Assembly: GCF_001715975.1 (NCBI RefSeq) | Contig: NZ_MARB01000001.1 | Location: forward strand, 186,001 to 250,000 | DNA: 64,000 bases | Source: Candidatus Thiodiazotropha endolucinida | GTDB lineage: Bacteria > Pseudomonadota > Gammaproteobacteria > Chromatiales > Chromatiaceae | Direction: 5' to 3' | Shown: piece by piece, positions 1 to 64,000 of the stretch | Numbering within the stretch: the first letter of the stretch is position 1 | How the letters are laid out: each line of letters begins with the position of its first letter | Position numbers and translations under genes: made by a program | Notes under the pieces: generated by a model | What the model was told of the DNA's origin: nothing | The model's database searches: none | Seen by the model: the letters and a program-made list of their open reading frames with translations, nothing else

Positions 1-1
1 C

Positions 2-739
2 AAGAACCAGCGCCAGTGGCGTGCCAAACCCTTGAGTGAAAAATCGATCCTGGCTTTCAGGGAGAATCTCGACGGTTCCGGTATCTCTCCCAGGCATGTA
101 CTGCCCCATGACAGCTATCTGATCAATCTGGGGCACCCCGAAACGGAGGGGCTGGAAAAATCGCGAGCGGCCTTTCTGGATGAGATGCAGCGTTGTGAGC
201 AGCTTGGTCTGTCGTTGCTTAATTTTCATCCCGGCGCAACCCTGAGGAAGATCGGCGAGGAGGAGAGCCTGCAACGGGTTGCCGATTCGATCAACCTGGT
301 GCTTGAGCAGACCCGCGGGGTGACTGCGGTGATAGAAAACACGGCAGGGCAGGGAAGTACCCTGGGATATCGCTTCGAACACCTGGCGGCGATCATCGAT
401 GCAATTAAAGACAAAAGCCGGGTTGGTGTCTGTCTCGATACCTGTCATACCTTTGTGGCTGGCTACGACCTTAGAACCGGAGAGGCCTGCGACAAGACTT
501 TTGCCGAGTTCGATCAAGTTGTCGGTTTTCAATATCTACGTGGTATGCACCTCAACGACAGCAAGCCCGACTTGGGTGCCAGGGTCGATCGCCACCACAG
601 TCTGGGACAGGGTAAGCTCGGTTGGGAGGTTTTCCGTTATATCATGCACGATGCGCGCTTTGACGACATACCGTTGGTATTGGAGACCATTGACGATACC
701 CTTTGGAAAGAGGAGATTGCCGCCCTCTATGCGATTTGA
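2..739 (+). CDS. nfo: Endonuclease IV (AP endonuclease), 5'-truncated by window edge
   Basis: Cleaves DNA 5' of abasic sites in base-excision repair. The open frame runs in from base 2 (beginning [15 protein letters not shown]), so the TTG at 32 is only an internal codon and the true start lies outside the window. Family landmarks are visible: [13 protein letters not shown], the metal-binding [28 protein letters not shown] and MHLNDSK. The visible part covers roughly residues 35-280 of a protein that is usually about 280 aa, so only the N-terminus is missing. It is followed on the same strand, 55 bp later, by an unrelated sensor kinase. Confidence 0.95.
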
Positions 740-794
740 TTCTTCATTATATCTGTCCCTTGTCAGCGAAATGGAATTCACATACCCTCACTGA

Positions 795-2957
795 ATGGCG
801 ATTCATCAGCATAACCACAAATTATGGCTGTTTATTCTCATTATTCTGTCACTCTGCGTCACACCGCTGAAGGCCGACTCCGAAGTGGTGCGCATTGGGG
901 TGTTGAGTCACCGTGGCGATCAAGCCACCTTGAGAATGTGGGGACCTACCGCTGATTTTCTCTCCTATCACATTCCATCCTACGATTTCATCATCAAACC
1001 CCTGAAGTTCGATGAGGTCAATCCCGCCGTGGAGGGGGGGAATATCGATTTTGTCCTGGTCAATCCGGGTATCTATGTCAATCTCGAAGTCAAGTATCGC
1101 GTATCCCGCATCGCCACGCTTTATAACCGGCGCAACGATGTGCCCTACAAAATTTTCGGCGGAGTCATCTTCACCCGGCAGGACCATCCGGAGATCAATA
1201 CCCTGAAAGACCTGCGTGGTTACACCATGATGGCGGTGGATGCCACCTCTTTGGGGGGCTTTCAGATGGCGATGCGAGAGATGGTCGAGAATGGAGTCGA
1301 TCCCTATAGTGATTTGAAGGCATTGCGTTTTGGCGGTATTCACGACCGGGTGGTGATGGCGGTGCGCAATGGCGAAGTTGACATCGGCACCGTGCGTACC
1401 GATATATTGGAACGCATGGCCAGAGCAGGCACGATCAATCTGGATGACTTCCGTATTGTCAATCCACAAACTGTAAAAGAGTTTCCCTTTGCTTTGAGTA
1501 CACGACTCTATCCTGAGTGGCCCTTCAGTAAAGTAGCGCATACTGCAGACAGCCTGGCACAGGACGTGGCGATTGCATTGATGAATATGCCCCATGACCA
1601 TGCAGCGGCTTTGGCTGGTAACTATGCCGGATGGACCATCCCGCTGGACTACCAGCCGGTGCATGATCTGTTCATGACCCTCAAGTTGCCGCCCTACCAG
1701 AATCTGGGCAAGTTCACCTTATCAGATGCAATCAGTCGCTATTGGTACTGGTTTCTGGGCGGGTTGATGATGCTGCTGTTCATGGTCGTCATGACCCTCT
1801 GGGTGATGCGCCTGAATCAGGTGATCAAGAAGGCAAAGGACCGCCTGGAGATGCAGCACGAACTGATTCTCGATTCGGTGGCGGACGGTATTTACGGTGT
1901 CGACCTGCATGGCCGTTCCACCTTTTTCAATAGGGCGGCGGAGCGGATTACCGGTTGGAAGGCTGTCGATGTCATTGGGCGCAATCAGCATGAGATTCTC
2001 CATCATACCCATGCGGACGGATCACCCCATAAGGCGGAGGAGTGTCCGGTCTACCAAACCTTCCGTGAAAACCAGGCCCGCTATGTCTCCGACGATATTT
2101 TCTGGCGTAAAGACGGCAACAGTTTTCCGGTGGAGTACAGCAGCACGCCGATCTGGGATGACAGCGGCAAAACAGTGGGGAGCGTGGTGGTGTTTCGTGA
2201 TACCACACGGCGTAAACGGGCAGAGGAGGAGGCGCGCCAGCATCAGATTGAGCTGGCCAGGGCGGGACGTCTCAGTACCCTGGGGGAGATGGCTTCGGGC
2301 ATCGCCCATGAACTCAACCAGCCTCTGACAGCGATCTCGACTAACGCCCAGGCGAGTATTCGCATCCTCGAGTCCGATAGCTCGAATGTCGATGTCTGCG
2401 TCGACGTGATGGAGCGTATCGCCTCTCAGGCTGATCGTGCAGGTGAGATCATTCGTCAACTGCGACGACTTGTCCGCAAAGAGCCGTTGGAGCGCACCGA
2501 GGGTGATGTGAACGACCTGGTGAATGCGGTGGCGGTGTTGATCTGGCCCGATATCAGAAGGGAATCGGTTAGATTGGAACTCGATCTGGAAGAATCCCTG
2601 CCTTCGATTCCACTGCAACCGATACAGATTGAACAGGTGATCCTGAACCTGGCGCGTAATGCCATCGAATCCCTTTCGGAAAAACGAAGCGGTGAGCGTC
2701 AGCTCTATATCGGTACCCAGAACAAGGGTCATAAATCGATCGCAGTGATCGTTCGTGATAACGGACCCGGGGTGAATCCGGAGCTGGCTAATACCCTGTT
2801 CGACCCCTTCGTGACAGGAAAGCCGCAGGGGATGGGTTTAGGTCTTTCCATCAGCTACGGGATCATCGAGGCGCACGGTGGTAAACTCTCACTCAATCCG
2901 GCCTTCCAGGAGGGTGCCGAGTTTAACTTCTACCTGCCATTTGCGGAGGCGAGCTAA
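795..2957 (+). CDS. Sensor histidine kinase with periplasmic PhnD-like domain (TtrS-like)
   Basis: The 720-aa kinase has a signal or anchor segment (residues about 8-27), then a periplasmic PhnD/TtrS-type phosphonate-binding-like domain (about 33-300). A transmembrane helix at about 315-340 is followed by a PAS domain (about 355-475), a HisKA domain with phospho-acceptor motif GIAHELNQPL, and a HATPase_c domain (NLARNAIES, DNGPGV, GMGLGLS). TtrS of the tetrathionate two-component system has this architecture. The position beside soxB makes a sulfur oxyanion ligand plausible, but that is inference. Its TAA overlaps the ATG of the response regulator, so the pair is translationally coupled. Confidence 0.88.
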   Translation: MAIHQHNHKLWLFILIILSLCVTPLKADSEVVRIGVLSHRGDQATLRMWGPTADFLSYHIPSYDFIIKPLKFDEVNPAVEGGNIDFVLVNPGIYVNLEVKYRVSRIATLYNRRNDVPYKIFGGVIFTRQDHPEINTLKDLRGYTMMAVDATSLGGFQMAMREMVENGVDPYSDLKALRFGGIHDRVVMAVRNGEVDIGTVRTDILERMARAGTINLDDFRIVNPQTVKEFPFALSTRLYPEWPFSKVAHTADSLAQDVAIALMNMPHDHAAALAGNYAGWTIPLDYQPVHDLFMTLKLPPYQNLGKFTLSDAISRYWYWFLGGLMMLLFMVVMTLWVMRLNQVIKKAKDRLEMQHELILDSVADGIYGVDLHGRSTFFNRAAERITGWKAVDVIGRNQHEILHHTHADGSPHKAEECPVYQTFRENQARYVSDDIFWRKDGNSFPVEYSSTPIWDDSGKTVGSVVVFRDTTRRKRAEEEARQHQIELARAGRLSTLGEMASGIAHELNQPLTAISTNAQASIRILESDSSNVDVCVDVMERIASQADRAGEIIRQLRRLVRKEPLERTEGDVNDLVNAVAVLIWPDIRRESVRLELDLEESLPSIPLQPIQIEQVILNLARNAIESLSEKRSGERQLYIGTQNKGHKSIAVIVRDNGPGVNPELANTLFDPFVTGKPQGMGLGLSISYGIIEAHGGKLSLNPAFQEGAEFNFYLPFAEAS

Positions 2958-3571
2958 TGGAGCAGTTAAAGCCGACAGTATTCGTCGTTGATGATGACGA
3001 GGAGGTGCGTGGCGCGCTGAAACTGCTGTTCGAATCGGTTGGCCTGCCTGTTGTCTGCTACCCTTCGGCGGGCGACTATCTTGAACAGTTCGATGAGTCT
3101 CTGCCGGGGTGTCTGGTTGTGGATATCCGCATGCCGGGTATGAGCGGACTCGATATGCAGGAGAAGCTTGCCGAGCGTCCCATCCATCCGCCGGTGATCA
3201 TCATCACCGGGCATGGGGACGTGCCGATGGCGGTACGCGCGGTCCAGGCCGGTGCGGTGGACTTTATCGAGAAACCCTTCCGCGACCAGATTCTGCTCGA
3301 CAGTGTACATCGCGCCATCGAGAAGGATGCGGAGCGGCGTGGTGAAGCCTCCCGTCTGTCGGAGATACGCGAACATCTGGATCAGCTCACACCACGGGAG
3401 AGAGAGGTCCTTGATCTGGTTATCGGCGGTATGCGTAACAAGAACATCTCCGAACAACTCGGTATCACCCTTTCCACCGTTGAGGCCCACCGTTCCAGGG
3501 TCATGGAGAAGATGCAGGCCGATTCGCTGTCCCATTTGATGCGTATGATGCTTACCCTTGAAAAGGATTAA
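2957..3571 (+). CDS. FixJ/TtrR-family response regulator
   Basis: Cytoplasmic transcription factor of 204 aa. The N-terminal receiver has the acidic pair VVDDDE, phospho-acceptor Asp in VVDIRMPGMSG, and the conserved Thr and Lys regions (IIITGHG, IEKPF). A LuxR/FixJ helix-turn-helix follows (LTPREREVLDLVIGGMRNK, STVEAHRSRVMEKM). It overlaps the upstream kinase gene by one base, so the two form a pair. The nearest downstream gene is soxB, 320 bp away. The three CGGTA-containing repeats in that gap are possible targets, though nothing in the sequence proves the regulatory link. Confidence 0.9.
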   Translation: MEQLKPTVFVVDDDEEVRGALKLLFESVGLPVVCYPSAGDYLEQFDESLPGCLVVDIRMPGMSGLDMQEKLAERPIHPPVIIITGHGDVPMAVRAVQAGAVDFIEKPFRDQILLDSVHRAIEKDAERRGEASRLSEIREHLDQLTPREREVLDLVIGGMRNKNISEQLGITLSTVEAHRSRVMEKMQADSLSHLMRMMLTLEKD

Positions 3572-3639
3572 GGAAAACCATAACCAACACTCGCGTATGT
3601 CGGGATTTTAATGCTCCCACAAAGAGTTACATAATAAAG

Positions 3640-3744
3640 TATCCCCATACCATGCCCGGAGCAGCTTAATGGGGATAGGCCAGCTGGATGGCTGGAAGGT
3701 TGATAAGAAACAGGCGCCTTCCGGTGATTCAGCTGGTATTTTTT
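3640..3744 (+). terminator. Structured RNA element, probable terminator of the two-component operon
   Basis: Two consecutive stems are directly visible. TATCCCC (3640-3646) pairs with GGGGATA (3671-3677). CCAGCTG (3680-3686) pairs with CAGCTGG (3730-3736) and encloses a nested GGAAGG/CCTTCC stem (3694-3699 with 3717-3722). The last arm is followed by TATTTTTT. This suits a rho-independent terminator behind the response regulator, but the two-stem layout is more elaborate than needed. A cis-acting leader upstream of soxB is an alternative. It does not match any riboswitch consensus I know. Confidence 0.5.
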
Positions 3745-3761
3745 ACACCTTAGAAATTCTT

Positions 3762-3799
3762 GTTACCGGGGCCAAGCCAATACGGTAACCCACCGGTAA
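3762..3799 (+). promoter_or_regulatory. Overlapping inverted repeats upstream of soxB (candidate operator)
   Basis: GTTACCG (3762-3768) is the exact reverse complement of CGGTAAC (3783-3789). The overlapping TTACCGG (3763-3769) is the exact reverse complement of CCGGTAA (3793-3799). The two pairings exclude each other as RNA hairpins, or read as clustered half-sites in DNA. They lie about 90 bp before the soxB ATG, where a regulator would bind. No binding protein can be named from the sequence. Confidence 0.4.
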
Positions 3800-3890
3800 A
3801 CGAACTTAATAAAAAATAGTCTGAGAACCCTACCGAGAGGTATCAGGCGGTTTGATATGATCCGGTATCCAATAACTGGAGGATGAGAGA

Positions 3891-5666
3891 ATGAGTATTT
3901 CGAGACGCGAATTTCTTCGCCTGATGGGCCTGGCGGGTGCTGCCGGTATGATGCCTTCATCCGTCTTCGCAGCCAAAAAGCTGCCGGCCGATCTCTATGA
4001 GGTGCCGAAGTTCGGCAATCTGTCACTGCTGCATATCACAGATACCCATGCCCAGTTGAATCCGATCTACTTTCGCGAACCGAATGTCAACCTGGGAATC
4101 GGCTACGCCTTCAATAAGGCGCCCCATCTGGTGGGCAAGCGTCTCCTAGACCATTTTGGCGTCGCACCCGGCAGCATCGAGGCCCACGCCTTCAGCTATC
4201 TCGATTTCGATGCCGCAGCGGGTAAGTACGGCAAGGTTGGCGGATTTGCCCACCTCAAGACCCTGATACAGCGTATCCGTGACGACAGGGGTCCCGGCAA
4301 CAGCCTGCTACTCGACGGGGGAGACACCTGGCAGGGTTCAGGTACCGCCTATTGGACCCGCGGCAAAGACATGGTAGGTGCCTGTAACCGGCTCGGTGTC
4401 GATGTCATGACCGGACATTGGGAGTTCACCTACCTCGACGAAGAGGTGATCTCCAACATCGCCGACTTCAAGGGTGATTTCGTGGCCCAGAATGTGATGG
4501 TCCGCGAAGAGGCGCTGTTCGACTATAAATTTTCCGACTTCGACGGCTTCAACGAAGATGAGGGCAACGCCTTCAAGCCCTACGTGATCAAACAGGTGGG
4601 CGGCGCCAGGGTGGCGGTGATCGGCCAGGCCTTCCCCTATACTCCCATCGCCAATCCGCAACGCTTCATCCCCGACTGGACATTCGGTATTCAGGACGAG
4701 CTGATGCAGGGCGTGGTGGATACGGTGCGCGAGAATGAGAAACCCGATGTGGTGGTGGTGATCTCCCACAATGGCATGGACGTGGATCTGAAGATGGCAT
4801 CCCGGGTCTCCGGCATCGATGTCATCATGGGCGGCCATACCCATGACGGTATGCCGGCGCCAACCGTGGTGAAGAATCCCGGCGGCAAGACCCTGGTTAC
4901 CAACGCCGGCTCCAACGGCAAGTTTCTCGGGGTCATGGATCTCGACGTCCAGGGCGGCAAGGTGCGGGATTTCCGTTATCGCCTGCTACCGATATTCTCC
5001 AATCTGCTGCCGGCGGATAAGGCGATGCAGGCCTACATCGATGAGGTGCGCGCACCCTACAAGGATAAGCTGGAGGAGCAGTTGGCGGTTACGGAAGAGA
5101 CCCTCTATCGCCGCGGTAACTTCAACGGTACCTTCGATCAGGTTATCTGCGATGCCCTGACCACGGTCAATGATGCGCAGATTTCCCTTTCTCCTGGTTT
5201 CCGTTGGGGCACCACAGTACTCCCGGGTCAGAAAATTACCATGGACAACGTCATGGACCAGACCTGTATCACCTATCCTGAGACCTATCGCCGTGAAATG
5301 AAGGGCAGCGACATCAAGGCGATACTCGAGGATGTCAGTGACAACCTGTTCAACAAGGACCCCTACTATCAGCAGGGCGGAGACATGGTGCGGGTCGGTG
5401 GACTCGATTATGTTTGCGAACCCGGCGCCGGTTTCGGTAAGCGCATCTCAAACATGACACTAGATGATGGTACCAAGGTCGAGGCGGATAAGAACTACGT
5501 GGTATCTGGTTGGGCAACCGTTGGCTCCAAGGCTCCCGGCGAGCCCATCTGGGATACGGTAGCGAAATACCTGCGCGATCAGAAGACGGTCAAGCTCAAG
5601 AAAATCAATACACCGAAACTGGTAGGTGTGAAGGATAATCCCGGTCTCGCAGACTATCTTGGATAA
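3891..5666 (+). CDS. soxB: SoxB thiosulfohydrolase
   Basis: Periplasmic di-manganese enzyme of the Sox thiosulfate-oxidation pathway. It hydrolyses sulfate from the sulfane sulfur carried on SoxY. The 591 aa begin with a Tat signal (SRREFLRLMG, Ala-rich h-region, cut near VFAAKK). The metallophosphatase fold follows with metal motifs DTHAQL, LDGGDTWQGSG, GHWEFTY (the SoxB version of GNHEFD), VISHNG and GGHTHDGM, and a C-terminal 5'-nucleotidase domain. Start ATG at 3891 has the ribosome site GGAGG 8 bp upstream. It stands alone: no soxXA or soxYZ genes are adjacent, as is common in sulfur oxidisers that also use the Dsr route. Confidence 0.96.
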   Translation: MSISRREFLRLMGLAGAAGMMPSSVFAAKKLPADLYEVPKFGNLSLLHITDTHAQLNPIYFREPNVNLGIGYAFNKAPHLVGKRLLDHFGVAPGSIEAHAFSYLDFDAAAGKYGKVGGFAHLKTLIQRIRDDRGPGNSLLLDGGDTWQGSGTAYWTRGKDMVGACNRLGVDVMTGHWEFTYLDEEVISNIADFKGDFVAQNVMVREEALFDYKFSDFDGFNEDEGNAFKPYVIKQVGGARVAVIGQAFPYTPIANPQRFIPDWTFGIQDELMQGVVDTVRENEKPDVVVVISHNGMDVDLKMASRVSGIDVIMGGHTHDGMPAPTVVKNPGGKTLVTNAGSNGKFLGVMDLDVQGGKVRDFRYRLLPIFSNLLPADKAMQAYIDEVRAPYKDKLEEQLAVTEETLYRRGNFNGTFDQVICDALTTVNDAQISLSPGFRWGTTVLPGQKITMDNVMDQTCITYPETYRREMKGSDIKAILEDVSDNLFNKDPYYQQGGDMVRVGGLDYVCEPGAGFGKRISNMTLDDGTKVEADKNYVVSGWATVGSKAPGEPIWDTVAKYLRDQKTVKLKKINTPKLVGVKDNPGLADYLG

Positions 5667-5702
5667 AGAGTCCGTAAATGAGCGCAAATATTTATTCTAT
5701 GC

Positions 5703-5787
5703 GTAGAGTGCGGCTTGCCGCACCAACAAACATGCATCAGCACGTGTGTATCTATTTGGATTGACGGTGCGGCAAGCCGCACCCTAC
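5703..5787. repeat. Paired REP elements in inverted orientation (BIME-like)
   Basis: A 22-bp unit with a GTAG head and a near-palindromic GC-rich body (GTAGAGTGCGGCTTGCCGCA and two more bases) occupies 5703-5724. The same unit, with G for A at position 5, lies on the opposite strand at 5766-5787. A GTAG head followed by an imperfect palindrome, in head-facing pairs, is typical of REP/BIME elements mobilised by REP-associated tyrosine transposases. No such transposase gene is in this window. The pair sits just after soxB, where the transcript could form a long hairpin. Confidence 0.7.
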
Positions 5788-5838
5788 ATAACTGGTTAAA
5801 AGCGGAACCGGTCAAGTGGGTAATGCGTGTAAGGAGGT

Positions 5839-6015
5839 CGCGAATGGAGGCTAATCACTGCTAATAAACGCAAATTGATATATCGATTGTTTTGTTCTCC
5901 ATAGAAATGAGCCAATCGATTGCCTATTAAGCAAGTCGGATCAATCAAGAGATATAAAGCCTCTATGTACAGTTTTATATTTGCATTAATTTGCGGTGAT
6001 TGGCGTCCATTCGCG
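5839..6015. repeat. MITE-like element with 37-bp imperfect terminal inverted repeats
   Basis: The arm at 5839-5875 (starting CGCGAATGGAGGCTAATC) and the reverse complement of 5979-6015 match at about 30 of 37 positions. They enclose about 100 AT-rich bases with no coding potential. Such a structure suggests a small non-autonomous mobile element or a dispersed hairpin repeat. The right arm ends only 12 bp before the GTG start of the next gene, so it may supply or disturb that gene's leader. No target-site duplication is obvious. Confidence 0.45.
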
Positions 6016-6027
6016 GCTTAGACGATT

Positions 6028-6609
6028 GTGGTTAAAGAGTTAATTAGCGGATTGGCGGTAGCGGTAACCTTTATCGCCTTCTTTCCCTACATACACTCCA
6101 TATTGACAGGGCGGACAAAGCCCCATGTCTTCTCCTGGGTGATCTGGGGAAGTACCACCTTCATTGTGTTTCTGGCGCAGTTGGAAGATGGCGGCGGGGC
6201 AGGGGCCTGGCCAATCGGTATATCCGGATTGATCACGCTCTATATCGCCTTACTTGCCTATCGAAAAAAGGCGGGTATCACAATCACCAATCTGGATTGG
6301 GCCTTTTTCACGGCAGCCATGGCTTCCATACCAATCTGGTACTTCACATCGGATCCGACCTGGGCCGTCATCCTGTTGACGACCATCGATGTGATCGGGT
6401 TCGGACCGACCATTAGAAAAGCCTTCGCCCACCCTTACGATGAGGACTTGAAGTTTTTTGCCTTATTCGCGTTGCGAAATCTGCTGGTAGTGATGGCGCT
6501 AGAACGCTATACCATAGCAACAATGCTCTTTCCTGCGGTGATTGCGACTGTATGCTTGTTTTTTATCGTGTTGATCGTCTATAAGAGACGAACCATTCGA
6601 TTGGGATAG
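6028..6609 (+). CDS. Multi-pass membrane protein of unknown function (PQ-loop-like)
   Basis: The 193-aa protein has about six hydrophobic helices and few polar loops. Its opening (FFPYIHSILTGRTKPHVFSWVIWG) resembles the Pro-Gln/Pro-Tyr helices of PQ-loop and SWEET-like transporters, but I cannot assign a substrate. The start is a GTG at 6028 with no good ribosome site, immediately after the right arm of the inverted-repeat element. The real start could therefore differ. It is monocistronic, and the next genes lie on the other strand. Confidence 0.7.
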   Translation: MVKELISGLAVAVTFIAFFPYIHSILTGRTKPHVFSWVIWGSTTFIVFLAQLEDGGGAGAWPIGISGLITLYIALLAYRKKAGITITNLDWAFFTAAMASIPIWYFTSDPTWAVILLTTIDVIGFGPTIRKAFAHPYDEDLKFFALFALRNLLVVMALERYTIATMLFPAVIATVCLFFIVLIVYKRRTIRLG

Positions 6610-6730
6610 TGTTATCAACTCCTGGATAGTAATAGACTTTTCCATTATTAAGGGTAGTGTAAAAAAATTACTGGTTCAGGGTGTGCTGCGATTATTGCCA
6701 ACCACTTCTGATGAGACATCACCTTGCATA

Positions 6731-7096
6731 CTATTCACAATCATCGGTAGATGACGGAGATTCCTCGGAAAACACCGCCGGTTCAAGAATAATCTCTATT
6801 GAAGTGCTCTCTTGCTGTACAACAATCCCCCTGTTCCAGCTAGTTGTATAGTCAAATTTGAAGGCGCCAACATCATAGGTTCCCGGTTCTACCGCAAACT
6901 GAAATGCACCTTTCTTGTTGGTATAGTCGCGATTTTCGATGACCCCGTTATCGGTGTTCACCAGCATCACTTCAACATCCGAAAGCGCAGTCGACTCCTC
7001 GAACACAAAACCCGATAGGGTGACGGCGAGGATAGAGCCGTGCCAGCAGATGCATAACAGCAGGGTTAGGGTCCATCGAAAATAGTGTCTCGTCAT
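6731..7096 (-). CDS. Small secreted protein with carboxypeptidase-regulatory-like fold
   Basis: The 121 aa begin with a cleavable signal peptide (hydrophobic stretch to SILAVT). One beta-sandwich domain follows of the carboxypeptidase-regulatory or SdrD B type: LSGFVFEES, an internal KKGAFQFAVEPGTYDVGAF strand-turn motif, then an acidic C-terminus. Such domains usually act in protein binding or adhesion at the cell surface or periplasm. It is the last gene of the leftward cytochrome operon and starts 5 bp after the pentahaem cytochrome gene. It may be an accessory to that periplasmic system, but no function can be assigned. Confidence 0.7.
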   Translation of the reverse strand: MTRHYFRWTLTLLLCICWHGSILAVTLSGFVFEESTALSDVEVMLVNTDNGVIENRDYTNKKGAFQFAVEPGTYDVGAFKFDYTTSWNRGIVVQQESTSIEIILEPAVFSEESPSSTDDCE

Positions 7097-7101
7097 CTAC
7101 T

Positions 7102-7905
7102 TCACTCCTTGGAGCTATTCGACAGCAACTGCTGTTGATAGGTTTGCAACAGACTATCGCGAATACGGATAAGGTCGCCATCCAGCGCCGGTTGACCGTG
7201 CCACCATTGGTAATCCGGTGACTGATGTCCTACCCCATAGAGGACATTTTTACGGTGTCGGATCAGATTCTGCCGCAGAGCCCGTTGTGTATTGCTCTGA
7301 TCTTCAGCAGCAGTGGTGACCAATCGCTCTCCCTCGCTAACCTTGAGGTCGGCGATCTCCAACTGACGTTCTCCATTGGCTAACTGCTCGCGTACATAGC
7401 GTGGACTATGGCAGCCGGAACATATCCACTGACGCATTTCGGGTCCGCGCTCCTGTGCCATCGTGTCTTGATGGCTGGCATCATGAAAATGGCAGTAGCT
7501 GCAGCCCGGTGAACGGTAGTTACCGCGCTGCAAGGGTTGTCGCCAGCCATGCTCTGTCTCCTCAAGGTGGTTGATGACGCCATGTTTGGATGTGGTATAG
7601 CTGTGGCTGACGGCGCCTTCGTGACAGCCCTTGCAGGTATGATCACTCCTTGCTTTGATGTTCGAATCATCATGCTGATCACCATGGCAGCTAATACATC
7701 CGACGTCATGGGTTATTGCATGACGCCCTGAGTGCCACTGTTCGATCAACTTCGGATTCCGTTCGGTGTGACAGGCGATGCATTCACTATCGATAAACGG
7801 GCCGTTATCAACCTGTGTTTCCGATAATAGGGGAGTCAGCCATAGAGTGAGCATGAACATTATGCACATGCCGACTTTTGCTCGCATGGTCTCTATGCTT
7901 TGCAT
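7102..7905 (-). CDS. Pentahaem c-type cytochrome, paralogue of the neighbouring octahaem protein
   Basis: Exported electron carrier of 267 aa with five haem c motifs (CIACH, CISCH, CKGCH, CSYCH, CSGCH) behind an N-terminal signal or anchor. Two blocks are shared with the octahaem protein encoded upstream: a xxxWxxxRHA element before a CxxCHGxxH haem, and GNYRSPGCSYCH versus GNYKAPTCAYCH. That suggests duplication followed by haem loss. The ATG overlaps the stop of the octahaem gene (TAATG). The likely role is electron transfer to or from that enzyme. Confidence 0.85.
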   Translation of the reverse strand: MQSIETMRAKVGMCIMFMLTLWLTPLLSETQVDNGPFIDSECIACHTERNPKLIEQWHSGRHAITHDVGCISCHGDQHDDSNIKARSDHTCKGCHEGAVSHSYTTSKHGVINHLEETEHGWRQPLQRGNYRSPGCSYCHFHDASHQDTMAQERGPEMRQWICSGCHSPRYVREQLANGERQLEIADLKVSEGERLVTTAAEDQSNTQRALRQNLIRHRKNVLYGVGHQSPDYQWWHGQPALDGDLIRIRDSLLQTYQQQLLSNSSKE

Positions 7906-9275
7906 TAGTTGTGTGTCCTGTTGAAGTCGGTGTACTTACCCTTCATCCAGAGGTCTGTCACCGCGGGATTGGCGATCACGCTCTGCTCGGTTTCTGAACG
8001 ATGGCGCAATATTTGCGCCTTGGTTTCAATGCGCTCCAGAGTGGCCGCCATTCGTCGGTGACCCTCATCGACGCCCTGTGGGTTTCCATGGGCCGCCGAT
8101 TTGTAAGCGCCCAGATTGTCGAAGTACCACATCTCAAAGTAGTCACGCTCCAAGGCTGACACATTGTAGAAGGCCGATGCCTGACCTTCGAAAAATCCTA
8201 TACGTTCCATGCGCCAGAAACTGCCCATTGGGTAGTCGGGGCGCTCGTCGGCAGCGGGACGCAAAAGGTCATTGCTGCGCAGATTCTTGAGCACATCTTC
8301 AGCTCTATAGAGCTTGGCCCAGGCCGATTTGCGTTCCCGGTCCAGTTCACTCAACCACTGTGCGGCCTTTTTCGCTTCATGACAGTCGCTGCATAGCTCA
8401 ATCCACTGCTCGCGCAGCAGCTGATTCTTGGAGGTGTGGGGATTGACTTCACGCAGGCCGAATTTCCACAGCGATTTATGCGCCACCTGATGCCGTCCTT
8501 CATCCATGTGGCAGTAGGCGCAGGTCGGGGCCTTGTAGTTGCCTTTCACCAGTTTTTTCGACCAGTCCCAATCCTTGCCCTCGGCGCGATAGATTTTGCC
8601 GTGGGCGGAGGCAAAGTAGCTCTCATCGTCCGGGTGTGGCGGACCGGAGTGGCAGGTGATGCAGGCCTCGGGGTGGCGTGCCTCGGCGGCGCTGAAACGG
8701 TGCCGGGTATGGCAGGAGTCGCACTTGGTGGCCACCGAGTGACACTGTACGCAGGATTGGACTTCGGCCTTCGGCTTATCGGCAAAATGGGGCGCATCCA
8801 CTGCCCGTTCCATGGCCAGCACATGGCTGGGAAAACCATAGCGGGCTTCATCACGGAATTCGCCATGCTGCTTTTCGTGGCAGTTGCCGCATACGACAGG
8901 GGTGGGAAGGTGCAGTTGTTGATGGTTGCTGCCATGACAGTCGTTGCAGTAGACCGGTTCATCGATCCTGGCATGACGGCTGGCGCGCCAGTCGTTGACA
9001 ATGCCGGGCGTGATTCCCTCGTGACACTGAATACAGAGGGTGGCCTCGAATACTCCTTCGACCGACTTGCTCGGTTGATAGAAGTTATCCGGGTCCCAAT
9101 AGCCCTGAACACTGTCCGGCGACCAGTGACGGGAGTAGAGACCGGATCCGTTGCCTCCCTTGCTCCAAATGACATAAGCGGCACTCACCGATAGGGTAAA
9201 TACGGCAACACCCGAGAGCGTGGCTGCTAGCGTTCGATAACCCATGGTCGATGATCGCTGAGGTCTTTTCGCCAC
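7905..9275 (-). CDS. Octahaem c-type cytochrome, hydroxylamine oxidoreductase (HAO)-like
   Basis: The 456-aa protein has an N-terminal membrane anchor or signal (about residues 12-34) and eight CxxCH sites (CIQCH, CNDCH, CGNCH, CVQCH, CDSCH, CITCH, CAYCH, CSDCH). The C-terminal region has MWYFDNLGAYKSAAHGN, resembling the HAO-family segment that carries the active-site tyrosine and distal histidine. All eight haem sites are histidine types, so it is not an obvious NrfA- or Otr-type enzyme with a lysine-ligated haem. Family members oxidise hydroxylamine or hydrazine, or reduce nitrite or hydroxylamine; the direction here is unknown. The start overlaps the preceding cytochrome gene by about 49 bp, and an ATG 30 bp further in is also possible. 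Confidence 0.85.
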   Translation of the reverse strand: MAKRPQRSSTMGYRTLAATLSGVAVFTLSVSAAYVIWSKGGNGSGLYSRHWSPDSVQGYWDPDNFYQPSKSVEGVFEATLCIQCHEGITPGIVNDWRASRHARIDEPVYCNDCHGSNHQQLHLPTPVVCGNCHEKQHGEFRDEARYGFPSHVLAMERAVDAPHFADKPKAEVQSCVQCHSVATKCDSCHTRHRFSAAEARHPEACITCHSGPPHPDDESYFASAHGKIYRAEGKDWDWSKKLVKGNYKAPTCAYCHMDEGRHQVAHKSLWKFGLREVNPHTSKNQLLREQWIELCSDCHEAKKAAQWLSELDRERKSAWAKLYRAEDVLKNLRSNDLLRPAADERPDYPMGSFWRMERIGFFEGQASAFYNVSALERDYFEMWYFDNLGAYKSAAHGNPQGVDEGHRRMAATLERIETKAQILRHRSETEQSVIANPAVTDLWMKGKYTDFNRTHN

Positions 9276-9760
9276 CAGCGTACCAGGCCGAGCCCGACCA
9301 GCAGCAGCAAGGGGATCAGGGCCTGAAGGCGTTTCAGGAATGACCGGCCGTCCACCTCATTTCTGCCGGATCTATGGCTGATGCCTGAATCCCCGGCGTG
9401 GCGTTGCAGATAGGCCACTAAGGTTGCCCGCGCCTGCGGCTGCATGGTCTCCACCCTGCCCATAACACCGCCAAAACGATGCGCGACATCCATCAAGGTA
9501 AACATTCTTGTTGTCACGTCATGCCATTCCGCAAGGGTATGGCGGTCAGGTCCCGGCAGGTTGTGGCATTGGGTACAGTAGCGATCGAGCAGCTCTGCGC
9601 CGGGAGAATGGGCCTCGGGCAGGCGTTCGGCGGTCAGGTCGGGTGGCAGCTTATCCTTATAAGCTTCGCACAGGTCGATCTCAGCCCAGGCATGACCGGC
9701 GGCAACCGGGATTGGCATGAACAGGATCAGGAGAAGGAACAGGGTAGACGGTTGCATCAT
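9227..9760 (-). CDS. Monohaem c-type cytochrome with C-terminal membrane anchor
   Basis: The 177 aa contain a signal peptide (FLLLILFMPIPVAAGHA), one class I haem c motif (YCTQCHNLPG), a possible axial Met in VETMQPQAR, and a C-terminal helix (about 145-162) followed by a positive tail. This suits a small periplasmic electron shuttle tethered to the inner membrane. It overlaps the upstream oxidoreductase gene by 4 bp and the downstream octahaem gene. It probably links the polyferredoxin-type membrane module to the multihaem cytochromes. Confidence 0.85.
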   Translation of the reverse strand: MMQPSTLFLLLILFMPIPVAAGHAWAEIDLCEAYKDKLPPDLTAERLPEAHSPGAELLDRYCTQCHNLPGPDRHTLAEWHDVTTRMFTLMDVAHRFGGVMGRVETMQPQARATLVAYLQRHAGDSGISHRSGRNEVDGRSFLKRLQALIPLLLLVGLGLVRWWRKDLSDHRPWVIER

Positions 9761-11499
9761 GCCTGCCTCCGCATGGTTTCAAAGCCGTTGATGCCAGCCA
9801 GGATGTCTTCAGCCGCTTTGCGTCCTGCCGCCATGGCCATCACCGCCAGATCGGGTCCATGTGTATTATCCCCCCCCGCCCAGATGCTCGGGTGAGTGGT
9901 ACGGCCCCGCTCATCCGCCCGGATCCGGCCATCCGATTCAGTGGCTATCCCGAACCCGCTCAGCCAGGAGGGCGGGGAGGCCTGCTGCCCCATGGCGAGA
10001 ATGATACTGTCGGCACTAATGTGCGGGTTGCCCCGGGGGGTCTTGAAGCGTACACCACACACCGCTCCACTGCCCGTGCATTCGAGCGGTGTGTGGTCGA
10101 AGTAGAATTCAACTCCCTCTTCCCGTGCCAGATCTGTCTCCAGGGGCGAGGCGCGCAGATGTTCCTCAGGACCCCGATAGGCAATGCTGACCTTTGCACC
10201 CAGACGTATCGCTGAACGGGCGCAATCCATGGCGCTGTCACCGCCACCCAGGACCAACACATGCTTGCCGCTCATTGACGCCCTAGCGCCACGGTTGGTC
10301 TCATGCAGCCAGCCGATCGCCTGTTCGACACCCGGTAGATCCTTCCCGGGCAGATCAACCGAGCGGGATTTTTGTGCACCAAGGCCGAGGAAGACAGCAT
10401 CATGTTTCTCCAGCAGATCCGCCAGCATCTCAGCGTCGATGGATGTGTTGAGGGAGAAACGGACACCGACCTGTTCAAGTATTGCCTGCCGGCGCTGCAA
10501 TAGCCGCTTGTCCAGCTTGAACTTGGGTACGGCACTCTGCAGCAAGCCGCCGATCTTGTCCGAGCGATCGTAGACGATGACCGACATACCCGCGCGGTTG
10601 AGACGTTCCGCGCAGCTCAAACCGGCCGGACCGGCGCCGATGACGGCGGCACTGTGACTGTTGCGTCGGATCGGCTCGTGCATCCGCCAGCCCGCCTCCA
10701 GCGCCTGGTTGGCAATGCTTTTTTCAACCATTCCGATGTGCACGGCCCCCTCCAGACGCCCGCGGGTGCAGCCACTTTCACACAGCCGGTGTTGCGGACA
10801 GATGGTGCCGCACACCTCCGGCAGGGGAGAGGTCGCATGGACCAGCTCTGCGGCCTGCCGCCAATCCCCCCTGGCGGTTGCCGCCAACCAGTCGGGGATG
10901 AAGTTACCCAGTGGACAGGCGTTGCGGCAGCCGGGAACGCCACAATCCAGACAGCGGTCCGCCTGCAGCTGCAACGCTTGCTGGGAAAAGGGTTGCGCCA
11001 CCTCTTGCCAGTCATGTTTCCGTTCTACGGGGGGGCGATAAACGATTTCCCCGCGGGGTATTGACCCGTTTGGTTCGCGCTTGAGCAGATGGCTCGCATT
11101 CTGACGAAGCGCAGGGCGGAACAGATTGCGCACGTCTTGAATCGCCAGGGCATCGGTCGGGCAGGAGACGATACAACGGGCGCACCCCATGCAGTCCTCA
11201 AGACCGGTGACCTCACCGCTCGTCCTGCCTTGCTTCCATACCGGGATGCCCATGTCGCATGCCTGTTCGCAGCGCCGGCAGTCGATGCATTGTCGGGTGT
11301 CCATTTTTATGCTGTAAAAGCCGGCATGATTGAGTAGGCCGAATGTCGAGCCGTAGGGGCAGAGGTAACGGCAATAGAAGCGGTTGCCGGTAATGGGGAT
11401 GATGAAAAACGAACCAAAATAGGTGATCCCCACCACCAGGGCGAAAAGTCCGACCAGGGTTGTGGTCCAGGTGTTGGGCGGGAATTGGGTGGCGACCAA
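9757..11499 (-). CDS. NapH/NosR-like ferredoxin to GltD-like FAD/NAD(P) oxidoreductase, 3' part of a frameshifted gene
   Basis: The frame opens inside a membrane polyferredoxin (GNRFYCRYLCPYGS), continues with two 4Fe-4S motifs (CIDCRRCEQAC, CMGCARCIVSCP), and then with a glutamate-synthase small-subunit-like module. The latter has Fe-S cysteines (CLDCGVPGC, CGTICPQHRLCESGC), an FAD site GAGPAGLSCAERL and an NAD(P) site LGGGDSAMDCARSA. The fused protein would pass electrons between NAD(P)H and the membrane or periplasm. The TTG at 11499 is probably not a genuine start: the first half of the same protein lies in another frame upstream, and the two join at a run of six G (11502-11507, minus strand). 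Confidence 0.8.
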   Translation of the reverse strand: MVATQFPPNTWTTTLVGLFALVVGITYFGSFFIIPITGNRFYCRYLCPYGSTFGLLNHAGFYSIKMDTRQCIDCRRCEQACDMGIPVWKQGRTSGEVTGLEDCMGCARCIVSCPTDALAIQDVRNLFRPALRQNASHLLKREPNGSIPRGEIVYRPPVERKHDWQEVAQPFSQQALQLQADRCLDCGVPGCRNACPLGNFIPDWLAATARGDWRQAAELVHATSPLPEVCGTICPQHRLCESGCTRGRLEGAVHIGMVEKSIANQALEAGWRMHEPIRRNSHSAAVIGAGPAGLSCAERLNRAGMSVIVYDRSDKIGGLLQSAVPKFKLDKRLLQRRQAILEQVGVRFSLNTSIDAEMLADLLEKHDAVFLGLGAQKSRSVDLPGKDLPGVEQAIGWLHETNRGARASMSGKHVLVLGGGDSAMDCARSAIRLGAKVSIAYRGPEEHLRASPLETDLAREEGVEFYFDHTPLECTGSGAVCGVRFKTPRGNPHISADSIILAMGQQASPPSWLSGFGIATESDGRIRADERGRTTHPSIWAGGDNTHGPDLAVMAMAAGRKAAEDILAGINGFETMRRQA

Positions 11500-12103
11500 T
11501 ACCCCCCAGGTACCATATGAAGAAGAACCATTTGGTATGACGCAGGCGCCAGGCCCAGTCGCCTCGCAAGGTGAAGCGACGAAAGGGAAAACCGACGGTC
11601 TCGCGAACAGCTACACAGGGACAGCCGAATCCACAAATTATCCTGCGTCCAAAAAGCAACACCAGCAGCAGCGTAAGGAAGAAGGTGATGGTGCCCGGGG
11701 TGTGCAGGGCGGGGAAGACCGGTTGACTCCAGACATAGCCCACATAAGGTTCGAATACCGGTGTGAGCCACGGGATGAACCACCAGAACAGGGTTACAAC
11801 GGTTACCAGAATGATCAGCCGCTTACGTGTATAGGAATTCTGTTCGGCGCGAATGCGCCAGACACCGAAAGCGAGGATAATCGCATATTCAGTATAGCGA
11901 TTGAGCCAGATCGGATTCTCGAACAGATAGAGCCAGGATTCGTTGAGCCAACCCAGGAAGGCGATCGTAAAACCCGCCATGGCGAGCGCCATGACCCAGC
12001 CACGATAGCGTCCCGGCAGAACAGACTGTTGCGTCGCCTGATTCGGTCTTGCCCGGTAGCTCAGAGGATGGGTTGTGTTCACGCTGTCTCCAAGGAGAGG
12101 CAT
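11213..12103 (-). CDS. NapH-like polyferredoxin membrane domain, 5' part of a frameshifted gene
   Basis: Residues 1 to about 200 (down to base 11508) form three to four transmembrane helices plus the CGFGCPCVAVRE cluster-side motif of NapH/NosR/CcoG-type polyferredoxins, ending in KWFFFIWYLG. Beyond that the reading is an Arg/Pro/His-rich out-of-frame tail. The second half of the family continues in the frame of the gene at 9757. Removing one G from the six-G run restores a continuous protein of about 780 aa (YLG then VLVATQF). Either the assembly has an indel, or the strain carries a broken or slippage-dependent gene. Confidence 0.75.
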   Translation of the reverse strand: MPLLGDSVNTTHPLSYRARPNQATQQSVLPGRYRGWVMALAMAGFTIAFLGWLNESWLYLFENPIWLNRYTEYAIILAFGVWRIRAEQNSYTRKRLIILVTVVTLFWWFIPWLTPVFEPYVGYVWSQPVFPALHTPGTITFFLTLLLVLLFGRRIICGFGCPCVAVRETVGFPFRRFTLRGDWAWRLRHTKWFFFIWYLGGIGRHPIPAQHLDHNPGRTFRPGGGDHLFWFVFHHPHYRQPLLLPLPLPLRLDIRPTQSCRLLQHKNGHPTMHRLPALRTGMRHGHPGMEARQDER

Positions 12104-12117
12104 TTCTGCCGTGAAAA

Positions 12118-12462
12118 CTAAAAGACAAGCACCTTATCCGCCATCAACGTCTTTTCACCCAGTTCTTTCATGCTGCTGCGGCGGGCACCGGCCACGAGAT
12201 CGTCATCGCCGACACCGCGAGCATCCATGCAGCTGCCGCAAAGCAGCACCTCGCCTTTACGGATGACCGAATTGAGCATCAGCTCCACGTTGTAAAAACC
12301 CTGGGGTACTTTCTGACCGCGGTTTGCACAAACCACGGCGTCGGCCAGAAGGAACAGCGTGACTCTGGCCTCTTCCCTGCCAAGCGCCTTGGCCAGGCGC
12401 AGTCCGTTATAGCTACGCTCGGTGCCGTACGGGGGATCATTCAAAACAATGAGGATGTGCAT
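12118..12462 (-). CDS. DsrE/YchN-family sulfur-relay-like protein
   Basis: Small cytoplasmic protein of 114 aa beginning MHILIVLNDPPYGTERSYN. DsrE-family proteins bind or pass persulfide sulfur through a conserved cysteine. Here LCGSCMDARG near residue 75 holds the candidate Cys pair. The longer open frame begins at 12510, but that part overlaps the upstream gene; the ATG at 12462 lies 4 bp after that gene's stop and matches the family start. Its operon is controlled from an ArsR-rhodanese divergent region, which supports a role in reactive sulfur handling. Confidence 0.85.
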   Translation of the reverse strand: MHILIVLNDPPYGTERSYNGLRLAKALGREEARVTLFLLADAVVCANRGQKVPQGFYNVELMLNSVIRKGEVLLCGSCMDARGVGDDDLVAGARRSSMKELGEKTLMADKVLVF

Positions 12463-12466
12463 GGAG

Positions 12467-13309
12467 TCACCAGCGCCGGTTGATGGTGTATTCACCCAGC
12501 TCGCGCACAAACGGCAGCATCAGCATGCCCGGGAGCCTGTCAACCTGTTGAGGATCGCGGAACTCATTCAGGCCGATCTCCATCTCCACATGCCCTTCAG
12601 GTGGCTGGGCAACATAGGTGCCTAAAAGGCGATCCCACCAAGGCAGATTGAAGCCGAAATTGGAGTTGGCCATGGGGGCGTGAACCGAGTGATGAACCCG
12701 GTGCATGTCCGGGGTGACCACAAACAGCCGCAATACCCGGTCGATCCTTTCCGGGATCGAGATATTGCCGTGATTGAACATTGCGGTGGCATTGAGCAGA
12801 ATCTCGAAAATCACCACCGCCACAAGCGGTGGACCAAGCAAAATAATGGTAGCCATCTTGATCAGCATGGAGAGGATAATCTCAATGGTATGGAAGCGTG
12901 CGCCGGTGGTGACGTCGTAGTCGAGGTCGGCATGGTGCACCCGGTGCAGGCGCCAGAGCAGGGGGACGGCGTGGACCATGACATGCTGCAGGTAGATGAC
13001 GAAATCCATCGCCACCACGGCGATGATGACCGAGAGCGGAAAAGGGATCGCAACGTAGTTGAGCAGTCCCCAGCCCTGTTTCTGGGCGAGCAGCGCCACG
13101 CCCACCGCGGCTGCCGGAAAGAGCAGGCGCAGAATCACTGTATTGAGCGCGACAAGCCCGAGATTATTGATCCAGCGCGCACCCTTGGGAACAGTGAGCT
13201 GACGGCGCGGTGAGTGGATCTCCCACAGAGCGATGATCGCAAACACGCCGAAAAAGAAAATCAGACGGATCGGGAGTTCGTTGCCGAGTACCCACTCATT
13301 CCAATTCAT
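12467..13309 (-). CDS. Sterol desaturase / fatty acid hydroxylase family membrane protein
   Basis: Integral membrane di-iron oxygenase family of 280 aa. Four or so helices surround the His clusters HVMVHAVPLLWRLHRVHHAD and HRVHHSVH that hold the metals. Bacterial members hydroxylate or desaturate lipids, but the substrate is unknown here. It is the first gene of the leftward operon. Similar proteins recur beside DsrE/rhodanese genes in sulfur bacteria, which may reflect a linked lipid or sulfide response (inference). Confidence 0.88.
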   Translation of the reverse strand: MNWNEWVLGNELPIRLIFFFGVFAIIALWEIHSPRRQLTVPKGARWINNLGLVALNTVILRLLFPAAAVGVALLAQKQGWGLLNYVAIPFPLSVIIAVVAMDFVIYLQHVMVHAVPLLWRLHRVHHADLDYDVTTGARFHTIEIILSMLIKMATIILLGPPLVAVVIFEILLNATAMFNHGNISIPERIDRVLRLFVVTPDMHRVHHSVHAPMANSNFGFNLPWWDRLLGTYVAQPPEGHVEMEIGLNEFRDPQQVDRLPGMLMLPFVRELGEYTINRRW

Positions 13310-13351
13310 GATCAGCTATCCTCCAATGCCTTTTCTGCTATAATTTTTTAT

Positions 13352-13389
13352 ATTTCAATTATTCAATAGATCTCTTGAATAATTGAAAT
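13352..13389. promoter_or_regulatory. Perfect 15-bp inverted-repeat operator between divergent operons
   Basis: ATTTCAATTATTCAA (13352-13366) is the exact reverse complement of TTGAATAATTGAAAT (13375-13389), with 8 bp between. It lies in the 94-bp gap between the ATG of the sterol-desaturase gene and that of the ArsR-rhodanese gene. A leftward -10-like TATAAT stretch overlaps its left flank. AT-rich palindromes with ATTC/GAAT ends are typical sites of BigR/SqrR-type sulfide-responsive ArsR repressors, though spacing differs. It very likely binds the neighbouring regulator and controls both directions. Confidence 0.8.
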
Positions 13390-13403
13390 CCATTGGAGCC
13401 AAT

Positions 13404-14063
13404 ATGTCAAGCACGCACTTCAAGCACGATCTGTTCAATGAATTTTCTCGGGTCGCAAAGGCGATGAGCAACGGTTACCGACTTGAGCTGCTGGAGTTTC
13501 TGGCTCAGGGCGAACGCAGCGTGGATGCCCTGGCCCAGGTATCGGGGCTGACGGTGGCAAACACCTCGCAGCACCTGCAGCAATTGCGCCAGGCAGGCCT
13601 GGTGACTAACCGCAAGGAAGGGCACAAGGTTTTCTACCAATTGAGTGGCATGGATGTCTCATCCCTGCTCGCATCGCTGCGAGAAGTGGCGGAACGTCGA
13701 TTGGCCGAGGTGGACCGTCTTGTGGATGACTATCTGAAGGTCAAGGACAGTCTGGAGCCCATCCCCGCCAGCGAACTGCTTGAGCGCGCTAAACAGGGTC
13801 TGGTCACGGTATTGGATGTGCGTCCCAGCGAGGAGTATGAATCGGGACATCTGCCGGGTGCCATAAACATCCCGCTTCATGAGCTGGAGACACATCTGGA
13901 TAAACTGGATCCTGAGCGTGAAGTCGTGGCTTACTGCCGTGGTCCGCATTGTGTACTTGCCTTCGATGCCGTGGCCAAGCTGAGACAGAAGGGATTGACC
14001 GCACGCCGTCTGGAGGGTGGGCTGCCGGAGTGGATGTTGGAGGGACTGCCGGTGGAGAAGTGA
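13404..14063 (+). CDS. ArsR-family regulator fused to a rhodanese domain
   Basis: The 219-aa protein has an N-terminal winged helix (VDALAQVSGLTVANTSQHLQQLRQAG; wing KEGHKVFYQ) and a C-terminal rhodanese (LDVRPSEEYESGHLPGAINIP; active loop YCRGPHC). Such fusions sense sulfane sulfur or use the rhodanese Cys as an input. The DNA-binding half contains no cysteine, so the sensor cysteines of BigR/SqrR are absent and the rhodanese CRGPHC loop is the only thiol candidate. ATG 13404 is preferred over the upstream TTG because TTGGAGCC just before it is the ribosome site. It is divergent from the cytochrome operon. Confidence 0.92.
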   Translation: MSSTHFKHDLFNEFSRVAKAMSNGYRLELLEFLAQGERSVDALAQVSGLTVANTSQHLQQLRQAGLVTNRKEGHKVFYQLSGMDVSSLLASLREVAERRLAEVDRLVDDYLKVKDSLEPIPASELLERAKQGLVTVLDVRPSEEYESGHLPGAINIPLHELETHLDKLDPEREVVAYCRGPHCVLAFDAVAKLRQKGLTARRLEGGLPEWMLEGLPVEK

Positions 14064-14081
14064 ATCAAGCGTGCTGTTTGG

Positions 14082-14300
14082 CTACAGGGTAAACATCTTC
14101 TCGGGTTCAGGTTTCCCGTTTCTGTAGCTATCCAAACAACCGCACCCTTGATTGCAGGTTCTCTTTTCAATGGTTTCACGTGACATCAAGCATCGATTTC
14201 TTAAGAAAAGACATGCATTCTCAACACTGTTTGCATGCAGTATTGAAGAAACGCCTTTTTCCTTGAGAATCTCATAGATCCTTTTGGGTAAGATTTCCAT
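14082..14300 (-). pseudogene. Possible remnant of a small cytoplasmic protein gene
   Basis: A 72-aa frame starts with KRIYEILKEKGVSSILHANS and continues plausibly to RETIEKRTCNQ, then ends in a low-quality tail. The first 47 residues read like a genuine protein N-terminus that has lost its remainder. I do not recognise the family with certainty, and no ribosome site is convincing. It may equally be chance. Confidence 0.25.
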
Positions 14301-14594
14301 TGCATCATTCCAGGCTAAAATTATCAGTTATGCGGCATTGCCAGATGATGGGCCTGATACACAACTGGCCTGCAGACGCCCTCCAAGAGCGCCCTGTATC
14401 ATAGCCTGTCCCTATCCGGCGTGGATAGACACTCATCACAGGTTAAATACGTTATCTGATCGCTTGGCTGGATATGAAAGGCACTGTTTTACTGACATGA
14501 CTAATCCGTATGGGGGGTTAATATGCGGTTGCATTTGCGATCTAGTTGGGGCTGTTGAGGCTCGCGGAGTCTATCCATCAAAAAGGGGAATCCA
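14301..14594. other. Intergenic stretch with no supported gene
   Basis: Nothing codes convincingly here. Frames are short and compositionally poor. The only functional feature seen is the ribosome site AAAAGGGGA just before the ATG of the following quinone reductase gene. No clear promoter hexamers or hairpins were found. Confidence 0.4.
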
Positions 14595-15575
14595 ATGAAC
14601 CATGCATTAATGGTCTATGAATACGGTGGTAGCGATACTTTGCAATGGCAGGAGGTTCAACTCGCCAAACCTGCTTCTGGTGAAGTACGCATAAGACATA
14701 GCGCCGTCGGACTCAACTTCATCGATGTCTATCATCGCACCGGTCTCTACCCCGCAGGGAAGCTTCCCTTTATTCCAGGACTCGAGGCGGCGGGTACCGT
14801 GGAGTCGGTAGGAGAGAGTGTTACGGGGTTTGCGCCAGGTGACCGGGTAGCCTATGCGGGCGGTCCCTTGGGTGCCTATGCGGAGTCTCGGAATTTCCCT
14901 GCAGAGCGATTGATCAAACTGCCTGATGGTATCGGTGAGAGGCAGGCCGCGGCGATGATGCTCAAGGGCATGACGGCTGAATACCTGATTCGGCGAACTT
15001 ACCCGGTGCAGGCGGGAGAGACCATACTCGTCCATGCGGCTGCGGGCGGCGTGGGGCAACTGCTCTGCCAATGGGCGGTGGCACTCGGTGCTGAAGTCAT
15101 CGCTACCGTCGGCAGCGAACAGAAAGCGGAAGTGGTGCGTAATCTTGGTTGCAACCACATCATTAACTACCGCAGCGAGGATATCGTGGATCGGGTCCGG
15201 GCAATCACTGACGGCGCCGGTGTGCCGGTTGTCTATGATTCGGTGGGGAGGGATACCTTCCAGGCATCCCTCTCTGCGTTAGCGCCCCGCGGAACCCTGG
15301 TCTCCTTCGGTCAGGCATCCGGCAAGGTGCCGCCCTTCGATATCACCCAGCTGAGCAGCAAGGGCTCCCTCTATCTGACCCGCCCTACGCTCTTCGACTA
15401 CACCAGGACCAGGGAGCAGCTGTTGCAGAGTTCAGGTGCGCTGTTCGACGCGATCCTGGGGGGAGAGATCAAGCTGGAGATTGCCCAGGAGTATCCCCTC
15501 AGGGAGGCGGCGAGGGCTCACCAGGCACTCGAGTCACGTATGACCAGGGGCAGCACTCTGCTTCTGCCTGACTGA
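14595..15575 (+). CDS. qor: NADPH:quinone oxidoreductase (zeta-crystallin type)
   Basis: Cytoplasmic medium-chain dehydrogenase/reductase of 326 aa, the usual QOR length. The substrate half shows NFIDVYHRTGLYP and PGLEAAGTVESVG. The nucleotide fold has HAAAGGVGQLLCQWA, the AxxGVG-type NADPH site of the QOR branch. The zinc ligands of alcohol dehydrogenases are absent. It would reduce quinones by one electron. Start ATG 14595 has a strong AAGGGGA site. It appears monocistronic. Confidence 0.92.
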   Translation: MNHALMVYEYGGSDTLQWQEVQLAKPASGEVRIRHSAVGLNFIDVYHRTGLYPAGKLPFIPGLEAAGTVESVGESVTGFAPGDRVAYAGGPLGAYAESRNFPAERLIKLPDGIGERQAAAMMLKGMTAEYLIRRTYPVQAGETILVHAAAGGVGQLLCQWAVALGAEVIATVGSEQKAEVVRNLGCNHIINYRSEDIVDRVRAITDGAGVPVVYDSVGRDTFQASLSALAPRGTLVSFGQASGKVPPFDITQLSSKGSLYLTRPTLFDYTRTREQLLQSSGALFDAILGGEIKLEIAQEYPLREAARAHQALESRMTRGSTLLLPD

Positions 15576-15702
15576 GCGAAGAGACAACAATAGATAGTTC
15601 AGCTTGAGTTTGTTGCTGGATATGCCTTGCTTGATTGAAGGTCGGGACTTGACCTTGAGTGTGAACTGGTTCAGCGTTACCACTCTTTCCATTGCGATCA
15701 AG

Positions 15703-16812
15703 ATGATGTCCGACAAGCAATCAACACTAAAGCAGGTCTGCCAGGGGGCTGACAGGATCCAGGTTGCCGTCGAGCGCTTCTGTGACGGCTGTAACTGCTC
15801 CCAGGCGGTATTGACCTCGTTTGCCGATCGTTACGATCTCGACGAGGGTCTGGCGATGCGTATCGCGTCCGGTCTCGGCGGCGGTGTAGGCCGCATGGGG
15901 GATGTTTGTGGTACCCTCACCGGCGCGGCGCTGGTGTTGGGTCTCGAGTTGGGGCCCAAGACACGGGAGGAGCCTGATGCCAAGGAGGCGACCTATGTGG
16001 CGATCCGACAGCTGCAGGAACGTTTTATCGAACGTCACGGCAGTAGCCGGTGCAAGGAGCTGCTGGAGAAGGATCTGAGTATCGCGGAGGAGTATCAGCA
16101 GGCGAAAGCACTGGATCTGTTTAAAACCCGCTGCCCCGATTATGTGGAGACGGTGGTGACCCTGCTTGACGATTTGCTCAACGAAAAGAAGACCAATATG
16201 AAACAGAAAATCCTAACCATGCTTGAACTGCAGGATGCCATGAATCGCAAGGTGAACAGCGACTGGCTGGATGCGGGCTATCCCTGGTACCGGGCGATCT
16301 GGACCGAATGTGCCGAAATGCTGGACCACTATGGCTGGAAGTGGTGGAAACATCAGAAGCCCGACATGCAACAGGTCCACCTGGAGATCGTCGATATCTG
16401 GCACTTTGCCCTGAGTGACCTGATCCTGCATAACACCACCCTCGAGGAGGCCGCGGAACTGGCCATGAAGGGATTGGGCGAACCCTCTGAGGCGGTTGAT
16501 TTCAGGACTTCCATCGAGCAGCTGGCCATGGCCAGCATCCAGACCCAATCCGCTGACATCAGCCATTTCGCGGCGGTTATGCAGGCGGCCGAGCTGGATT
16601 TCGACGAGCTCTTCAAGACCTACGTGGGTAAGAATGTACTCAATTTTTTCCGCCAGGATCACGGCTATAAGGAGGGAAGTTACATCAAGATGTGGAACGG
16701 GCGCGAAGACAACGAACATCTGGCGGAGATTCTGAGCAGGCTCGATGCAAACAGTGCGGACTTCAGCGATGAGGTCTATCGCCAGTTGGAGCTCGCCTAC
16801 CCCGCAGAGTGA
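15703..16812 (+). CDS. Fusion of a C_GCAxxG_C_C redox domain with a dimeric all-alpha dUTPase
   Basis: The N-terminal part (about residues 10-155 from this start) is a C_GCAxxG_C_C-family redox module: FCDGCNCSQAV, LGGGVGRMGDVCGTLTGA, then single Cys residues (SRCKELL, RCPDYV). The C-terminal part (about 165-370) is a dUTPase_2-type MazG-fold pyrophosphatase, with metal motifs ECAEML and EIVDIWHF and the WYRAIWTE and WWKHQKPD signatures. It would hydrolyse dUTP to dUMP, possibly under redox control. ATG 15703 is chosen because the frame from the TTG at 15604 adds 33 residues unlike either family; 15706 is equally possible. Confidence 0.85.
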   Translation: MMSDKQSTLKQVCQGADRIQVAVERFCDGCNCSQAVLTSFADRYDLDEGLAMRIASGLGGGVGRMGDVCGTLTGAALVLGLELGPKTREEPDAKEATYVAIRQLQERFIERHGSSRCKELLEKDLSIAEEYQQAKALDLFKTRCPDYVETVVTLLDDLLNEKKTNMKQKILTMLELQDAMNRKVNSDWLDAGYPWYRAIWTECAEMLDHYGWKWWKHQKPDMQQVHLEIVDIWHFALSDLILHNTTLEEAAELAMKGLGEPSEAVDFRTSIEQLAMASIQTQSADISHFAAVMQAAELDFDELFKTYVGKNVLNFFRQDHGYKEGSYIKMWNGREDNEHLAEILSRLDANSADFSDEVYRQLELAYPAE

Positions 16813-16998
16813 TTGATTGGGCTACCCTCTGTATCACTGTTTCGACAAGTCTATTTGGAGCCTGAGACACAAAGTTTCAATATAGCGGTAAATATGGTGC
16901 CAATAAAATTCCCTTACGCGGCTCTGTCAGGGCAGGAAATGCCGGCGTTGTGGTTAGTTTAATAGCAAATCAGCCAAGAGAAATTCATCCTTTGGATT

Positions 16999-17451
16999 AT
17001 GGCGATTAGAGAGATAGTAAAGAGTGATTTAAAACAGTGGTCAAAGATGAGAACTTCCCTTTGGCCAAACACGCAGGACAACCATTTATCGGAAATCAAT
17101 GAATTTTTCAGCGGAGAATCAATAGACATCGATCAGGTGTACGTCGCAGTATTTGATGAGCAGGCAGTCGGGTTTATTGAACTGAACTTGAGAAATTTTG
17201 CCGAGGGAAGCCGTCATCCATTGGTCCCATATGTGGAGGCTTGGTATGTGGAACCGGAACATAGAGGTATGGGTTACGGCAAGGCGTTGATGAGACAGGC
17301 AGAAGAGTGGGCCCTGGCACAGGGTTGTACTGAGTTGGCCAGCGATACCGAAATAACTAATCATCAAAGTATTGCCATGCACCGTCATCTGGGATTCGAA
17401 GAGACAGAAAGTATTGTTTGTTTTCTGAAGAAACTGAACACGATTGATTAG
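16999..17451 (+). CDS. GNAT acetyltransferase, aminoglycoside 6'-N-acetyltransferase-like
   Basis: The 150-aa cytoplasmic acetyl-CoA transferase has the acetyl-CoA loop VEPEHRGMGYGKALM. Its overall pattern follows chromosomal AAC(6')-I enzymes: MRTSLWPNTQDNHLSEI at the N-terminus, VEAWYVEP, ELASDTEITNHQSIAMHRHLGF, and a terminal VCFLKKL. Family members acetylate the 6'-amino group of aminoglycosides. In an environmental chromosome the natural substrate may be something else. It stands alone, with no integron attC site or IS nearby. Confidence 0.82.
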   Translation: MAIREIVKSDLKQWSKMRTSLWPNTQDNHLSEINEFFSGESIDIDQVYVAVFDEQAVGFIELNLRNFAEGSRHPLVPYVEAWYVEPEHRGMGYGKALMRQAEEWALAQGCTELASDTEITNHQSIAMHRHLGFEETESIVCFLKKLNTID

Positions 17452-17743
17452 ATATTCGGATGGTTACTGATTTCCGTTATAGATACCCGCTTTCGAGTGA
17501 GTAAACTTTCAAACGATCAGGCACCTCATTAAAGATGAACTAATTCACCTGGTGTGTATTCATGTGCGTAGCATGATAATTGTCGTGACCCTGACAACAA
17601 ACAATCCTGTATGAATCTCTCAATATACTGACGATGATGATATTTTTAGCAGGTATCTATATTGCATTGCGGGTTTAGACAGTGCGATTGTCAAGGTTCC
17701 GCAGCATAGCCATAAGATAGTATACGTGGTAGATATAGGCTTC

Positions 17744-18502
17744 ATGAAAACAGCTATCCGCATTATTCTCGCCGCCATCATAGGCCTCTCGGTACCCGGT
17801 ACCCGTGTGGAGGCTGAAGAGGTGAAGATAGCTGTGGCGTCCAATTTTATCAATGCCAATCGTGAGCTTGCGCGGTTGTTTGAAAAGGCCACCGGGCATG
17901 CTACCCGTATAAGCTATGGTTCTACCGGAAAGCTCTATTCACAGATTGCACACGGTGCGCCTTTTGAAATCTTCCTGGCGGCTGACAGCCAACGGCCAGT
18001 CATGGCCGAAGAGGAGGGATTGGCAGTGCCCGGTTCACGTTTCATCTATGCAAAAGGCAAATTGGTGCTATGGAGCTTAAAACCGGATCTGTTCACCGAT
18101 GCTGACCGCTATCTCAAACATGGTTCCTTCGATCATCTCGCTCTTGCCAACCCCAAAACCGCCCCATACGGCTTGGCGGCGGAGCAGGTGATGCAGCGAA
18201 TGGGGGTGCTGGATAGCCTAACTCCGAAATTGGTAAGGGGGGAGTCGATTGCCCAGGCCTTCCAGTTTGCCGCCACCGGCAGCGCGGAACTGGGTTTTGT
18301 CGCATCGGCCCAGATCAAGGAGTGGGAGGGCGGGGCCGGTACACTGTGGGAGATTCCGCCGGATTATTACGCCCCTATCGATCAGGTGGCGGTGTTGTTG
18401 AAAAAGGGGGAAGCGAACCCGGCAGCCATCGCCTATCTGGAATTCCTCAGGAGCGACACCGCGCGTAAGGTAATCGAGCGTTATGGCTACGGTGTGGAAT
18501 AA
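17744..18502 (+). CDS. modA: Molybdate ABC transporter, periplasmic binding protein
   Basis: The 252-aa protein starts with a signal peptide (MKTAIRIILAAIIGLSVPGT to VEAEE). The solute-binding fold typical of ModA follows: VAVASNF-like opening VKIAVASNFINAN, TRISYGSTGKLYSQIAHGAPFEIFLAAD, YAKGKLVLWS, GYG-VE ending. It captures molybdate or tungstate. The ATG at 17744 is used rather than an in-frame GTG 18 bp upstream because it sits 5 bp after ATAGG and directly begins the signal peptide. It is the first gene of modABC, which supplies the AioA-clade enzyme further on. Confidence 0.93.
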   Translation: MKTAIRIILAAIIGLSVPGTRVEAEEVKIAVASNFINANRELARLFEKATGHATRISYGSTGKLYSQIAHGAPFEIFLAADSQRPVMAEEEGLAVPGSRFIYAKGKLVLWSLKPDLFTDADRYLKHGSFDHLALANPKTAPYGLAAEQVMQRMGVLDSLTPKLVRGESIAQAFQFAATGSAELGFVASAQIKEWEGGAGTLWEIPPDYYAPIDQVAVLLKKGEANPAAIAYLEFLRSDTARKVIERYGYGVE

Positions 18503-18587
18503 TGCAGCGAGACTTGTGAATAGCGCGAACATATCTAATTCAAAACAAAAAACTTAGCACTCAAAACTCATCAATGCGGAGCTGACC

Positions 18588-19265
18588 ATGGCATTCGACT
18601 GGCAACCCGTCTGGCTGACCATCAAACTGGCCAGCACCACAACCCTGGTGCTGCTCATCGTCGGTACCCCGATTGCCTGGTGGCTGGCGCGCACCCACAC
18701 CTGGTACAAGCAGGCCCTCTCGGCGGTGGTTGCCTTGCCGCTGGTGTTGCCGCCCACCGTGCTCGGATTCTACCTGCTGATCATGCTCGCCCCTGACGGG
18801 CCTGTGGGACGCCTGACGGAGACCCTTGGTATCGGTAGCCTGGCCTTTACCTTCGAGGGGCTTGTGTTTGCCTCGGTGCTCTATTCGCTGCCCTTCGTGG
18901 TACAGCCGCTGCAGAATGCGTTCGAGGCCCTTGGGCCGCGTCCGGCGGAGGTGGCCGCCACCCTGCGGGCCTCGCCATGGGACCGTTTTGCGACCGTGGT
19001 GATACCGCTGGCGCGATCCGGCTTTCTTACTGCTGCGGTCCTCTCCTTTGCCCACACGGTGGGCGAGTTTGGCGTGGTGCTGATGATTGGCGGCAGCATC
19101 CCCGGCGAGACCAGGGTGTTGTCGGTGGCGATCTACGAACAGGTTGAGACCCTGGAGTATGGCCAGGCTCACCTGCTGGCTGCCGGTATGCTCGCCTTCT
19201 CGTTCCTTGTGCTGATGACCCTCTACCTGGTCAATGGACGTATTACCCGGAGTCATCAGCCGTGA
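18588..19265 (+). CDS. modB: Molybdate ABC transporter permease
   Basis: Inner-membrane channel subunit of 225 aa with five predicted helices. It has the EAA loop [22 protein letters not shown], which docks onto the ATPase. The motif [22 protein letters not shown] is diagnostic of ModB. ATG at 18588 follows CGGAG at 7 bp. The stop overlaps the modC GTG by four bases, so modB and modC are coupled. Confidence 0.95.
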
Positions 19266-20335
19266 GTGGTATCGAGGTCAATCTGAAGCACTGTTTGGGT
19301 GACTTCGACCTGGAGGTGGATTTCACCGCACCGGCACAGGGTGTCACAGCCCTGTTCGGTCCTTCGGGATCGGGCAAAACCAGTGTGTTGCGTGCCGTGG
19401 CCGGTCTCGAGCGCACAACCCAGGGCGTGGTGCGGGTCAATGGTGAGACATGGCAGGATGAGAACCGGTTTTTGCCGGTCCATCGGAGGCCCATCGGCTA
19501 TGTGTTCCAGGAGGCAAGTCTCTTTCCCCATCTATCGGTGCGGGAGAATCTGCAGTATGGCATGCAACGAGTGCCCGAAGCACAGCGACAGATACCCTTT
19601 CACGATGTGGTGGAACTGTTCGGGATATCAGCCCTTTTGCCACGGTCTACGGCCCGGCTCTCCGGCGGTGAACGCCAGCGGGTCGCCATCGCCCGCGCCC
19701 TGCTCACCAGCCCGCGACTGTTGCTGATGGATGAGCCGCTCTCCGCCCTCGATCATGCGGCCAAACAGACCATCCTGCCCTATCTGGAGCGGTTGCACGA
19801 CGAATTCGCCATCCCCTCCCTGTATGTCTCCCACGACCCCAATGAGGTGGCCAGGCTCGCTGACCATATGGTGGTGCTGGATAGTGGGCGAGTCACCGCA
19901 CAGGGCGATGCCGCACCACTGCTGACCCGGCTTGATATGCCCCTGTCCGGCTACGATGACGCCTCCGCGCTGCTGGTGGGCAAGGTTACTTCCCACGACC
20001 ACAGCTATCATCTGACCTGGATAACTTTGCAGGGCAACAGGATTGCCGTACCCCGGGAGGATCTGCCGGTAGGCCGGCATGCCAGGGTACAGATACAGGC
20101 CAGGGATGTCAGTCTGTCGCTGCGGGCCCATAGCGATACCAGTATCCTCAACATCCTGCCGGTGCGGGTCATCGACACCCGCGACATCAGCCCCACCCAG
20201 GTGCTGGTGCGCTTGGAACTGGAGGATGGCCAGACCCTGCTGTCACGCATCACCCGCCGCTCCGCCATGGGCATGGGGATTCGTGAGGGGATGCAGCTCT
20301 ATGCGCAGGTCAAGAGTGTGGCATTGCTGACCTGA
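19262..20335 (+). CDS. modC: Molybdate ABC transporter ATP-binding protein
   Basis: The 357-aa ATPase powers molybdate uptake. Walker A is GPSGSGKTS, the Q-loop is [11 protein letters not shown], the signature is [16 protein letters not shown], Walker B is [12 protein letters not shown], and the switch His is in [10 protein letters not shown]-terminal TOBE (molybdate-binding) domain spans about residues 285-350. The start is a GTG overlapping the modB stop. No ModE palindrome was found upstream of modA. Confidence 0.95.
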
Positions 20336-20417
20336 AATGGTTTTGAAAAAATGAACAAGGAATATCGGATGGATGGGTGTTGATCGAATCACACGAGGCC
20401 TATGGGTTGGGGGTGTC

Positions 20418-20882
20418 ATGAAACTATATCTCGTACAGCACGGTGAGGCATGCAAAAAAGAGGTCGATCCCGATCGACCCCTGACCGACCAGGGCAGGGA
20501 GGATATTGATCGGCTCGCCGCTTTTCTTAAACAGGCCGGCATTCGCCCAGACAGGGTGATCCACAGTGGAAAACTGCGCGCTATGCAAACAGCTGGGCGT
20601 TTGACCGATGCGATTGCGCCGGGATTAACGCTGGAAGCAAATGGCGGCATTAACCTAAATGACGATCCCAAGGCGTTTGATTCGCATAAGAAAGGCGGAG
20701 GTAAAGAGATAATGGTTGTCGGTCATCTGCCATTTATGGCGAAGTTGGTTTCGCATTTGCTTCTCGGGGATAGAGACAAGCCGGTCATTGCCTACAAGCC
20801 AGGCAGCGTCGTCTGTTTGGAACGCGTGAATAATGAGAGTTGGCGGGTCAATTGGATGTTAAGACCGGAGTTGCTTGGGTAG
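20418..20882 (+). CDS. sixA: SixA-type phosphohistidine phosphatase
   Basis: Cytoplasmic histidine phosphatase of 154 aa starting MKLYLVQHGEA. Catalytic histidines lie in QHGEA (the usual RHG with Gln for Arg, common in this subfamily) and in VVGHLPFM. An arginine is in KLRAMQTAGRL. It removes phosphate from phosphohistidine in His-containing phosphotransfer domains or NPr. The ATG at 20418 is chosen over an upstream in-frame start because it lies behind a G-rich ribosome site and matches the family N-terminus. Confidence 0.9.
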   Translation: MKLYLVQHGEACKKEVDPDRPLTDQGREDIDRLAAFLKQAGIRPDRVIHSGKLRAMQTAGRLTDAIAPGLTLEANGGINLNDDPKAFDSHKKGGGKEIMVVGHLPFMAKLVSHLLLGDRDKPVIAYKPGSVVCLERVNNESWRVNWMLRPELLG

Positions 20883-20913
20883 ACCGGCGGGTTACTTGAG
20901 CCGCGACACGTCC

Positions 20914-21379
20914 CTAGTTTGCCATCTTGTTGCGGATCGCATCGAGATTCAGAGACACTGTGCCCTGTTCCATCACCGCGAATTCAATCTGTTCAATCGC
21001 ATAACCACCGCTACGGCTCGTAAAGACGGCAATCAACACACCGGTCTGGTCGATCGTCTTGCATGCGACAAGGTATTCCTATGCCTGGGTTGAGATCTGT
21101 ACGACAGTGCCGACCCCGGTCTTACCGCTATTGCCGGAGTAAGGACGCGCGATCACCTCGAAGTTGCTTTTTTCATCCGGCTTCTTATACAGGCGAATAT
21201 TGATCCGGCCGTCAACGGTCGCCGGTTTGGCATCTCGCGGCGGAAGATAGGTAAGGGTACTTTACGAAGTCGGCTTTTTATTCGCCGATCGGGATACTCC
21301 CGGAAAACGGCTAGACAAGGTCGGCTGCCGATACCGGAGTGGTAAGTGCGAACAATACTGAAACAGTAACAAATATCAT
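20914..21379 (-). pseudogene. Decayed gene for a small secreted protein
   Basis: The reverse strand begins MIFVTVSVLFALTTPVSAADLV, a clean signal peptide, and then hits a stop at once. Further down, one frame reads DAKPATVDGRINIRLYKKPD, EVIARPYSGNSGKTGVG, an in-frame TAG after QISTQA, then EYLVACKTIDQTGVLIAVFT and ends ...RNKMAN. At least two stops and one or more frameshifts therefore break a formerly coding sequence of about 150 residues. I do not recognise the family. It sits between sixA and a lipoprotein gene on the same strand as the latter. Confidence 0.75.
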
Positions 21380-21381
21380 TT

Positions 21382-21630
21382 TTATTGTTGTTTATCCTTT
21401 ACTGTTTCGCCTTTACATGCCATCACCCGATTCACGTGGTCGGGCAGGGTCTGCGCAAGTTTTCCGCAGGCTTGGGCTTTTTTGCCCGATCTGATGGGCT
21501 CGTTTACACATTCGCAGACACTGTATTTCCGCTCGTCAGTACCTGGACCTGCACGAGTATCTTCTTCACTGCTATTGGAACAGCCAAAGAGCCACAATAT
21601 AGGGACAAGGAAGACAAGCGGTTTATTCAT
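21382..21630 (-). CDS. Small cysteine-rich lipoprotein of unknown function
   Basis: The 82-aa protein has a lipoprotein signal with lipobox LWLFGC (Cys about residue 17) followed by a Ser/Asp/Glu spacer, so it is probably anchored in a membrane facing the periplasm. The mature part has four cysteines (CECV, QACG, MACKG) that could pair. The decayed gene downstream begins only 2 bp after its stop, so the two were probably one operon. No function can be assigned. Confidence 0.65.
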   Translation of the reverse strand: MNKPLVFLVPILWLFGCSNSSEEDTRAGPGTDERKYSVCECVNEPIRSGKKAQACGKLAQTLPDHVNRVMACKGETVKDKQQ

Positions 21631-21971
21631 AGTTGGTACTGGTCATCGTAAGTTTCCATGGGGAGCGGCTTGCCATGCGGTGCTCGGCCTTAGGTGTCGA
21701 GTATTACAGATCATGTAAAGGATAGCACTGATCAGTGTGTAGTAAGCAGCGCGAAACATATTGCAAACGATAATCATTCGTATTAAGATTCCGATTATTG
21801 AGTATAGCTGTTCACGGTGGTATGAGAAAGGGATGAAACTGCGTACATCCTTAGGCTTCATAAGACACCTCGAGCATCGCTAGACAAACAGTTCTTTATT
21901 TACATTAAGCCGTTCGGCCTGCCAGCAGACGCCAGCCAGCCTTAATTTAAACTCTGAGTGGGAATTGAGTT
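21631..21971. other. Intergenic stretch before the porin gene; one Fur-like site
   Basis: No gene is supported; the 72-aa reverse frame here has poor composition and no ribosome site. At 21763-21781 the sequence GCAAACGATAATCATTCGT matches the 19-bp Fur box consensus at about 13 of 19 positions, including an unbroken GATAATCATT core. It lies about 190 bp upstream of the porin ATG, so iron control of the porin is possible but unproven. Confidence 0.35.
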
Positions 21972-23225
21972 ATGCAAAAAGCAAGACTGACTACGTTCGG
22001 TGCAGAGAGAGTGCCGGCAGGGATCTCCTTTGTTGAACGGAAACGGGATGTTAATCCCCTTTTGCGGGTGGTTGGCAGCCAGAATAGAGTGACCCAACCT
22101 GTGAGCTGTCACCGCAATACCTTATTGCCTGATAGTGAAAGATCGTTACTAAAGAGGATGGTCCAGGCTGGATTGCTGGCCGGAGTGCTGTTTGGTCACT
22201 CGGGGGTGACCGCCGCACTGGCCGAAGAGGGTGTCTTCGGCAACCTCAGGCTAGGCGTTATCCATGCCGAGGATGAAACCGGCAATGAAACGGACGGTTC
22301 AGCCATTGGCGGTAAGCTCGGCTATATCAGTCCGACCTGGAAGGGATTGAGCGCCGGCGCAACCTTCTATACCACCGGGGAGCTGTTCGATGATGAGAAC
22401 GGCGATTTTTTCTCATCGGAAAACGCCAGCTACGCCATTCTGGGCGAGGCCTACATCCAGGCAGAATACAGCAACACCGCGCTACGTGTCGGTCGCTTCG
22501 AGCTGGATACACCCCACGCCGATACCGATGATATTCGCATGGTGCCGAATACATTTCAGGGGCTGTTACTGAGCAATAACGATATTGCCGGTACCACACT
22601 CTATCTGACCCATCTCGATAAATGGGCCGGTGTCGATGCCGATATTCCGGAAAGATTCCGGGAGTTGAACGGCGACGACGGCCTGACTGCGGTCGGTGCT
22701 GTGTTCGAGGGCATCGAACAACTGACGCTGCAGGGATGGTACTACCAGGGTAGCGATTTTGCCGAGCTGTTCTACCTGGAAGGCATGTATGAGACCGATG
22801 CCTTCAGTATCGGTCTGCAGATCGGCTCCCAATCGGATGATTCCGGCGGTGAGTCAGGGCCTGACGGTGATGTCTGGGGTATCACCGGCAGCTATAATCT
22901 GGCGGATTTCACAATCACCGCCGCGTACAACGATGTATCGGGTAGGGTGACCAATGGTTTCGGTGGCGGTCCCTATTTTACATCGGCAGACGACCATACC
23001 ATTGACGGTATCGAGGATCAGGAGGCAACGGCATTCGGTATCGAGTATGCGGGTGTCGAGGCGCTGGCAGTGGGTGTGCTACATGTGGATTTCGATCAGG
23101 GAGCAAACGAAACCGACTACTACGCGGTATACGATTTGAACGATCATCTGGGTCTCGAACTGATCTACACCGACATGCACGAGGACGGTGACTTCGTCAG
23201 GCTGATGGCCAACTACGGCTTCTGA
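21972..23225 (+). CDS. OprD-like outer membrane porin
   Basis: Beta-barrel protein of 417 aa. After an unusually long N-terminal extension comes a hydrophobic signal (VQAGLLAGVLFGHSGVTAALA, residues about 64-84). Alternating aromatic/polar strands rich in Gly, Asp and Tyr follow, ending in Phe (MANYGF), the outer-membrane C-terminal signature. The RLG-VIHAEDETGN start and GGKLGYISPTWKGLSAGATFYTT segment resemble the OprD/OprF-like porin group. The start could be internal, at the ATG near 22158, which would give a conventional signal peptide. The substrate is unknown. Confidence 0.75.
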   Translation: MQKARLTTFGAERVPAGISFVERKRDVNPLLRVVGSQNRVTQPVSCHRNTLLPDSERSLLKRMVQAGLLAGVLFGHSGVTAALAEEGVFGNLRLGVIHAEDETGNETDGSAIGGKLGYISPTWKGLSAGATFYTTGELFDDENGDFFSSENASYAILGEAYIQAEYSNTALRVGRFELDTPHADTDDIRMVPNTFQGLLLSNNDIAGTTLYLTHLDKWAGVDADIPERFRELNGDDGLTAVGAVFEGIEQLTLQGWYYQGSDFAELFYLEGMYETDAFSIGLQIGSQSDDSGGESGPDGDVWGITGSYNLADFTITAAYNDVSGRVTNGFGGGPYFTSADDHTIDGIEDQEATAFGIEYAGVEALAVGVLHVDFDQGANETDYYAVYDLNDHLGLELIYTDMHEDGDFVRLMANYGF

Positions 23226-23248
23226 ATTCGCTCCGCCGCCTATCCTGT

Positions 23249-23620
23249 TCAAGGCATGATTGGCGGATGGGGCTGGCCGTGGGCATGCGCTTCAGTTGGC
23301 GGCAGGGGTTTGCCTTCAATCACCGCCGTGACTGCAGTCAGAGGGTCCTGTTCGCTGGTGACAATGACTACGACACCAGCACCCCTCATGCGTCGGACAA
23401 ATCCCTGTCCGCTACCGCCGGTTATCAGGTAGTTCATCTTGAAGATTGGATGGTCATCCCCCCTGAACTCATGCATCGACATCTGCTTCGGCAGATTGAG
23501 GCGGGCCAGTTCATGGGCCTGGCCTGTTTCCGGGTCCTGTTCATAGATCAGGAAGCGTCTTGTCTTGCCGGCGTGTTGAGTGATGGTGCGGAAGTTTTGA
23601 CTGGTGACTGCAATTTTCAT
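23249..23620 (-). CDS. NifX/NafY-like dinitrogenase iron-molybdenum cofactor domain protein
   Basis: Cytoplasmic protein of 123 aa starting MKIAVTSQNFRTITQHAGKT, the usual opening of the NifB/NifX/NafY domain. It continues with the conserved LITGGSGQGFVRRMRGAGV loop, and its C-terminal tail is His/Pro-rich (TEAHAHGQPHPP). Family members bind FeMo-co precursors or other metal clusters. No nif genes are in the window, so the role may be a more general metallocofactor one. The start at 23620 fits the family better than the longer frame from 23659. It is convergent with the porin gene. Confidence 0.83.
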   Translation of the reverse strand: MKIAVTSQNFRTITQHAGKTRRFLIYEQDPETGQAHELARLNLPKQMSMHEFRGDDHPIFKMNYLITGGSGQGFVRRMRGAGVVVIVTSEQDPLTAVTAVIEGKPLPPTEAHAHGQPHPPIMP

Positions 23621-23753
23621 ATGACAATCAACATACTGCCTGTTCGATCTCCCTGGCATTGAAAATGATCAATCGTCGGTTTCTGGGATTGATATATGGA
23701 TAGTACTTTGGATGGGCTAAGATAAGCACACCACTCACTGTTTTGAAAAGTAT

Positions 23754-24260
23754 ATGTTGGTCATTCAAAAACGCCTGCCATGGCTGTTACTGGCGGTAAG
23801 CGCACTTATCCTGGAGGCTGCGGCGCTCTATTTTCAATACGGCTTGGATCTCGATCCCTGTGTCCTCTGTATCTATCAACGGGCTGCGGTGATGGGGATC
23901 TTCGTCTCGGCGCTTATCGGTATGAGTGCCCCGACTTCGTCGATCGCCAGATGGATCGGCTATATCGGCTGGGGTGTGGCGGCCGGCTGGTGTCTCTATC
24001 TGGCACTGGAACTGTCCGGGTTGCAACTGGGTATTGTTCAACCTTCGCTGAGCTGCGATGTCAATGCCAAGTTTCCGGCTTGGTTCAAGCTGGATCGATG
24101 GCTGCCAGCGGTGTTTCAGCCGACAGGTTTCTGTGGCGATATTCAATGGCAGTTTCTCGGTTTGAGCATGCCGCTATGGATGGTTGTTATCATGGTGTTG
24201 CAATTGATTGTTTTGGGGGTGGTGGTGTTCATTGAATTGCGAGCTATGCTGAACAGATAA
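23754..24260 (+). CDS. dsbB: DsbB disulfide-bond oxidoreductase
   Basis: Inner-membrane protein of 168 aa that reoxidises DsbA using quinone. Four helices are evident. The first periplasmic loop carries the redox pair CVLC (DLDPCVLCIYQRA). The second loop holds the partner cysteines (LSCDVNAKF and PTGFCGDIQW). Length and order match DsbB. It is single and rightward, with ATG at 23754. Confidence 0.95.
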   Translation: MLVIQKRLPWLLLAVSALILEAAALYFQYGLDLDPCVLCIYQRAAVMGIFVSALIGMSAPTSSIARWIGYIGWGVAAGWCLYLALELSGLQLGIVQPSLSCDVNAKFPAWFKLDRWLPAVFQPTGFCGDIQWQFLGLSMPLWMVVIMVLQLIVLGVVVFIELRAMLNR

Positions 24261-24456
24261 ACTAATCATGTTTGGTTTTCACTTCTAACTGGATGGCCAC
24301 ATATCGTGCAGCCCGTTACATGGGTGATCCTTGGATCGCTGCCCATTTACATAATATATTGGCATCGAAAGAGTATTTATGAGGTGGATTAAAGCATGCG
24401 GGATTGATATGAGTTATTTCAATTCATCCATTGCTTGAGCCAGTCATTTGTTATCT

Positions 24457-24477
24457 TGCCTATACTTGAAATAGGCA
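24457..24477. promoter_or_regulatory. 7-bp inverted repeat upstream of the deacetylase-like gene
   Basis: TGCCTAT (24457-24463) and ATAGGCA (24471-24477) are exact reverse complements with a 7-base centre. They lie 40 bp before the ATG of the next gene. This could be an operator or a leader hairpin; there is no T-run. Confidence 0.35.
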
Positions 24478-24517
24478 GACCGTCATAGGAGGCTGAATCT
24501 CAAAGTGGGTGGTTTCT

Positions 24518-25465
24518 ATGAGCGATAAACCGGTCACTATCTATTTTGGTGAGACCCTGGGTCGCTACGGTTTTGGTGACGGGCATCCCTTTGGGCCCGA
24601 CCGTATTCAGGCCTTCTGGAAAGAGACGCTCAAGCAGGGATTGGACAAACAGGTATCTATCGCTACGCCACAACTGTGCAGTGAGCAGGCGTTACTCCCA
24701 TTCCATACCCAGGCCTATATCAATCGGGTGAAGATCCAGTCGGAGAGCGGCCACGGTTACCTCGATGCCGGTGACACCCCTGCCTTTGAAGGCGTGTACG
24801 AGGCTGCCTGTACTGTGGTTGGGTCCGTATTGGATGGTATGCAAGCCATCCTTTCCGGGAGACACCCAAAGGTGTTTGTTCCCATCGCAGGCCTGCACCA
24901 CGCCCGGCGGGATTCGGCTGCCGGTTTTTGTGTCTTTAACGATGCCGGGGTGTTGATCGAAAACCTGAGGATCAACCATGGCATTCGTCGTATCGCCTAT
25001 ATCGATATCGATGCCCATCATGGCGATGGCGTGTTTTACGCCTTCGAATCAGACCCCGATTTGATCTTTGCCGATATCCATGAAGATGGCCGTTATCTCT
25101 ATCCAGGCACTGGGGCGGTGGAAGAGACCGGCAAGGGGGAAGCCAAAGGTAAAAAGCTGAACGTCCCCTTACCGCCCTTGGCCAATGACGCCCATTTTCA
25201 TCGTGTTTGGCCCTCTGTCGAAGCATTTATTCGACAGGGGAAACCGGAGCTGATCATACTTCAGGCGGGCGCCGACAGCATTCAGGGTGATCCGATCACG
25301 CATATGGAGTTTACGCCTGCCGCGCATGAATATGCCGCAGCCCGGCTGAGTAAACTTGCCGATGAATACTGTAACGGTCGTATGATTGCACTGGGAGGAG
25401 GGGGGTATAACCGTTCCAATCTGGCGTTGGGATGGAATGGCGTTGTCAAGGCAATGTTGACATGA
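24518..25465 (+). CDS. Histone deacetylase / AcuC-like zinc hydrolase
   Basis: Cytoplasmic 315-aa amidohydrolase of the class I/II deacetylase fold. Catalytic and metal residues are visible in AGLHHARRDSAAGFCVFND (His-His pair), DIDAHHGDGV (Asp and His zinc ligands), QAGADSIQGDP (Asp ligand) and the final GGGGYNRSN. Bacterial members deacetylate polyamines, acetoin-pathway proteins or acetyl-lysines. The substrate cannot be told here. The ATG at 24518 follows GTGGGTGG; an in-frame GTG lies 9 bp upstream. Confidence 0.9.
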   Translation: MSDKPVTIYFGETLGRYGFGDGHPFGPDRIQAFWKETLKQGLDKQVSIATPQLCSEQALLPFHTQAYINRVKIQSESGHGYLDAGDTPAFEGVYEAACTVVGSVLDGMQAILSGRHPKVFVPIAGLHHARRDSAAGFCVFNDAGVLIENLRINHGIRRIAYIDIDAHHGDGVFYAFESDPDLIFADIHEDGRYLYPGTGAVEETGKGEAKGKKLNVPLPPLANDAHFHRVWPSVEAFIRQGKPELIILQAGADSIQGDPITHMEFTPAAHEYAAARLSKLADEYCNGRMIALGGGGYNRSNLALGWNGVVKAMLT

Positions 25466-25762
25466 AGCCTACATTGAATCCCATTTGGATACCGGATCAG
25501 TCAGCGAGTGGAGTGTGGATGGTTGCTGAGCCTTATACATTTTGTATAACAAGAATGTCTTATATCTGTCTCTTGTTAAAAGGTAATAATCGATTGGTTA
25601 TACTCAGGGCAGCCAACTGAAATCACCCTTGCCGAGATATAATTACACAACCTACAAACAACAAGCTAAACTAGACGCACGACCAATAAAGATAATAGCT
25701 TCGTTAAATACCATTCAGTCACGTGGTTTTTTTACGGATCAGCATAATCAATTACTAATATT

Positions 25763-25782
25763 AAGCCTTGTAGGCTTTTTTT
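25763..25782 (+). terminator. Rho-independent terminator or attenuator
   Basis: AAGCCT (25763-25768), a TGT loop and AGGCTT (25772-25777) form a 6-bp stem followed by a run of T. It lies about 300 bp after the deacetylase-like gene and 70 bp before the DUF2189 gene. It may end the former or attenuate the latter. The rest of the 25466-25849 gap is AT-rich and without a gene. Confidence 0.6.
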
Positions 25783-25849
25783 AGGCACGTTGTCGATGCC
25801 TGTATTTAATAAAAATTTAAGCATTAGCGCTTTTCTCGGAGGCTACAAG

Positions 25850-26635
25850 ATGGAGACCACAGCATATACAGGCAGTACCCGGTGGCACGAACTCGTTGTC
25901 AATAAAATAAAATTTTCCGAACCTTTCGAGTGGTTGGCGAAAGGTTGGAGGGATATGATTGACGCGGCACGATACAGTCTTACCTATGGTGCCGTTATTG
26001 TACTGATCAGCGGTCTGCTCACATTTGTGCTGTTTTCAACAGACAGCATGTTTCTGTTGCCATTTCTCGTTGCCGGTTTTTTTCTGGTTGCTCCATTCCT
26101 GGGTATCGGTCTATATCAGATGAGTGCCCACCTGGAAAAAGGGGAGCCACTTAAAACCTGTAACGCACTGGAGGCGTGGAAAAGCAATCATACCCAGATC
26201 AGCATGATCACCGCAGGTTTTTTCATCATGATGCAGCTATGGATAGCCTTGAACTATGTTCTTTTTTCCCTGCTCTATGAGGGTCTTTCGCCGCCACTGG
26301 ACAATTTCTTCAGTAATGTTTTTCTTTCCGAAAAAGGAAGGAACTTTACCATAGCAAGCATTATGGTCGGTTTTTTCTTTGCCTGGTGGGCCTATATGAT
26401 CAGCGTAATAACGGTGCCTATACTTATCGACCGCAAGATTGACGGATTCACCGCGATTCGCCTCAGTGTCAAATCCGTTCTGCAAAACATGCCTGCCATG
26501 ATGCTCTGGGCATTTATAATTGTAGTGATTGTAGGATTGGGGCTGATGACCTACTTCGTGGGATTGCTTATTGCATTACCCTGGGTCGGACACGCAAGCT
26601 GGCATGCCTATCGTTCTTTGGTACCATCGGATTAG
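25850..26635 (+). CDS. DUF2189 family integral membrane protein
   Basis: The 261-aa protein has six predicted transmembrane helices (for example RYSLTYGAVIVLISGLLTF, MSVITVPILID-type helix, and VGLGLMTYFVGLLIALPWVGHASW at the end). It shows the GWRDM entry, GLYQMSAHLEKGEP and YRSLV end of the DUF2189 family. These are often linked to respiratory genes, but the function is unknown. ATG 25850 is decided by CGGAGG 7 bp upstream; a longer TTG-start frame from 25790 lacks any such site. Confidence 0.85.
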   Translation: METTAYTGSTRWHELVVNKIKFSEPFEWLAKGWRDMIDAARYSLTYGAVIVLISGLLTFVLFSTDSMFLLPFLVAGFFLVAPFLGIGLYQMSAHLEKGEPLKTCNALEAWKSNHTQISMITAGFFIMMQLWIALNYVLFSLLYEGLSPPLDNFFSNVFLSEKGRNFTIASIMVGFFFAWWAYMISVITVPILIDRKIDGFTAIRLSVKSVLQNMPAMMLWAFIIVVIVGLGLMTYFVGLLIALPWVGHASWHAYRSLVPSD

Positions 26636-26676
26636 TGTTAACAGGCAGGCCCTAGATGGTTTGATCTGTGCATCGG

Positions 26677-27471
26677 TTATTTGCGTACCACCACTGTGGG
26701 GTAGGGCAAACGCTCAAGTATTTGCTTGATGGTGGGTCCCTGCAGCAATGGACTCTGTTCGCTGATCATCAATAAGTCGCATGCGGATCTCTTCAGTTGA
26801 TTGGCCAGGGCTGCAGGCTCCAGGTCATTGATATACACAACGTTGATGAGTTGATGTGGATCTTGTTGCGACAGGTAACTCTGCAGGGCTGCTTTCTGGG
26901 GTGTCTCTTCATCCGGAGTGAGAAACAGGGTTAATCCAATATCGGGACTCTTCCCAAGTTCGGTGATCGTTTCCAGCAACTTTTGACTGGCCATGCCGGT
27001 ATCGAGTATGGCCCCAACCCTGAGGGGCTTGGATACCGAAAAGGTCTGTCGCGGCTGGGTGGAAAGGCGGCGTGAAGCGAGGGCGCCCTGGTTGCCCATC
27101 AACAGCATCTCGGAGTCTGTTGCCAGCTGTTGCAGATCGCTGTCGTACTCACCACGCCAGACCCGAAAGCTCCAGTTCAATCCGGCACGTCTGGCTGATT
27201 CCTCCAGGTCTTCGCGGGCATGTTTCGCAATCGCCCGCCATTCCTGGATCAGCCTGGCGGGGTCGAGGCGCGCCTCATTCCGGCTGTCTATCCGCAGTTC
27301 GCGCAGAAAGGGAAGGCCGGTGATCCGGAACAGCGCATCGTCTTCAACGAATACCCCTTCCAGCTCTGCCTGCAGCAAGGAGGCGATGGTTGTACCGAGC
27401 GACAGCAACTCCCTGCTCTGTGGTTTATCGAGCAACACAACGGTGATGCGGCGACGGGCAGGGGAGTTCAT
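26677..27471 (-). CDS. Universal-stress-protein-like protein
   Basis: The 264-aa protein has the alternating beta/alpha pattern of tandem Usp domains: VVLLDKPQSRELLSLGTTIASLLQAELEGVFVEDDAL opens one half and VGAILDTGMASQKLLETITEL the other. It ends PYPTVVVRK, the usual Usp C-terminus. The ATP-binding glycines are poorly conserved (MGNQGALASRRL), so nucleotide binding is uncertain. It begins within the last 4 bp of the upstream Lon-like protease gene, so the two are coupled and may act in the same stress response. Confidence 0.75.
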   Translation of the reverse strand: MNSPARRRITVVLLDKPQSRELLSLGTTIASLLQAELEGVFVEDDALFRITGLPFLRELRIDSRNEARLDPARLIQEWRAIAKHAREDLEESARRAGLNWSFRVWRGEYDSDLQQLATDSEMLLMGNQGALASRRLSTQPRQTFSVSKPLRVGAILDTGMASQKLLETITELGKSPDIGLTLFLTPDEETPQKAALQSYLSQQDPHQLINVVYINDLEPAALANQLKRSACDLLMISEQSPLLQGPTIKQILERLPYPTVVVRK

Positions 27472-29894
27472 TGATCTTCTCCGGTTACCATGACGGCCAT
27501 TTCATCCGTTGACTGCATGCGTTCCGAGAAGCGGATCAGACTCGCCTCCACGCGGCCGTTGACGCTGTCCTCGGGAAACTCGCCATTTTCGTCCCGCGTG
27601 CCGGCGGGGGTGCCGGTCAGCAACGCAATGCCCTGGTCGATGTTCTCGATGGGATAGACGGCGAACTCGCCCGCTTTCACCGCCTGCACCACATCCTCGC
27701 GCAGTATCAGGTGTTTGGTGTTGGCAGAGGGGATCAACACCCCCTGGTGACCACTCAAACCCCGCGTCCGGCAGATGTCGAAGAAACCCTCGATCTTTTC
27801 ATTGACCCCACCGATGGCCTGAACCTCTCCCATTTGATTGACTGACCCGGTGATGGCAAACTGCTGTTTAATGGGAAGGCCTGAGAGTGCCGAGAGCAAG
27901 GCGTAGAGTTCGGCGGACGAGGCACTGTCGCCCTCGACCCCGCCGTAGGACTGCTCGAAGACCAGACTGGCGGAGAGTGACAGCGGGTAATCCGGCACAT
28001 AGCGTCCGGCGATGAAGCCTGAAAGGATATAGACACCCTTGGAGTGGATCGGACCGCCCAGTTCCACTTCCCGCTCGATGTCCACGACCTGGCCTTTGGC
28101 GAGTCGGGCGCGGGCGGTGATGCGGTTGGGGTGGCCGAAGCGCTGATCACCCAGCAGCACCACAGAGAGACCGTTGATCTGACCCACGACTTCACCGTCG
28201 GTGGCTATCATCAAGGTGCCTCGGACAACCTCATCCTGCAGTCGCTGCTGTACCCTGTCTGCGCGGTGGATCTGGGCCTCGATGGCCTGTTGTACATCGT
28301 CCCTGGAGATCAGTTTATGCCCTTGTTCGCCGGCCCAGAAATCGGCCTGCTGGATCAGGTCGGTGAGGGAGCGCATGTGGCTGCTGAGGCGTTCGTTGTC
28401 GTCTGCCAGCCGCATGCTGCGGTCGATCACCCGCGCCACCGCGTACCTGTCCAACGGGCGCAGTTTGTGCTGTCGCGCGAGGGTGGCGACCAGTTGCCCA
28501 TAGTGGTGCTCGTTGTGACTGTCGCGCACCAGGTCATCGTCGAAATCCACCGCGACCTTGAACAGCTCGTCGAACTCCGGATCGAGGGCCTGCAGCAGAT
28601 AATAGATATGCCGTTCCCCCAGCAGCACAACCTTGACATGCAGTGGAATCGGTTCGGGTTCGAGGGATTGGGTACTGATCAGGCTGGTGATCTGGGCCAG
28701 GGATTCAATACGGATTTCACCCGATTGCAAAACCCGTTTCAGTGTCTCCCAGGCAAAGGGTTGGAACAGCAGCTTGAGCGCGTCGAGAATCAGATAACCG
28801 CCATTGGCCCGATGCAGGGCTCCTGGCCTGATCATGGTGAAATCGGTCTCCAGCGCACCCAGGTGAGCGCGATGCTCGATGCGGCCCACCAGATTGTTGT
28901 AGCCTGGCAGGTCTTCATAGACGATTGGTGCGCCGCCATTGGCCTCGTGAGCCAATAGCAGGTTGACCCGGTAGCGGTAGTGCCAGGGCGGCCCTTCCTC
29001 CTGTTGGCTCAAGGGGAGGCCGAACAGCGTGGGTTTGCGTTCATCATGGGGGAGGAACTGCTGATAGTTATTGATCACGTCATCCTCTACCCGGTCCAGA
29101 AAGGCGATGACTGCCTCGTTATCCCGGTATTTCTCCCGCACTGCATCGATCAGATGGTGTACCGCCGAAGTGGTCATTTCCCTGTTCAGTTTGCTGATCT
29201 CCTCCCGCGCCTCTTTCTGCCACTGGGGGATGGCGTGCAGGGTTCTGCGCAGCTCCTCCTGTAGCGCTTTGACATCCTGTTCGATCGCCTCCTGCTCCTT
29301 CTCCGGGAGTTTATGGAACTGTTCCGGACCGAGGATCTTGTCATTCTGTTTTGGCCCGAGGGTAAAGCCTGTCGGGGTATTGATCAGGGCGATGTGTTTC
29401 TCCTCCGCCTTTTTCTGCATTGCAGCCATGGCATTTTCCTGGCGTTCTTCGAGCCGGTCTTCCTTGGCCTGTCTGCGGGTATGGTATTCATCGCTTTCGA
29501 ATACCAGGGGGATCGCTTCCTGCAGGTCGATGACAAGCTGTTCCATGTCCTCCTTGAACATCACCCCTTGACCGGCGGGCAGGGCGACTGCATGCGGTTT
29601 ACGGGCATCACTGAAATTGTTGACATAAAACCAATCGGACGGGATGGGACGTTCCGCTGCCAGGGCCTTGAGAAATTTCCTGACCATGGCGGATTTTCCC
29701 GCCCCGGCAGGACCCAGTGCATAGAGGTTGTAGCCTTTATGTTCCACCCCGAGGCCGAAATGGAGTGATTCGGTGGCCCGTTCCTGGCCGATAAAGCCCT
29801 CCAGATCCTCCAGTTCATCGGTGGTGTCGAAGTTGAACTGATCCGGGTCGCAATGGCGGCACAGGGCTTCGGGGGGCAGTGCGCGAGTGGTCAT
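27468..29894 (-). CDS. Lon-like ATP-dependent protease (LonB/AAA_32 type)
   Basis: Cytoplasmic 808-aa protease. The N-terminal AAA part has Walker A GPAGAGKSAM, GQERATESL and an inserted coiled coil (about 180-270). The C-terminal S16 Lon domain has the Ser in VEGDSASSAELYALL and the Lys in GGVNEKIEGFFD, the Ser-Lys dyad. The classical LonA N-terminal domain is absent. The start ATG 29894 (MTTRALPPEALCRHCD) is set by AAGGAG 7 bp upstream; the longer frame from 29918 would place that site inside the gene. Confidence 0.92.
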   Translation of the reverse strand: MTTRALPPEALCRHCDPDQFNFDTTDELEDLEGFIGQERATESLHFGLGVEHKGYNLYALGPAGAGKSAMVRKFLKALAAERPIPSDWFYVNNFSDARKPHAVALPAGQGVMFKEDMEQLVIDLQEAIPLVFESDEYHTRRQAKEDRLEERQENAMAAMQKKAEEKHIALINTPTGFTLGPKQNDKILGPEQFHKLPEKEQEAIEQDVKALQEELRRTLHAIPQWQKEAREEISKLNREMTTSAVHHLIDAVREKYRDNEAVIAFLDRVEDDVINNYQQFLPHDERKPTLFGLPLSQQEEGPPWHYRYRVNLLLAHEANGGAPIVYEDLPGYNNLVGRIEHRAHLGALETDFTMIRPGALHRANGGYLILDALKLLFQPFAWETLKRVLQSGEIRIESLAQITSLISTQSLEPEPIPLHVKVVLLGERHIYYLLQALDPEFDELFKVAVDFDDDLVRDSHNEHHYGQLVATLARQHKLRPLDRYAVARVIDRSMRLADDNERLSSHMRSLTDLIQQADFWAGEQGHKLISRDDVQQAIEAQIHRADRVQQRLQDEVVRGTLMIATDGEVVGQINGLSVVLLGDQRFGHPNRITARARLAKGQVVDIEREVELGGPIHSKGVYILSGFIAGRYVPDYPLSLSASLVFEQSYGGVEGDSASSAELYALLSALSGLPIKQQFAITGSVNQMGEVQAIGGVNEKIEGFFDICRTRGLSGHQGVLIPSANTKHLILREDVVQAVKAGEFAVYPIENIDQGIALLTGTPAGTRDENGEFPEDSVNGRVEASLIRFSERMQSTDEMAVMVTGEDQ

Positions 29895-30139
29895 GACAAG
29901 ACTCCTTGTGGCACACAATCATCTTTGGCGAGAACGAGACGGTTCACAACCAGTCTGGAATTCCAGTCCCTATAAAAATTGTAGACCCATGCTGAGGTGG
30001 CAACATGACCTGGCGCAGTTCAACCTTACCGGTCACATTGACATTGATAGGGAGGTTGATCGCCGGCCACGAGCTACAATTAAGATAGAACAATAAAAAA
30101 AAGAGCACATTCACGCCATCTCACCAGGAGGTCGCCATA

Positions 30140-30640
30140 ATGTCTCAAAATACAAGCTACACATCAGTCAAGAGAAGGGACAGACTAATCAAGGAACGAA
30201 GTATTGATGCCTACCGAAGTGAACGCAAACTGCCAGATCCCACGCTATGCCAGATATGCGGTGCGGTGTTTACAGGTGGACGTTGGCAGTGGTGTGAGGC
30301 CCTCCCCATAGAGGCCAAAGAGACCCGCTGTCCTGCCTGCCAGCGCATCCATGACAGGGTGCCTGCCGGATATCTAACCCTCAGTGGCACCTTTTTCAAT
30401 GAACACAGAAAGGAGATCATGCGGCTGATTCACAATCATGTTGAAAGACAGCGGACCCGTCATCCACTGCAGCGCATCATCGATACACATATCAAGGAAT
30501 CCGGCGATATGGAGATCTCATTCACGGAGTTTCATCTGCCGAAAGGGGTTGGCGAGGCAGTTAAAAATGCCTACCAGGGAGAACTCCAGATTCATTTTCC
30601 GGAAGCATCCGGGCAGGTGCGTGCCAGTTGGTCGCGTTGA
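30140..30640 (+). CDS. BCAM0308-family zinc-ribbon-like protein
   Basis: Soluble 166-aa protein with paired CxxC motifs (CQICGAVF and RCPACQRI) that could bind zinc. It has the pattern TFFNEHRKEIMRLIHNHVERQ and a C-terminal LPKGVGEAVKNAYQGEL segment of the BCAM0308 family. These small proteins are widespread but uncharacterised, and often lie near stress or protease genes, as here beside the Lon-like gene. Start ATG has AGGAGG 10 bp upstream. Confidence 0.8.
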   Translation: MSQNTSYTSVKRRDRLIKERSIDAYRSERKLPDPTLCQICGAVFTGGRWQWCEALPIEAKETRCPACQRIHDRVPAGYLTLSGTFFNEHRKEIMRLIHNHVERQRTRHPLQRIIDTHIKESGDMEISFTEFHLPKGVGEAVKNAYQGELQIHFPEASGQVRASWSR

Positions 30641-30707
30641 GGTGCTGAGTGATGACCGGGTCGTACGGTGAACAGGGATGCTTTATGGAGGGCTAAGGGT
30701 TGCAGTA

Positions 30708-31385
30708 ATGTCAAATCAGCTCCAGATGATCAGTGATATCGAACGGGAAGTTGCCTACACGCAGCACATGATTGGCCGTTCCGCATTGAGTGGGGCGGTC
30801 ATGCAAGCGATTCGTGAAGTGCCCAGGGAGGCCTTCGTGCCGGCAGCAGAACGCCGTTTTGCCTATGACAACGGCCCGCTGCCGATCGGTTGCGGACAGA
30901 CGATTTCTCAACCCTATATTGTTGCCTTGATGACCGATCTGCTGGAGGTCGGTGAGGACGCGGTGGTTCTGGAGGTGGGTACAGGTTCAGGTTATCAGGC
31001 CGCGGTACTCTCCAGAGTGGTTAAGCGGGTCTATAGTGTCGAGGTAATCGAAACACTGTCGTTGCAGGCTACGGAAACATTGCAAAAATTGGCTTACGAA
31101 AATGTCTCCTGTCGCCACGCGGACGGTTATCACGGATGGCCTGAGCATGCGCCCTACGACGGTATCCTTGTCACCGCGGCCGCAGTGGATGTGCCAGCAC
31201 CGCTCGTTGATCAGTTAAAACCGGGTGCCCGTCTGGTGATTCCGGTGGGACAACCCTATGGCTATCAGGATCTCATTGTGGTGGAAAAGAGTCAGACTGG
31301 GGAGGTCAGTGAAAAAACGATCCTAGGTGTGGCCTTTGTGCCACTGACACGCAGCAACAACCATTTTTCACAGTATCCGGAATGA
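30708..31385 (+). CDS. pcm: Protein-L-isoaspartate O-methyltransferase
   Basis: Cytoplasmic repair enzyme of 225 aa that methylates isoaspartyl residues in aged proteins. The signature is GCGQTISQPYIVALMTDLL, SAM motif I VVLEVGTGSGYQAAVL, and DGILVTAAAVDVPAPL. ATG 30708 fits the usual N-terminus (MSNQLQMISDIEREV) and follows TAAGGGTT; a frame from ATG 30678 would be 10 residues longer. It sits between two other maintenance genes. Confidence 0.9.
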   Translation: MSNQLQMISDIEREVAYTQHMIGRSALSGAVMQAIREVPREAFVPAAERRFAYDNGPLPIGCGQTISQPYIVALMTDLLEVGEDAVVLEVGTGSGYQAAVLSRVVKRVYSVEVIETLSLQATETLQKLAYENVSCRHADGYHGWPEHAPYDGILVTAAAVDVPAPLVDQLKPGARLVIPVGQPYGYQDLIVVEKSQTGEVSEKTILGVAFVPLTRSNNHFSQYPE

Positions 31386-31453
31386 ATCAGACAAGACCTA
31401 GATCCTGATTGACCGGAAACGATGACAACCATGACTCGACAGGGGTGAAGCAA

Positions 31454-33280
31454 ATGCCACCCGACCCTTTTCAATCAGACGTCTCCCAATATATCTGGAA
31501 TAGCAAATATCGCTATTGTGATGATGAAGGGCCTGTTGACGAAACCCTAGATGATACCTGGCATCGCGTGGCGAGAGGGATTGCCGGTATCGAACCGCAT
31601 CGGCAATCCGATTGGACCAACCGGTTTTTGAATATCCTGAGAGGTTTTCGCTTTCTGCCTGGTGGGCGCATCCTGGCGGGTACAGGTGTGCCCTACGATG
31701 TCACACTGTTTAACTGTTTTGTAATGGGGCGTATCGAAGATACCCTTGAGGCAATCTTCGATGCCCTCAAGGAAGGGGCATTGACCATGCAGCAGGGTGG
31801 CGGGGTCGGCTATGACTTTTCGACCCTTCGTCCACGGGGGTTCCCCGCGCGGCGTGTCGGCAGCATTGCATCCGGACCTGTGTCGTTCATGCGTATATGG
31901 GATGCCGCGTGTGATACCCTGATATCGACCGGAGCACGGCGTGGTGCCATGATGGCGAGCCTGCGTTGCGATCATCCCGATATTGAGCGCTTTATCGATG
32001 CCAAGCGGCATCCCGGCGAACTGCGCCATTTTAATTTATCTGTACAGGTCAACGACGATTTTATGCAGGCAGTCGACCGGGATGATGCATGGCCTCTTGT
32101 GTTTCCAGTCAGGGCATTGCAGGGCAATGATCAATGCAGTGATGATGTCGTACAGCGCGTTTGGTCCGATCGTCACCAAACCGAGCCCTGTCGGATATTG
32201 CGTCGTGTTCGTGCGCGTGATTTGTGGGAGAGGATCATGCGTGCTACCTATGAGTACGCCGAGCCCGGTGTGCTGTTCATCGACTCCATCAATCGAATGA
32301 ACAACCTCGCCTACCGCGAACGGATCAGTGCGACCAACCCTTGCGGGGAGGTTCCCCTGCCGACATATGGCGCCTGTAATCTGGGTTCGCTGAATCTGAC
32401 AACTTTCGTCAAGCAACCCTTCACTCAAAGAGCACAACTGGATCTCCACACATTGGATGAGACCACTACCGATGCCGTCCGGTTTCTGGATAATGTGGTC
32501 GACTTGTCGCGATTTCCTTTAGAGGCGCAACGACAGCAGGCGCAGGGTACAAGGCGGATTGGTCTGGGTATGACCGGATTGGCGGATGCCTTGATGATGC
32601 TGGGTTTAAACTATGGGCATGAGGAGGCCAGACATCAGGCCGCGAAGGTTATGGCCCAAATCTGTCATACGGCTTACCGGGCTTCCATCGAGTTGGCGAA
32701 AGAGAAGGGTGCATTTCCCTATTTTAATCAGGCTGACTATCTGCACAGTCCGTTTATCCGTGCCCTACCTGATGAGATACAACAGGGTATAGAGAAGCAT
32801 GGTATTCGTAACAGTCATCTGACTGCTGTCGCGCCCACCGGTACGATCAGTCTGTTTGCAAACACGACCAGCAGTGGCCTGGAGCCGGTATTCGACTTCT
32901 ATTACCGGCGAAAGATTCTGCAGCCGGATGGAAAGTATCAGACATATACATTAACCGATTATGCCTGGCGGCTATGGCAGACAGTATGTCCCGGTAAACC
33001 ACGGCCGGATTATTTTGTCGACTGCAACACCTTGACGCCAGACGATCATTTGCTGATGCAGGCGGCACTACAGCCCTATGTGGATAATGCGATCTCAAAG
33101 ACCATCAACGTGCCTGCCGATTATCCCTTTGAACAGTTCAAGTCACTCTACAAACGGGCCTATGTGCTGGGCCTGAAAGGATGTACGACTTTTTGGCCCA
33201 ACCCGGTGACCGGTGAAATCCTCTCGGTCGAACCTGATATCAGTCATCATTGCTGTTCTATCGAGCGGGAAGCCGGCTAG
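31454..33280 (+). CDS. nrdJ: Adenosylcobalamin-dependent (class II) ribonucleotide reductase
   Basis: Cytoplasmic 608-aa enzyme reducing ribonucleotides with vitamin B12. It shows FLPGGRILAGTG, the first active Cys in LFNCFVMG, GGGVGYDFSTLRPRG, STGARRGAMMASLRCDHPDI, and the catalytic NPCGEVPLPTYGACNLGSLNL loop with its radical and redox Cys. It is shorter than forms with an N-terminal ATP cone or a long Cys-rich tail; the C-terminus has a CC pair near the end. It works with or without oxygen. ATG 31454 (MPPDPFQSDVSQYIW) follows a GGGGTGAAG site; the TTG at 31409 is less likely. Confidence 0.92.
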   Translation: MPPDPFQSDVSQYIWNSKYRYCDDEGPVDETLDDTWHRVARGIAGIEPHRQSDWTNRFLNILRGFRFLPGGRILAGTGVPYDVTLFNCFVMGRIEDTLEAIFDALKEGALTMQQGGGVGYDFSTLRPRGFPARRVGSIASGPVSFMRIWDAACDTLISTGARRGAMMASLRCDHPDIERFIDAKRHPGELRHFNLSVQVNDDFMQAVDRDDAWPLVFPVRALQGNDQCSDDVVQRVWSDRHQTEPCRILRRVRARDLWERIMRATYEYAEPGVLFIDSINRMNNLAYRERISATNPCGEVPLPTYGACNLGSLNLTTFVKQPFTQRAQLDLHTLDETTTDAVRFLDNVVDLSRFPLEAQRQQAQGTRRIGLGMTGLADALMMLGLNYGHEEARHQAAKVMAQICHTAYRASIELAKEKGAFPYFNQADYLHSPFIRALPDEIQQGIEKHGIRNSHLTAVAPTGTISLFANTTSSGLEPVFDFYYRRKILQPDGKYQTYTLTDYAWRLWQTVCPGKPRPDYFVDCNTLTPDDHLLMQAALQPYVDNAISKTINVPADYPFEQFKSLYKRAYVLGLKGCTTFWPNPVTGEILSVEPDISHHCCSIEREAG

Positions 33281-33283
33281 ATA

Positions 33284-33333
33284 CCTTACGCTTTGTGACT
33301 GCCGTCGGTCTGTAAGGTTGTCTTATCACAACC
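33284..33333. other. Hairpins between convergent genes
   Basis: CCTTAC (33284-33289) pairs with GTAAGG (33312-33317), and GGTTGT (33316-33321) pairs with ACAACC (33328-33333). The stems share two bases, so they are alternatives. They follow the ribonucleotide reductase stop by 3 bp and lie between convergent genes. A bidirectional terminator is possible, but no T-run is seen. Confidence 0.35.
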
Positions 33334-33530
33334 AGTAGTACACTGGTGAGAGGATAAAAGCGGTTGAACTCACAATCCCGACAACCGGTATTCAGATGGG
33401 GTAGGGGTGATTCGTCCATGATCCGTTCATACGCCAGTAAGAACGCGGCCGGACTCACTGCAAGCTCACCAGGCGGGACTGCTGTGATGGCTGTTTAAGA
33501 ATGCGACTTAAACAGGATACAGAAGCAACG

Positions 33531-34547
33531 CTATATTCCAAACAGTTGTACTTGCCTGTTACCATTGTGCTTTTCGAGCTTGGCCGAGTACATGGACTTA
33601 TCGGCGCGGGCGAGCAGTGTTGCAAGTGTATCGTCAGCTTGAAGCAGAACGATTCCGTGTGAGACGCTGATGTCACCGAGTTCTGTCGTTAATCGTGACA
33701 TCATTGCCTCGGCTTGCTGTTTATCCGTGTTCGGCAGGGCCAAGGCAAATTCATCGCCTCCCCAACGCGCCACCATATCGGCATCACGAGAAATTCTGAT
33801 TAGCTGCCTGGAGACTTTTATCAATACTTTATCTCCGGCCATACGGCCCAATTTATCGTTGATTTTTTTAAAGTCATCAAGATCGAAAAACACAATACTT
33901 AACGGATGCTCCTCGCGTCTTGCCAGGGCAATCAGGTGGGCAACTATCGCTTCCCAATGGCGGCGGTTTGCCAATCCCGTCAGTGCATCATAGTTGGCCA
34001 GTTTAAGGATCTTGGTGACCAGGTTGTTTACAACCAGTCCAATTGTCAGTGTACCTCCAAACGTGGTAATTACGAATACATCCCAGTAGGGTACTTGACG
34101 TAGAAAGAGTACCCAGGCGGTCAATCCGAACACGACAATCAAATTTGTTAAATAGTAAGCAGGGCGATAAAAGTGGAAGGTGAAAACGAAAGAAATGGGG
34201 TAAATAAAGCCCGTTAAATAGACCATGTCAGTTGGTAGTATCCATTGCAATGCAAGCAGCAATGCATAACTCACCGGGGATTGCAGCATTGAAAACCACA
34301 ATACCAGGCCGGATGAGATAAACAGATTTATTGCAGGTATTATGAATGCATAACCGACAAACAGATATACCATCCATTTGAGTTCGAACCAAGGCAACAG
34401 CAACATGGAAGTTGCACCGATCACGCCGATACCAAGAAGAAATAGAGTGCCGAGTTCGTTATACTCGATGCGAGTGTTTTCTAGGTCTGTCTGGAATCCC
34501 TTCTTCAATAGACTTCGGCAAATGTCGTTTAACATCACCTGATCCAC
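33531..34547 (-). CDS. Membrane-bound diguanylate cyclase (GGDEF)
   Basis: The 338-aa protein has a hydrophobic N-terminal half with about five to six helices (to residue about 175) and a complete C-terminal GGDEF domain (YDALTGLANRRHW, DLDDFKKINDKLGR, RWGGDEFALALP, GIVLLQ). The active motif is intact. RDAD lies five residues before GGDEF, so the product-inhibition site is present. It would make cyclic di-GMP in response to an unknown membrane cue. There is no EAL domain and the gene is alone. Confidence 0.92.
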   Translation of the reverse strand: MDQVMLNDICRSLLKKGFQTDLENTRIEYNELGTLFLLGIGVIGATSMLLLPWFELKWMVYLFVGYAFIIPAINLFISSGLVLWFSMLQSPVSYALLLALQWILPTDMVYLTGFIYPISFVFTFHFYRPAYYLTNLIVVFGLTAWVLFLRQVPYWDVFVITTFGGTLTIGLVVNNLVTKILKLANYDALTGLANRRHWEAIVAHLIALARREEHPLSIVFFDLDDFKKINDKLGRMAGDKVLIKVSRQLIRISRDADMVARWGGDEFALALPNTDKQQAEAMMSRLTTELGDISVSHGIVLLQADDTLATLLARADKSMYSAKLEKHNGNRQVQLFGI

Positions 34548-34817
34548 TTGCGTCTTATTCGAAGAACTACATGATAATATCTAATACGGATCATTATACT
34601 TAATATCATCAACAAAACTCTTGTTTTTCACAAAAATAAGGAATGGCCTTCTCAAGATGATCCAACTATGCGTTGTGGATTGGAATGGGCTTATGTTTTT
34701 CACTAGGGGTTTGAAAACATATCAATCAGTCTTACGATGTAGGCATGTGAGATTGATACAATCCGTAATGCTCCTGTTGTCCAGATATTCACTGCCTGAG
34801 GACTGGAAATCAACATC
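34548..34817. other. Intergenic stretch with no supported gene
   Basis: Between the diguanylate cyclase start and the terminator of the molybdoenzyme operon. Composition is AT-rich and no frame has support. It must hold the leftward promoter of the cyclase gene, but no convincing sigma-70 or sigma-54 elements were found. Confidence 0.4.
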
Positions 34818-34848
34818 AAAAAAAGGGGATGGCCGAAGCCACCCCCCG
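34818..34848 (-). terminator. Strong rho-independent terminator of the iodate-reductase-like operon
   Basis: On the minus strand an 8-bp GC-rich stem (GGGTGGCTTCGGCCATCCCC) with a TTCG tetraloop is followed by about seven T. It begins about 28 bp after the stop of the molybdopterin subunit gene, so it closes that operon cleanly. Confidence 0.85.
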
Positions 34849-34875
34849 ATTCCTCAATATAAGCCTGTTAAGGTA

Positions 34876-37569
34876 TCAAACCACGTTGCGCGGTGCGAAA
34901 GACATGGAACGGAATTCGCCCTTGTATTTCGATTCGCCGATCTTCTTGACCCGCGCCACACCCATCTTGTAGTTGTAGTTACCACTGATCTGATCCGGCA
35001 CCCGGCCCTGCAGGGCATTGGAGGGCTGGGCGGTATTGATGAAGTAGGAGTACATGGTTCCCTTCTTCACGTGCGGCGTGACGATCGCCACGGCCGTAAC
35101 CGCCGCCTTGTCCAACTTGATCCAGCCGTTCTGCAACAACTCTGCGAAGTTGAAGTCCTTGCCGTGTACACCCTTGATGGTCTGCTTGAAGTTGGGAACA
35201 CGGTCGGAATAGAGCAGGACCTGGTCACCCGATTCGATACCCCGTTTGGCGGCGTCATCGGGATGGATCTCGGTCCAGTTCTCGGGCCAGCGTTGCGAGA
35301 TGTAGGCGCGACGGTCCACATCGTCGAAACCGGACTGCCAGATTTCGTTGATGCGGCCGTTAGTGTGCCACAGCTCGTCATCCTTGGGTTTCATCCACGC
35401 CCAGTAGTCGGAGAACAGGCTCCAGGGATGTTTCTGGATATTCACCTTACCGGTCTGGGAATTGAAGTGGGTACTCTTTTTGTTGACCATGTTGGCGCCC
35501 TGGGTACGGCCCTCCGCCACCATCTGTTCTTCTGTCATGGTGGTGTCGTGGAGACGTACGGTGCCAAGCAGTTCACCGGTCTTGTAGTTGAAGAAGGTCG
35601 GTCCCTGGATACCCTCGGTTCCCAGTTCTCGCAGCTTTTCATGCAAGGTCTTGCCCTCTTTGTGGGCGGCGACCTTGATCATGTGATAGGCCTTGCGGTT
35701 ACCGCGGCTGAAACGGGATGACTCTTCACAGACCTCATTCGAATTCTTCCAGTCAAAACCGTCGAAGCCCATCTTCTTACCCAGTTGGGCAAAGATCCAC
35801 CAGTCAGGTTTGGCATCGCCGGGTGCGTCGTAGAACTTGGAGTAGAGACGGATACGACGTTCACCGTTGGCGCGGACAAAGTCCTCTTCACCCCAGGTGG
35901 CGGCCGGCAACACAATATCGGCAAAACGGGAGCCGATGGGGTCGTGCAGGTAAATCTCCTGATTGAGCACCACGGTACCGCCACTGTCCATACGCTTCTT
36001 CAAGGTCTCGACGATCTCCTCCTTGTCGAAGGATCGTACCTGATGCGGGTTGTTGCTGACCAACTCTTCGAACTTGGCGTTCAAGCCCCCTGATCCACAC
36101 ATGGATTGAATCCAGGTGGTGCCGACCACATGGGCAAAGCGGGTGTTGCCTGAATAGAAGTAACGATCGCAATCCAATGCCTGGCGACGACGTCCGGGTC
36201 GTTTCTGGGCCGACTTGTTGCGGGGGTAACCGCCACCGCTGGTGCCGCCACGTTGATGTCCGCCGAAACGACCGACCACCTGACCGGGACGACCGCCTGC
36301 GCCACAGATTGTGGCCAGCGAGCTTACGGCATTGGTGTTACCGGTATTGTTGGACCAGTAGAAGCCCTTTTCGATACCCAGTGAGGTCTTCGGTCGGGTG
36401 CCGTCGGCCTTGGGCTTGGCCATCCACTCAGCAGCCTGGTATATCTGCTCAACCGGAATATTGGCGATCTTGGCGGCGTTCTTGGGATCGAACTCATCCT
36501 GAGCGAAATTCCACTTTTTGTAATCCTCAAAACCCTTGGTCTGGAATTTGCCCCAGGTGGTCCGCCACTGCCATGGGGTGTTGCGGGTACCCTGGCCGAA
36601 GCCTGAGCTGGATTCCCACTTGTTGTTGACCCATTTCTTGATCCACTCGCTATCCTCCCAGCCATTTTCCATAATGACCCGGGCGATCGCGCCCAAGACG
36701 GGCGTGTCGGTGCCAGGATCGAGTTGGATGAACAGGGCATTACCTCGGCTCTTGGCATACGCGATGCCTGCAGTCTCACGCACATTCACCCAGATCGTCT
36801 TCTGGCCACCGTCGATGGCAGGTTTCATGAACTGGTTGAAGATCATTGTCTTGGTTTCGTAGGGATCGGTACCGCAGATCATCAGGACCTCGGCATCACC
36901 CCAATCTTTATAGGCGGGACCGAAGTTATCGAAACCGGCATCCCGGAATCCTGGTGTCGAAGTTACGTTGGCCGGTGTGTCGTGCATAGTCCAGTTGGCC
37001 GTCTTCATGGAACGACGTGCAAACTTGGAACCGGCATAGGTGTTTTCAACAAACTGATAAGAGTAGATCTTCATGCCGTAAGCGTTGGCGCCATACTGCT
37101 TGACGGTGTACTTCATCAGATCCGTTGCCACATCCAATGCCATATCCCAGGAAACCGGTTGCAGGGTTCCGTTGATGCGGATCATCGGTGACATCAGACG
37201 GTCATTGGTGGGCTTGTCCGGGTTGTAGCATTTCTGCGCGATCGTGCCGCCACGGATGGAGGAGTCACCACTAATGTTAACAACCTTGGCGTCTTTATCC
37301 GGAATAACCACCACATTATGGGGGCGCCCCTTGTGCATCACGACATTGTGTTGCGTCGGTGCGACCCATGCCTGCAGCGGACCACTGGGAAAGTCGACAC
37401 CAAAGGCGTTTTCAGACGCCTTCATGCCCCCGTTCGGCACACCCACCGGCCAGCGATAGACCTTGTAACCACAAGCGACGATACAGTAGTCGCAGCAGGT
37501 GGTGAGGACTTCAGCGCTTTTCGGCGGCAGCGGTGTCTTGTCTTCGGGAAGGTAATATTTAGTTGCCAT
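34876..37569 (-). CDS. idrA: AioA-clade molybdopterin oxidoreductase, probable iodate reductase large subunit (IdrA-like)
   Basis: The 897-aa Mo-bisMGD subunit is AioA-type: Fe-S ligands Cys26, Cys29 and Cys33 (CCDYCIVACGYKVYRWP) with Ser103/104 in place of the fourth Cys (GDSSIRGG), implying a 3Fe-4S cluster. There is no signal peptide; it would be exported with its Tat-bearing Rieske partner. Arsenite oxidase substrate residues compare as follows: His196 (MHDTPANV) matches His195, Arg434 and His438 (GRFGGH) match Arg419 and His423, but Glu203 is replaced by Ser204. Gene content (Rieske plus two dihaem peroxidases) is that of dissimilatory iodate reductase. The substrate is inferred; an arsenite or other oxyanion enzyme is the alternative. 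The ribosome site is AGGAGGAG. Confidence 0.78.
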   Translation of the reverse strand: MATKYYLPEDKTPLPPKSAEVLTTCCDYCIVACGYKVYRWPVGVPNGGMKASENAFGVDFPSGPLQAWVAPTQHNVVMHKGRPHNVVVIPDKDAKVVNISGDSSIRGGTIAQKCYNPDKPTNDRLMSPMIRINGTLQPVSWDMALDVATDLMKYTVKQYGANAYGMKIYSYQFVENTYAGSKFARRSMKTANWTMHDTPANVTSTPGFRDAGFDNFGPAYKDWGDAEVLMICGTDPYETKTMIFNQFMKPAIDGGQKTIWVNVRETAGIAYAKSRGNALFIQLDPGTDTPVLGAIARVIMENGWEDSEWIKKWVNNKWESSSGFGQGTRNTPWQWRTTWGKFQTKGFEDYKKWNFAQDEFDPKNAAKIANIPVEQIYQAAEWMAKPKADGTRPKTSLGIEKGFYWSNNTGNTNAVSSLATICGAGGRPGQVVGRFGGHQRGGTSGGGYPRNKSAQKRPGRRRQALDCDRYFYSGNTRFAHVVGTTWIQSMCGSGGLNAKFEELVSNNPHQVRSFDKEEIVETLKKRMDSGGTVVLNQEIYLHDPIGSRFADIVLPAATWGEEDFVRANGERRIRLYSKFYDAPGDAKPDWWIFAQLGKKMGFDGFDWKNSNEVCEESSRFSRGNRKAYHMIKVAAHKEGKTLHEKLRELGTEGIQGPTFFNYKTGELLGTVRLHDTTMTEEQMVAEGRTQGANMVNKKSTHFNSQTGKVNIQKHPWSLFSDYWAWMKPKDDELWHTNGRINEIWQSGFDDVDRRAYISQRWPENWTEIHPDDAAKRGIESGDQVLLYSDRVPNFKQTIKGVHGKDFNFAELLQNGWIKLDKAAVTAVAIVTPHVKKGTMYSYFINTAQPSNALQGRVPDQISGNYNYKMGVARVKKIGESKYKGEFRSMSFAPRNVV

Positions 37570-37582
37570 TGTTTATCTCCTC

Positions 37583-38158
37583 CTAGCCTTCCATCAGGTT
37601 GTCGTTACGGCCGAAAATTAGGCCCATCATGCCGACGGCATAGATGTCATCGCCGTCCAGTTCAAGCAGGACCTGAGGGATACTCTGGTAGGCTTGACCC
37701 GAAACGATGATGCCATGACGAGTCAGATCGTATGTGGACAGATGCAATGGGCACTGGCCTAAAACTCGGTGTTCTCCCACAGCATGATACTTACCCGTGA
37801 GATAGCCGCCCTGATGTGTGCAGAGGTAACTGAATCCAACAACATCCCGTTTCGGACCGATACCGCCGCCCGCTTTTGCGCCATCCATCTTGACCACGAA
37901 ACAACTGGTGTTGGGACCGTCATCGGGATAGTTGAAGTCCAACGGCTGGTTGTCCTTCAGTTGACTCAGCTTCGCGACCAGCTTGCGTGGGTAGCCGACG
38001 ACGCGTGCCTTTGCCTGGGCCTGGCCCGGGAACAGGCTGATTGAGATCGTGCTTGCGGCTGCCGCGGCAGAACCTGAATACATCAGGAACTGGCGACGAT
38101 TCAACATGCATTTGCCATGCTCGGCCGCAGTCTCATCTTTTTTCTTCAGATCAGTCAT
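37583..38158 (-). CDS. idrB: Rieske 2Fe-2S small subunit with Tat signal (IdrB/AioB-like)
   Basis: The 191-aa electron-transfer subunit has a Tat signal NRRQFLMYSG and an Ala/Ser-rich h-region ending near QAQAKA, so it can carry the signal-less large subunit out. Rieske ligands are CTH (LCTHQGGYL) and CPLH (QCPLHLSTYD). Both cysteines that usually make the Rieske disulfide are absent (Gly and Leu instead), which often lowers redox potential. The ATG overlaps the previous stop (TAATG) with AGGAGG upstream. The order peroxidases, Rieske, large subunit is that of one transcript. Confidence 0.82.
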   Translation of the reverse strand: MTDLKKKDETAAEHGKCMLNRRQFLMYSGSAAAAASTISISLFPGQAQAKARVVGYPRKLVAKLSQLKDNQPLDFNYPDDGPNTSCFVVKMDGAKAGGGIGPKRDVVGFSYLCTHQGGYLTGKYHAVGEHRVLGQCPLHLSTYDLTRHGIIVSGQAYQSIPQVLLELDGDDIYAVGMMGLIFGRNDNLMEG

Positions 38159-39402
38159 TATTTTGCCTCCTGTGCGGCTTTCAGTTCAGCCAGGGTGAAC
38201 AGAGGAGCATAGGGTGGTTGTTCCGGCTTCTCCATCTCGATCTCAGGACCGGAGAAGGCCTCCAGGAACGCCAACAGATCTTCCTTCTCCTGGTCGGTTA
38301 GACCAAGGGGTTTGATCAGCTTGGTTTTGGTTTCCGGAAACAGTGTTGTGCGACCCTCTTCATCAACGCCGCCACGATTATAGAAATCGATGACCTCTTC
38401 CAGGGTGTAGAAAACGCCGTTGTGCATGTAGGGCGCGGTGTAGGCGATGTAACGCAGTGGTGCGGTACGGAACTTACCTTTATCCCACTTGTTCTTCGAG
38501 CGGTAGTAGAATCCCCAGTCAGACTTGGCGGTGCGATAACCCTCTTCAGTCTGACCTTTGGCGTACTGCTCAAAGCGGAAGGTGATCTGGGCCAGACCGT
38601 CCTCTTCCCAACGCTTGTTCGGAGGCACGCCGATGTTGTGAAAATCGGAATCGGTGGTCAGTTCACCGTTGTGGCAGTTGATGCATCCCGCCTTGCCGTT
38701 GAACAGTGCCATACCGCGCACCTGCTCTTCACTCAAGGCGCTCTTGTCTCCCTTGAGATACTTATCGAGAGGCACTTCATAGTCACCGGTGGTGTTCATG
38801 GTGCGTTCGAATGCGGAGATGGCATGCCAGACATCATCGATGATCGGCCATTCGGTGCCGAACACCTCTTTGAAGCGTTTCCTGTACTCTGGAATGAGTG
38901 CCAGGCGGGCTTCCATGATGTCATCCTCGCCATTACCCGCGACACCACCCTTGGCAGCCGATTTGGCCTGCTTCTCATTCGATGAGGCAGAGCCGGCCCA
39001 GAATTGTCTGGGGAAGTAGGCACTGTTGATGATGGATTGACTGTTGCGCCAATGAACCGTGCCGGGATAGCCGCGGGAGAAGTCTTCCGCCCAGGCCCAG
39101 CCCTGTTCAGGCTCATGACATGTGGAGCACCCGGTTGAGGCGTCACCGCCTACACGTGGATCGAAAAACAAAAGTTTGCCGAGTTCCACTTTGGCGGAGG
39201 TCAATTTGTTGTCCGGTGGGATCGGGGCTTTGCCCAGTGGCGCCAATGCGGGAGGCGCAGAAGACTTCATGGCCATTTTGGCGGCAGGCATCTTATCAGG
39301 TGCTGCGGCGTTAGCCTGTTTTCCGGCAGTCGCCTGACAACCCATAAATACAGCCGCAACGGCGGTGGCAACCAGGCTAAGCGTAACTTTCTTGATATGC
39401 AT
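38158..39402 (-). CDS. Dihaem cytochrome c peroxidase-like lipoprotein (IdrP-type)
   Basis: The 414-aa MauG/CcpA-family protein has a lipoprotein signal (VTLSLVATAVAAVFMGC, lipobox FMGC) followed by an Ala/Lys/Met-rich linker. Two haem c sites are present: CSTCHEPEQGW and CINCHNGELT. The peroxidase landmarks LGKLLFFDPRVG and APYMHNGVFYTLEEVIDFYNRGG are clear. In iodate respiration two such proteins are thought to remove H2O2 or reduced iodine intermediates. It is paralogous to the gene just upstream. ATG 39402 has GGAGG 8 bp away; the ATG at 39417 would lie before that site. Confidence 0.85.
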   Translation of the reverse strand: MHIKKVTLSLVATAVAAVFMGCQATAGKQANAAAPDKMPAAKMAMKSSAPPALAPLGKAPIPPDNKLTSAKVELGKLLFFDPRVGGDASTGCSTCHEPEQGWAWAEDFSRGYPGTVHWRNSQSIINSAYFPRQFWAGSASSNEKQAKSAAKGGVAGNGEDDIMEARLALIPEYRKRFKEVFGTEWPIIDDVWHAISAFERTMNTTGDYEVPLDKYLKGDKSALSEEQVRGMALFNGKAGCINCHNGELTTDSDFHNIGVPPNKRWEEDGLAQITFRFEQYAKGQTEEGYRTAKSDWGFYYRSKNKWDKGKFRTAPLRYIAYTAPYMHNGVFYTLEEVIDFYNRGGVDEEGRTTLFPETKTKLIKPLGLTDQEKEDLLAFLEAFSGPEIEMEKPEQPPYAPLFTLAELKAAQEAK

Positions 39403-39416
39403 GGTCATTACCTCCA

Positions 39417-40523
39417 TTAGTTACGGACTTCCGTCCAGTTTGCGATGGCTTCATACTCTGACGGATAGGGTTGCTTCCAGACATGCTTGTCGCTCGTCAA
39501 CGGATCACCGGAAAGCGCTTCCAGGAATGCCACCAGGTCTTTTTTCTCCTTGCCGCTCAATTTCAGTGGTTTCAGGAGGTCGCTTTTTCTGCTGTCTTTG
39601 CCACCACCCTGATTGTAGAAATCAACAACACCGGCCAGGGTCTTGATCATGCCGTTGTGCATATAGGGTGCGGAGTCTTTCAGTTCACGCAGGGAAGGAG
39701 TGACAAATTTACCCATATCTTCCTCAAGCAATGTGACATTGAAATAGCCGGGATCGCGTTTCAGGTTCATATAGTTGGGGATCCCCTGAAACATGGTGAA
39801 GGCGATAAAGGCCTGATGATTCATCGGGTCCATGAATACATCGAAATTTTCGGGTACACCGGTGTTATGTGCTGTTTGATCGGTCATCATCGGGCCGTTG
39901 TGGCACTGGATACATCCCGCCTTACCCTTGAAGAGTTTCATGCCCCGTTTGGCCGAGGCGGACATCTTGCCTGAATCGAAAGGCGCATTGGTCGAAGTCA
40001 ATGTCTTGAGATATTCGGGGATCGCCTTACGCACGGAACCATTGGAGGGTTCGCCGTAGCCGGCATCCTTGAACATCTGTACATAGACAGGATCCTGTTT
40101 CACCCGCTCCTGCATAATCCGCATATCCATGTTCATGGTATAGTCTTCAGTGAGCATTTCACGGGTCATATCGTTCAGGTTGGTGCCGATACGGCCATCC
40201 CAGTTCCACACTTTTCGGTGCGCAGCATTGATCAGTGAGGAGGCGTTGCGGAAATGGCCATTGCCTGGATAACCGGGAGAGAGCGCCTCTTCGCTGGCGT
40301 ATCCCTTTTCCGGTACATGGCATGTGGCGCATGAAACGGCGGCATCACCGGAAAGACGCTTGTCGAAGAACAGGCGTTTACCCAGTTCGGCTTTTGCATT
40401 ATTTATTTTCAGCTGCGGCAGTGGTCCGATATCCGGATACTCGGCAGCCTGAGCGCTAAGCGCGACTCCAAACCCCATCACGGCGGCTAGGAGGGTGCGC
40501 CCTGTAGTGACTCGTACACCCAT
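39417..40523 (-). CDS. Dihaem cytochrome c peroxidase-like protein (IdrP-type)
   Basis: The 368-aa periplasmic protein has a cleaved signal (LLAAVMGFGVALSAQAAEYP) and haem sites CATCHVPEKGY and CIQCHNGPMM. The family blocks LGKRLFFDKRLSGDAA and APYMHNGMIKTLAGVVDFYNQGGG are present. It is the first gene of the operon, with GGAGG 7 bp before ATG 40523 and a sigma-54 promoter about 110 bp upstream. Its pairing with the second peroxidase gene and a Rieske/AioA pair resembles idrP1/idrP2, though here the peroxidases come first. Confidence 0.85.
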   Translation of the reverse strand: MGVRVTTGRTLLAAVMGFGVALSAQAAEYPDIGPLPQLKINNAKAELGKRLFFDKRLSGDAAVSCATCHVPEKGYASEEALSPGYPGNGHFRNASSLINAAHRKVWNWDGRIGTNLNDMTREMLTEDYTMNMDMRIMQERVKQDPVYVQMFKDAGYGEPSNGSVRKAIPEYLKTLTSTNAPFDSGKMSASAKRGMKLFKGKAGCIQCHNGPMMTDQTAHNTGVPENFDVFMDPMNHQAFIAFTMFQGIPNYMNLKRDPGYFNVTLLEEDMGKFVTPSLRELKDSAPYMHNGMIKTLAGVVDFYNQGGGKDSRKSDLLKPLKLSGKEKKDLVAFLEALSGDPLTSDKHVWKQPYPSEYEAIANWTEVRN

Positions 40524-40625
40524 TGGATTTCCTCCAGGTCAGTTTTACTTAATCGGTGTTCCGAAAGATGATTCAGATCGCTGAAACTTTTCTCTTCAGA
40601 AGCGGTCTGAGCCGCTTGTATTTAT

Positions 40626-40641
40626 TGCATGAAGCAGGCCA
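40626..40641 (-). promoter_or_regulatory. Sigma-54 promoter of the iodate-reductase-like operon
   Basis: Minus-strand TGGCCTGCTTCATGCA keeps the GG and GC doublets 10 bp apart and matches TGGCACG-N4-TTGCW at most positions. The start of transcription would fall near 40615, about 90 bp before the first ATG. Confidence 0.7.
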
Positions 40642-40727
40642 GTTTTTTTTCGTTTTTTTATTCTTTTAAAAAACCGTAAGTTACTTGTGGTTTGCTGATC
40701 TGAGTCAACTGACCGGGTTGAATCGAT

Positions 40728-40742
40728 TGAATGGTTCGTTCC
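40728..40742. promoter_or_regulatory. Candidate enhancer (UAS) of the iodate-reductase-like operon
   Basis: TGAATGGTTCGTTCC fits TGAAYG-N3-CRTTCM, the palindrome seen three times between the divergent operons near 47.3 kb. Its centre is about 95 bp upstream of the -24 element, a normal place for an NtrC-type activator. The 40524-40876 gap holds no gene otherwise. Confidence 0.6.
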
Positions 40743-40876
40743 ACTGGTACTTTGTTTCGCCGCCCAATTTGCTCAGCTTGTTCAGTTTCCGGTGAACTCT
40801 TTTGGTCAGTTATCAGACCACCTTAAGTCAGCGCCAGGCCGGTTAGGGTAATATAAATGTCGCTTTAGCCGACGGG

Positions 40877-41470
40877 CTAGTTTCCCGACAGCACGTGCCG
40901 AATCGCTTCAAGGATAATGGATGGAGGTGTTTCGTGGGGAAAGACAAAACGAAGTATTCCCTCAGGTGTGATCAGATAGGTTACTGCAGAGTGGTTGACT
41001 ACATAACCGAAAGCGGAATCCTCGAGTGCCACTTCATAGTATTGGGCGCCATATAGCTTTGCCACCGCGGCAATTTCTGTTTCGCTGCCGGTAACGCCGA
41101 TCAGCTTGGTATGAAAGTAATTGACGTATTCATCCAGAACTTCGTAACTATCCCGCTTCGGGTCGACACTGATAAAGACTCCTTGTACTGACTTCAACTC
41201 ATCGTCGGTCAGTTCATTCAGTGCCTGAGTCAGAAAGGCGAGTGAGGTTGGACAGACATCGGGACACTTGGTGTAACCGAAAAAAAGCAAAACCACCTGT
41301 CCTCTCAACTGTTCCAGCGAAAACTCCCCCTGGCTCGAGTGCAGTGTGAAGTCGCCGCCTAACGGCATATCACCGATATCTAGCACTTTATCCTGTTGAG
41401 CGGCCTGTCCGCTCATTGATGAGACGATAGCGACCAGCAGAATAAGTTTGGAGAGGGGAAGTCTATACAT
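40877..41470 (-). CDS. SCO1/SenC-family copper chaperone or thiol oxidoreductase
   Basis: Periplasmic thioredoxin-fold protein of 197 aa with an N-terminal signal (LILLVAIVSSMSGQAAQ). The copper-binding CPDVCPTS motif and the distal His (VVNHSAVTYLI) are both present. SCO proteins load CuA sites or guard thiols. No CuA oxidase is in the window, so it may serve the adjacent cytochrome cluster or the idr-like peroxidases. It is the last gene of the leftward cluster, 37 bp after the trihaem cytochrome gene. Confidence 0.9.
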   Translation of the reverse strand: MYRLPLSKLILLVAIVSSMSGQAAQQDKVLDIGDMPLGGDFTLHSSQGEFSLEQLRGQVVLLFFGYTKCPDVCPTSLAFLTQALNELTDDELKSVQGVFISVDPKRDSYEVLDEYVNYFHTKLIGVTGSETEIAAVAKLYGAQYYEVALEDSAFGYVVNHSAVTYLITPEGILRFVFPHETPPSIILEAIRHVLSGN

Positions 41471-41507
41471 AGAGGTGCTTTTTTTCCTGATATCGGGTGA
41501 ATCGTTA

Positions 41508-43919
41508 TCAGGCGGATTTTCGTTGACTTCTCACCAACAGCAAACCGGCACAGAAAACGAGTACGGCGATGCCTGAGGGCAACCCATAGACCTTAGCGGT
41601 ATCGAGTTCTGGCGGCAGCACAAGCCAGTACCAGGTGGTCAGCGTATGTTTGGCGCCGATCTCGCCGTTGCTGCCATCCCAGTTGGCGAAAGAGACCGGG
41701 ATGAAAGTGCCTTCGTTGAAGACCAGGTCCCCATTGCCCGCATCGCGGGGTCGCTTCATGAGTACTCTCCACTGACCGTCTTTCCAGCTCCCGCTGGCAG
41801 CGAGGCTCTTGTCATCTTGCCGCATCGCGAGTTTTTGATTGGGCCCTTTACCATCCAGCAGCATGCCTGCAGGCTCACGAGGCGGATCGATACTGCCTGT
41901 GTTCCAGTACCAGATGGTGGTGTTGTGGGTCTTGTCGCCATGCCGATAGAGCGGCTTCTCCACCATCGGCGTCGACACATAGGCCGTTTCATGGGGAAAC
42001 TGAATCGCAACCGCATCAGGGTGCATTTCGAGATTCTCATCCTGCAGATCGGTAAAGTAGTCGATGCCGGGACGGCTTTCGGTACGGTCATTCACTTCCA
42101 GCAGGAAGGCGATCTCCTTTTGGTTGTAGAGCGTACGTACCGTCACGGCATCATTCAAAGGGGTGAACAGCCGCTCTTCTTTGATGATGTTGGGTACCAG
42201 GTGGAGTGTGGCGGCCGGCGCCTGCTGCCAGCGGTCGTCGTTGACCGAATCGGGCAGAGCGCCTTCCAGTTTCAGCCCGGTAACCACCGGACCGTCTTCC
42301 GGTTGTACCCCATTGAAGCGAAGGCTGTAGACATAGTTGGCGATATGCCAGCGATCCTCGAGGCTGACGGGATCCTTATTGCCCTCTTCAATGGCCCGGT
42401 GTGCCGGCATGGGGGTGCCGGGGATGCCGATCGACAAGCGGGTGTAGATCGCCTTGACGGTCTCGTCGCGTTCTGTCTCCTCGGATGATTGGGATTGGCT
42501 GGCGCGCCAGGTCCAGGGTTTGGTCAGGTCCCGCGGCCAGATGCGATTGCCCCAGTCGTCTTCCAGCTTCTTGCCGGAGGTGATATTGCCCCGGCCCGCT
42601 TCGCCGTGACACTCCTTGCAAGATTTGATGAAGGCCTCTTTACCTATGGCGATGGATTCCTCGCTGTAGGCAATCTGTCCGGTCAAGGGTTCTTTCTCGG
42701 TGATCTGTTGGAAGTCGGTCTTGGTATAGAAACCGTCATCGTCGAAATCCTCATCTTCAGCCTCCTCGGGCGGCCAGGCCACGGTGATGTCAAAGCCCTT
42801 GATGACGGGAATCAGCGACTCGATCTGCGCATCGCTCAACAGCGCCCGACCTTTCATACCCCAGCCGGGCATCGCAGTGCCGGGCAGCCCGAATTTGATG
42901 GTATTGAACAGATCCTCATCGCGGGGCAGCAGCGTGCCCGGAGAGGTCTTGTATTTGAACAACCCGAGGGAAAAATCCCGCGGTTTGGGATACATGAGGT
43001 CAGCCGCAATGCCGTCGCCGGCACCGCTTTCTCCATGGCAGACCTCGCAGCGGAGTTGATAGAGCTGCTTGCCCATCATGTCGTTGCGCTTTGCCAACAC
43101 CCGATCCTTCATGCCGGTGACCTGTTTGGAAATCTCCGGGTCCCAGATACGGGGCACCTGGCCGTTGTAGTCGAAAATAAAAGTGATGACCTGCCAGATC
43201 TCCTCTTCGGAGAGCATCTCATGCCAGACAGGCATGGCGGAGTTCCAGGGTGTCCCCTCTTTCGGCAGGCCGGGACCGCCGGTCGCGATACGCCAGAACA
43301 GGAAGGCCTCCTGGAGTTGTGGGATGATGGTGGGATCCTGGAAATCGATCGGTTGCGGATTGAAGCCATGTCCATAGTGTCCCTGGCCGTCCAGCAGGTC
43401 CCCGTGGCAGTAGAAACAGTTCTGGTAGTAGATGTCCCTGCCGGCGAGTACCACCTCATCATACTTATCCCAGCCCGCCTGCTCATCTCCGGCAAGCGTG
43501 GTGAGAATCTCCTCCCGGATCGGATTTTCCAGCGTCGCCAGGTCATGGTTGCTGCCGAAGACCTTCAGCGAAGCCGGCGGTGCCGGATGGACCTGCCTCA
43601 ACTCAACCGGCGCATCGTTGGTGGGCTTCACGATATCGTAGCTGGTATAGCCGACGATCAGCGGCGTGGCGATGAGCAGGGCCCAGCGTACGACTGCCTT
43701 ATTGTCATCGCGCAGGGCGGCGAGCAGGGGGGCTTTGAACTCCTCCCACTTCTCATCGTCGAAGGCGAAGTAGAGCAGGATACCGATCAGGGTGATCACC
43801 ATGTACTGCACCATCAGTGTCTTGGGCAGTACCGGCGGAAAGGCATACTTGAACAGCAGATAAGCGACAAGAGCGACAATCACCGCCTGCCAGAATGCCG
43901 TAACCCTGAACCCTTTCAT
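41508..43919 (-). CDS. Membrane-anchored trihaem cytochrome c with ethylbenzene-dehydrogenase-type haem domain
   Basis: The 803-aa protein begins with three hydrophobic segments (about 9-26, 36-54, 78-96). Three haem c sites follow (CFYCHGDLLDG, CEVCHGESGAG, CKECHGEAGRG). A C-terminal EB_dh-like beta domain (about 545-770: DDRWQQAPA, DAVAIQFP, NTTIWYWNTGS) resembles the haem b gamma subunits of ethylbenzene dehydrogenase and selenate or chlorate reductases. A final helix ends in RSQRKSA. It is a multi-centre electron conduit for the CydA-like protein. The ATG overlaps the stop of the dihaem gene. Confidence 0.87.
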   Translation of the reverse strand: MKGFRVTAFWQAVIVALVAYLLFKYAFPPVLPKTLMVQYMVITLIGILLYFAFDDEKWEEFKAPLLAALRDDNKAVVRWALLIATPLIVGYTSYDIVKPTNDAPVELRQVHPAPPASLKVFGSNHDLATLENPIREEILTTLAGDEQAGWDKYDEVVLAGRDIYYQNCFYCHGDLLDGQGHYGHGFNPQPIDFQDPTIIPQLQEAFLFWRIATGGPGLPKEGTPWNSAMPVWHEMLSEEEIWQVITFIFDYNGQVPRIWDPEISKQVTGMKDRVLAKRNDMMGKQLYQLRCEVCHGESGAGDGIAADLMYPKPRDFSLGLFKYKTSPGTLLPRDEDLFNTIKFGLPGTAMPGWGMKGRALLSDAQIESLIPVIKGFDITVAWPPEEAEDEDFDDDGFYTKTDFQQITEKEPLTGQIAYSEESIAIGKEAFIKSCKECHGEAGRGNITSGKKLEDDWGNRIWPRDLTKPWTWRASQSQSSEETERDETVKAIYTRLSIGIPGTPMPAHRAIEEGNKDPVSLEDRWHIANYVYSLRFNGVQPEDGPVVTGLKLEGALPDSVNDDRWQQAPAATLHLVPNIIKEERLFTPLNDAVTVRTLYNQKEIAFLLEVNDRTESRPGIDYFTDLQDENLEMHPDAVAIQFPHETAYVSTPMVEKPLYRHGDKTHNTTIWYWNTGSIDPPREPAGMLLDGKGPNQKLAMRQDDKSLAASGSWKDGQWRVLMKRPRDAGNGDLVFNEGTFIPVSFANWDGSNGEIGAKHTLTTWYWLVLPPELDTAKVYGLPSGIAVLVFCAGLLLVRSQRKSA

Positions 43920-44752
43920 TATTTTTTCTCCGCCAGATAGGTGACGAGCAACTCCAGCTCTTTCACTGTCATCTTCTCTGCAAGATCAGCAGGCATGGCC
44001 GCCGGGAAACCCTCGGCAATCACCGCGTTGGGATCGATGATGCTCTGTCTGATCTCCTCTTTGCTGAGGCGGGCGCCGATATCGACCAGACCCGGTCCCA
44101 CCAGGGTGTCTGCGCTGTCCAGGGCATGGCAAGAGCTACAGGCGAATTTTCCAAGCGCCTCTTCTGCGGTTGCAGCCGGCGTGGGAAGTGCTGCAGAACC
44201 CGAGGCTATCGCCTCTGCACCTGCAACAGACTCTGCCTCCTCCGGCGAAGGCAGAGAGACGGTCACTTCATTGCCATCCTTGGCTTGCAGATAGGCGATG
44301 ATGGCGTCCATTTCGATGGAGGAGAGTTCAATTGGCGCCTTATCGACAGCCGGCATCGGGGATTCGGTGTCGTTGGTGCCTTTCTTGCCCCAGGTGGGGA
44401 CCACGTAACGGCCGGGCTCGATCATCGATTCGAGGATATAGCCGGCAGCGTCTTTTGCCTCTCCCTGATAGTTCGCATCGGCGAGACGTTCATTGATCAG
44501 GGAGACCATATCGGCCCCTTGAATATCGGGTGCCCGTCCCAGCGGCGCCGGTTTGTGGCAGAGGGTGCAGGTGCCTTTGTTGTTGAACAGATCTTCGCCC
44601 AGGGCGATGAAGTCATCCATGGTCAGTGCGCTGAGGTCGACTGCCTTTTCAACCGGCGCCTCACCCTCGACCTGGGGCAGGATATAGGTGACCAGGGTAA
44701 AGAGCAGCGTCAGGCCCAGGCTGAAGCCCAGGGTTTTTAAGAGCACACTCAC
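43919..44752 (-). CDS. Membrane-anchored dihaem cytochrome c
   Basis: The 277-aa protein has one N-terminal helix (TLGFSLGLTLLFTLVTYIL), a first cytochrome c domain with CTLCHKPAPLGRAPD, an Ala/Glu/Pro-rich linker, and a second domain with CSSCHALDSADTLVGPGL. Met ligands are likely in SPMPAVD and AAMPADL. It overlaps the CydA-like gene by 4 bp and the trihaem gene by 1 bp, so all three are made together. Likely role: shuttle between the membrane core and the larger cytochrome. Confidence 0.88.
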   Translation of the reverse strand: MSVLLKTLGFSLGLTLLFTLVTYILPQVEGEAPVEKAVDLSALTMDDFIALGEDLFNNKGTCTLCHKPAPLGRAPDIQGADMVSLINERLADANYQGEAKDAAGYILESMIEPGRYVVPTWGKKGTNDTESPMPAVDKAPIELSSIEMDAIIAYLQAKDGNEVTVSLPSPEEAESVAGAEAIASGSAALPTPAATAEEALGKFACSSCHALDSADTLVGPGLVDIGARLSKEEIRQSIIDPNAVIAEGFPAAMPADLAEKMTVKELELLVTYLAEKK

Positions 44753-46656
44753 GCCACACCTCCGGCAACGGCAGGTGTGGGTTTGGCCTGCTTGGTGGTG
44801 CTGAGATTGGCCACCCAGAACATGAACAGGACGCAGAGCAGAAACAGAATGGTGACCACCGTGATCATATTGCCGGCGTAGGCGATGGTGGGTATGAAGT
44901 TATCCGGTGAGTTGTCTTTCATCACCGTATAGACATGCCAGTGGGTCTTGACCGAAGAGCGTACGTAACCCATCAGTCCCATCAGCCAGGTGAAGGCGAT
45001 CGGCAGTGCGAACAGTGCATATTGGGCACGATCCGGAATTCGACCCCAGTGTGAGGGCAGGGTCTTGGCATTCTTGAACATCAAGGTGTCGATCACGATA
45101 CCCGCAACGATGACCACCAGGGTCGTGGCGACCTGCGCCACCGATGAGCCGACCTTATAGACCGTGTTGGTGAAGTAACCGTAATAGACACCCAGGAAGA
45201 TGATATTGATAAACGCGACCACATAGATCGATACCATCAAGGCGTTGCCCATGGGTGCCCATCCGACGGTGGTCACCTTGTCGGAACGCCGGTAGAGCTG
45301 AAAAGAGAGGAAGGTCACCACCAGCATGAGGTTCACGGCGATATTTTTCGCCGGCATGATGCCCAGCGGACCGAGAATGTGGTGATGACTGCCGCCCAGC
45401 AGAGAGATCTCTGAAGCGGAGAGGATCAAGGTATGCGGCGTCACCCAGATGAGGAAGCAGACCACCAGCACTACAGCGATGAATTTGATCAGACCCTTGT
45501 AACGGCCGGAGCCCTCGGTACGGGACATGCCCGCCCAGAGATAGAAGTTGCCGGCGAGCAGGATGGTGCCGATCAATACCGCCTGCACGATGAATAACCA
45601 GGCAAGAATGCCGCCCATGGCAGTGATGCCCATCTGCTGGGAGTAGGCGTAGATCTCCGCCATCAGCCAGTAACCGGCGAAGGGCAGCGGCAGGAAGGCG
45701 AGGATGGCGATGAAGTTGGAGGTGTAGCCCATCCAGTCGTAGTGAGCCCGTCTTTCGGGATCGTTGGTGCTGAGGAATTTGAATGCGGCGTAAGCGCCGA
45801 CCACGGCACCGCCGAAAGCGATATTGGCGATAAACCGATGCAGATTGACCGGATTCCACAGCGGCCCCTTCATAATCTCCCAGATATTGCCGACCACCGC
45901 GCCCACCTCGTTGACGCCGGACGGTGCCATCATGAAGGTGGCCCAGGAGTTGGCGACGACCATGATCGTCAGACCGGAGGCGTTCAACATCAACCCCAGG
46001 GAGAGATGAACCCACTTCCGATTGCCGTAGCGGAAGGCGTTCCATCCGTAGTAGTAGGTGTAGAGGAAAAAGCTCTCGAGGAAGAAGAGGATGGCGTAGA
46101 CCAATACCTGCGCACCGAAGACATGCATCATGTAACTCATGAAATCGGGATAGAGCAGGAACAACGCCAGGGCCAGTGAGCCGCCGAAAATCGCCGTGAT
46201 GGAGAAGCCGGTGAGGCTGATCTTCATGAACTCATAGGCCATGTTGTCATAGCGTTCGTCGCCGGTGTAAACGCCCAGCAGTTCAATAATCAATACGAAC
46301 AGCGGGACTGCCAGAACCAGGGCGCCGAAAAAAAGATGCAATTGCGCCAGTATCCAGACAATGGCGCGACTGCTGACTCCGATATCGGGGTAATCGCTCC
46401 GCGATAGTCTCGGAGCTACAATCTGTTCCTCGGCCTCCACATCCGTTACCGTAGAGTCACTTCTGCTAACGGGTGGCTCACCGGCAACCTGCACCATTCC
46501 GATCGGAGCGATACGATTGAGTCTGTCGGCGTCATCAGCGGCAAGAGTCGTCCCCGACGACAGCAACAACCCGACTACCACCAGCAACCAGATAAGTCCC
46601 AGGTTTCTTGATGCCATCAGTCGACCGAGACGATGTGAATGAGTTTGATCATGCAT
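44749..46656 (-). CDS. CydA-like (cytochrome bd superfamily) integral membrane protein
   Basis: The 635-aa protein has a signal or anchor, a polar segment, then about twelve to fourteen helices. CydA-type features include a His in the first core helix (LAQLHLFFGAL), FLESFFLYTYYYGWNAF, LMLNASGLTIMVVANSW, and NLHRFIANIAFGG with a candidate haem His. It is more distant than ordinary CydA and has no CydB neighbour. Instead it sits with c-type cytochromes, as do the bd-like oxidases described in Nitrospira. It may take electrons from cytochrome c or donate them, and the terminal acceptor is not shown. Confidence 0.75.
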   Translation of the reverse strand: MHDQTHSHRLGRLMASRNLGLIWLLVVVGLLLSSGTTLAADDADRLNRIAPIGMVQVAGEPPVSRSDSTVTDVEAEEQIVAPRLSRSDYPDIGVSSRAIVWILAQLHLFFGALVLAVPLFVLIIELLGVYTGDERYDNMAYEFMKISLTGFSITAIFGGSLALALFLLYPDFMSYMMHVFGAQVLVYAILFFLESFFLYTYYYGWNAFRYGNRKWVHLSLGLMLNASGLTIMVVANSWATFMMAPSGVNEVGAVVGNIWEIMKGPLWNPVNLHRFIANIAFGGAVVGAYAAFKFLSTNDPERRAHYDWMGYTSNFIAILAFLPLPFAGYWLMAEIYAYSQQMGITAMGGILAWLFIVQAVLIGTILLAGNFYLWAGMSRTEGSGRYKGLIKFIAVVLVVCFLIWVTPHTLILSASEISLLGGSHHHILGPLGIMPAKNIAVNLMLVVTFLSFQLYRRSDKVTTVGWAPMGNALMVSIYVVAFINIIFLGVYYGYFTNTVYKVGSSVAQVATTLVVIVAGIVIDTLMFKNAKTLPSHWGRIPDRAQYALFALPIAFTWLMGLMGYVRSSVKTHWHVYTVMKDNSPDNFIPTIAYAGNMITVVTILFLLCVLFMFWVANLSTTKQAKPTPAVAGGVA

Positions 46657-46678
46657 GACCGTGGGTCCCGTTCAATGG

Positions 46679-46831
46679 TCAGCCGGCAGGTGACAGGTCG
46701 AGGTTCAACGGCAGTCCCTGCATACTCATGATGAGGTGATCGAGACCATAGAAAAAAGCCAGTACAGCGACAAATGAGATAATGACCGAAACCAGCATGT
46801 TGAGGAGAGTGTTGTTATCGTTTGTCTGCAT
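46679..46831 (-). CDS. 50-aa single-helix membrane protein
   Basis: Starts MQTNDNNTLLNMLVSVIISF, followed by one hydrophobic helix to FFYGLDHLIM and a short polar tail. It lies 22 bp before the CydA-like gene and 18 bp after another tiny membrane protein gene. Position and size recall the CydX/CydY small subunits of bd oxidases, but sequence alone cannot show that. Confidence 0.7.
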   Translation of the reverse strand: MQTNDNNTLLNMLVSVIISFVAVLAFFYGLDHLIMSMQGLPLNLDLSPAG

Positions 46832-46849
46832 TAGTAGTCGCCTATAACG

Positions 46850-47005
46850 CTAGCCATGATCGATGGAGACACCGCCCGAGTAGATCAGCAGCCAATAAAA
46901 AAAAGCCAGAAGTGCGATGAGAACGGCGATGAAGAGTTTAGGTCCCCAGGTAGCGCTGTCAGGGTCGGAGGATTTGCTACCGCTGTGGGTGGAATTTTTT
47001 TTCAT
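46850..47005 (-). CDS. 51-aa single-helix membrane protein, first gene of the CydA-like operon
   Basis: Starts MKKNSTHSGSKSSDPDSATW, a polar head, then one helix (KLFIAVLIALLAFFYWLLIY) and a His-ending tail. The ribosome site GGAGAGG is well spaced before the ATG. A sigma-54 promoter lies about 70 bp upstream. A candidate accessory or assembly subunit of the cytochrome complex; no family recognised. Confidence 0.72.
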   Translation of the reverse strand: MKKNSTHSGSKSSDPDSATWGPKLFIAVLIALLAFFYWLLIYSGGVSIDHG

Positions 47006-47072
47006 GCCCCTCTCCGGTTTGCCTCATGTTATTTCCGATGTCTTGTTATGAAGCATCTAATCCAGCAAGAAA

Positions 47073-47088
47073 GGCAAAAAGCGGGCCA
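47073..47088 (-). promoter_or_regulatory. Sigma-54 promoter of the CydA-like operon
   Basis: Minus-strand TGGCCCGCTTTTTGCC matches TGGCACG-N4-TTGCW at nearly every fixed position, with GG and GC doublets 10 bp apart. The predicted start near 47062 is about 55 bp before the first ATG. Confidence 0.8.
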
Positions 47089-47255
47089 CGTTTTCCGGGG
47101 TAGGCTCTCGGTTGGTTGACAGTGATCGTGTAATGAATCACTGAAACAAATAAACTGCAGTAGCTCTCCATAGTTACCATGACTCTGCAGAATCGGGACT
47201 GACATCCCGCCAATCTTGAAGCCAAACCTCAGTCCCGTGCATAAGCGGTGAATCC

Positions 47256-47270
47256 TGAACGATCCGTTCA
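47256..47270. promoter_or_regulatory. Candidate enhancer palindrome, site A
   Basis: TGAACGATCCGTTCA is a perfect 6-bp inverted repeat around ATC. It lies 175 bp upstream of the leftward sigma-54 promoter and about 230 bp upstream of the rightward one. Confidence 0.65.
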
Positions 47271-47373
47271 AAGCGTCGTTGCGCAAGAAACTAAATGTTC
47301 AATTCAACGTGCGGTGGCGGTGCAGCGGCTCGAATCTGAGTGTGCGGAATGGTTTCCCTGATCTATCCCTTGT

Positions 47374-47388
47374 TGAACGATCCGTTCC
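47374..47388. promoter_or_regulatory. Candidate enhancer palindrome, site B
   Basis: TGAACGATCCGTTCC repeats site A except for its last base. Its centre is about 110 bp upstream of the rightward sigma-54 promoter. Confidence 0.65.
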
Positions 47389-47412
47389 TCAGCTCCCGGA
47401 AATCACCGCGGT

Positions 47413-47431
47413 ATTGAATGATTCATTCAAT
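47413..47431. promoter_or_regulatory. Candidate enhancer palindrome, site C
   Basis: ATTGAATGATTCATTCAAT has two perfect 8-bp arms around ATT and follows the same TGAAYG-N3-CRTTCA rule. It is about 70 bp upstream of the rightward sigma-54 promoter and 41 bp from site B, about four helical turns. Confidence 0.65.
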
Positions 47432-47491
47432 AATGGCTACGGCAAGGCAGAGTAAAGCCTTGGAACTAGGGCAAAACATTTTTTCTCAAGC

Positions 47492-47507
47492 TGGTACAGA
47501 TTCTGCT
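47492..47507 (+). promoter_or_regulatory. Sigma-54 promoter of the HEAT/radical-SAM operon
   Basis: TGGTACAGATTCTGCT keeps GG and GC 10 bp apart and matches the sigma-54 consensus at most fixed positions. The start near 47518 leaves a 33-bp leader before the HEAT-repeat gene. The 47006-47550 gap contains no gene. Confidence 0.72.
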
Positions 47508-47550
47508 TGCTCTGGTGGAGCCAGGCTAGGTCAAGAGAAACTGGATAACT

Positions 47551-50025
47551 ATGAGTCTTCAAAGCGAAACGGTCGATCTATTGTGTCAACTGCTTGAATC
47601 GGGCGATGAGGCGGACCGCTGCTATGCCGCGCGTACCCTGGGGGTTCTTCGCAGTGACAGTGCCGTTTCCATCCTTATAGAAAGACTCAAGGATGAAGAC
47701 GTGGACGTCTGCGTCGATGCAGCCGAAGCACTTGGAAAGATCGGTCATCACTCCGCTGTACCCGCGCTGATCGATTCACTGCGAAATGATAACAGCGGCG
47801 AGGTTTGTTCCACGGTTGCGGTTGCACTGGGAAAAATCGCCAGTGCCGAGTGCGTGGATGTGCTGCTTGATGTGCTTACGCAACGCCCACAAGGTCTGGA
47901 ATGGGATGGTGATTGGGATACCTGGTGGGATATTCAACTTGAAGCCGTGAAGGCCTTGGGTATGGCCGGTGACGAGAAGGCGGTTGACGAACTTGTTGCT
48001 TTCATCGATGACGACGCTCAACAGGATATCGAAAACGAGGTCTTGAACGCACTGGTTTCGATTTCCGGTATGGGTCTCGATCGAGTGATAGAACGCTTGC
48101 AGGACACATCGATCAAATCACTCCATCGGCGTCGAGCGGCACGTGCTCTGGCAAATACACGGTTGGTAAAGGCCACCAAGATCCTCGGCCGCTCGCTACA
48201 GGACCCGGATCCGGAAGTGAGGGCCGAAGCCGTCCATGCATTGGCAAGCCAGAATGCGGATCGTTATCTCAGTGCCCTGGTATTGTTGTTACGCGATCAA
48301 AACGGAGAGGTCCGTGACGCCGCAATCAAGGCGGTTTCCCATTTGGCGCAACGGGCCAGCGGATCTAAGGCTCTGCAGGAGACGTTGTTGCCGATATTGA
48401 ACGATCCCAGCAGCCCGGTCAGGGCGACGGTTATGAATGCACTCATGCCCAGCGTTCATAACAAACCGCTTTCACATGAATATTATCAAATCGTGGTATC
48501 CGGTAGTTTTGACGACAATGCCGAATCCGCTGCCGCCGCTTGTCGTTTGCTTGGTGAAAACGGGGATCCCGAGGCGATTTCAACACTGTTGGAACATGCT
48601 CGAAACCGGGAAGGTCACCCGATGGTGCGCCGGGACGCGATCCTGTCGATTGGCCGGTTTGGTCAGGTTACCGAGGCGATTGTCGAAGTGTTGATGAATG
48701 CCGTGGGTGATTCGCAACAGGCGGTCAGACTGGCAGCGTTGACGACGCTTATGTCATTAGACACGCATCATGTTGAGGCGGATGAGTCGTCACAACCGAA
48801 ACAGACAACGATACGTCCACTTTCCATCGTTATTGATGCGGTCCAAGGCTCAATTCGCGTCCCCGATAAAAATGCTACGGTCAAGGAACAGGCAGAAGAT
48901 GGGATGGACCAGCCTGAGGTTTCGGAAACGGAGGTTCAAAATGGTGTCGTAGTCGAATTTGATACCAGCCTGGAGAATACATTCACTGATGCGTCAGCGG
49001 ATCCTGACTTACCGAATCAGCCGCCCGTTCCCCAGGAGATCACCGATACGATCAAATTGCCGGATATCCCGGCACAGATCGTCGAGGCCGGTGAGGTGTC
49101 GCTCGCCATGTCCACCTTGGACGCCATCGCCATGGACAATGTCGATTCGATGTTTGATCAGGAGAAGCCGCAACGGGAAGCGCCTGAGATCGATGAGGCA
49201 ACTCGGGAATACCTCGATGTGGTGGAGGCGAATAAGGCGGAGATGAGAAGAATCCGCGCCAGCAAACGCATGACTCCCGACCAGGATGTGAGACGTCTCG
49301 GCACCCGGGCACTGGCTGTAGCGAATGACGATGAGGCCATTGAAGCATTGATTTTGGCATTGAACGATCAGGATGACCTGATACGCCGGGAAGCGGCTGA
49401 AGCGATTGGCGAAATGGCTCAACGTAATCGTAAGAATCCTAAATTGATGGATGCAGTGGGTACCCTGGTCACCCAACTGGCAGTGGGTGATCTGGAGCAG
49501 AAAATCGCCTGTGCCCGCAGTTTAAGCCTGCTTGGCAACCGAGCTGCGCTGGTACCGTTGACGGAGGCGCTGAAGGATCAGCAGGCCAATGTGCGGGTTG
49601 AAACAATTCATAGCCTCGCCAGGCTCTGTTGTGACAGTCTGGACCCGGTGCAAGCGGAACATATGGTGGTAAGAGATCTTCCTTCAACCAGCGTGGCGCG
49701 AAAACTATTGGCTTGTCTCGGTGACGACAGTATCGGGGTTAGGGTTGCAGCAACCAGAGGCTTGGCGAAGATCCTGCCGGCCGCAGATGACAAAACCTTA
49801 ACGCAACATGCCGTTGATCGGATTATAGCCAGCGTCATTGAATTTACGGGTGAGGAGGCACGTCAGGTGGGTCAGGCGTTGCGTGCATTTGACACATCAA
49901 TGATTAACAAAGCCCTGCTCGTGCAACTCAGGGCAGCCGAGGATAGTGTTAAACGCAGTGTGTTCATTGAAATGATTGAAGAGATACTCAAACCTGACCG
50001 GCGGCAGCCGGATCAGGCTGCCTGA
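47551..50025 (+). CDS. HEAT-repeat scaffold protein
   Basis: Soluble protein of 824 aa without signal peptide. Residues about 1-420 and 570-820 are tandem HEAT/PBS-lyase-type repeats (pattern D..VR..AA.ALG.IG...AVP.L...L.D). They are separated by an acidic low-complexity linker (about 425-560). Such scaffolds hold partner proteins, and related lyase-type repeats load bilins. Being first in an operon with tetrapyrrole-type enzymes, it may assist cofactor insertion into the cytochromes across the promoter region (inference). Confidence 0.85.
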   Translation: MSLQSETVDLLCQLLESGDEADRCYAARTLGVLRSDSAVSILIERLKDEDVDVCVDAAEALGKIGHHSAVPALIDSLRNDNSGEVCSTVAVALGKIASAECVDVLLDVLTQRPQGLEWDGDWDTWWDIQLEAVKALGMAGDEKAVDELVAFIDDDAQQDIENEVLNALVSISGMGLDRVIERLQDTSIKSLHRRRAARALANTRLVKATKILGRSLQDPDPEVRAEAVHALASQNADRYLSALVLLLRDQNGEVRDAAIKAVSHLAQRASGSKALQETLLPILNDPSSPVRATVMNALMPSVHNKPLSHEYYQIVVSGSFDDNAESAAAACRLLGENGDPEAISTLLEHARNREGHPMVRRDAILSIGRFGQVTEAIVEVLMNAVGDSQQAVRLAALTTLMSLDTHHVEADESSQPKQTTIRPLSIVIDAVQGSIRVPDKNATVKEQAEDGMDQPEVSETEVQNGVVVEFDTSLENTFTDASADPDLPNQPPVPQEITDTIKLPDIPAQIVEAGEVSLAMSTLDAIAMDNVDSMFDQEKPQREAPEIDEATREYLDVVEANKAEMRRIRASKRMTPDQDVRRLGTRALAVANDDEAIEALILALNDQDDLIRREAAEAIGEMAQRNRKNPKLMDAVGTLVTQLAVGDLEQKIACARSLSLLGNRAALVPLTEALKDQQANVRVETIHSLARLCCDSLDPVQAEHMVVRDLPSTSVARKLLACLGDDSIGVRVAATRGLAKILPAADDKTLTQHAVDRIIASVIEFTGEEARQVGQALRAFDTSMINKALLVQLRAAEDSVKRSVFIEMIEEILKPDRRQPDQAA

Positions 50026-50054
50026 CACCAGGATCGAAACCAGGAGAATAATCC

Positions 50055-50798
50055 ATGAAACAACTACTTGTTGGCATTAGTTTGGCCGGCCTCTGTGCAG
50101 TATCGAATGTTGGATATGCGGCCGCCTATAAAGAGGGTGCGGTGAGCAATGGCGGGACGATTACAGGCAGTGTGAAATTTGCCGGCAAGGATAAGGATCC
50201 GAAGGTATACAGCATCACCAAGGATAATGATGTCTGCGGAACCGGTCAGCGCAAAATAGACTATGTGCGTGTCAACAACGGTCACTTGATGGATACCGTG
50301 GTCTACCTTGAGAAAGTCAAGGAGGGCAAACCCTTCCCGGCAGATGTGGGTGATGCCAGCATCGATCAGAAGGGGTGTGAGTTCAATCCATTTCTCCAGG
50401 TTATGAAAAACAAGAGCAAGCTGTCAGCCGTCAATTCCGATCCTGTGTTGCACAATATCCATACCTACGAATTGATTCGAGGCGATGCCAAGGGGCCGAA
50501 GAAGACGCTGACGAATGTCAGTCAGCCTGACCCGGGCACGGTCACAAATACCATCAAGATGAAAAGAGGACCGGCGATCAAAGTGGAATGTGACGCCCAT
50601 GATTTCATGCATGGTTTCGTTTTTGTGGCAAAGAATCCCTATTTCGCCAAAGTTGCGGAAGACGGCACTTTCAGCATCGGTGACGTGCCTCCCGGTTCAT
50701 ACACGATCAAGGTCTGGCATGGCATGCTCAAGAATAAGAAGGCTAAGGTCAAGGTGGAAGCCGGCGGAACCGCCACAGTCGATTTCACATTTAAATAA
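50055..50798 (+). CDS. Periplasmic cupredoxin/carboxypeptidase-regulatory-like protein
   Basis: The 247-aa protein has a signal peptide (LLVGISLAGLCAVSNVGYAAA) and a beta-sandwich body. It shows features of plastocyanin-like proteins: VLHNIHTYELI (His), VECDAHDFMHGFVFV (Cys, His and Met of a type-1 copper site), then GTFSIGDVPPGSYTIKVWHG of a carboxypeptidase-regulatory strand. It could bind copper and carry electrons in the periplasm. AGGAG precedes the ATG, 29 bp after the HEAT gene. Confidence 0.8.
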   Translation: MKQLLVGISLAGLCAVSNVGYAAAYKEGAVSNGGTITGSVKFAGKDKDPKVYSITKDNDVCGTGQRKIDYVRVNNGHLMDTVVYLEKVKEGKPFPADVGDASIDQKGCEFNPFLQVMKNKSKLSAVNSDPVLHNIHTYELIRGDAKGPKKTLTNVSQPDPGTVTNTIKMKRGPAIKVECDAHDFMHGFVFVAKNPYFAKVAEDGTFSIGDVPPGSYTIKVWHGMLKNKKAKVKVEAGGTATVDFTFK

Positions 50799-50801
50799 GC
50801 C

Positions 50802-50933
50802 ATGTTGTCGAATCCTGCAAATACCGATAAGCGGCAGTGGCGCATAAGCCTGATGGACACGATGGCCATCATCGCCGCGATCATCAACATGTTGGTAATC
50901 GGTATTATCGTTGGCTACTGGTTTATGCGGTAA
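50802..50933 (+). CDS. 43-aa single-helix membrane protein
   Basis: Reads MLSNPANTDKRQWRISLMD and then one helix (MAIIAAIINMLVIGIIVGYW) ending FMR. It begins 4 bp after the previous stop and fits the operon frame. Together with the two tiny membrane proteins across the promoter region it makes three of similar design. No family is recognised. Confidence 0.6.
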   Translation: MLSNPANTDKRQWRISLMDTMAIIAAIINMLVIGIIVGYWFMR

Positions 50934-50993
50934 TCCGACACATATGGGGGTAGTCTGAGTTCCGCTCCCAACAGATCGAGAGAGGCATCGATC

Positions 50994-53282
50994 ATGAGTG
51001 CACAGGTTCGTTCGGAGAAACAGGCGTCTGATTCATTGCCCGGTTATGAATCGATTTTATTGGCAGTGGACTCTTCCGACCACTCCAACCGCGGCATCCT
51101 CGAAGCCGTGAAACTGGTTGATGCATTCAACAGCAGGCTTACCGCCGCCCATGTCTATGCAGCCAAGCTGCACGACCTGCGCTTTCGTCAGATGGAGGGG
51201 GGGTTGCCGGAACAGTTTCGCGCAGAGCAAGAGCTGGAACGACAAAGGGATGTGCATGACGATCTGATCACCCGCGGACTCTCGATCATTACCGACTCCT
51301 ATCTGGATCAGGTTGATCAGGCTGTTGAAGATGAGGCCATCCCTGTTGCGCGACGCTCCCTGGAGGGAAAGAACTACCGCGAACTGACGAATGAGGCCAA
51401 CAGCGGCGAATATGATCTCCTGGTAATGGGCGCCCTGGGGCTGGGGGCCGTTAAAGGGAGTCGTCTGGGTACCGTCTGTCAGCGTGTCACCCGCCGATCA
51501 CGCATCGATACGCTGGTTATCAAGAATCCCACACAATCGCTTGAACAGGGGCCGATCGTGGTGGGTATCGATGGATCTGCCAAGTCATATGGCGGGCTGT
51601 TGACATCACTTTCACTGGCCAGGGCATGGGGGGTCGAAGTGAAAGCGGTCTCCGCATTCGATCCCTATTACCACTATGTGGCATTCAACCGGATCGCCGG
51701 TGTGCTATCGGATGAGGCGGGCAAGGTGTTCAAGTTCAAGGAGCAGGAAAAACTCCATGAGGAGATCATCGATTCCGGGTTGGCGAAAATCTACCAGGGA
51801 CATCTGGCGGTCGCCCGGGCTGTCGCCGGCGATTATGGCATGGAGATCGAGACGGTGCTGCTGGATGGCAAACCGCATGAAGTCATCAATCGCTACCTGG
51901 CTGGCGTGAAGCCATCCCTGCTGATATTGGGGACGACGGGCATCCATGCCGATGGTGAACTGGATATCGGCGGTAACAGCGAGTATCTGCTTAACGATGT
52001 CGAGTGTGCCGTGCTGCTCAGCCAACGTAAGTACAGCCCTCAGGTTGATCGTCTTGCCTCCGTATCGACATCCTGGACCCATGAAGCGGAACAGCGTATG
52101 CAGCGGGTTCCCTCTTTTGTTCGGAGTATGGCGCGGATGGCGATTCTCAGATATGCCCAGGAGAAGGGACATACCGTGATCAGCGAAAAGATTGTTGAAG
52201 AGGCCACTGCTCAGCTGATGCCGGGACATGCCGAGCAGGCGATGTCGGAGATCGTCGGGGCCTATGACCGTGGCGAACTGAATCACAAGCCTGACGCCAA
52301 GGCGGCAATACGCTGGAGCGAGGCGGCGACAAAACTACTGCTGAGTATCGATGATCTCAGTCTGCGCGGCAATCTCAGTATGCGGGCCGAAAAAAAGGCC
52401 AGGGCCGCAGACAGCCTTCAGGTTGAAGCGGTGCATATTCAAGGCTTTCTTGATGAGGGCATAGCAGTAAAAGGGGAGGCGCCTGTTGTAACGACCCAAC
52501 CATCCGAATCCAACCCGGATGAAAAGGGCATCTCCCCGCCTGATTTTCAGTGGCATGCCGCAGCGCTGGCGCGTCTGATGCGGGTGCCTGAGGGATTCAT
52601 GCGCGACAGTTCCAGACAGCGTATCGAGTTGTATGCGCAACGTCAGGGAATTTCAGAGATCAGTCTCGAGACAGCTGAAGCCGGGCTGGCTGAGGCCCGC
52701 AAGGCCATGCAAGGGATGCAGAGTGACAAGCAGCCCGATCCAACGGGGGCTCAGCGCACCGGCGCCTGTCCATTCGCCGCACCCGATATGGCAGTGGCCA
52801 ATAAGGACAATACATCAGCATCCGGTACCCCTTCATGGACAGCCGAAGCCAAGGCGAAACTACAGTCTGTACCGATCGGATTCTGCCGTGATATGACTGT
52901 TAGCGCCGCTGATTCGATTGCCCGTCACCAGGGTGTTGAGACGGTGGACGACCGCTTTCTCTCCCAGGTGCTGGATACCATTAAAAACGGATCGGCAGCT
53001 GTTGAGACAAGCCTGCCCTGGAGTGAGGAGGCGACACTTCGACTGCAAAAGGTTCCCGATTTTGTGCGTGGCATGCTGGTGCGTGAGATCGAAGGCTGGG
53101 TGGACCGAGAGGGTGGGTCCTCGGTTGGGTTGGAAGCAGTGGATGCGGTTAAGGCGCAGTGGCGGCAGCGGGGCGTATTCCACCTTGACCCAAATGATCC
53201 CAGAAGTCGGATGCAGGGCAGTGCAGAGACTTCATCCCCAGCAGCGGATACGGACGAATCCAAGCCGGGTCGGTTCCAATGA
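50994..53282 (+). CDS. Tandem Usp protein with an array of PCP_red domains
   Basis: Cytoplasmic 762-aa protein. Two Usp domains (about 18-175 and 185-340) have the ATP-loop pattern GALGLGAVKGSRLG in the first. At least four PCP_red-type domains follow: WTHEAEQRMQRVPSFVRSMA, WHAAALARLMRVPEGFMRDS, WTAEAKAKLQSVPIGFCRDM, WSEEATLRLQKVPDFVRGML. A fifth degenerate copy is at about 440. PCP_red is the C-terminal domain of protochlorophyllide reductase subunit B. The organism shows no chlorophyll genes here. The stop overlaps the radical SAM start by 4 bp. Confidence 0.85.
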   Translation: MSAQVRSEKQASDSLPGYESILLAVDSSDHSNRGILEAVKLVDAFNSRLTAAHVYAAKLHDLRFRQMEGGLPEQFRAEQELERQRDVHDDLITRGLSIITDSYLDQVDQAVEDEAIPVARRSLEGKNYRELTNEANSGEYDLLVMGALGLGAVKGSRLGTVCQRVTRRSRIDTLVIKNPTQSLEQGPIVVGIDGSAKSYGGLLTSLSLARAWGVEVKAVSAFDPYYHYVAFNRIAGVLSDEAGKVFKFKEQEKLHEEIIDSGLAKIYQGHLAVARAVAGDYGMEIETVLLDGKPHEVINRYLAGVKPSLLILGTTGIHADGELDIGGNSEYLLNDVECAVLLSQRKYSPQVDRLASVSTSWTHEAEQRMQRVPSFVRSMARMAILRYAQEKGHTVISEKIVEEATAQLMPGHAEQAMSEIVGAYDRGELNHKPDAKAAIRWSEAATKLLLSIDDLSLRGNLSMRAEKKARAADSLQVEAVHIQGFLDEGIAVKGEAPVVTTQPSESNPDEKGISPPDFQWHAAALARLMRVPEGFMRDSSRQRIELYAQRQGISEISLETAEAGLAEARKAMQGMQSDKQPDPTGAQRTGACPFAAPDMAVANKDNTSASGTPSWTAEAKAKLQSVPIGFCRDMTVSAADSIARHQGVETVDDRFLSQVLDTIKNGSAAVETSLPWSEEATLRLQKVPDFVRGMLVREIEGWVDREGGSSVGLEAVDAVKAQWRQRGVFHLDPNDPRSRMQGSAETSSPAADTDESKPGRFQ

Positions 53283-55318
53283 ACAACAGCGACCTGTTTC
53301 TGCTGGCCGTAAATCTGACCCGCCGCTGTAACCTCGCTTGTGCTCACTGTTACATGGATGCCGATACCCGCATGGGTGGTGGAAGTGATGAGTTGAGTAC
53401 GGTTGAAATCACGCAACTACTCGATGAGATCGCCTCCCGAACGACAGAAACCATGGTGGTCTTGACCGGTGGTGAGCCGTTGCTGCGTCGGGATCTGGAG
53501 TTATTGGTTGCACACGGCAGCGGGCTTGGACTGTCTATGGTCGTCGGTACCAATGGGGTGTTGCTCAATGAAGATCGGGTCAAGGCACTGAAGCAGGCGG
53601 GCGTATTGGGGATGGGGATCAGCCTGGACTCCCTGGATGCTCAAAGCCACGACAACTTTCGCGGCTGTCCGGGCAGCTGGGAAAGAACCCTTGCCGGCAT
53701 GGATCTCTGCCGCCAGCATGACCTTCCGTTTCAAGTCCACTTTTCGGTGACGGAACAGAATGCCCATGAAGTCGATTCGATGATCGACTTTGCCAAGGCC
53801 GTGGGTGCGTATGTGTTGAATGTCTTTTTTCTGATCTGTACCGGCCGGGGCGAGTCAATGTCGGATATCACGCCGGCCCGATATGAACAGGTTTTGTTGC
53901 AACTGGTACAGGCCCAGGAAAAGACAGAGGATCTGATCGTGCGTGCCCGTTGCGCACCGCATTTCAAACGGGTGGCCTACCAGTCGAATCCTGAATCCAG
54001 CATGACCCTTGCTCAGGGCTATGAGGGGGGTGGATGTCTGGCTGGTATTCACTGTTGCCGGATCACACCGGAGGGCGGGGTCACGGCTTGTCCCTATATT
54101 CCTGATGAGGAGGGATCGATCCGAATCGGAAGCTTCTGGGAGATTTGGGATCAAACGCCGACTTTCGGCCTGCTGCGTCACCCCAAACTGGAAGGTAAGT
54201 GCGGCAAGTGCGAATACCAAAAGCTGTGCGGCGGTTGTCGGGCGCGGCCGCTTGCCATGGGCGGCACATTGATGGATGCAGACCCCTGGTGTGGTCACTA
54301 TCCGTCCGGTGAGCCGGTTATCGAACCCCTGAGGGAATCGCAAGACAGCTCGGTGATCTGGAGCAGTGAGGCTGAACAGCGGCTGTCACACGTGCCGGGG
54401 TTCCTGCGCAAAATGGTACGCAAACGTGCCGAGTCCTATGTCAGCGAACTGGGTGAGAAAATTGTCACCACGGAGCATATGGCTGTTTTGGCGGCGAAAC
54501 GCTTCGGCGACAAATTTCCAGCCAAACGTCCCCCCCACGCCAGCAGTGACCATGCGGAGACATTCGCGGAGTTTTCCACCAGCGGCTTTGCCTGGACCCA
54601 GGAGGCCAGAGCCTACCTGGATGCACTACCGGGTTTTCTGCGCGAAGGGGTCTTCGCCGTTGCGGAGGATGTTGCGCGCGAAGAGGGTCGTCTGGAAGTG
54701 AATATCAAACTCCTGCAGCGCTTGGAGGAAGAGGATACGCCAGGTCGCAAACTCCCTTGGGAAGTCGCCGCTGAAACGCTGTTGTCGAGGAATCTGGCTG
54801 ATCGACCACCCCAAGTCAAAATGTTTGTTCAACCCAGCGTGGAAGCTGCTGCCGAACGGGAGGCCAAGCGCCGCCATGCGATAGTTGTTTCGGCCGATGA
54901 TGTCGCAAGGATCATAGAGACAGGGCTTGCGGGTGTGGAATGGGAGCAAGAGGCGCTCGAGCGTGTGGAATCGGCGCCTGAGTTTGTCCGCGGCGGTATC
55001 AAGAAGGCTGCGGAATTCGGTGCCCGTCGTGAGGGGCTTTCAGTAATTACGTCCGAGGATCTGACCCGCTTTCGCAACCGGGCAATGATGAAAGCGGTGC
55101 GCCGTATGAAAGGATTTGGTATGCAGGAGTTGAATTTCGATGCCTTTACCATCGCTAAACAGCGCGTACCGCGTTTGAAGGAAAATCTTCAGGCTGAAAA
55201 ACGTTTTGCCGAGATCAAGCGCTATGTGGAATCTAAACAGGCCCCCGACGGGAGCGGGCTCGGTCTGTTGGACAGGGATTTGCTTGAAAAGATGAAGGCG
55301 GAGTTAAGACGCAAATGA
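53279..55318 (+). CDS. NirJ/Ahb-like radical SAM protein fused to PCP_red domains
   Basis: The 679-aa enzyme has radical SAM cluster CNLACAHCY and SAM glycines GGEPLLRRD. The SPASM-like C-terminal cysteines CGKCEYQKLCGGCRARPLA resemble NirJ, AhbC and AhbD, which edit haem side chains. Three PCP_red domains follow (WSSEAEQRLSHVPGFLRKMV, WTQEARAYLDALPGFLREGV, WEQEALERVESAPEFVRGGI). The neighbouring flavoprotein and shared PCP_red domains suggest tetrapyrrole modification. The product is unknown. Start and stop overlap both neighbours. Confidence 0.85.
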   Translation: MNNSDLFLLAVNLTRRCNLACAHCYMDADTRMGGGSDELSTVEITQLLDEIASRTTETMVVLTGGEPLLRRDLELLVAHGSGLGLSMVVGTNGVLLNEDRVKALKQAGVLGMGISLDSLDAQSHDNFRGCPGSWERTLAGMDLCRQHDLPFQVHFSVTEQNAHEVDSMIDFAKAVGAYVLNVFFLICTGRGESMSDITPARYEQVLLQLVQAQEKTEDLIVRARCAPHFKRVAYQSNPESSMTLAQGYEGGGCLAGIHCCRITPEGGVTACPYIPDEEGSIRIGSFWEIWDQTPTFGLLRHPKLEGKCGKCEYQKLCGGCRARPLAMGGTLMDADPWCGHYPSGEPVIEPLRESQDSSVIWSSEAEQRLSHVPGFLRKMVRKRAESYVSELGEKIVTTEHMAVLAAKRFGDKFPAKRPPHASSDHAETFAEFSTSGFAWTQEARAYLDALPGFLREGVFAVAEDVAREEGRLEVNIKLLQRLEEEDTPGRKLPWEVAAETLLSRNLADRPPQVKMFVQPSVEAAAEREAKRRHAIVVSADDVARIIETGLAGVEWEQEALERVESAPEFVRGGIKKAAEFGARREGLSVITSEDLTRFRNRAMMKAVRRMKGFGMQELNFDAFTIAKQRVPRLKENLQAEKRFAEIKRYVESKQAPDGSGLGLLDRDLLEKMKAELRRK

Positions 55319-56721
55319 GCAGCGCCTCCGTACTGATCATCGGCGGTGGTATATCCGGGCTTTCTACGGCCTGGTGGTTGGCGCAACAAGGGATTGGGGT
55401 TGAGATCTGGGAGGCGGACGATCAACCGGGCGGCTTGATACGGACAACCCGGGAGGCGGGCTATACCAGTGAGCGTGCAGCCGGCCTGGTGGTGAACTTC
55501 AGGAAGGAAGTCGACCAGGTGATACTTCAGACAGGGCTGATGCGGAGAAAACGACTGCGAGACGAGTCACTGAAGCGGTATCTGGTGCACCGGGGTGATT
55601 TGGTCGAAGTGCCCATGTTGATGCCGGCACTGCTGGCTTCGCCGCTGTGGAGCCTTCCGGCCAAACTGCGGCTAATGGCTGAAATCCTGATACCGAGGGG
55701 CCGCAGGGACGATGAGTCGGTCTCTACATTCATAAGGCGTCGCTTGGGTCGGGAAATACTCGACACAGCGATGGACCCATTTGTCTCGGGGACCCTGGCC
55801 TCCGATCCGGATCTGGCCGAGGCCAGGTCGGTACTCCCCAGGCTCAAGGCACTGGAAAGGCGCTACGGCAGCCTGATCTTGGGCATGATGATCAATCGTG
55901 TGCTGAAACGTCGTCGGGCGAACAAGGCGGATACGTTCTCATTTTCGGGGGGTATGTCGGCACTGATCGAGGCACTGGCGGCAACACCCGGTGTGACCCT
56001 GCGCTGCGGCATGCGTGTCGAATCCGTGATCAGAAAAGGAGACTGTTGGCAGGTAAAAGCAGATCAAGCGGGGGTACAGTATCAGAAGTGGGTACCCCGC
56101 TTGGTGTTGAGCACCCCGGCCGATATCAGCGCTGACCTGCTGATGCAGACAGATACGGTTCTGGGGCGGCTGCTGGCGCAGATAGCGTATGCGCCGGTGG
56201 CGGTATTGCACATCGGTCTGCCGAGCAGTGGGATCAAACACCCGCTGGACGGCACCGGTTTTCTTGTGTCTCGCGAGAACGGTTTGGCATTCAATGGCAA
56301 TCTCTGGATGAGCCGGCTGTTTCCGGAAAGAACGCCAACTGACAGAACGCTGTTGACCACCTATCTGGGTGGTGTCCGTCACCCGCAGCAGGTTGACCTG
56401 AGCGATGAACAGTTGGCAACGGTTGTTCTCTCCGAATTAAAGCCTTTGCTCGGTATCACGGCTTCAGCCGAATACGTCAGGGTTGACCGTCACCGCAGGG
56501 GGTTACCTCTCTATCACGGTCAATACCAGGCACGCCTGGAAAAGATAGAACATCGCTTGGATAGTCTGCCTGGTCTCTATCTCAACGGTAACTACCAACA
56601 CGGCGTCTCTGTCAGAGAACGGCTGTACCAAGGCCACCGGCTGGCGCAAAAAATAGCTGTTAAACTGAACACAGGAGAGCGATTGTTCAGCCGGGAGCCG
56701 TCGTTTGTTCTGGCGAGATGA
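55315..56721 (+). CDS. Protoporphyrinogen oxidase-like FAD oxidoreductase (HemY/PgoX type)
   Basis: The 468-aa flavoprotein has the dinucleotide motif LIIGGGISGLSTAWWLAQQG followed by the amine-oxidase GG-doublet pattern (DDQPGGLIRT), FSFSGGMSALIEALA, and LPGLYLNGNYQHGVSV near the C-terminus, as in HemY. It would oxidise a porphyrinogen or a related cyclic tetrapyrrole. The usual glutamate-glycine-proline loop reads ERAAGLVV, so the substrate may not be protoporphyrinogen. It overlaps the radical SAM gene by 4 bp. Confidence 0.87.
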   Translation: MSSASVLIIGGGISGLSTAWWLAQQGIGVEIWEADDQPGGLIRTTREAGYTSERAAGLVVNFRKEVDQVILQTGLMRRKRLRDESLKRYLVHRGDLVEVPMLMPALLASPLWSLPAKLRLMAEILIPRGRRDDESVSTFIRRRLGREILDTAMDPFVSGTLASDPDLAEARSVLPRLKALERRYGSLILGMMINRVLKRRRANKADTFSFSGGMSALIEALAATPGVTLRCGMRVESVIRKGDCWQVKADQAGVQYQKWVPRLVLSTPADISADLLMQTDTVLGRLLAQIAYAPVAVLHIGLPSSGIKHPLDGTGFLVSRENGLAFNGNLWMSRLFPERTPTDRTLLTTYLGGVRHPQQVDLSDEQLATVVLSELKPLLGITASAEYVRVDRHRRGLPLYHGQYQARLEKIEHRLDSLPGLYLNGNYQHGVSVRERLYQGHRLAQKIAVKLNTGERLFSREPSFVLAR

Positions 56722-56733
56722 CGGACGCGGCAA

Positions 56734-57066
56734 ATGGCAAGGCATGAGGCTCCACAGACGGCAGATGCAGCACCGTTTCACCCCGTCAGATTGATCCTGA
56801 TCATTCTGTTGATTCTGTTCTCGATCTCCATGGCGGCGCAGTGGTATGGCGAGAACGTCACCATGCCTCGATATTGTCAATATCCCGGTGATGTGATCGG
56901 GCGCGTTAGGCAGGTTTTGAACGAGAAAGAACCTGCCGGTGAGGGTGATCGCAAACCCTACATAATCGCTGCCAGGTTGATGTTTCTTGTGCCGCGCCAC
57001 AATGACGAAAAGCAAAATGATTATATCTTGAGACTGCAACAGCATATCGATAAACAATGCCGATAA
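56734..57066 (+). CDS. Small membrane protein, unknown function
   Basis: The 110-aa protein has one N-terminal helix (LILIILLILFSISMAAQ) and a charged soluble tail with two cysteines (RYCQYPGD and the end KQCR). It lies 12 bp after the flavoprotein gene and overlaps the sensor kinase by 10 bp, so it is probably real and part of the operon. No family is recognised. Confidence 0.65.
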   Translation: MARHEAPQTADAAPFHPVRLILIILLILFSISMAAQWYGENVTMPRYCQYPGDVIGRVRQVLNEKEPAGEGDRKPYIIAARLMFLVPRHNDEKQNDYILRLQQHIDKQCR

Positions 57067-59669
57067 CGCATCCGCCACCACCGGTTACACGCCTCGGGCT
57101 GTTGAAGGGCTTCATGGCCATCTTCATACCCATGTGCCTGGTGTTGATGATTATCGGAGCTATGCATTACTACACCTTCTATACCACCGAACGATCTTCT
57201 ATCGAGTCTCGTGAGCTGCTCAATGTGGACCTGGCAAAACGGATGATCGAGAAGGATATCGCCGATGTTGTCAGTGACTTGCTGTTTCTGGCGGAGCACA
57301 TTGAGCGTCGGGGACTGCCTGAAGCATTGCCCTGGTCAAGAGAACAGCAAATCTCCGAAGAGTTCAAGATCTTCGCGAAAAATAAAGGGTTCTACGATCA
57401 GATTCGCTACATCGACAATACCGGCATGGAAGTGGTGCGTATCAACTACTCAAATGGCGAGAGCCGGGTTGTACCGGAGTCTAAACTGCAAAATAAAAGC
57501 AGCCGTTACTATTTCAAGGAAGGGCTGGCCTTGGATCGTGGCTATATCTATCTATCACCATTTGATCTGAACATGGAAGAGGGGGAGATCGAATTTCCCC
57601 TGAAACCGGTGATCCGCTTCGGTACACCGGTATTCGATAGTCATGGGGAGAAGCGCGGGATTGTGCTGTTGAACTATTTAGGCGACCGGTTGATTCAGAA
57701 TTTCACCCGCGCTGCGGCGAATATCGCCGACCATATCGAACTGGTAAACAACGATGGCTATTGGCTGAGCAGCCCGAGGCAGGAAGATGAGTGGGGTTTC
57801 ATGCTCGGCCATGAAGCCCGTTTTCAAAAGAACAATGCCGATGCGTGGCGGATAATCACTGAAAATAATAAGGGCCAAATACAGACCGAAAGCGGACTAT
57901 TTACCTACACCACTATTCACCCTTTCGTTACCACGATCAGAGATACCGCGTCCGTACAGGAGATTACAGAGATATATGAGGGGACTGGGTATTACTGGAA
58001 AATAGTCTCCCGCCTATCATCCCGGGAACTGTCGGCGACATTGCCGCTTTTTATCCAGAATCACTCCGCACTCTATTTTGCAATGCTTTTATTGGTGATG
58101 GGAGTGGCGTGGCTGCTTGCCTATTCACAACAACATCACAGGGCGGCAATGGCGCAGAGAGATTATGAACAACGCTTCCGCTATACACTCGAAAATATTG
58201 AACTGGCGGCAGTGACCCTCAACCTTAAAGGCGAGGTGACATTCTGCAATGATTATTTTCTCAAGATAACCGGCTGGAATAAGCATGATGTCATTGGCAG
58301 GAATTGGTTGCAGCAATTCGTGCCTGATGAGTTGGTGTCGGAAATCGATGGGATCATTCGGCGTATGCCCGATCCGGACATTTTTCCTCTTCGCTACGAG
58401 AGCGAAGTCAAATGTAAAAATGGTGAGCATCGGTTAATTACCTGGAACAACACGCTCTCTTTCGATGCCGACAACCATGTCATCGGTGCTACCGGTATTG
58501 GTGAGGATATAACGGATAAGCGAAAAGCGGAAACCGATATATTAAAACTCTCCCAGGCGGTAGAACAGAGCCCAAGCGTTGTTATTATCACGAATGACCA
58601 GGGCCTGATTGAATATGTAAACCCGAAATTTACCGAAGTGTCCGGTTATGAGCCGGCAGAGGTCTTGGGTCAAAATCCACGTATTCTCAAGTCGGGAGAA
58701 ACAAGTCAGGAGGAGTATAAGGATCTATGGAATACAGTGATAAACGGGAGAGAGTGGCGCGGCGAATTTCATAACCGGCGAAAAAACGGTGAGCTCTACT
58801 GGGAAGGAGCCATCATATCCGGCATAAGGAATTCAGAGGGTAAGATAACTCATTTTTTGGCGGTTAAAGAAGATATATCGGAAAGGAAGCGGCTTGAAGC
58901 GGAAGTTGAGAAGCAGCACAGGGATCTTGCCAGGTCTGAAGTGTTGGCGGCAATGGGCAGGATGGCGAGTATGATCGCCCATGATCTGCGTAATCCGCTC
59001 TCGTCGGTAAAAATGACGCTGCAGATTTTAAGTAAACAATTGGATGTGAACAGGGATTCAGAGGTCCGGGAACTTTGCAACACTTCTCTTGAGCAGATCA
59101 GGTACATGGAAGAGATTCTGTCAGACATGCTCACCTATTCTCTGCCTGACGCACTGAAGCTGGAATGGTTGACGATCGATAAGATCATCGATATGGCGAT
59201 CAGCCTTTCGCAGCGTAGAATCGATGAAAACAGGATCAAATTGGTCATCAACTACCATCCGGGTTTGCCAACCCTGTATGCAGATGCCACCAAGCTCAGA
59301 CAGGTCTTTTCCAACCTGATTTCCAATGCCGCACAATCCACCGAGTCCAGTAACGATCCGATGGTGGTTATCGATGTCATGCTCGAACTTGGTTTGGAAG
59401 GAACCGCAATCCGCATAGAGATTTGTGATAACGGTTGTGGTATCGACAAGCATGAAAGGGAGAAAATTTTCGAACCTTTCTTTACTACCAGGGCAAAGGG
59501 TACAGGTTTAGGACTGGCGATTGTCAAACGGATTCTTGATCAGCACCAGGCCAATATATCAGTGACAGATAATACCCCTTGTGGAAGTTGCGTCACCGTT
59601 GTGATACCTGTCAGGCATCAAGTGATCAGTGATGAAAGCGCCGTGAATATACAGGAGAAAGTCACATGA
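57057..59669 (+). CDS. Sensor histidine kinase with periplasmic Cache-like domain and two PAS domains
   Basis: The 870-aa kinase has a helix at about 17-40, a periplasmic double-Cache-like domain (about 45-335) and a second helix (about 345-365). Two PAS domains (about 375-495, GITGWNKHDVIGRNW; about 500-620, VSGYEPAEVLGQNP) come next, then HisKA (MIAHDLRNPLSS) and HATPase_c (NLISNAAQS, DNGCGI, GTGLGLAI). It should phosphorylate the regulator that overlaps its stop by 4 bp. The ligand is unknown. As a partner of the radical SAM/cytochrome operon it probably senses an electron donor or acceptor. Confidence 0.9.
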   Translation: MPITHPPPPVTRLGLLKGFMAIFIPMCLVLMIIGAMHYYTFYTTERSSIESRELLNVDLAKRMIEKDIADVVSDLLFLAEHIERRGLPEALPWSREQQISEEFKIFAKNKGFYDQIRYIDNTGMEVVRINYSNGESRVVPESKLQNKSSRYYFKEGLALDRGYIYLSPFDLNMEEGEIEFPLKPVIRFGTPVFDSHGEKRGIVLLNYLGDRLIQNFTRAAANIADHIELVNNDGYWLSSPRQEDEWGFMLGHEARFQKNNADAWRIITENNKGQIQTESGLFTYTTIHPFVTTIRDTASVQEITEIYEGTGYYWKIVSRLSSRELSATLPLFIQNHSALYFAMLLLVMGVAWLLAYSQQHHRAAMAQRDYEQRFRYTLENIELAAVTLNLKGEVTFCNDYFLKITGWNKHDVIGRNWLQQFVPDELVSEIDGIIRRMPDPDIFPLRYESEVKCKNGEHRLITWNNTLSFDADNHVIGATGIGEDITDKRKAETDILKLSQAVEQSPSVVIITNDQGLIEYVNPKFTEVSGYEPAEVLGQNPRILKSGETSQEEYKDLWNTVINGREWRGEFHNRRKNGELYWEGAIISGIRNSEGKITHFLAVKEDISERKRLEAEVEKQHRDLARSEVLAAMGRMASMIAHDLRNPLSSVKMTLQILSKQLDVNRDSEVRELCNTSLEQIRYMEEILSDMLTYSLPDALKLEWLTIDKIIDMAISLSQRRIDENRIKLVINYHPGLPTLYADATKLRQVFSNLISNAAQSTESSNDPMVVIDVMLELGLEGTAIRIEICDNGCGIDKHEREKIFEPFFTTRAKGTGLGLAIVKRILDQHQANISVTDNTPCGSCVTVVIPVRHQVISDESAVNIQEKVT

Positions 59670-61066
59670 GCAGGATACTGATTGTCGATGATGACGAAGC
59701 CAGCTGCAGAACACTTCAGTTTCATTTGCGTAGTCAGAATCATAGTGTCGAAATCACAGGCAGCGTCGATGAGGGATTGGCTGTTGCAGACTCATATCAT
59801 CCTGACTTGATTATATTGGATATTAGAATGCCGGGACGATCGGGTCTGGAAGGGTTACCGGACTTTATAAAGTTACTGCCTAGTGTCCATGTAATTATGA
59901 TTACGGCATTTCATGATATGGAAAGCACAATCGAAGCCATGCAGCAAGGTGCCGAGGACTATATCCACAAACCGATCGACATCGACGAGCTGGATACCTC
60001 CATTGCACGTCTGTTGACCAAAAAGGGGGATACCGACAACCTGCTGATCCCTACCTCACCAGAGAATATCGGGGATGCCTTGAGCATGGTCGGGCGCAGC
60101 CGCGCCATGAAAGAGATATTCAAGACCATCGGTCTGGTGGCAAAAAGCCCGGCATCGGTGTTGATCACCGGGGAGTCGGGGACCGGCAAGGAGTTGGTGG
60201 CGAGGGCCATCCACCGGTCCAGTCAAAATCCCAATGGTCCGTTCGTTGCGGTCAACTGCGCGGCGCTGGTGGAAACATTGCTCGAGTCAGATATGTTCGG
60301 CCATGAAAAAGGTGCGTTTACCGGTGCCGTGGTGAGGCAAGAGGGCAAGTTCTCATTGGCGCGCGGCGGGACGATTTTTCTCGATGAGGTGGGGGAATTG
60401 TCACCTGGCATGCAGGCCAAGCTGCTGCGGGTGCTGCAATATAAGGAATTTACGCCATTGGGCGCCAAGGAATCGCAAACAACCAATGCCAGAGTGATTA
60501 CCGCGACGAATGTCGACCTGGCTGAAAAGGTCAGCGAGAAGAGCTTTCGCGAGGATCTGTACTATCGGTTGCAGGTTGTCAATATTCATCTGCCGCCGCT
60601 ACGTGAGCGTAAAGAAGATCTGATGGATCTGATCCAAACACTCCTGGGTCGGATCAATAAAGAGTTGCATAGAAATGTTACACATATCAACAAGGAAGTG
60701 TTGGAGGCATTTGAACGCTATGAGTGGCCCGGTAATGTACGTGAACTGGAGAATATCCTGATGAAGAGTATCGCCTTGTCTCAAGGTGACGCATTGACCA
60801 GGGATCAGCTCCCTGAACCATTGAGGATGGACAACACACAATTCTCGGGTCATCCCCGTGAAGCCAGGCCGCTGACTGAACAAAGCCTTGAGGATATCGA
60901 GAGGATACATGTAAAACGCGTCCTGGATGCAACCGGATGGCACAAGGGCCAAGCTTGCGAAATACTCGGGATTTCGAGGCCGCGGTTGCGCCGCTTGATC
61001 CGTCAATATGACTTAATCTCAGACCATGATATCGAGGTCGACAGCGAGATGAATGAAGATGCATAG
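59666..61066 (+). CDS. Sigma-54-dependent NtrC-family response regulator
   Basis: The 466-aa enhancer-binding activator has a receiver (VDDDEAS, phospho-Asp in LIILDIRMPGRSG), an AAA+ domain with Walker A GESGTGKE, the sigma-54-contacting GAFTGA loop (HEKGAFTGAVV), FLDEVGELS, and a C-terminal Fis-type helix-turn-helix (ILGISRPRLRRLIRQYDL). It is competent for sigma-54 activation. It lies last in an operon that itself has a sigma-54 promoter, so autoregulation is likely. It is also next to the hydrogenase promoter. Confidence 0.93.
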   Translation: MSRILIVDDDEASCRTLQFHLRSQNHSVEITGSVDEGLAVADSYHPDLIILDIRMPGRSGLEGLPDFIKLLPSVHVIMITAFHDMESTIEAMQQGAEDYIHKPIDIDELDTSIARLLTKKGDTDNLLIPTSPENIGDALSMVGRSRAMKEIFKTIGLVAKSPASVLITGESGTGKELVARAIHRSSQNPNGPFVAVNCAALVETLLESDMFGHEKGAFTGAVVRQEGKFSLARGGTIFLDEVGELSPGMQAKLLRVLQYKEFTPLGAKESQTTNARVITATNVDLAEKVSEKSFREDLYYRLQVVNIHLPPLRERKEDLMDLIQTLLGRINKELHRNVTHINKEVLEAFERYEWPGNVRELENILMKSIALSQGDALTRDQLPEPLRMDNTQFSGHPREARPLTEQSLEDIERIHVKRVLDATGWHKGQACEILGISRPRLRRLIRQYDLISDHDIEVDSEMNEDA

Positions 61067-61239
61067 TCTGATTCGCATCTCCACATCAGTATAAGATCCA
61101 TCAATCCCCCCACCTTTCTAAACTACTGGTAACCTGCTTTCCAGTTATCTCCTCAGAAGTAAAGAATCAATTCCATCCGATTGATAGCGCAGATATTGTA
61201 AGCCTCACTAACATACTGAAATAAAAATAAAAAAATGAA

Positions 61240-61255
61240 TGGCATAAGTGTTGCA
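61240..61255 (+). promoter_or_regulatory. Sigma-54 promoter of the hydrogenase operon
   Basis: TGGCATAAGTGTTGCA matches TGGCACG-N4-TTGCW except at two bases, with exact doublet spacing. The start near 61265 leaves a 37-bp leader to the small-subunit ATG. No TGAAYG-N3-CRTTCM site was found in the 170 bp upstream. Confidence 0.78.
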
Positions 61256-61301
61256 GATTTAACATTGCATATCTGGTTTGTTGATTCGGAGGCAGAGGAT
61301 A

Positions 61302-62381
61302 ATGACCGAGACATTTTATGATGTGATGCGGCGGCAAGGAATCACTCGCCGTAGTTTTCTGAAATTCTGCAGCCTGACGGCCTCTGCGCTCGGGCTTGGG
61401 CCCGCAGTGGTACCGCGTATCGCCGAGGCGATGGAGAGCAAGCCACGCATTCCGGTGTTATGGCTGCATGGTCTGGAATGTACCTGCTGTTCCGAATCGT
61501 TCATCCGCTCGGCGCATCCATTGGCGAAAGACGTGGTGCTGTCGATGATCTCACTTGACTACGACGACACCATCATGGCCGCTGCCGGCCATCAGGCGGA
61601 AGCGATTGTGGAAGAGACCATTGAAAAGTATGACGGCAACTTCATCCTTGCGGTGGAGGGTAATCCGCCACTGGACGAGGATGGCATGTACTGCATCATC
61701 GGCGGCAAGCCATTCGTCGATCAGTTGAAGATGACCGCCGAACACTGCAAGGCGATCATCTCCTGGGGTTCCTGTGCCTCATGGGGATGCGTTCAGGCCG
61801 CACGTCCCAATCCGACTCGTGCCACGCCGGTGCATAAGGTGCCGGGTCTGGCCAATAAGCCGATCATCAAGGTGCCCGGTTGCCCTCCCATCGCCGAAGT
61901 CATGACAGCCGTGGTGACCTACATCCTGACCTTCGAGAAATTCCCCGAGTTGGATCGTCAGGGCAGACCCAAGATGTTCTACAGTCAGCGGATCCACGAC
62001 AAATGTTATCGTCGACCCCATTTCGATGCGGGACAGTTTGTCGAGGCCTGGGATGACGACTCCGCCAGGAAGGGATACTGCCTCTACAAAATGGGTTGTA
62101 AAGGGCCGACCACCTATAACGCTTGCTCAACTGTTCGTTGGAACGGCGGGCTCTCCTTTCCGATCCAGGCAGGCCATGGCTGTATCGGTTGTTCCGAAGA
62201 CGGTTTCTGGGACAAGGGTAGTTTCTATCAGCACGTAACCGATACCCATCAATTCGGGGTCGAGGCCAATGCCGATAAGGTCGGCCTGGCCGCTGCCGGG
62301 ATCGTCGGCGCCACGGCCGCCGCCCACGCAGCCGTTACCGCGATCAAGAATGCGCAGAAGAAAGGAGATCAGGATCAATGA
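61302..62381 (+). CDS. hyaA: Group 1d-like oxygen-tolerant [NiFe] hydrogenase, small subunit
   Basis: The 359-aa Tat-exported subunit ([11 protein letters not shown]) carries three Fe-S clusters to the large subunit. LECTCCSES shows the extra Cys beside the proximal cluster, and [12 protein letters not shown] holds the second extra Cys that lets group 1d enzymes work in air. The medial and distal cluster region [37 protein letters not shown] is complete, with a hydrophobic C-terminal anchor ([19 protein letters not shown]). ATG 61302 follows GGCAGAGG; the frame from 61278 adds 8 odd residues. Oxidises H2 at the periplasmic face. Confidence 0.95.
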
Positions 62382-64000
62382 GTACCAAGACCACTCCCAA
62401 CGGTTATACCCTGGACGACTCCGGTCAGCGCGTCGTCGTCGATCCGGTGACCCGCATCGAGGGCCATATGCGCTGCGAGGTTAACGTGGATGAGGAGAAT
62501 ATCATTCGCAATGCGGTTTCCACCGGCACCATGTGGCGCGGGCTTGAGGTGATTCTCAAGGGACGTGACCCCAGAGATGCCTGGGCCTTTACACAGCGTA
62601 TCTGTGGCGTCTGTACCGGTACCCATGCATTGACATCCGTGCGTGCGGTCGAGGATGCGCTGAAGATCGAGATTCCGGAAAATGCCAACTCGATTCGTAA
62701 TATCATGCAGTTGACCCTGCAGGCTCACGATCACCTGGTCCACTTCTACCATCTGCACGCATTGGACTGGGTCAATCCGGTGAATGCCCTGAAGGCAAAT
62801 CCGAAGGCGACTTCAGAACTGCAGCAGAAGGTTTCACCAAAGCACGCCAAATCGTCCCCCGGGTATTTTCGCGATATTCAGAATCGCCTGAAGAAATTCA
62901 TAGAGAGCGGTCAGCTGGGGCCCTTCAAAAACGGCTACTGGACCAATCCGGCCTATCTGTTGCCGCCGGAGGCCGATCTGATGGCGGTAACCCACTATCT
63001 GGAGGCCCTCGACTTTCAGAAAGAGATCATGAAGATCCGCACTATCCTGGGCGGTAAGGATCCCCATCCCAACTGGCTGGTGGGGGGCGTGCCCTGTCCC
63101 ATCAATGTGGACGGTGTAGGTTCGGTGGGTGCGCTCAACATGGTGTCACTGAACCAGATCTCATCGATCATCGACAGCACTCGTGAATTCGTGAAAAACG
63201 TCTATATTCCGGACATCCTGGCGGTGGGGCAGTTCTATAAGGGATGGCTCTATGGCGGCGGCATCTCAGGCACCAGCGTACTGGCCTATGGCGACATTCC
63301 CGATCGGGCCAACGACTACTCCCCAGGCAATCTGCTGATGCCCAGCGGCGCCATTATCGACGGTAATCTGAAGGAGGTGCATGAGGTCGACCTGCGTAAT
63401 CCGGATGAGATCCAGGAGTTCGTACCCCACTCCTGGTACAACTATCCGGACGGTGTCAAAGGCCTGCATCCCTGGGATGGTATCACCGAGGATAACTTCC
63501 AGCTTGGGCCCAATACCAAGGGAACCAAGACCGACATCGAGCAGATCGACGAGAATGCCAAATACTCCTGGATCAAGGCACCGCGTTGGCGCGGTCACGC
63601 CATGGAGGTGGGACCGCTGGCCCGTTACGTGATCGGTTACGCCAAGGGCCACGAGGAGATCACCGAGCAGATCAATTTCGTGCTCAAAACCCTCGATGTA
63701 CCGGTCACTGCGCTCTTCTCCACTCTCGGCCGCACCGCGGCGCGTGCCCTGGAGGCAGACTGGGCCGGCGATAAGATGCGCTACTTCATGGACAAGATGA
63801 TCGCCAATATCAAGGCGGGCGACTCAAGTACGGCCAACGTGGACAACTGGGATCCCGCCACCTGGCCCAAGGAGGCCAAGGGGGTCGGTATCAGTGAAGC
63901 GCCGCGGGGCGCACTTGGTCACTGGATCCGCATCAAGGATACCCGCATCGACAACTATCAGTGTGTGGTCCCCACTACCTGGAACGGATCACCACGCGAC
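62378..64000 (+). CDS. hyaB: [NiFe] hydrogenase large subunit, 3'-truncated by window edge
   Basis: The frame starts at ATG 62378, overlapping the small-subunit stop (ATGA), with AAGGAG upstream. It shows the L1 Ni-binding motif [40 protein letters not shown] and [12 protein letters not shown]-like [13 protein letters not shown]. The final visible residues are [12 protein letters not shown], so the C-terminal Ni ligands (DPCxxC) and the protease-cleaved tail lie beyond the window. It forms the H2-splitting active site with the upstream small subunit. Confidence 0.95.

Follow-up and report, generated by a model that had tools for sequence, protein, structure and literature searches.

The sequence analysed was a 64,000-nt window of the genome of Candidatus Thiodiazotropha endolucinida (contig NZ_MARB01000001.1, assembly GCF_001715975.1), in which a forward-strand run of genes with tetrapyrrole-related domains lies divergent from genes encoding a CydA-like membrane complex. 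The core of the run is formed by three genes that overlap by 4 bp at each junction: a 762-aa protein with two Usp and four PCP_red domains by Pfam (Usp-PCP; 50994..53282), a 679-aa AhbD/NirJ2-like radical SAM/SPASM protein with three PCP_red domains by Pfam and NCBIfam (rSAM-PCP; 53279..55318), and a 468-aa HemY-family porphyrinogen oxidase with a flavin amine-oxidase fold (55315..56721), which scored above the cut-off of TIGR00562. They are followed on the same strand by a small 110-aa protein with a hydrophobic stretch that matched no Pfam family (56734..57066), and by a sensor histidine kinase with PAS domains (57057..59669) and a sigma-54 response regulator (59666..61066), both assigned by Pfam. 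The two regulatory genes hold the same position in several relatives' loci. Relatives of the 110-aa protein occur in 25 of 80 CydA-like loci (the best 80 of at least 576); in gammaproteobacteria its gene adjoins hemY, whereas in alphaproteobacteria it precedes the CydA-like gene. A first-pass annotation had described a radical SAM enzyme, a HemY-like flavoprotein and at least seven PCP_red domains in one overlapping run, which the overlaps and the Pfam and NCBIfam matches confirm. The core genes of that run stood but its start did not, as the run begins with two recurrent neighbours, a forward-strand gene for an 824-aa HEAT-repeat protein (47551..50025; Pfam) and one for a 247-aa carboxypeptidase-regulatory-like protein whose N-terminus looked signal-like by eye (50055..50798; together 47551-50798). 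A NiFe hydrogenase (61278 onward) also lies downstream of the run in G000, G001, G003 and G007; it is absent from the visible stretches of G013, G017 and G022, and was therefore judged a mere neighbour.

On the reverse strand are genes for a 635-aa CydA-like, or "bd-like", membrane protein (44749..46656; PF01654), a dihaem cytochrome c with two CXXCH motifs (43919..44752), and a trihaem cytochrome c with three CXXCH motifs fused to an EB_dh (haem b) domain (41508..43919). This bears out the divergent arrangement reported earlier, and the motifs support both c-type cytochromes, but the second is more than that, carrying the fused ethylbenzene-dehydrogenase-type haem-b domain; in a number of relatives the trihaem cytochrome and EB_dh are separate genes. 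The CydA-like protein matched PF01654 in its N-terminal part only (residues 96-350; E 5e-24, 85 bits, cut-off 26.2). Its H107, E194 and H273 align with H19, E107 and H186 of Escherichia coli bd-II, Y187 occupies the position of E99, and the GRQPW motif was found in none of 17 family members. A simple hydropathy scan gave 13 segments, one of them N-terminal; a published account of a bd-like protein gives 14 predicted membrane helices in the passage concerned (PMC3578206). A cytochrome partner was present in 78 of the best 80 of at least 576 CydA-like loci. An optional partner module on the same strand (34876..41470) encodes SCO1, two MauG/MbnH-type dihaem proteins, a TAT Rieske protein and an AioA-like molybdopterin enzyme. 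The AioA-like gene was seen in 23 of those best 80 loci. Of the 40 that were well flanked, with over 7 kb of sequence to either side, 19 have it, as do 11 of the 28 well-flanked loci having PCP or HemY genes. That makes it a frequent partner rather than the common factor, and a function tied to the AioA-like/MauG module was dropped.

The best NCBIfam match of rSAM-PCP was to AhbD (TIGR04545, 300 bits), with NirJ2 close behind (TIGR04055, 295 bits), both below cut-offs of 500, and a weaker match to TIGR04051 (153 bits) fell below its cut-off of 515. AhbD and NirJ2 gave the best E-values of the NCBIfam set tried and were matched by all 13 family members, and in one Nitrospinota protein (locus L204) the NirJ2 score was the higher of the two. 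The AhbD motif, as given in a passage of PMC10452713, combines the radical SAM CX3CX2C with the SPASM spacing CX20-33CX17CX36-37CX2CX5CX2CX17-35C; both the CX3CX2C and this eight-cysteine spacing, which starts from C225 in the window's protein, are present in 13 of 13 aligned rSAM-PCP proteins. Relatives also have other radical SAM paralogues, with a NirJ-type tail motif and about 28-33% identity to rSAM-PCP; none of the 11 compared has the full spacing. These NirJ-tail paralogues sit elsewhere and their cysteine spacing differs, and on that comparison a role in haem d1 synthesis was dropped. Shorter rSAM-PCP forms of about 430 aa with a single PCP_red domain occur in relatives' loci.

PCP_red is the C-terminal domain of BchB, where it has a part in substrate binding by protochlorophyllide reductase. 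A Pfam search of the whole 4.49 Mb genome returned seven matches to it, all in this locus and six of them singly above the Pfam cut-off; the repeats of Usp-PCP, which has five orthologues of 59-78% identity, are at residues 361-402, 520-562, 615-657 and 676-717. The BchB profile TIGR01278, which has a cut-off of 490 bits, scored 102, its signal coming from the PCP_red repeats only. As the BchB body is absent and the genome's PCP_red domains are confined to this locus, a function in chlorophyll synthesis was dropped. Pfam annotates the domain only as a piece of protochlorophyllide reductase, and the passages on that enzyme in PMC12518044 are silent on its C-terminal domain.

The HemY flavoprotein exceeded the cut-off of the protoporphyrinogen oxidase model TIGR00562 (252 against 97.85 bits), and all ten family members matched that model at E 1e-10 or better; one further candidate, L054:7869-9278, was dropped at 22% identity and excluded from the alignment. 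Its nearest solved chain is 2ivd, and it is nearer to 2ivd and 1sez than to Bacillus subtilis 3i6d, a likeness to the protoporphyrinogen type that tends to speak against a coproporphyrin start. R88, invariant in the ten members, aligns with R98 of the tobacco enzyme 1sez, a residue that presumably has a role in propionate binding. A ferrochelatase gene lies near seven alphaproteobacterial CydA-like loci; two ferrochelatase copies were found in six of the seven genomes with a locus-near copy and in none of 15 others, and the six locus-adjacent copies form one clade. The genome of the window has a single ferrochelatase (HemH). In Nitrospinota locus L208, PCP_red is fused to a protein of the Cld/ChdC family, with five more full-length matches, and the nearest solved chains to the fusion are coprohaem decarboxylases. 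A "HemL" match in L132 was not counted, at only 27% identity.

The first-pass annotation had proposed a survey of co-occurrence. Among 56 relatives, the set used for the genome-wide HemY search, CydA-like genes were found in 11 (leaving out a 27% match in G041), rSAM-PCP in 12 and HemY in 12, near-identical sets that differ only by G033, a 40% complete genome in which the CydA-like gene was not found. PCP_red was present in 41 of 42 CydA-like genomes searched, the exception being G085. In a phylum sample of 398 genomes, the window's own included, CydA-like genes occurred in four, all with PCP_red, and PCP_red in 36, 30 of them BchB-looking (Fisher p 1.5e-8 for non-BchB and 5.7e-5 for any PCP_red, the genomes not being independent samples); PCP_red without a CydA-like match was seen in G171, as a 62-aa frame, and in the 74% complete G321. 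Of 77 Nitrospinota genomes, with PCP_red counted in any architecture, 69 had both, four had PCP_red only (G512, G533, G542 and G555), none had the CydA-like gene only and four had neither (p 5e-5), the bd-like match being distant only, at about 235 bits, in four of the 69 (G504, G508, G544 and G550). The link between CydA-like and haem genes exceeds chance and is wide.

A one-strand order of CydA, cytochromes, Usp-PCP, rSAM-PCP and HemY was found in seven alphaproteobacterial loci and in G357, and two records of Sedimenticola hydrogenitrophicus, strains SN1189 and SB48, have the cluster (loci L082 and L113). Eight loci from Deltaproteobacteria and Nitrospinota have rSAM-PCP without HemY within about 1.5 kb, and in G032 and G132 HemY lies inside the CydA run with the PCP genes on other contigs. 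Widespread CydA-like genes lacking these neighbours had been named earlier as evidence against a connection. Such loci exist, as PCP or HemY genes were not nearby in 12 of 40 well-flanked cases, but the argument fails at the level of genomes, where all 12 have PCP_red elsewhere.

We consider it probable that the run encodes the end steps of a haem pathway dedicated to the CydA-like complex that nitrite and sulfur oxidisers have. The assignment follows from the co-occurrence, the shared gene runs, the AhbD cysteine spacing, the own-clade ferrochelatase near seven loci and the fusion of PCP_red to a coprohaem-decarboxylase-like protein, and it upholds the earlier suggestion of a tetrapyrrole pathway for this complex; the non-standard nature of the haem, also suggested then, is not upheld in the same way, AhbD's product being ordinary haem b. 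Judging from protein families and motifs, the HemY-family flavoprotein would oxidise a porphyrinogen to a porphyrin, and iron would be inserted by ferrochelatase, the single HemH here or, in some alphaproteobacteria, an extra copy. From its family and cysteine spacing, the AhbD-like radical SAM enzyme may then alter the propionate side chains of the iron-porphyrin, and the PCP_red domains, by analogy with the C-terminal domain of BchB, could hold the tetrapyrrole or hand it on; as a guess, the Usp pair might form a nucleotide gate on this transfer. The product would be inserted into the CydA-like core with its tyrosine at the E. coli E99 position, and the complex would pass electrons between the c-type cytochromes and the membrane, the cytochromes being fed by a periplasmic molybdoenzyme, putatively AioA-like here and nitrite oxidoreductase in nitrite oxidisers. 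On this reading the complex would have a haem supply to itself and perhaps a haem type of its own. Tentatively, and against the balance of probability, that haem could be a novel propionate-modified one, made from haem b or coprohaem by rSAM-PCP, carried on tandem PCP_red domains and used as a cofactor of bd-like complexes.

A private route of the coproporphyrin/AhbD type might instead make ordinary haem b only, serving as a backup when the general late steps fail, as under low oxygen, with the complex as a large consumer of haem b. This is possible, if doubtful: haem b is the product of AhbD, whose gene has been described beside hemY, hemH and hemQ in passages of PMC10548856 and PMC7242693 (beside hemY/hemH in PMC10548856), and the cysteine spacing of rSAM-PCP and the ChdC-like fusion in Nitrospinota fit such a route, but by itself it does not account for the multiple PCP_red domains, the close association with a single complex or the second ferrochelatase in six genomes, and HemY resembles the protoporphyrinogen type. 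The solved structures nearest to rSAM-PCP are the SPASM enzymes PqqE and SkfB, MauG/MbnH-type proteins, kin of protein-modifying enzymes, are encoded next door and recur in 14 of the 28 well-flanked loci that have PCP or HemY genes, and a histidine kinase and sigma-54 regulator lie within the run, so that the PCP and radical SAM proteins might be assembly or maturation factors, the SPASM protein modifying a peptide or residue of the complex and Usp-PCP acting as a stress-gated chaperone or regulator. We think this unlikely, as AhbD and NirJ2 were the models matched by every rSAM-PCP member, the MauG gene is missing from half of those loci, and co-inheritance with HemY and an own-clade ferrochelatase points to tetrapyrroles.

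It is more improbable still that HemY is just the one protoporphyrinogen oxidase the cell has, placed beside the other genes by accident. In favour of this, HemJ was found in none of 22 genomes of the genus and HemG had no match in G000 at E 1e-5. Against it, neither HemY nor HemJ was found, at the thresholds applied, in 15 of the 22, where some other enzyme must serve; moreover, G032 and G048 have HemJ together with this HemY, and in G032 and G132 the flavoprotein gene stands among the CydA genes. Least probable of all is an association without a functional tie, produced by the shared lifestyle of redox-gradient chemolithotrophs and the horizontal transfer of neighbouring genes. The named carriers do include sulfur-cycling lineages and Nitrospinae, and neighbours are missing at some loci, but the conserved one-strand runs of alphaproteobacteria, the two separate placements of HemY in a CydA run, and a co-occurrence that extends to unlinked cases all argue against it.

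Nitrite oxidisers are the source of much of nature's nitrate, and few parts of their respiration, or of that of many sulfur oxidisers, are as little understood as the bd-like complexes. The complex is already in print as a "bd-like oxidase" cluster, with a role called unknown or enigmatic in passages of PMC6606698 and PMC3578206, and is not itself new. For the pathway, of which the first-pass annotation knew no description, a literature search covering few subscription journals found no report linking the complex to these haem genes. The terms "radical SAM" and "protoporphyrinogen" have zero occurrences in those two papers, as do "radical SAM" and "protochlorophyllide" in PMC9040806 and PMC10839748. 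A co-inherited haem pathway would offer a handle on bd-like complexes, with a cofactor to seek and, in a named strain, genes to delete, and a common role is proposed for PCP_red domains. If the propionate-modified haem were real, PCP_red would be a general tetrapyrrole-carrying domain, common to enzymes of chlorophyll and haem, and there would be a working cofactor at the point where sulfur and nitrite oxidisers bring high-potential electrons into the membrane.

Several known systems resemble parts of this one. The coproporphyrin-dependent pathway (CgoX/HemY, ferrochelatase, then ChdC or AhbD) is normally the main haem route of a cell, whereas the set found here looks additional and its oxidase resembles the protoporphyrinogen type; the likeness lies in the HemY-family oxidase, in the ferrochelatase, which is of its own clade and close to some of the loci, and in a last step by an AhbD-like protein or by a ChdC-like one fused to PCP_red. 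AhbD, the coprohaem decarboxylase of the siroheme route and of some coproporphyrin routes, shares the radical SAM motif and eight-cysteine spacing with rSAM-PCP, whose gene adjoins hemY and in L138 shares its locus with hemH as well, but AhbD belongs to general haem synthesis, has no PCP_red domains, and defines a model whose cut-off of 500 bits rSAM-PCP, at 300, does not reach. NirJ and NirJ2 of haem d1 synthesis have a related radical SAM fold, and the NirJ2 score is close to that of AhbD, but the NirJ-type paralogues are without the full SPASM spacing. The likeness to BchB of the dark-operative enzyme DPOR is limited to its C-terminal PCP_red domain, its nitrogenase-like body being missing from the PCP_red proteins of the locus. 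Nitrospira, Nitrospina and anammox bacteria have "bd-like oxidase" clusters in which bd-like_3 stands with alt_NxrC_2 and two cytochromes c. Like this locus, these clusters bring together in one run a CydA-like protein, mono- or dihaem cytochromes c and a dihaem EB_dh protein resembling NxrC; unlike them, most gammaproteobacterial loci here have the cytochrome fused to EB_dh, with a partner molybdoenzyme that is AioA-like or was not seen.

Eight genes run along the plus strand at 47551-61066, encoding a HEAT protein, a carboxypeptidase-regulatory-like protein, a protein with two Usp and four PCP_red domains (Usp-PCP, 50994-53282), a radical SAM protein with three PCP_red domains (rSAM-PCP, 53279-55318), a HemY-family flavoprotein (55315-56721), a 110-aa protein, a histidine kinase and a sigma-54 regulator, spaced in that order by 29, 195, -4, -4, 12, -10 and -4 bases. 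The seven PCP_red matches of Usp-PCP and rSAM-PCP were the only ones found in the window genome. On the minus strand from 46656 follow a CydA-like ("bd-like") protein (44749-46656) and two c-type cytochromes, the first dihaem, the second trihaem and carrying an EB_dh domain, and beyond these SCO1, two MauG/MbnH-type dihaem proteins, a Rieske protein and an AioA-like molybdenum enzyme; this last group (34876-41470) forms a partner module, optional for the CydA-like complex and seen in both gamma- and alphaproteobacteria. The 110-aa protein (56734-57066), directly after HemY, belongs to no known family, and its relatives in various alphaproteobacteria stand immediately before the CydA-like gene, placements suggesting that it may be part of the complex. 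A TAT-signal NiFe hydrogenase (61278-64000) starts 211 bases past the sigma-54 regulator; it also follows the regulator in genomes G001, G003 and G007 and is absent from the visible stretches of G013, G017 and G022.

Orthologues of rSAM-PCP and HemY were found in the identical 12 of 56 relatives, with a single HemY gene per genome (split in two in G022). The CydA-like gene occurred in 11, a count that leaves out one of the 12 genomes listed by the search, G041, whose 27% match was taken for an ordinary oxidase. The sole mismatch between the sets was a 40% complete genome (G033), and within the genus all three genes were present in 7 of 22 genomes and none in the other 15. The co-occurrence p-value among relatives, 8e-11, overstates the association because the genomes are related. 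The first-pass annotation had linked the CydA-like gene to the radical SAM-PCP_red and flavoprotein genes and proposed a genome survey; the link was right, and wider than it had stated.

In a sample of 398 genomes from the phylum, the window's own included, 4 encoded the CydA-like protein and 36 encoded PCP_red, of which we classed 30 as BchB, the protochlorophyllide reductase subunit, from score (at least 68.7 bits) and frame length (515-812 aa) rather than from a profile result. The remaining six were all four CydA-like genomes, a 74% complete genome with a fragment of rSAM-PCP at the edge of a contig (G321), and G171; Fisher tests of CydA-like against PCP_red gave p = 1.5e-8 for non-BchB PCP_red and 5.7e-5 for any PCP_red. 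G171 had neither a CydA-like match in the genome nor any of these genes within the 11 kb seen around its tiny PCP_red frame (62 aa; L186:7951-8082), which sits beside a FeMo-cofactor-binding-type protein and an AAA protein.

Among 80 CydA-like loci from named records, the best 80 of at least 576 and therefore leaning to close relatives, 78 had a cytochrome partner and 43 had Usp-PCP, rSAM-PCP or HemY nearby (Usp-PCP in 43, rSAM-PCP in 36, HemY in 33). Some of these contigs were short; of the 40 loci flanked by over 7 kb on each side, 28 had such neighbours and 12 did not, and all 12 had PCP_red elsewhere in the genome. Genome-wide searches found PCP_red in 41 of 42 CydA-like genomes, drawn from the 80 loci and picked to include those without PCP or HemY neighbours, the exception being the 2.1 Mb assembly G085. 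Of 30 PCP loci examined from this search, 29 encode Usp-PCP or rSAM-PCP, and the last is a 71-aa frame.

Conserved gene order is additional evidence for the tie. CydA-like, cytochromes, Usp-PCP, rSAM-PCP and HemY follow one another on one strand in seven loci (L141, L143, L144, L147, L149, L150, L151), all alphaproteobacterial and thus not independent, and lie together on one strand in genome G357; in G032 and G132 HemY lies inside the CydA run, with the PCP genes on another contig. L141, L143, L147, L149, L150 and L151 each have a further, longer CydA-like gene upstream of the main one and in tandem with it, encoding 713-723 aa (39-43% identical) and accompanied by cytochromes of its own. In two distant lineages a class-III aminotransferase (L123:7874-9160 and L137:1435-2718) accompanies the CydA-like gene at a distance of 2 to 5 kb; from its motifs it looks like HemL, and for the L123 copy Pfam assigns no more than the class.

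Across 77 Nitrospinota genomes, a CydA-like match was found in 69, PCP_red in any architecture in 73, and CydA-like without PCP_red in none; here the CydA-like profile also reaches other bd-like subtypes, the only match (about 235 bits) in 4 of the 69. Full-length Usp-PCP and rSAM-PCP occur in G549, among the few of these genomes whose loci were examined. PCP_red also forms the N-terminal part of a fusion with a protein of the chlorite-dismutase/coprohaem-decarboxylase family (L208:8557-9516); among solved structures the closest to this protein are coprohaem decarboxylases, followed by chlorite dismutases. Five further regions scanned (L215, L216, L217, L219, L220) hold full-length matches to this fusion at 69-72% identity. 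Elsewhere in the phylum a 144-147-aa PCP_red protein, with two CXXC motifs near its start in the L203 copy, adjoins an Mrp/NUBPL-type iron-transfer ATPase (L203:6546-7894, L207:8004-9379).

The best NCBIfam matches of rSAM-PCP are haem enzymes, the coprohaem decarboxylase AhbD (300 bits) and NirJ2 (295 bits); all 13 members match both, with the best E-values of the set. All 13 also carry the full eight-cysteine AhbD spacing, as given in the available text of PMC10452713, and none of 11 other radical SAM paralogues of relatives does (frame found in 11 of 18 loci). HemY exceeds the NCBIfam protoporphyrinogen oxidase cut-off, and no general protoporphyrinogen oxidase was identified for the genus (HemJ searched in the genus, HemG in the window genome). 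A ferrochelatase gene lies close to seven alphaproteobacterial CydA-like loci (identity by Pfam, run on the L136 copy), divergent and about 300 bases from the Usp-PCP start in L138; the other six copies precede the CydA-like gene by about 1.4-1.7 kb, and the one in L130 is truncated where its contig stops. A second ferrochelatase is present in six of these seven genomes, and in the seventh (G091) only the adjacent copy was found; 15 comparison genomes have one each, one of these a fragment. Six adjacent copies form one clade (support 1.000); where both ferrochelatases of a genome are complete (five genomes), the adjacent one shares 42-51% identity with its counterpart. The window genome has a single ferrochelatase, away from the locus. 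Reviews, in the sections available, place ahbD beside hemY/hemH/hemQ (PMC10548856) and describe a coproporphyrin route that ends, depending on the organism, with AhbD or with ChdC (PMC7242693). Co-occurrence, gene order, AhbD spacing, HemY, ferrochelatase and the ChdC-like fusion together lend good comparative support to the initial proposal of a haem pathway serving the CydA-like complex.

An AhbD-like step on coprohaem would yield haem b. HemY is closer to protoporphyrinogen-type enzymes, with an arginine aligned with R98 of the tobacco oxidase, and for this reason haem b itself could be the substrate of the radical SAM enzyme instead. At the position of E. coli bd-II E99, both the CydA-like family profile and the window protein have tyrosine, and the GRQPW motif is absent from all 17 family members; E99 and GRQPW mark the sites where haem d and haem b595 ordinarily sit. 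These differences fit another haem, or just another function. A non-standard haem is a possible product of the rSAM-PCP/HemY pathway.

The CydA-like complex itself is already known. The available text of PMC3578206 and PMC6606698 describes, in Nitrospina, Nitrospira and anammox bacteria, a cytochrome bd-like protein accompanied by an alternative NxrC and two cytochromes c, and suggests that it works near nitrite oxidoreductase and might contact quinone; that text mentions neither radical SAM nor protoporphyrinogen. The Usp-PCP_red fusion also has a precedent, noted without function in Methanomicrobiaceae archaea in the accessible portion of PMC12159084.
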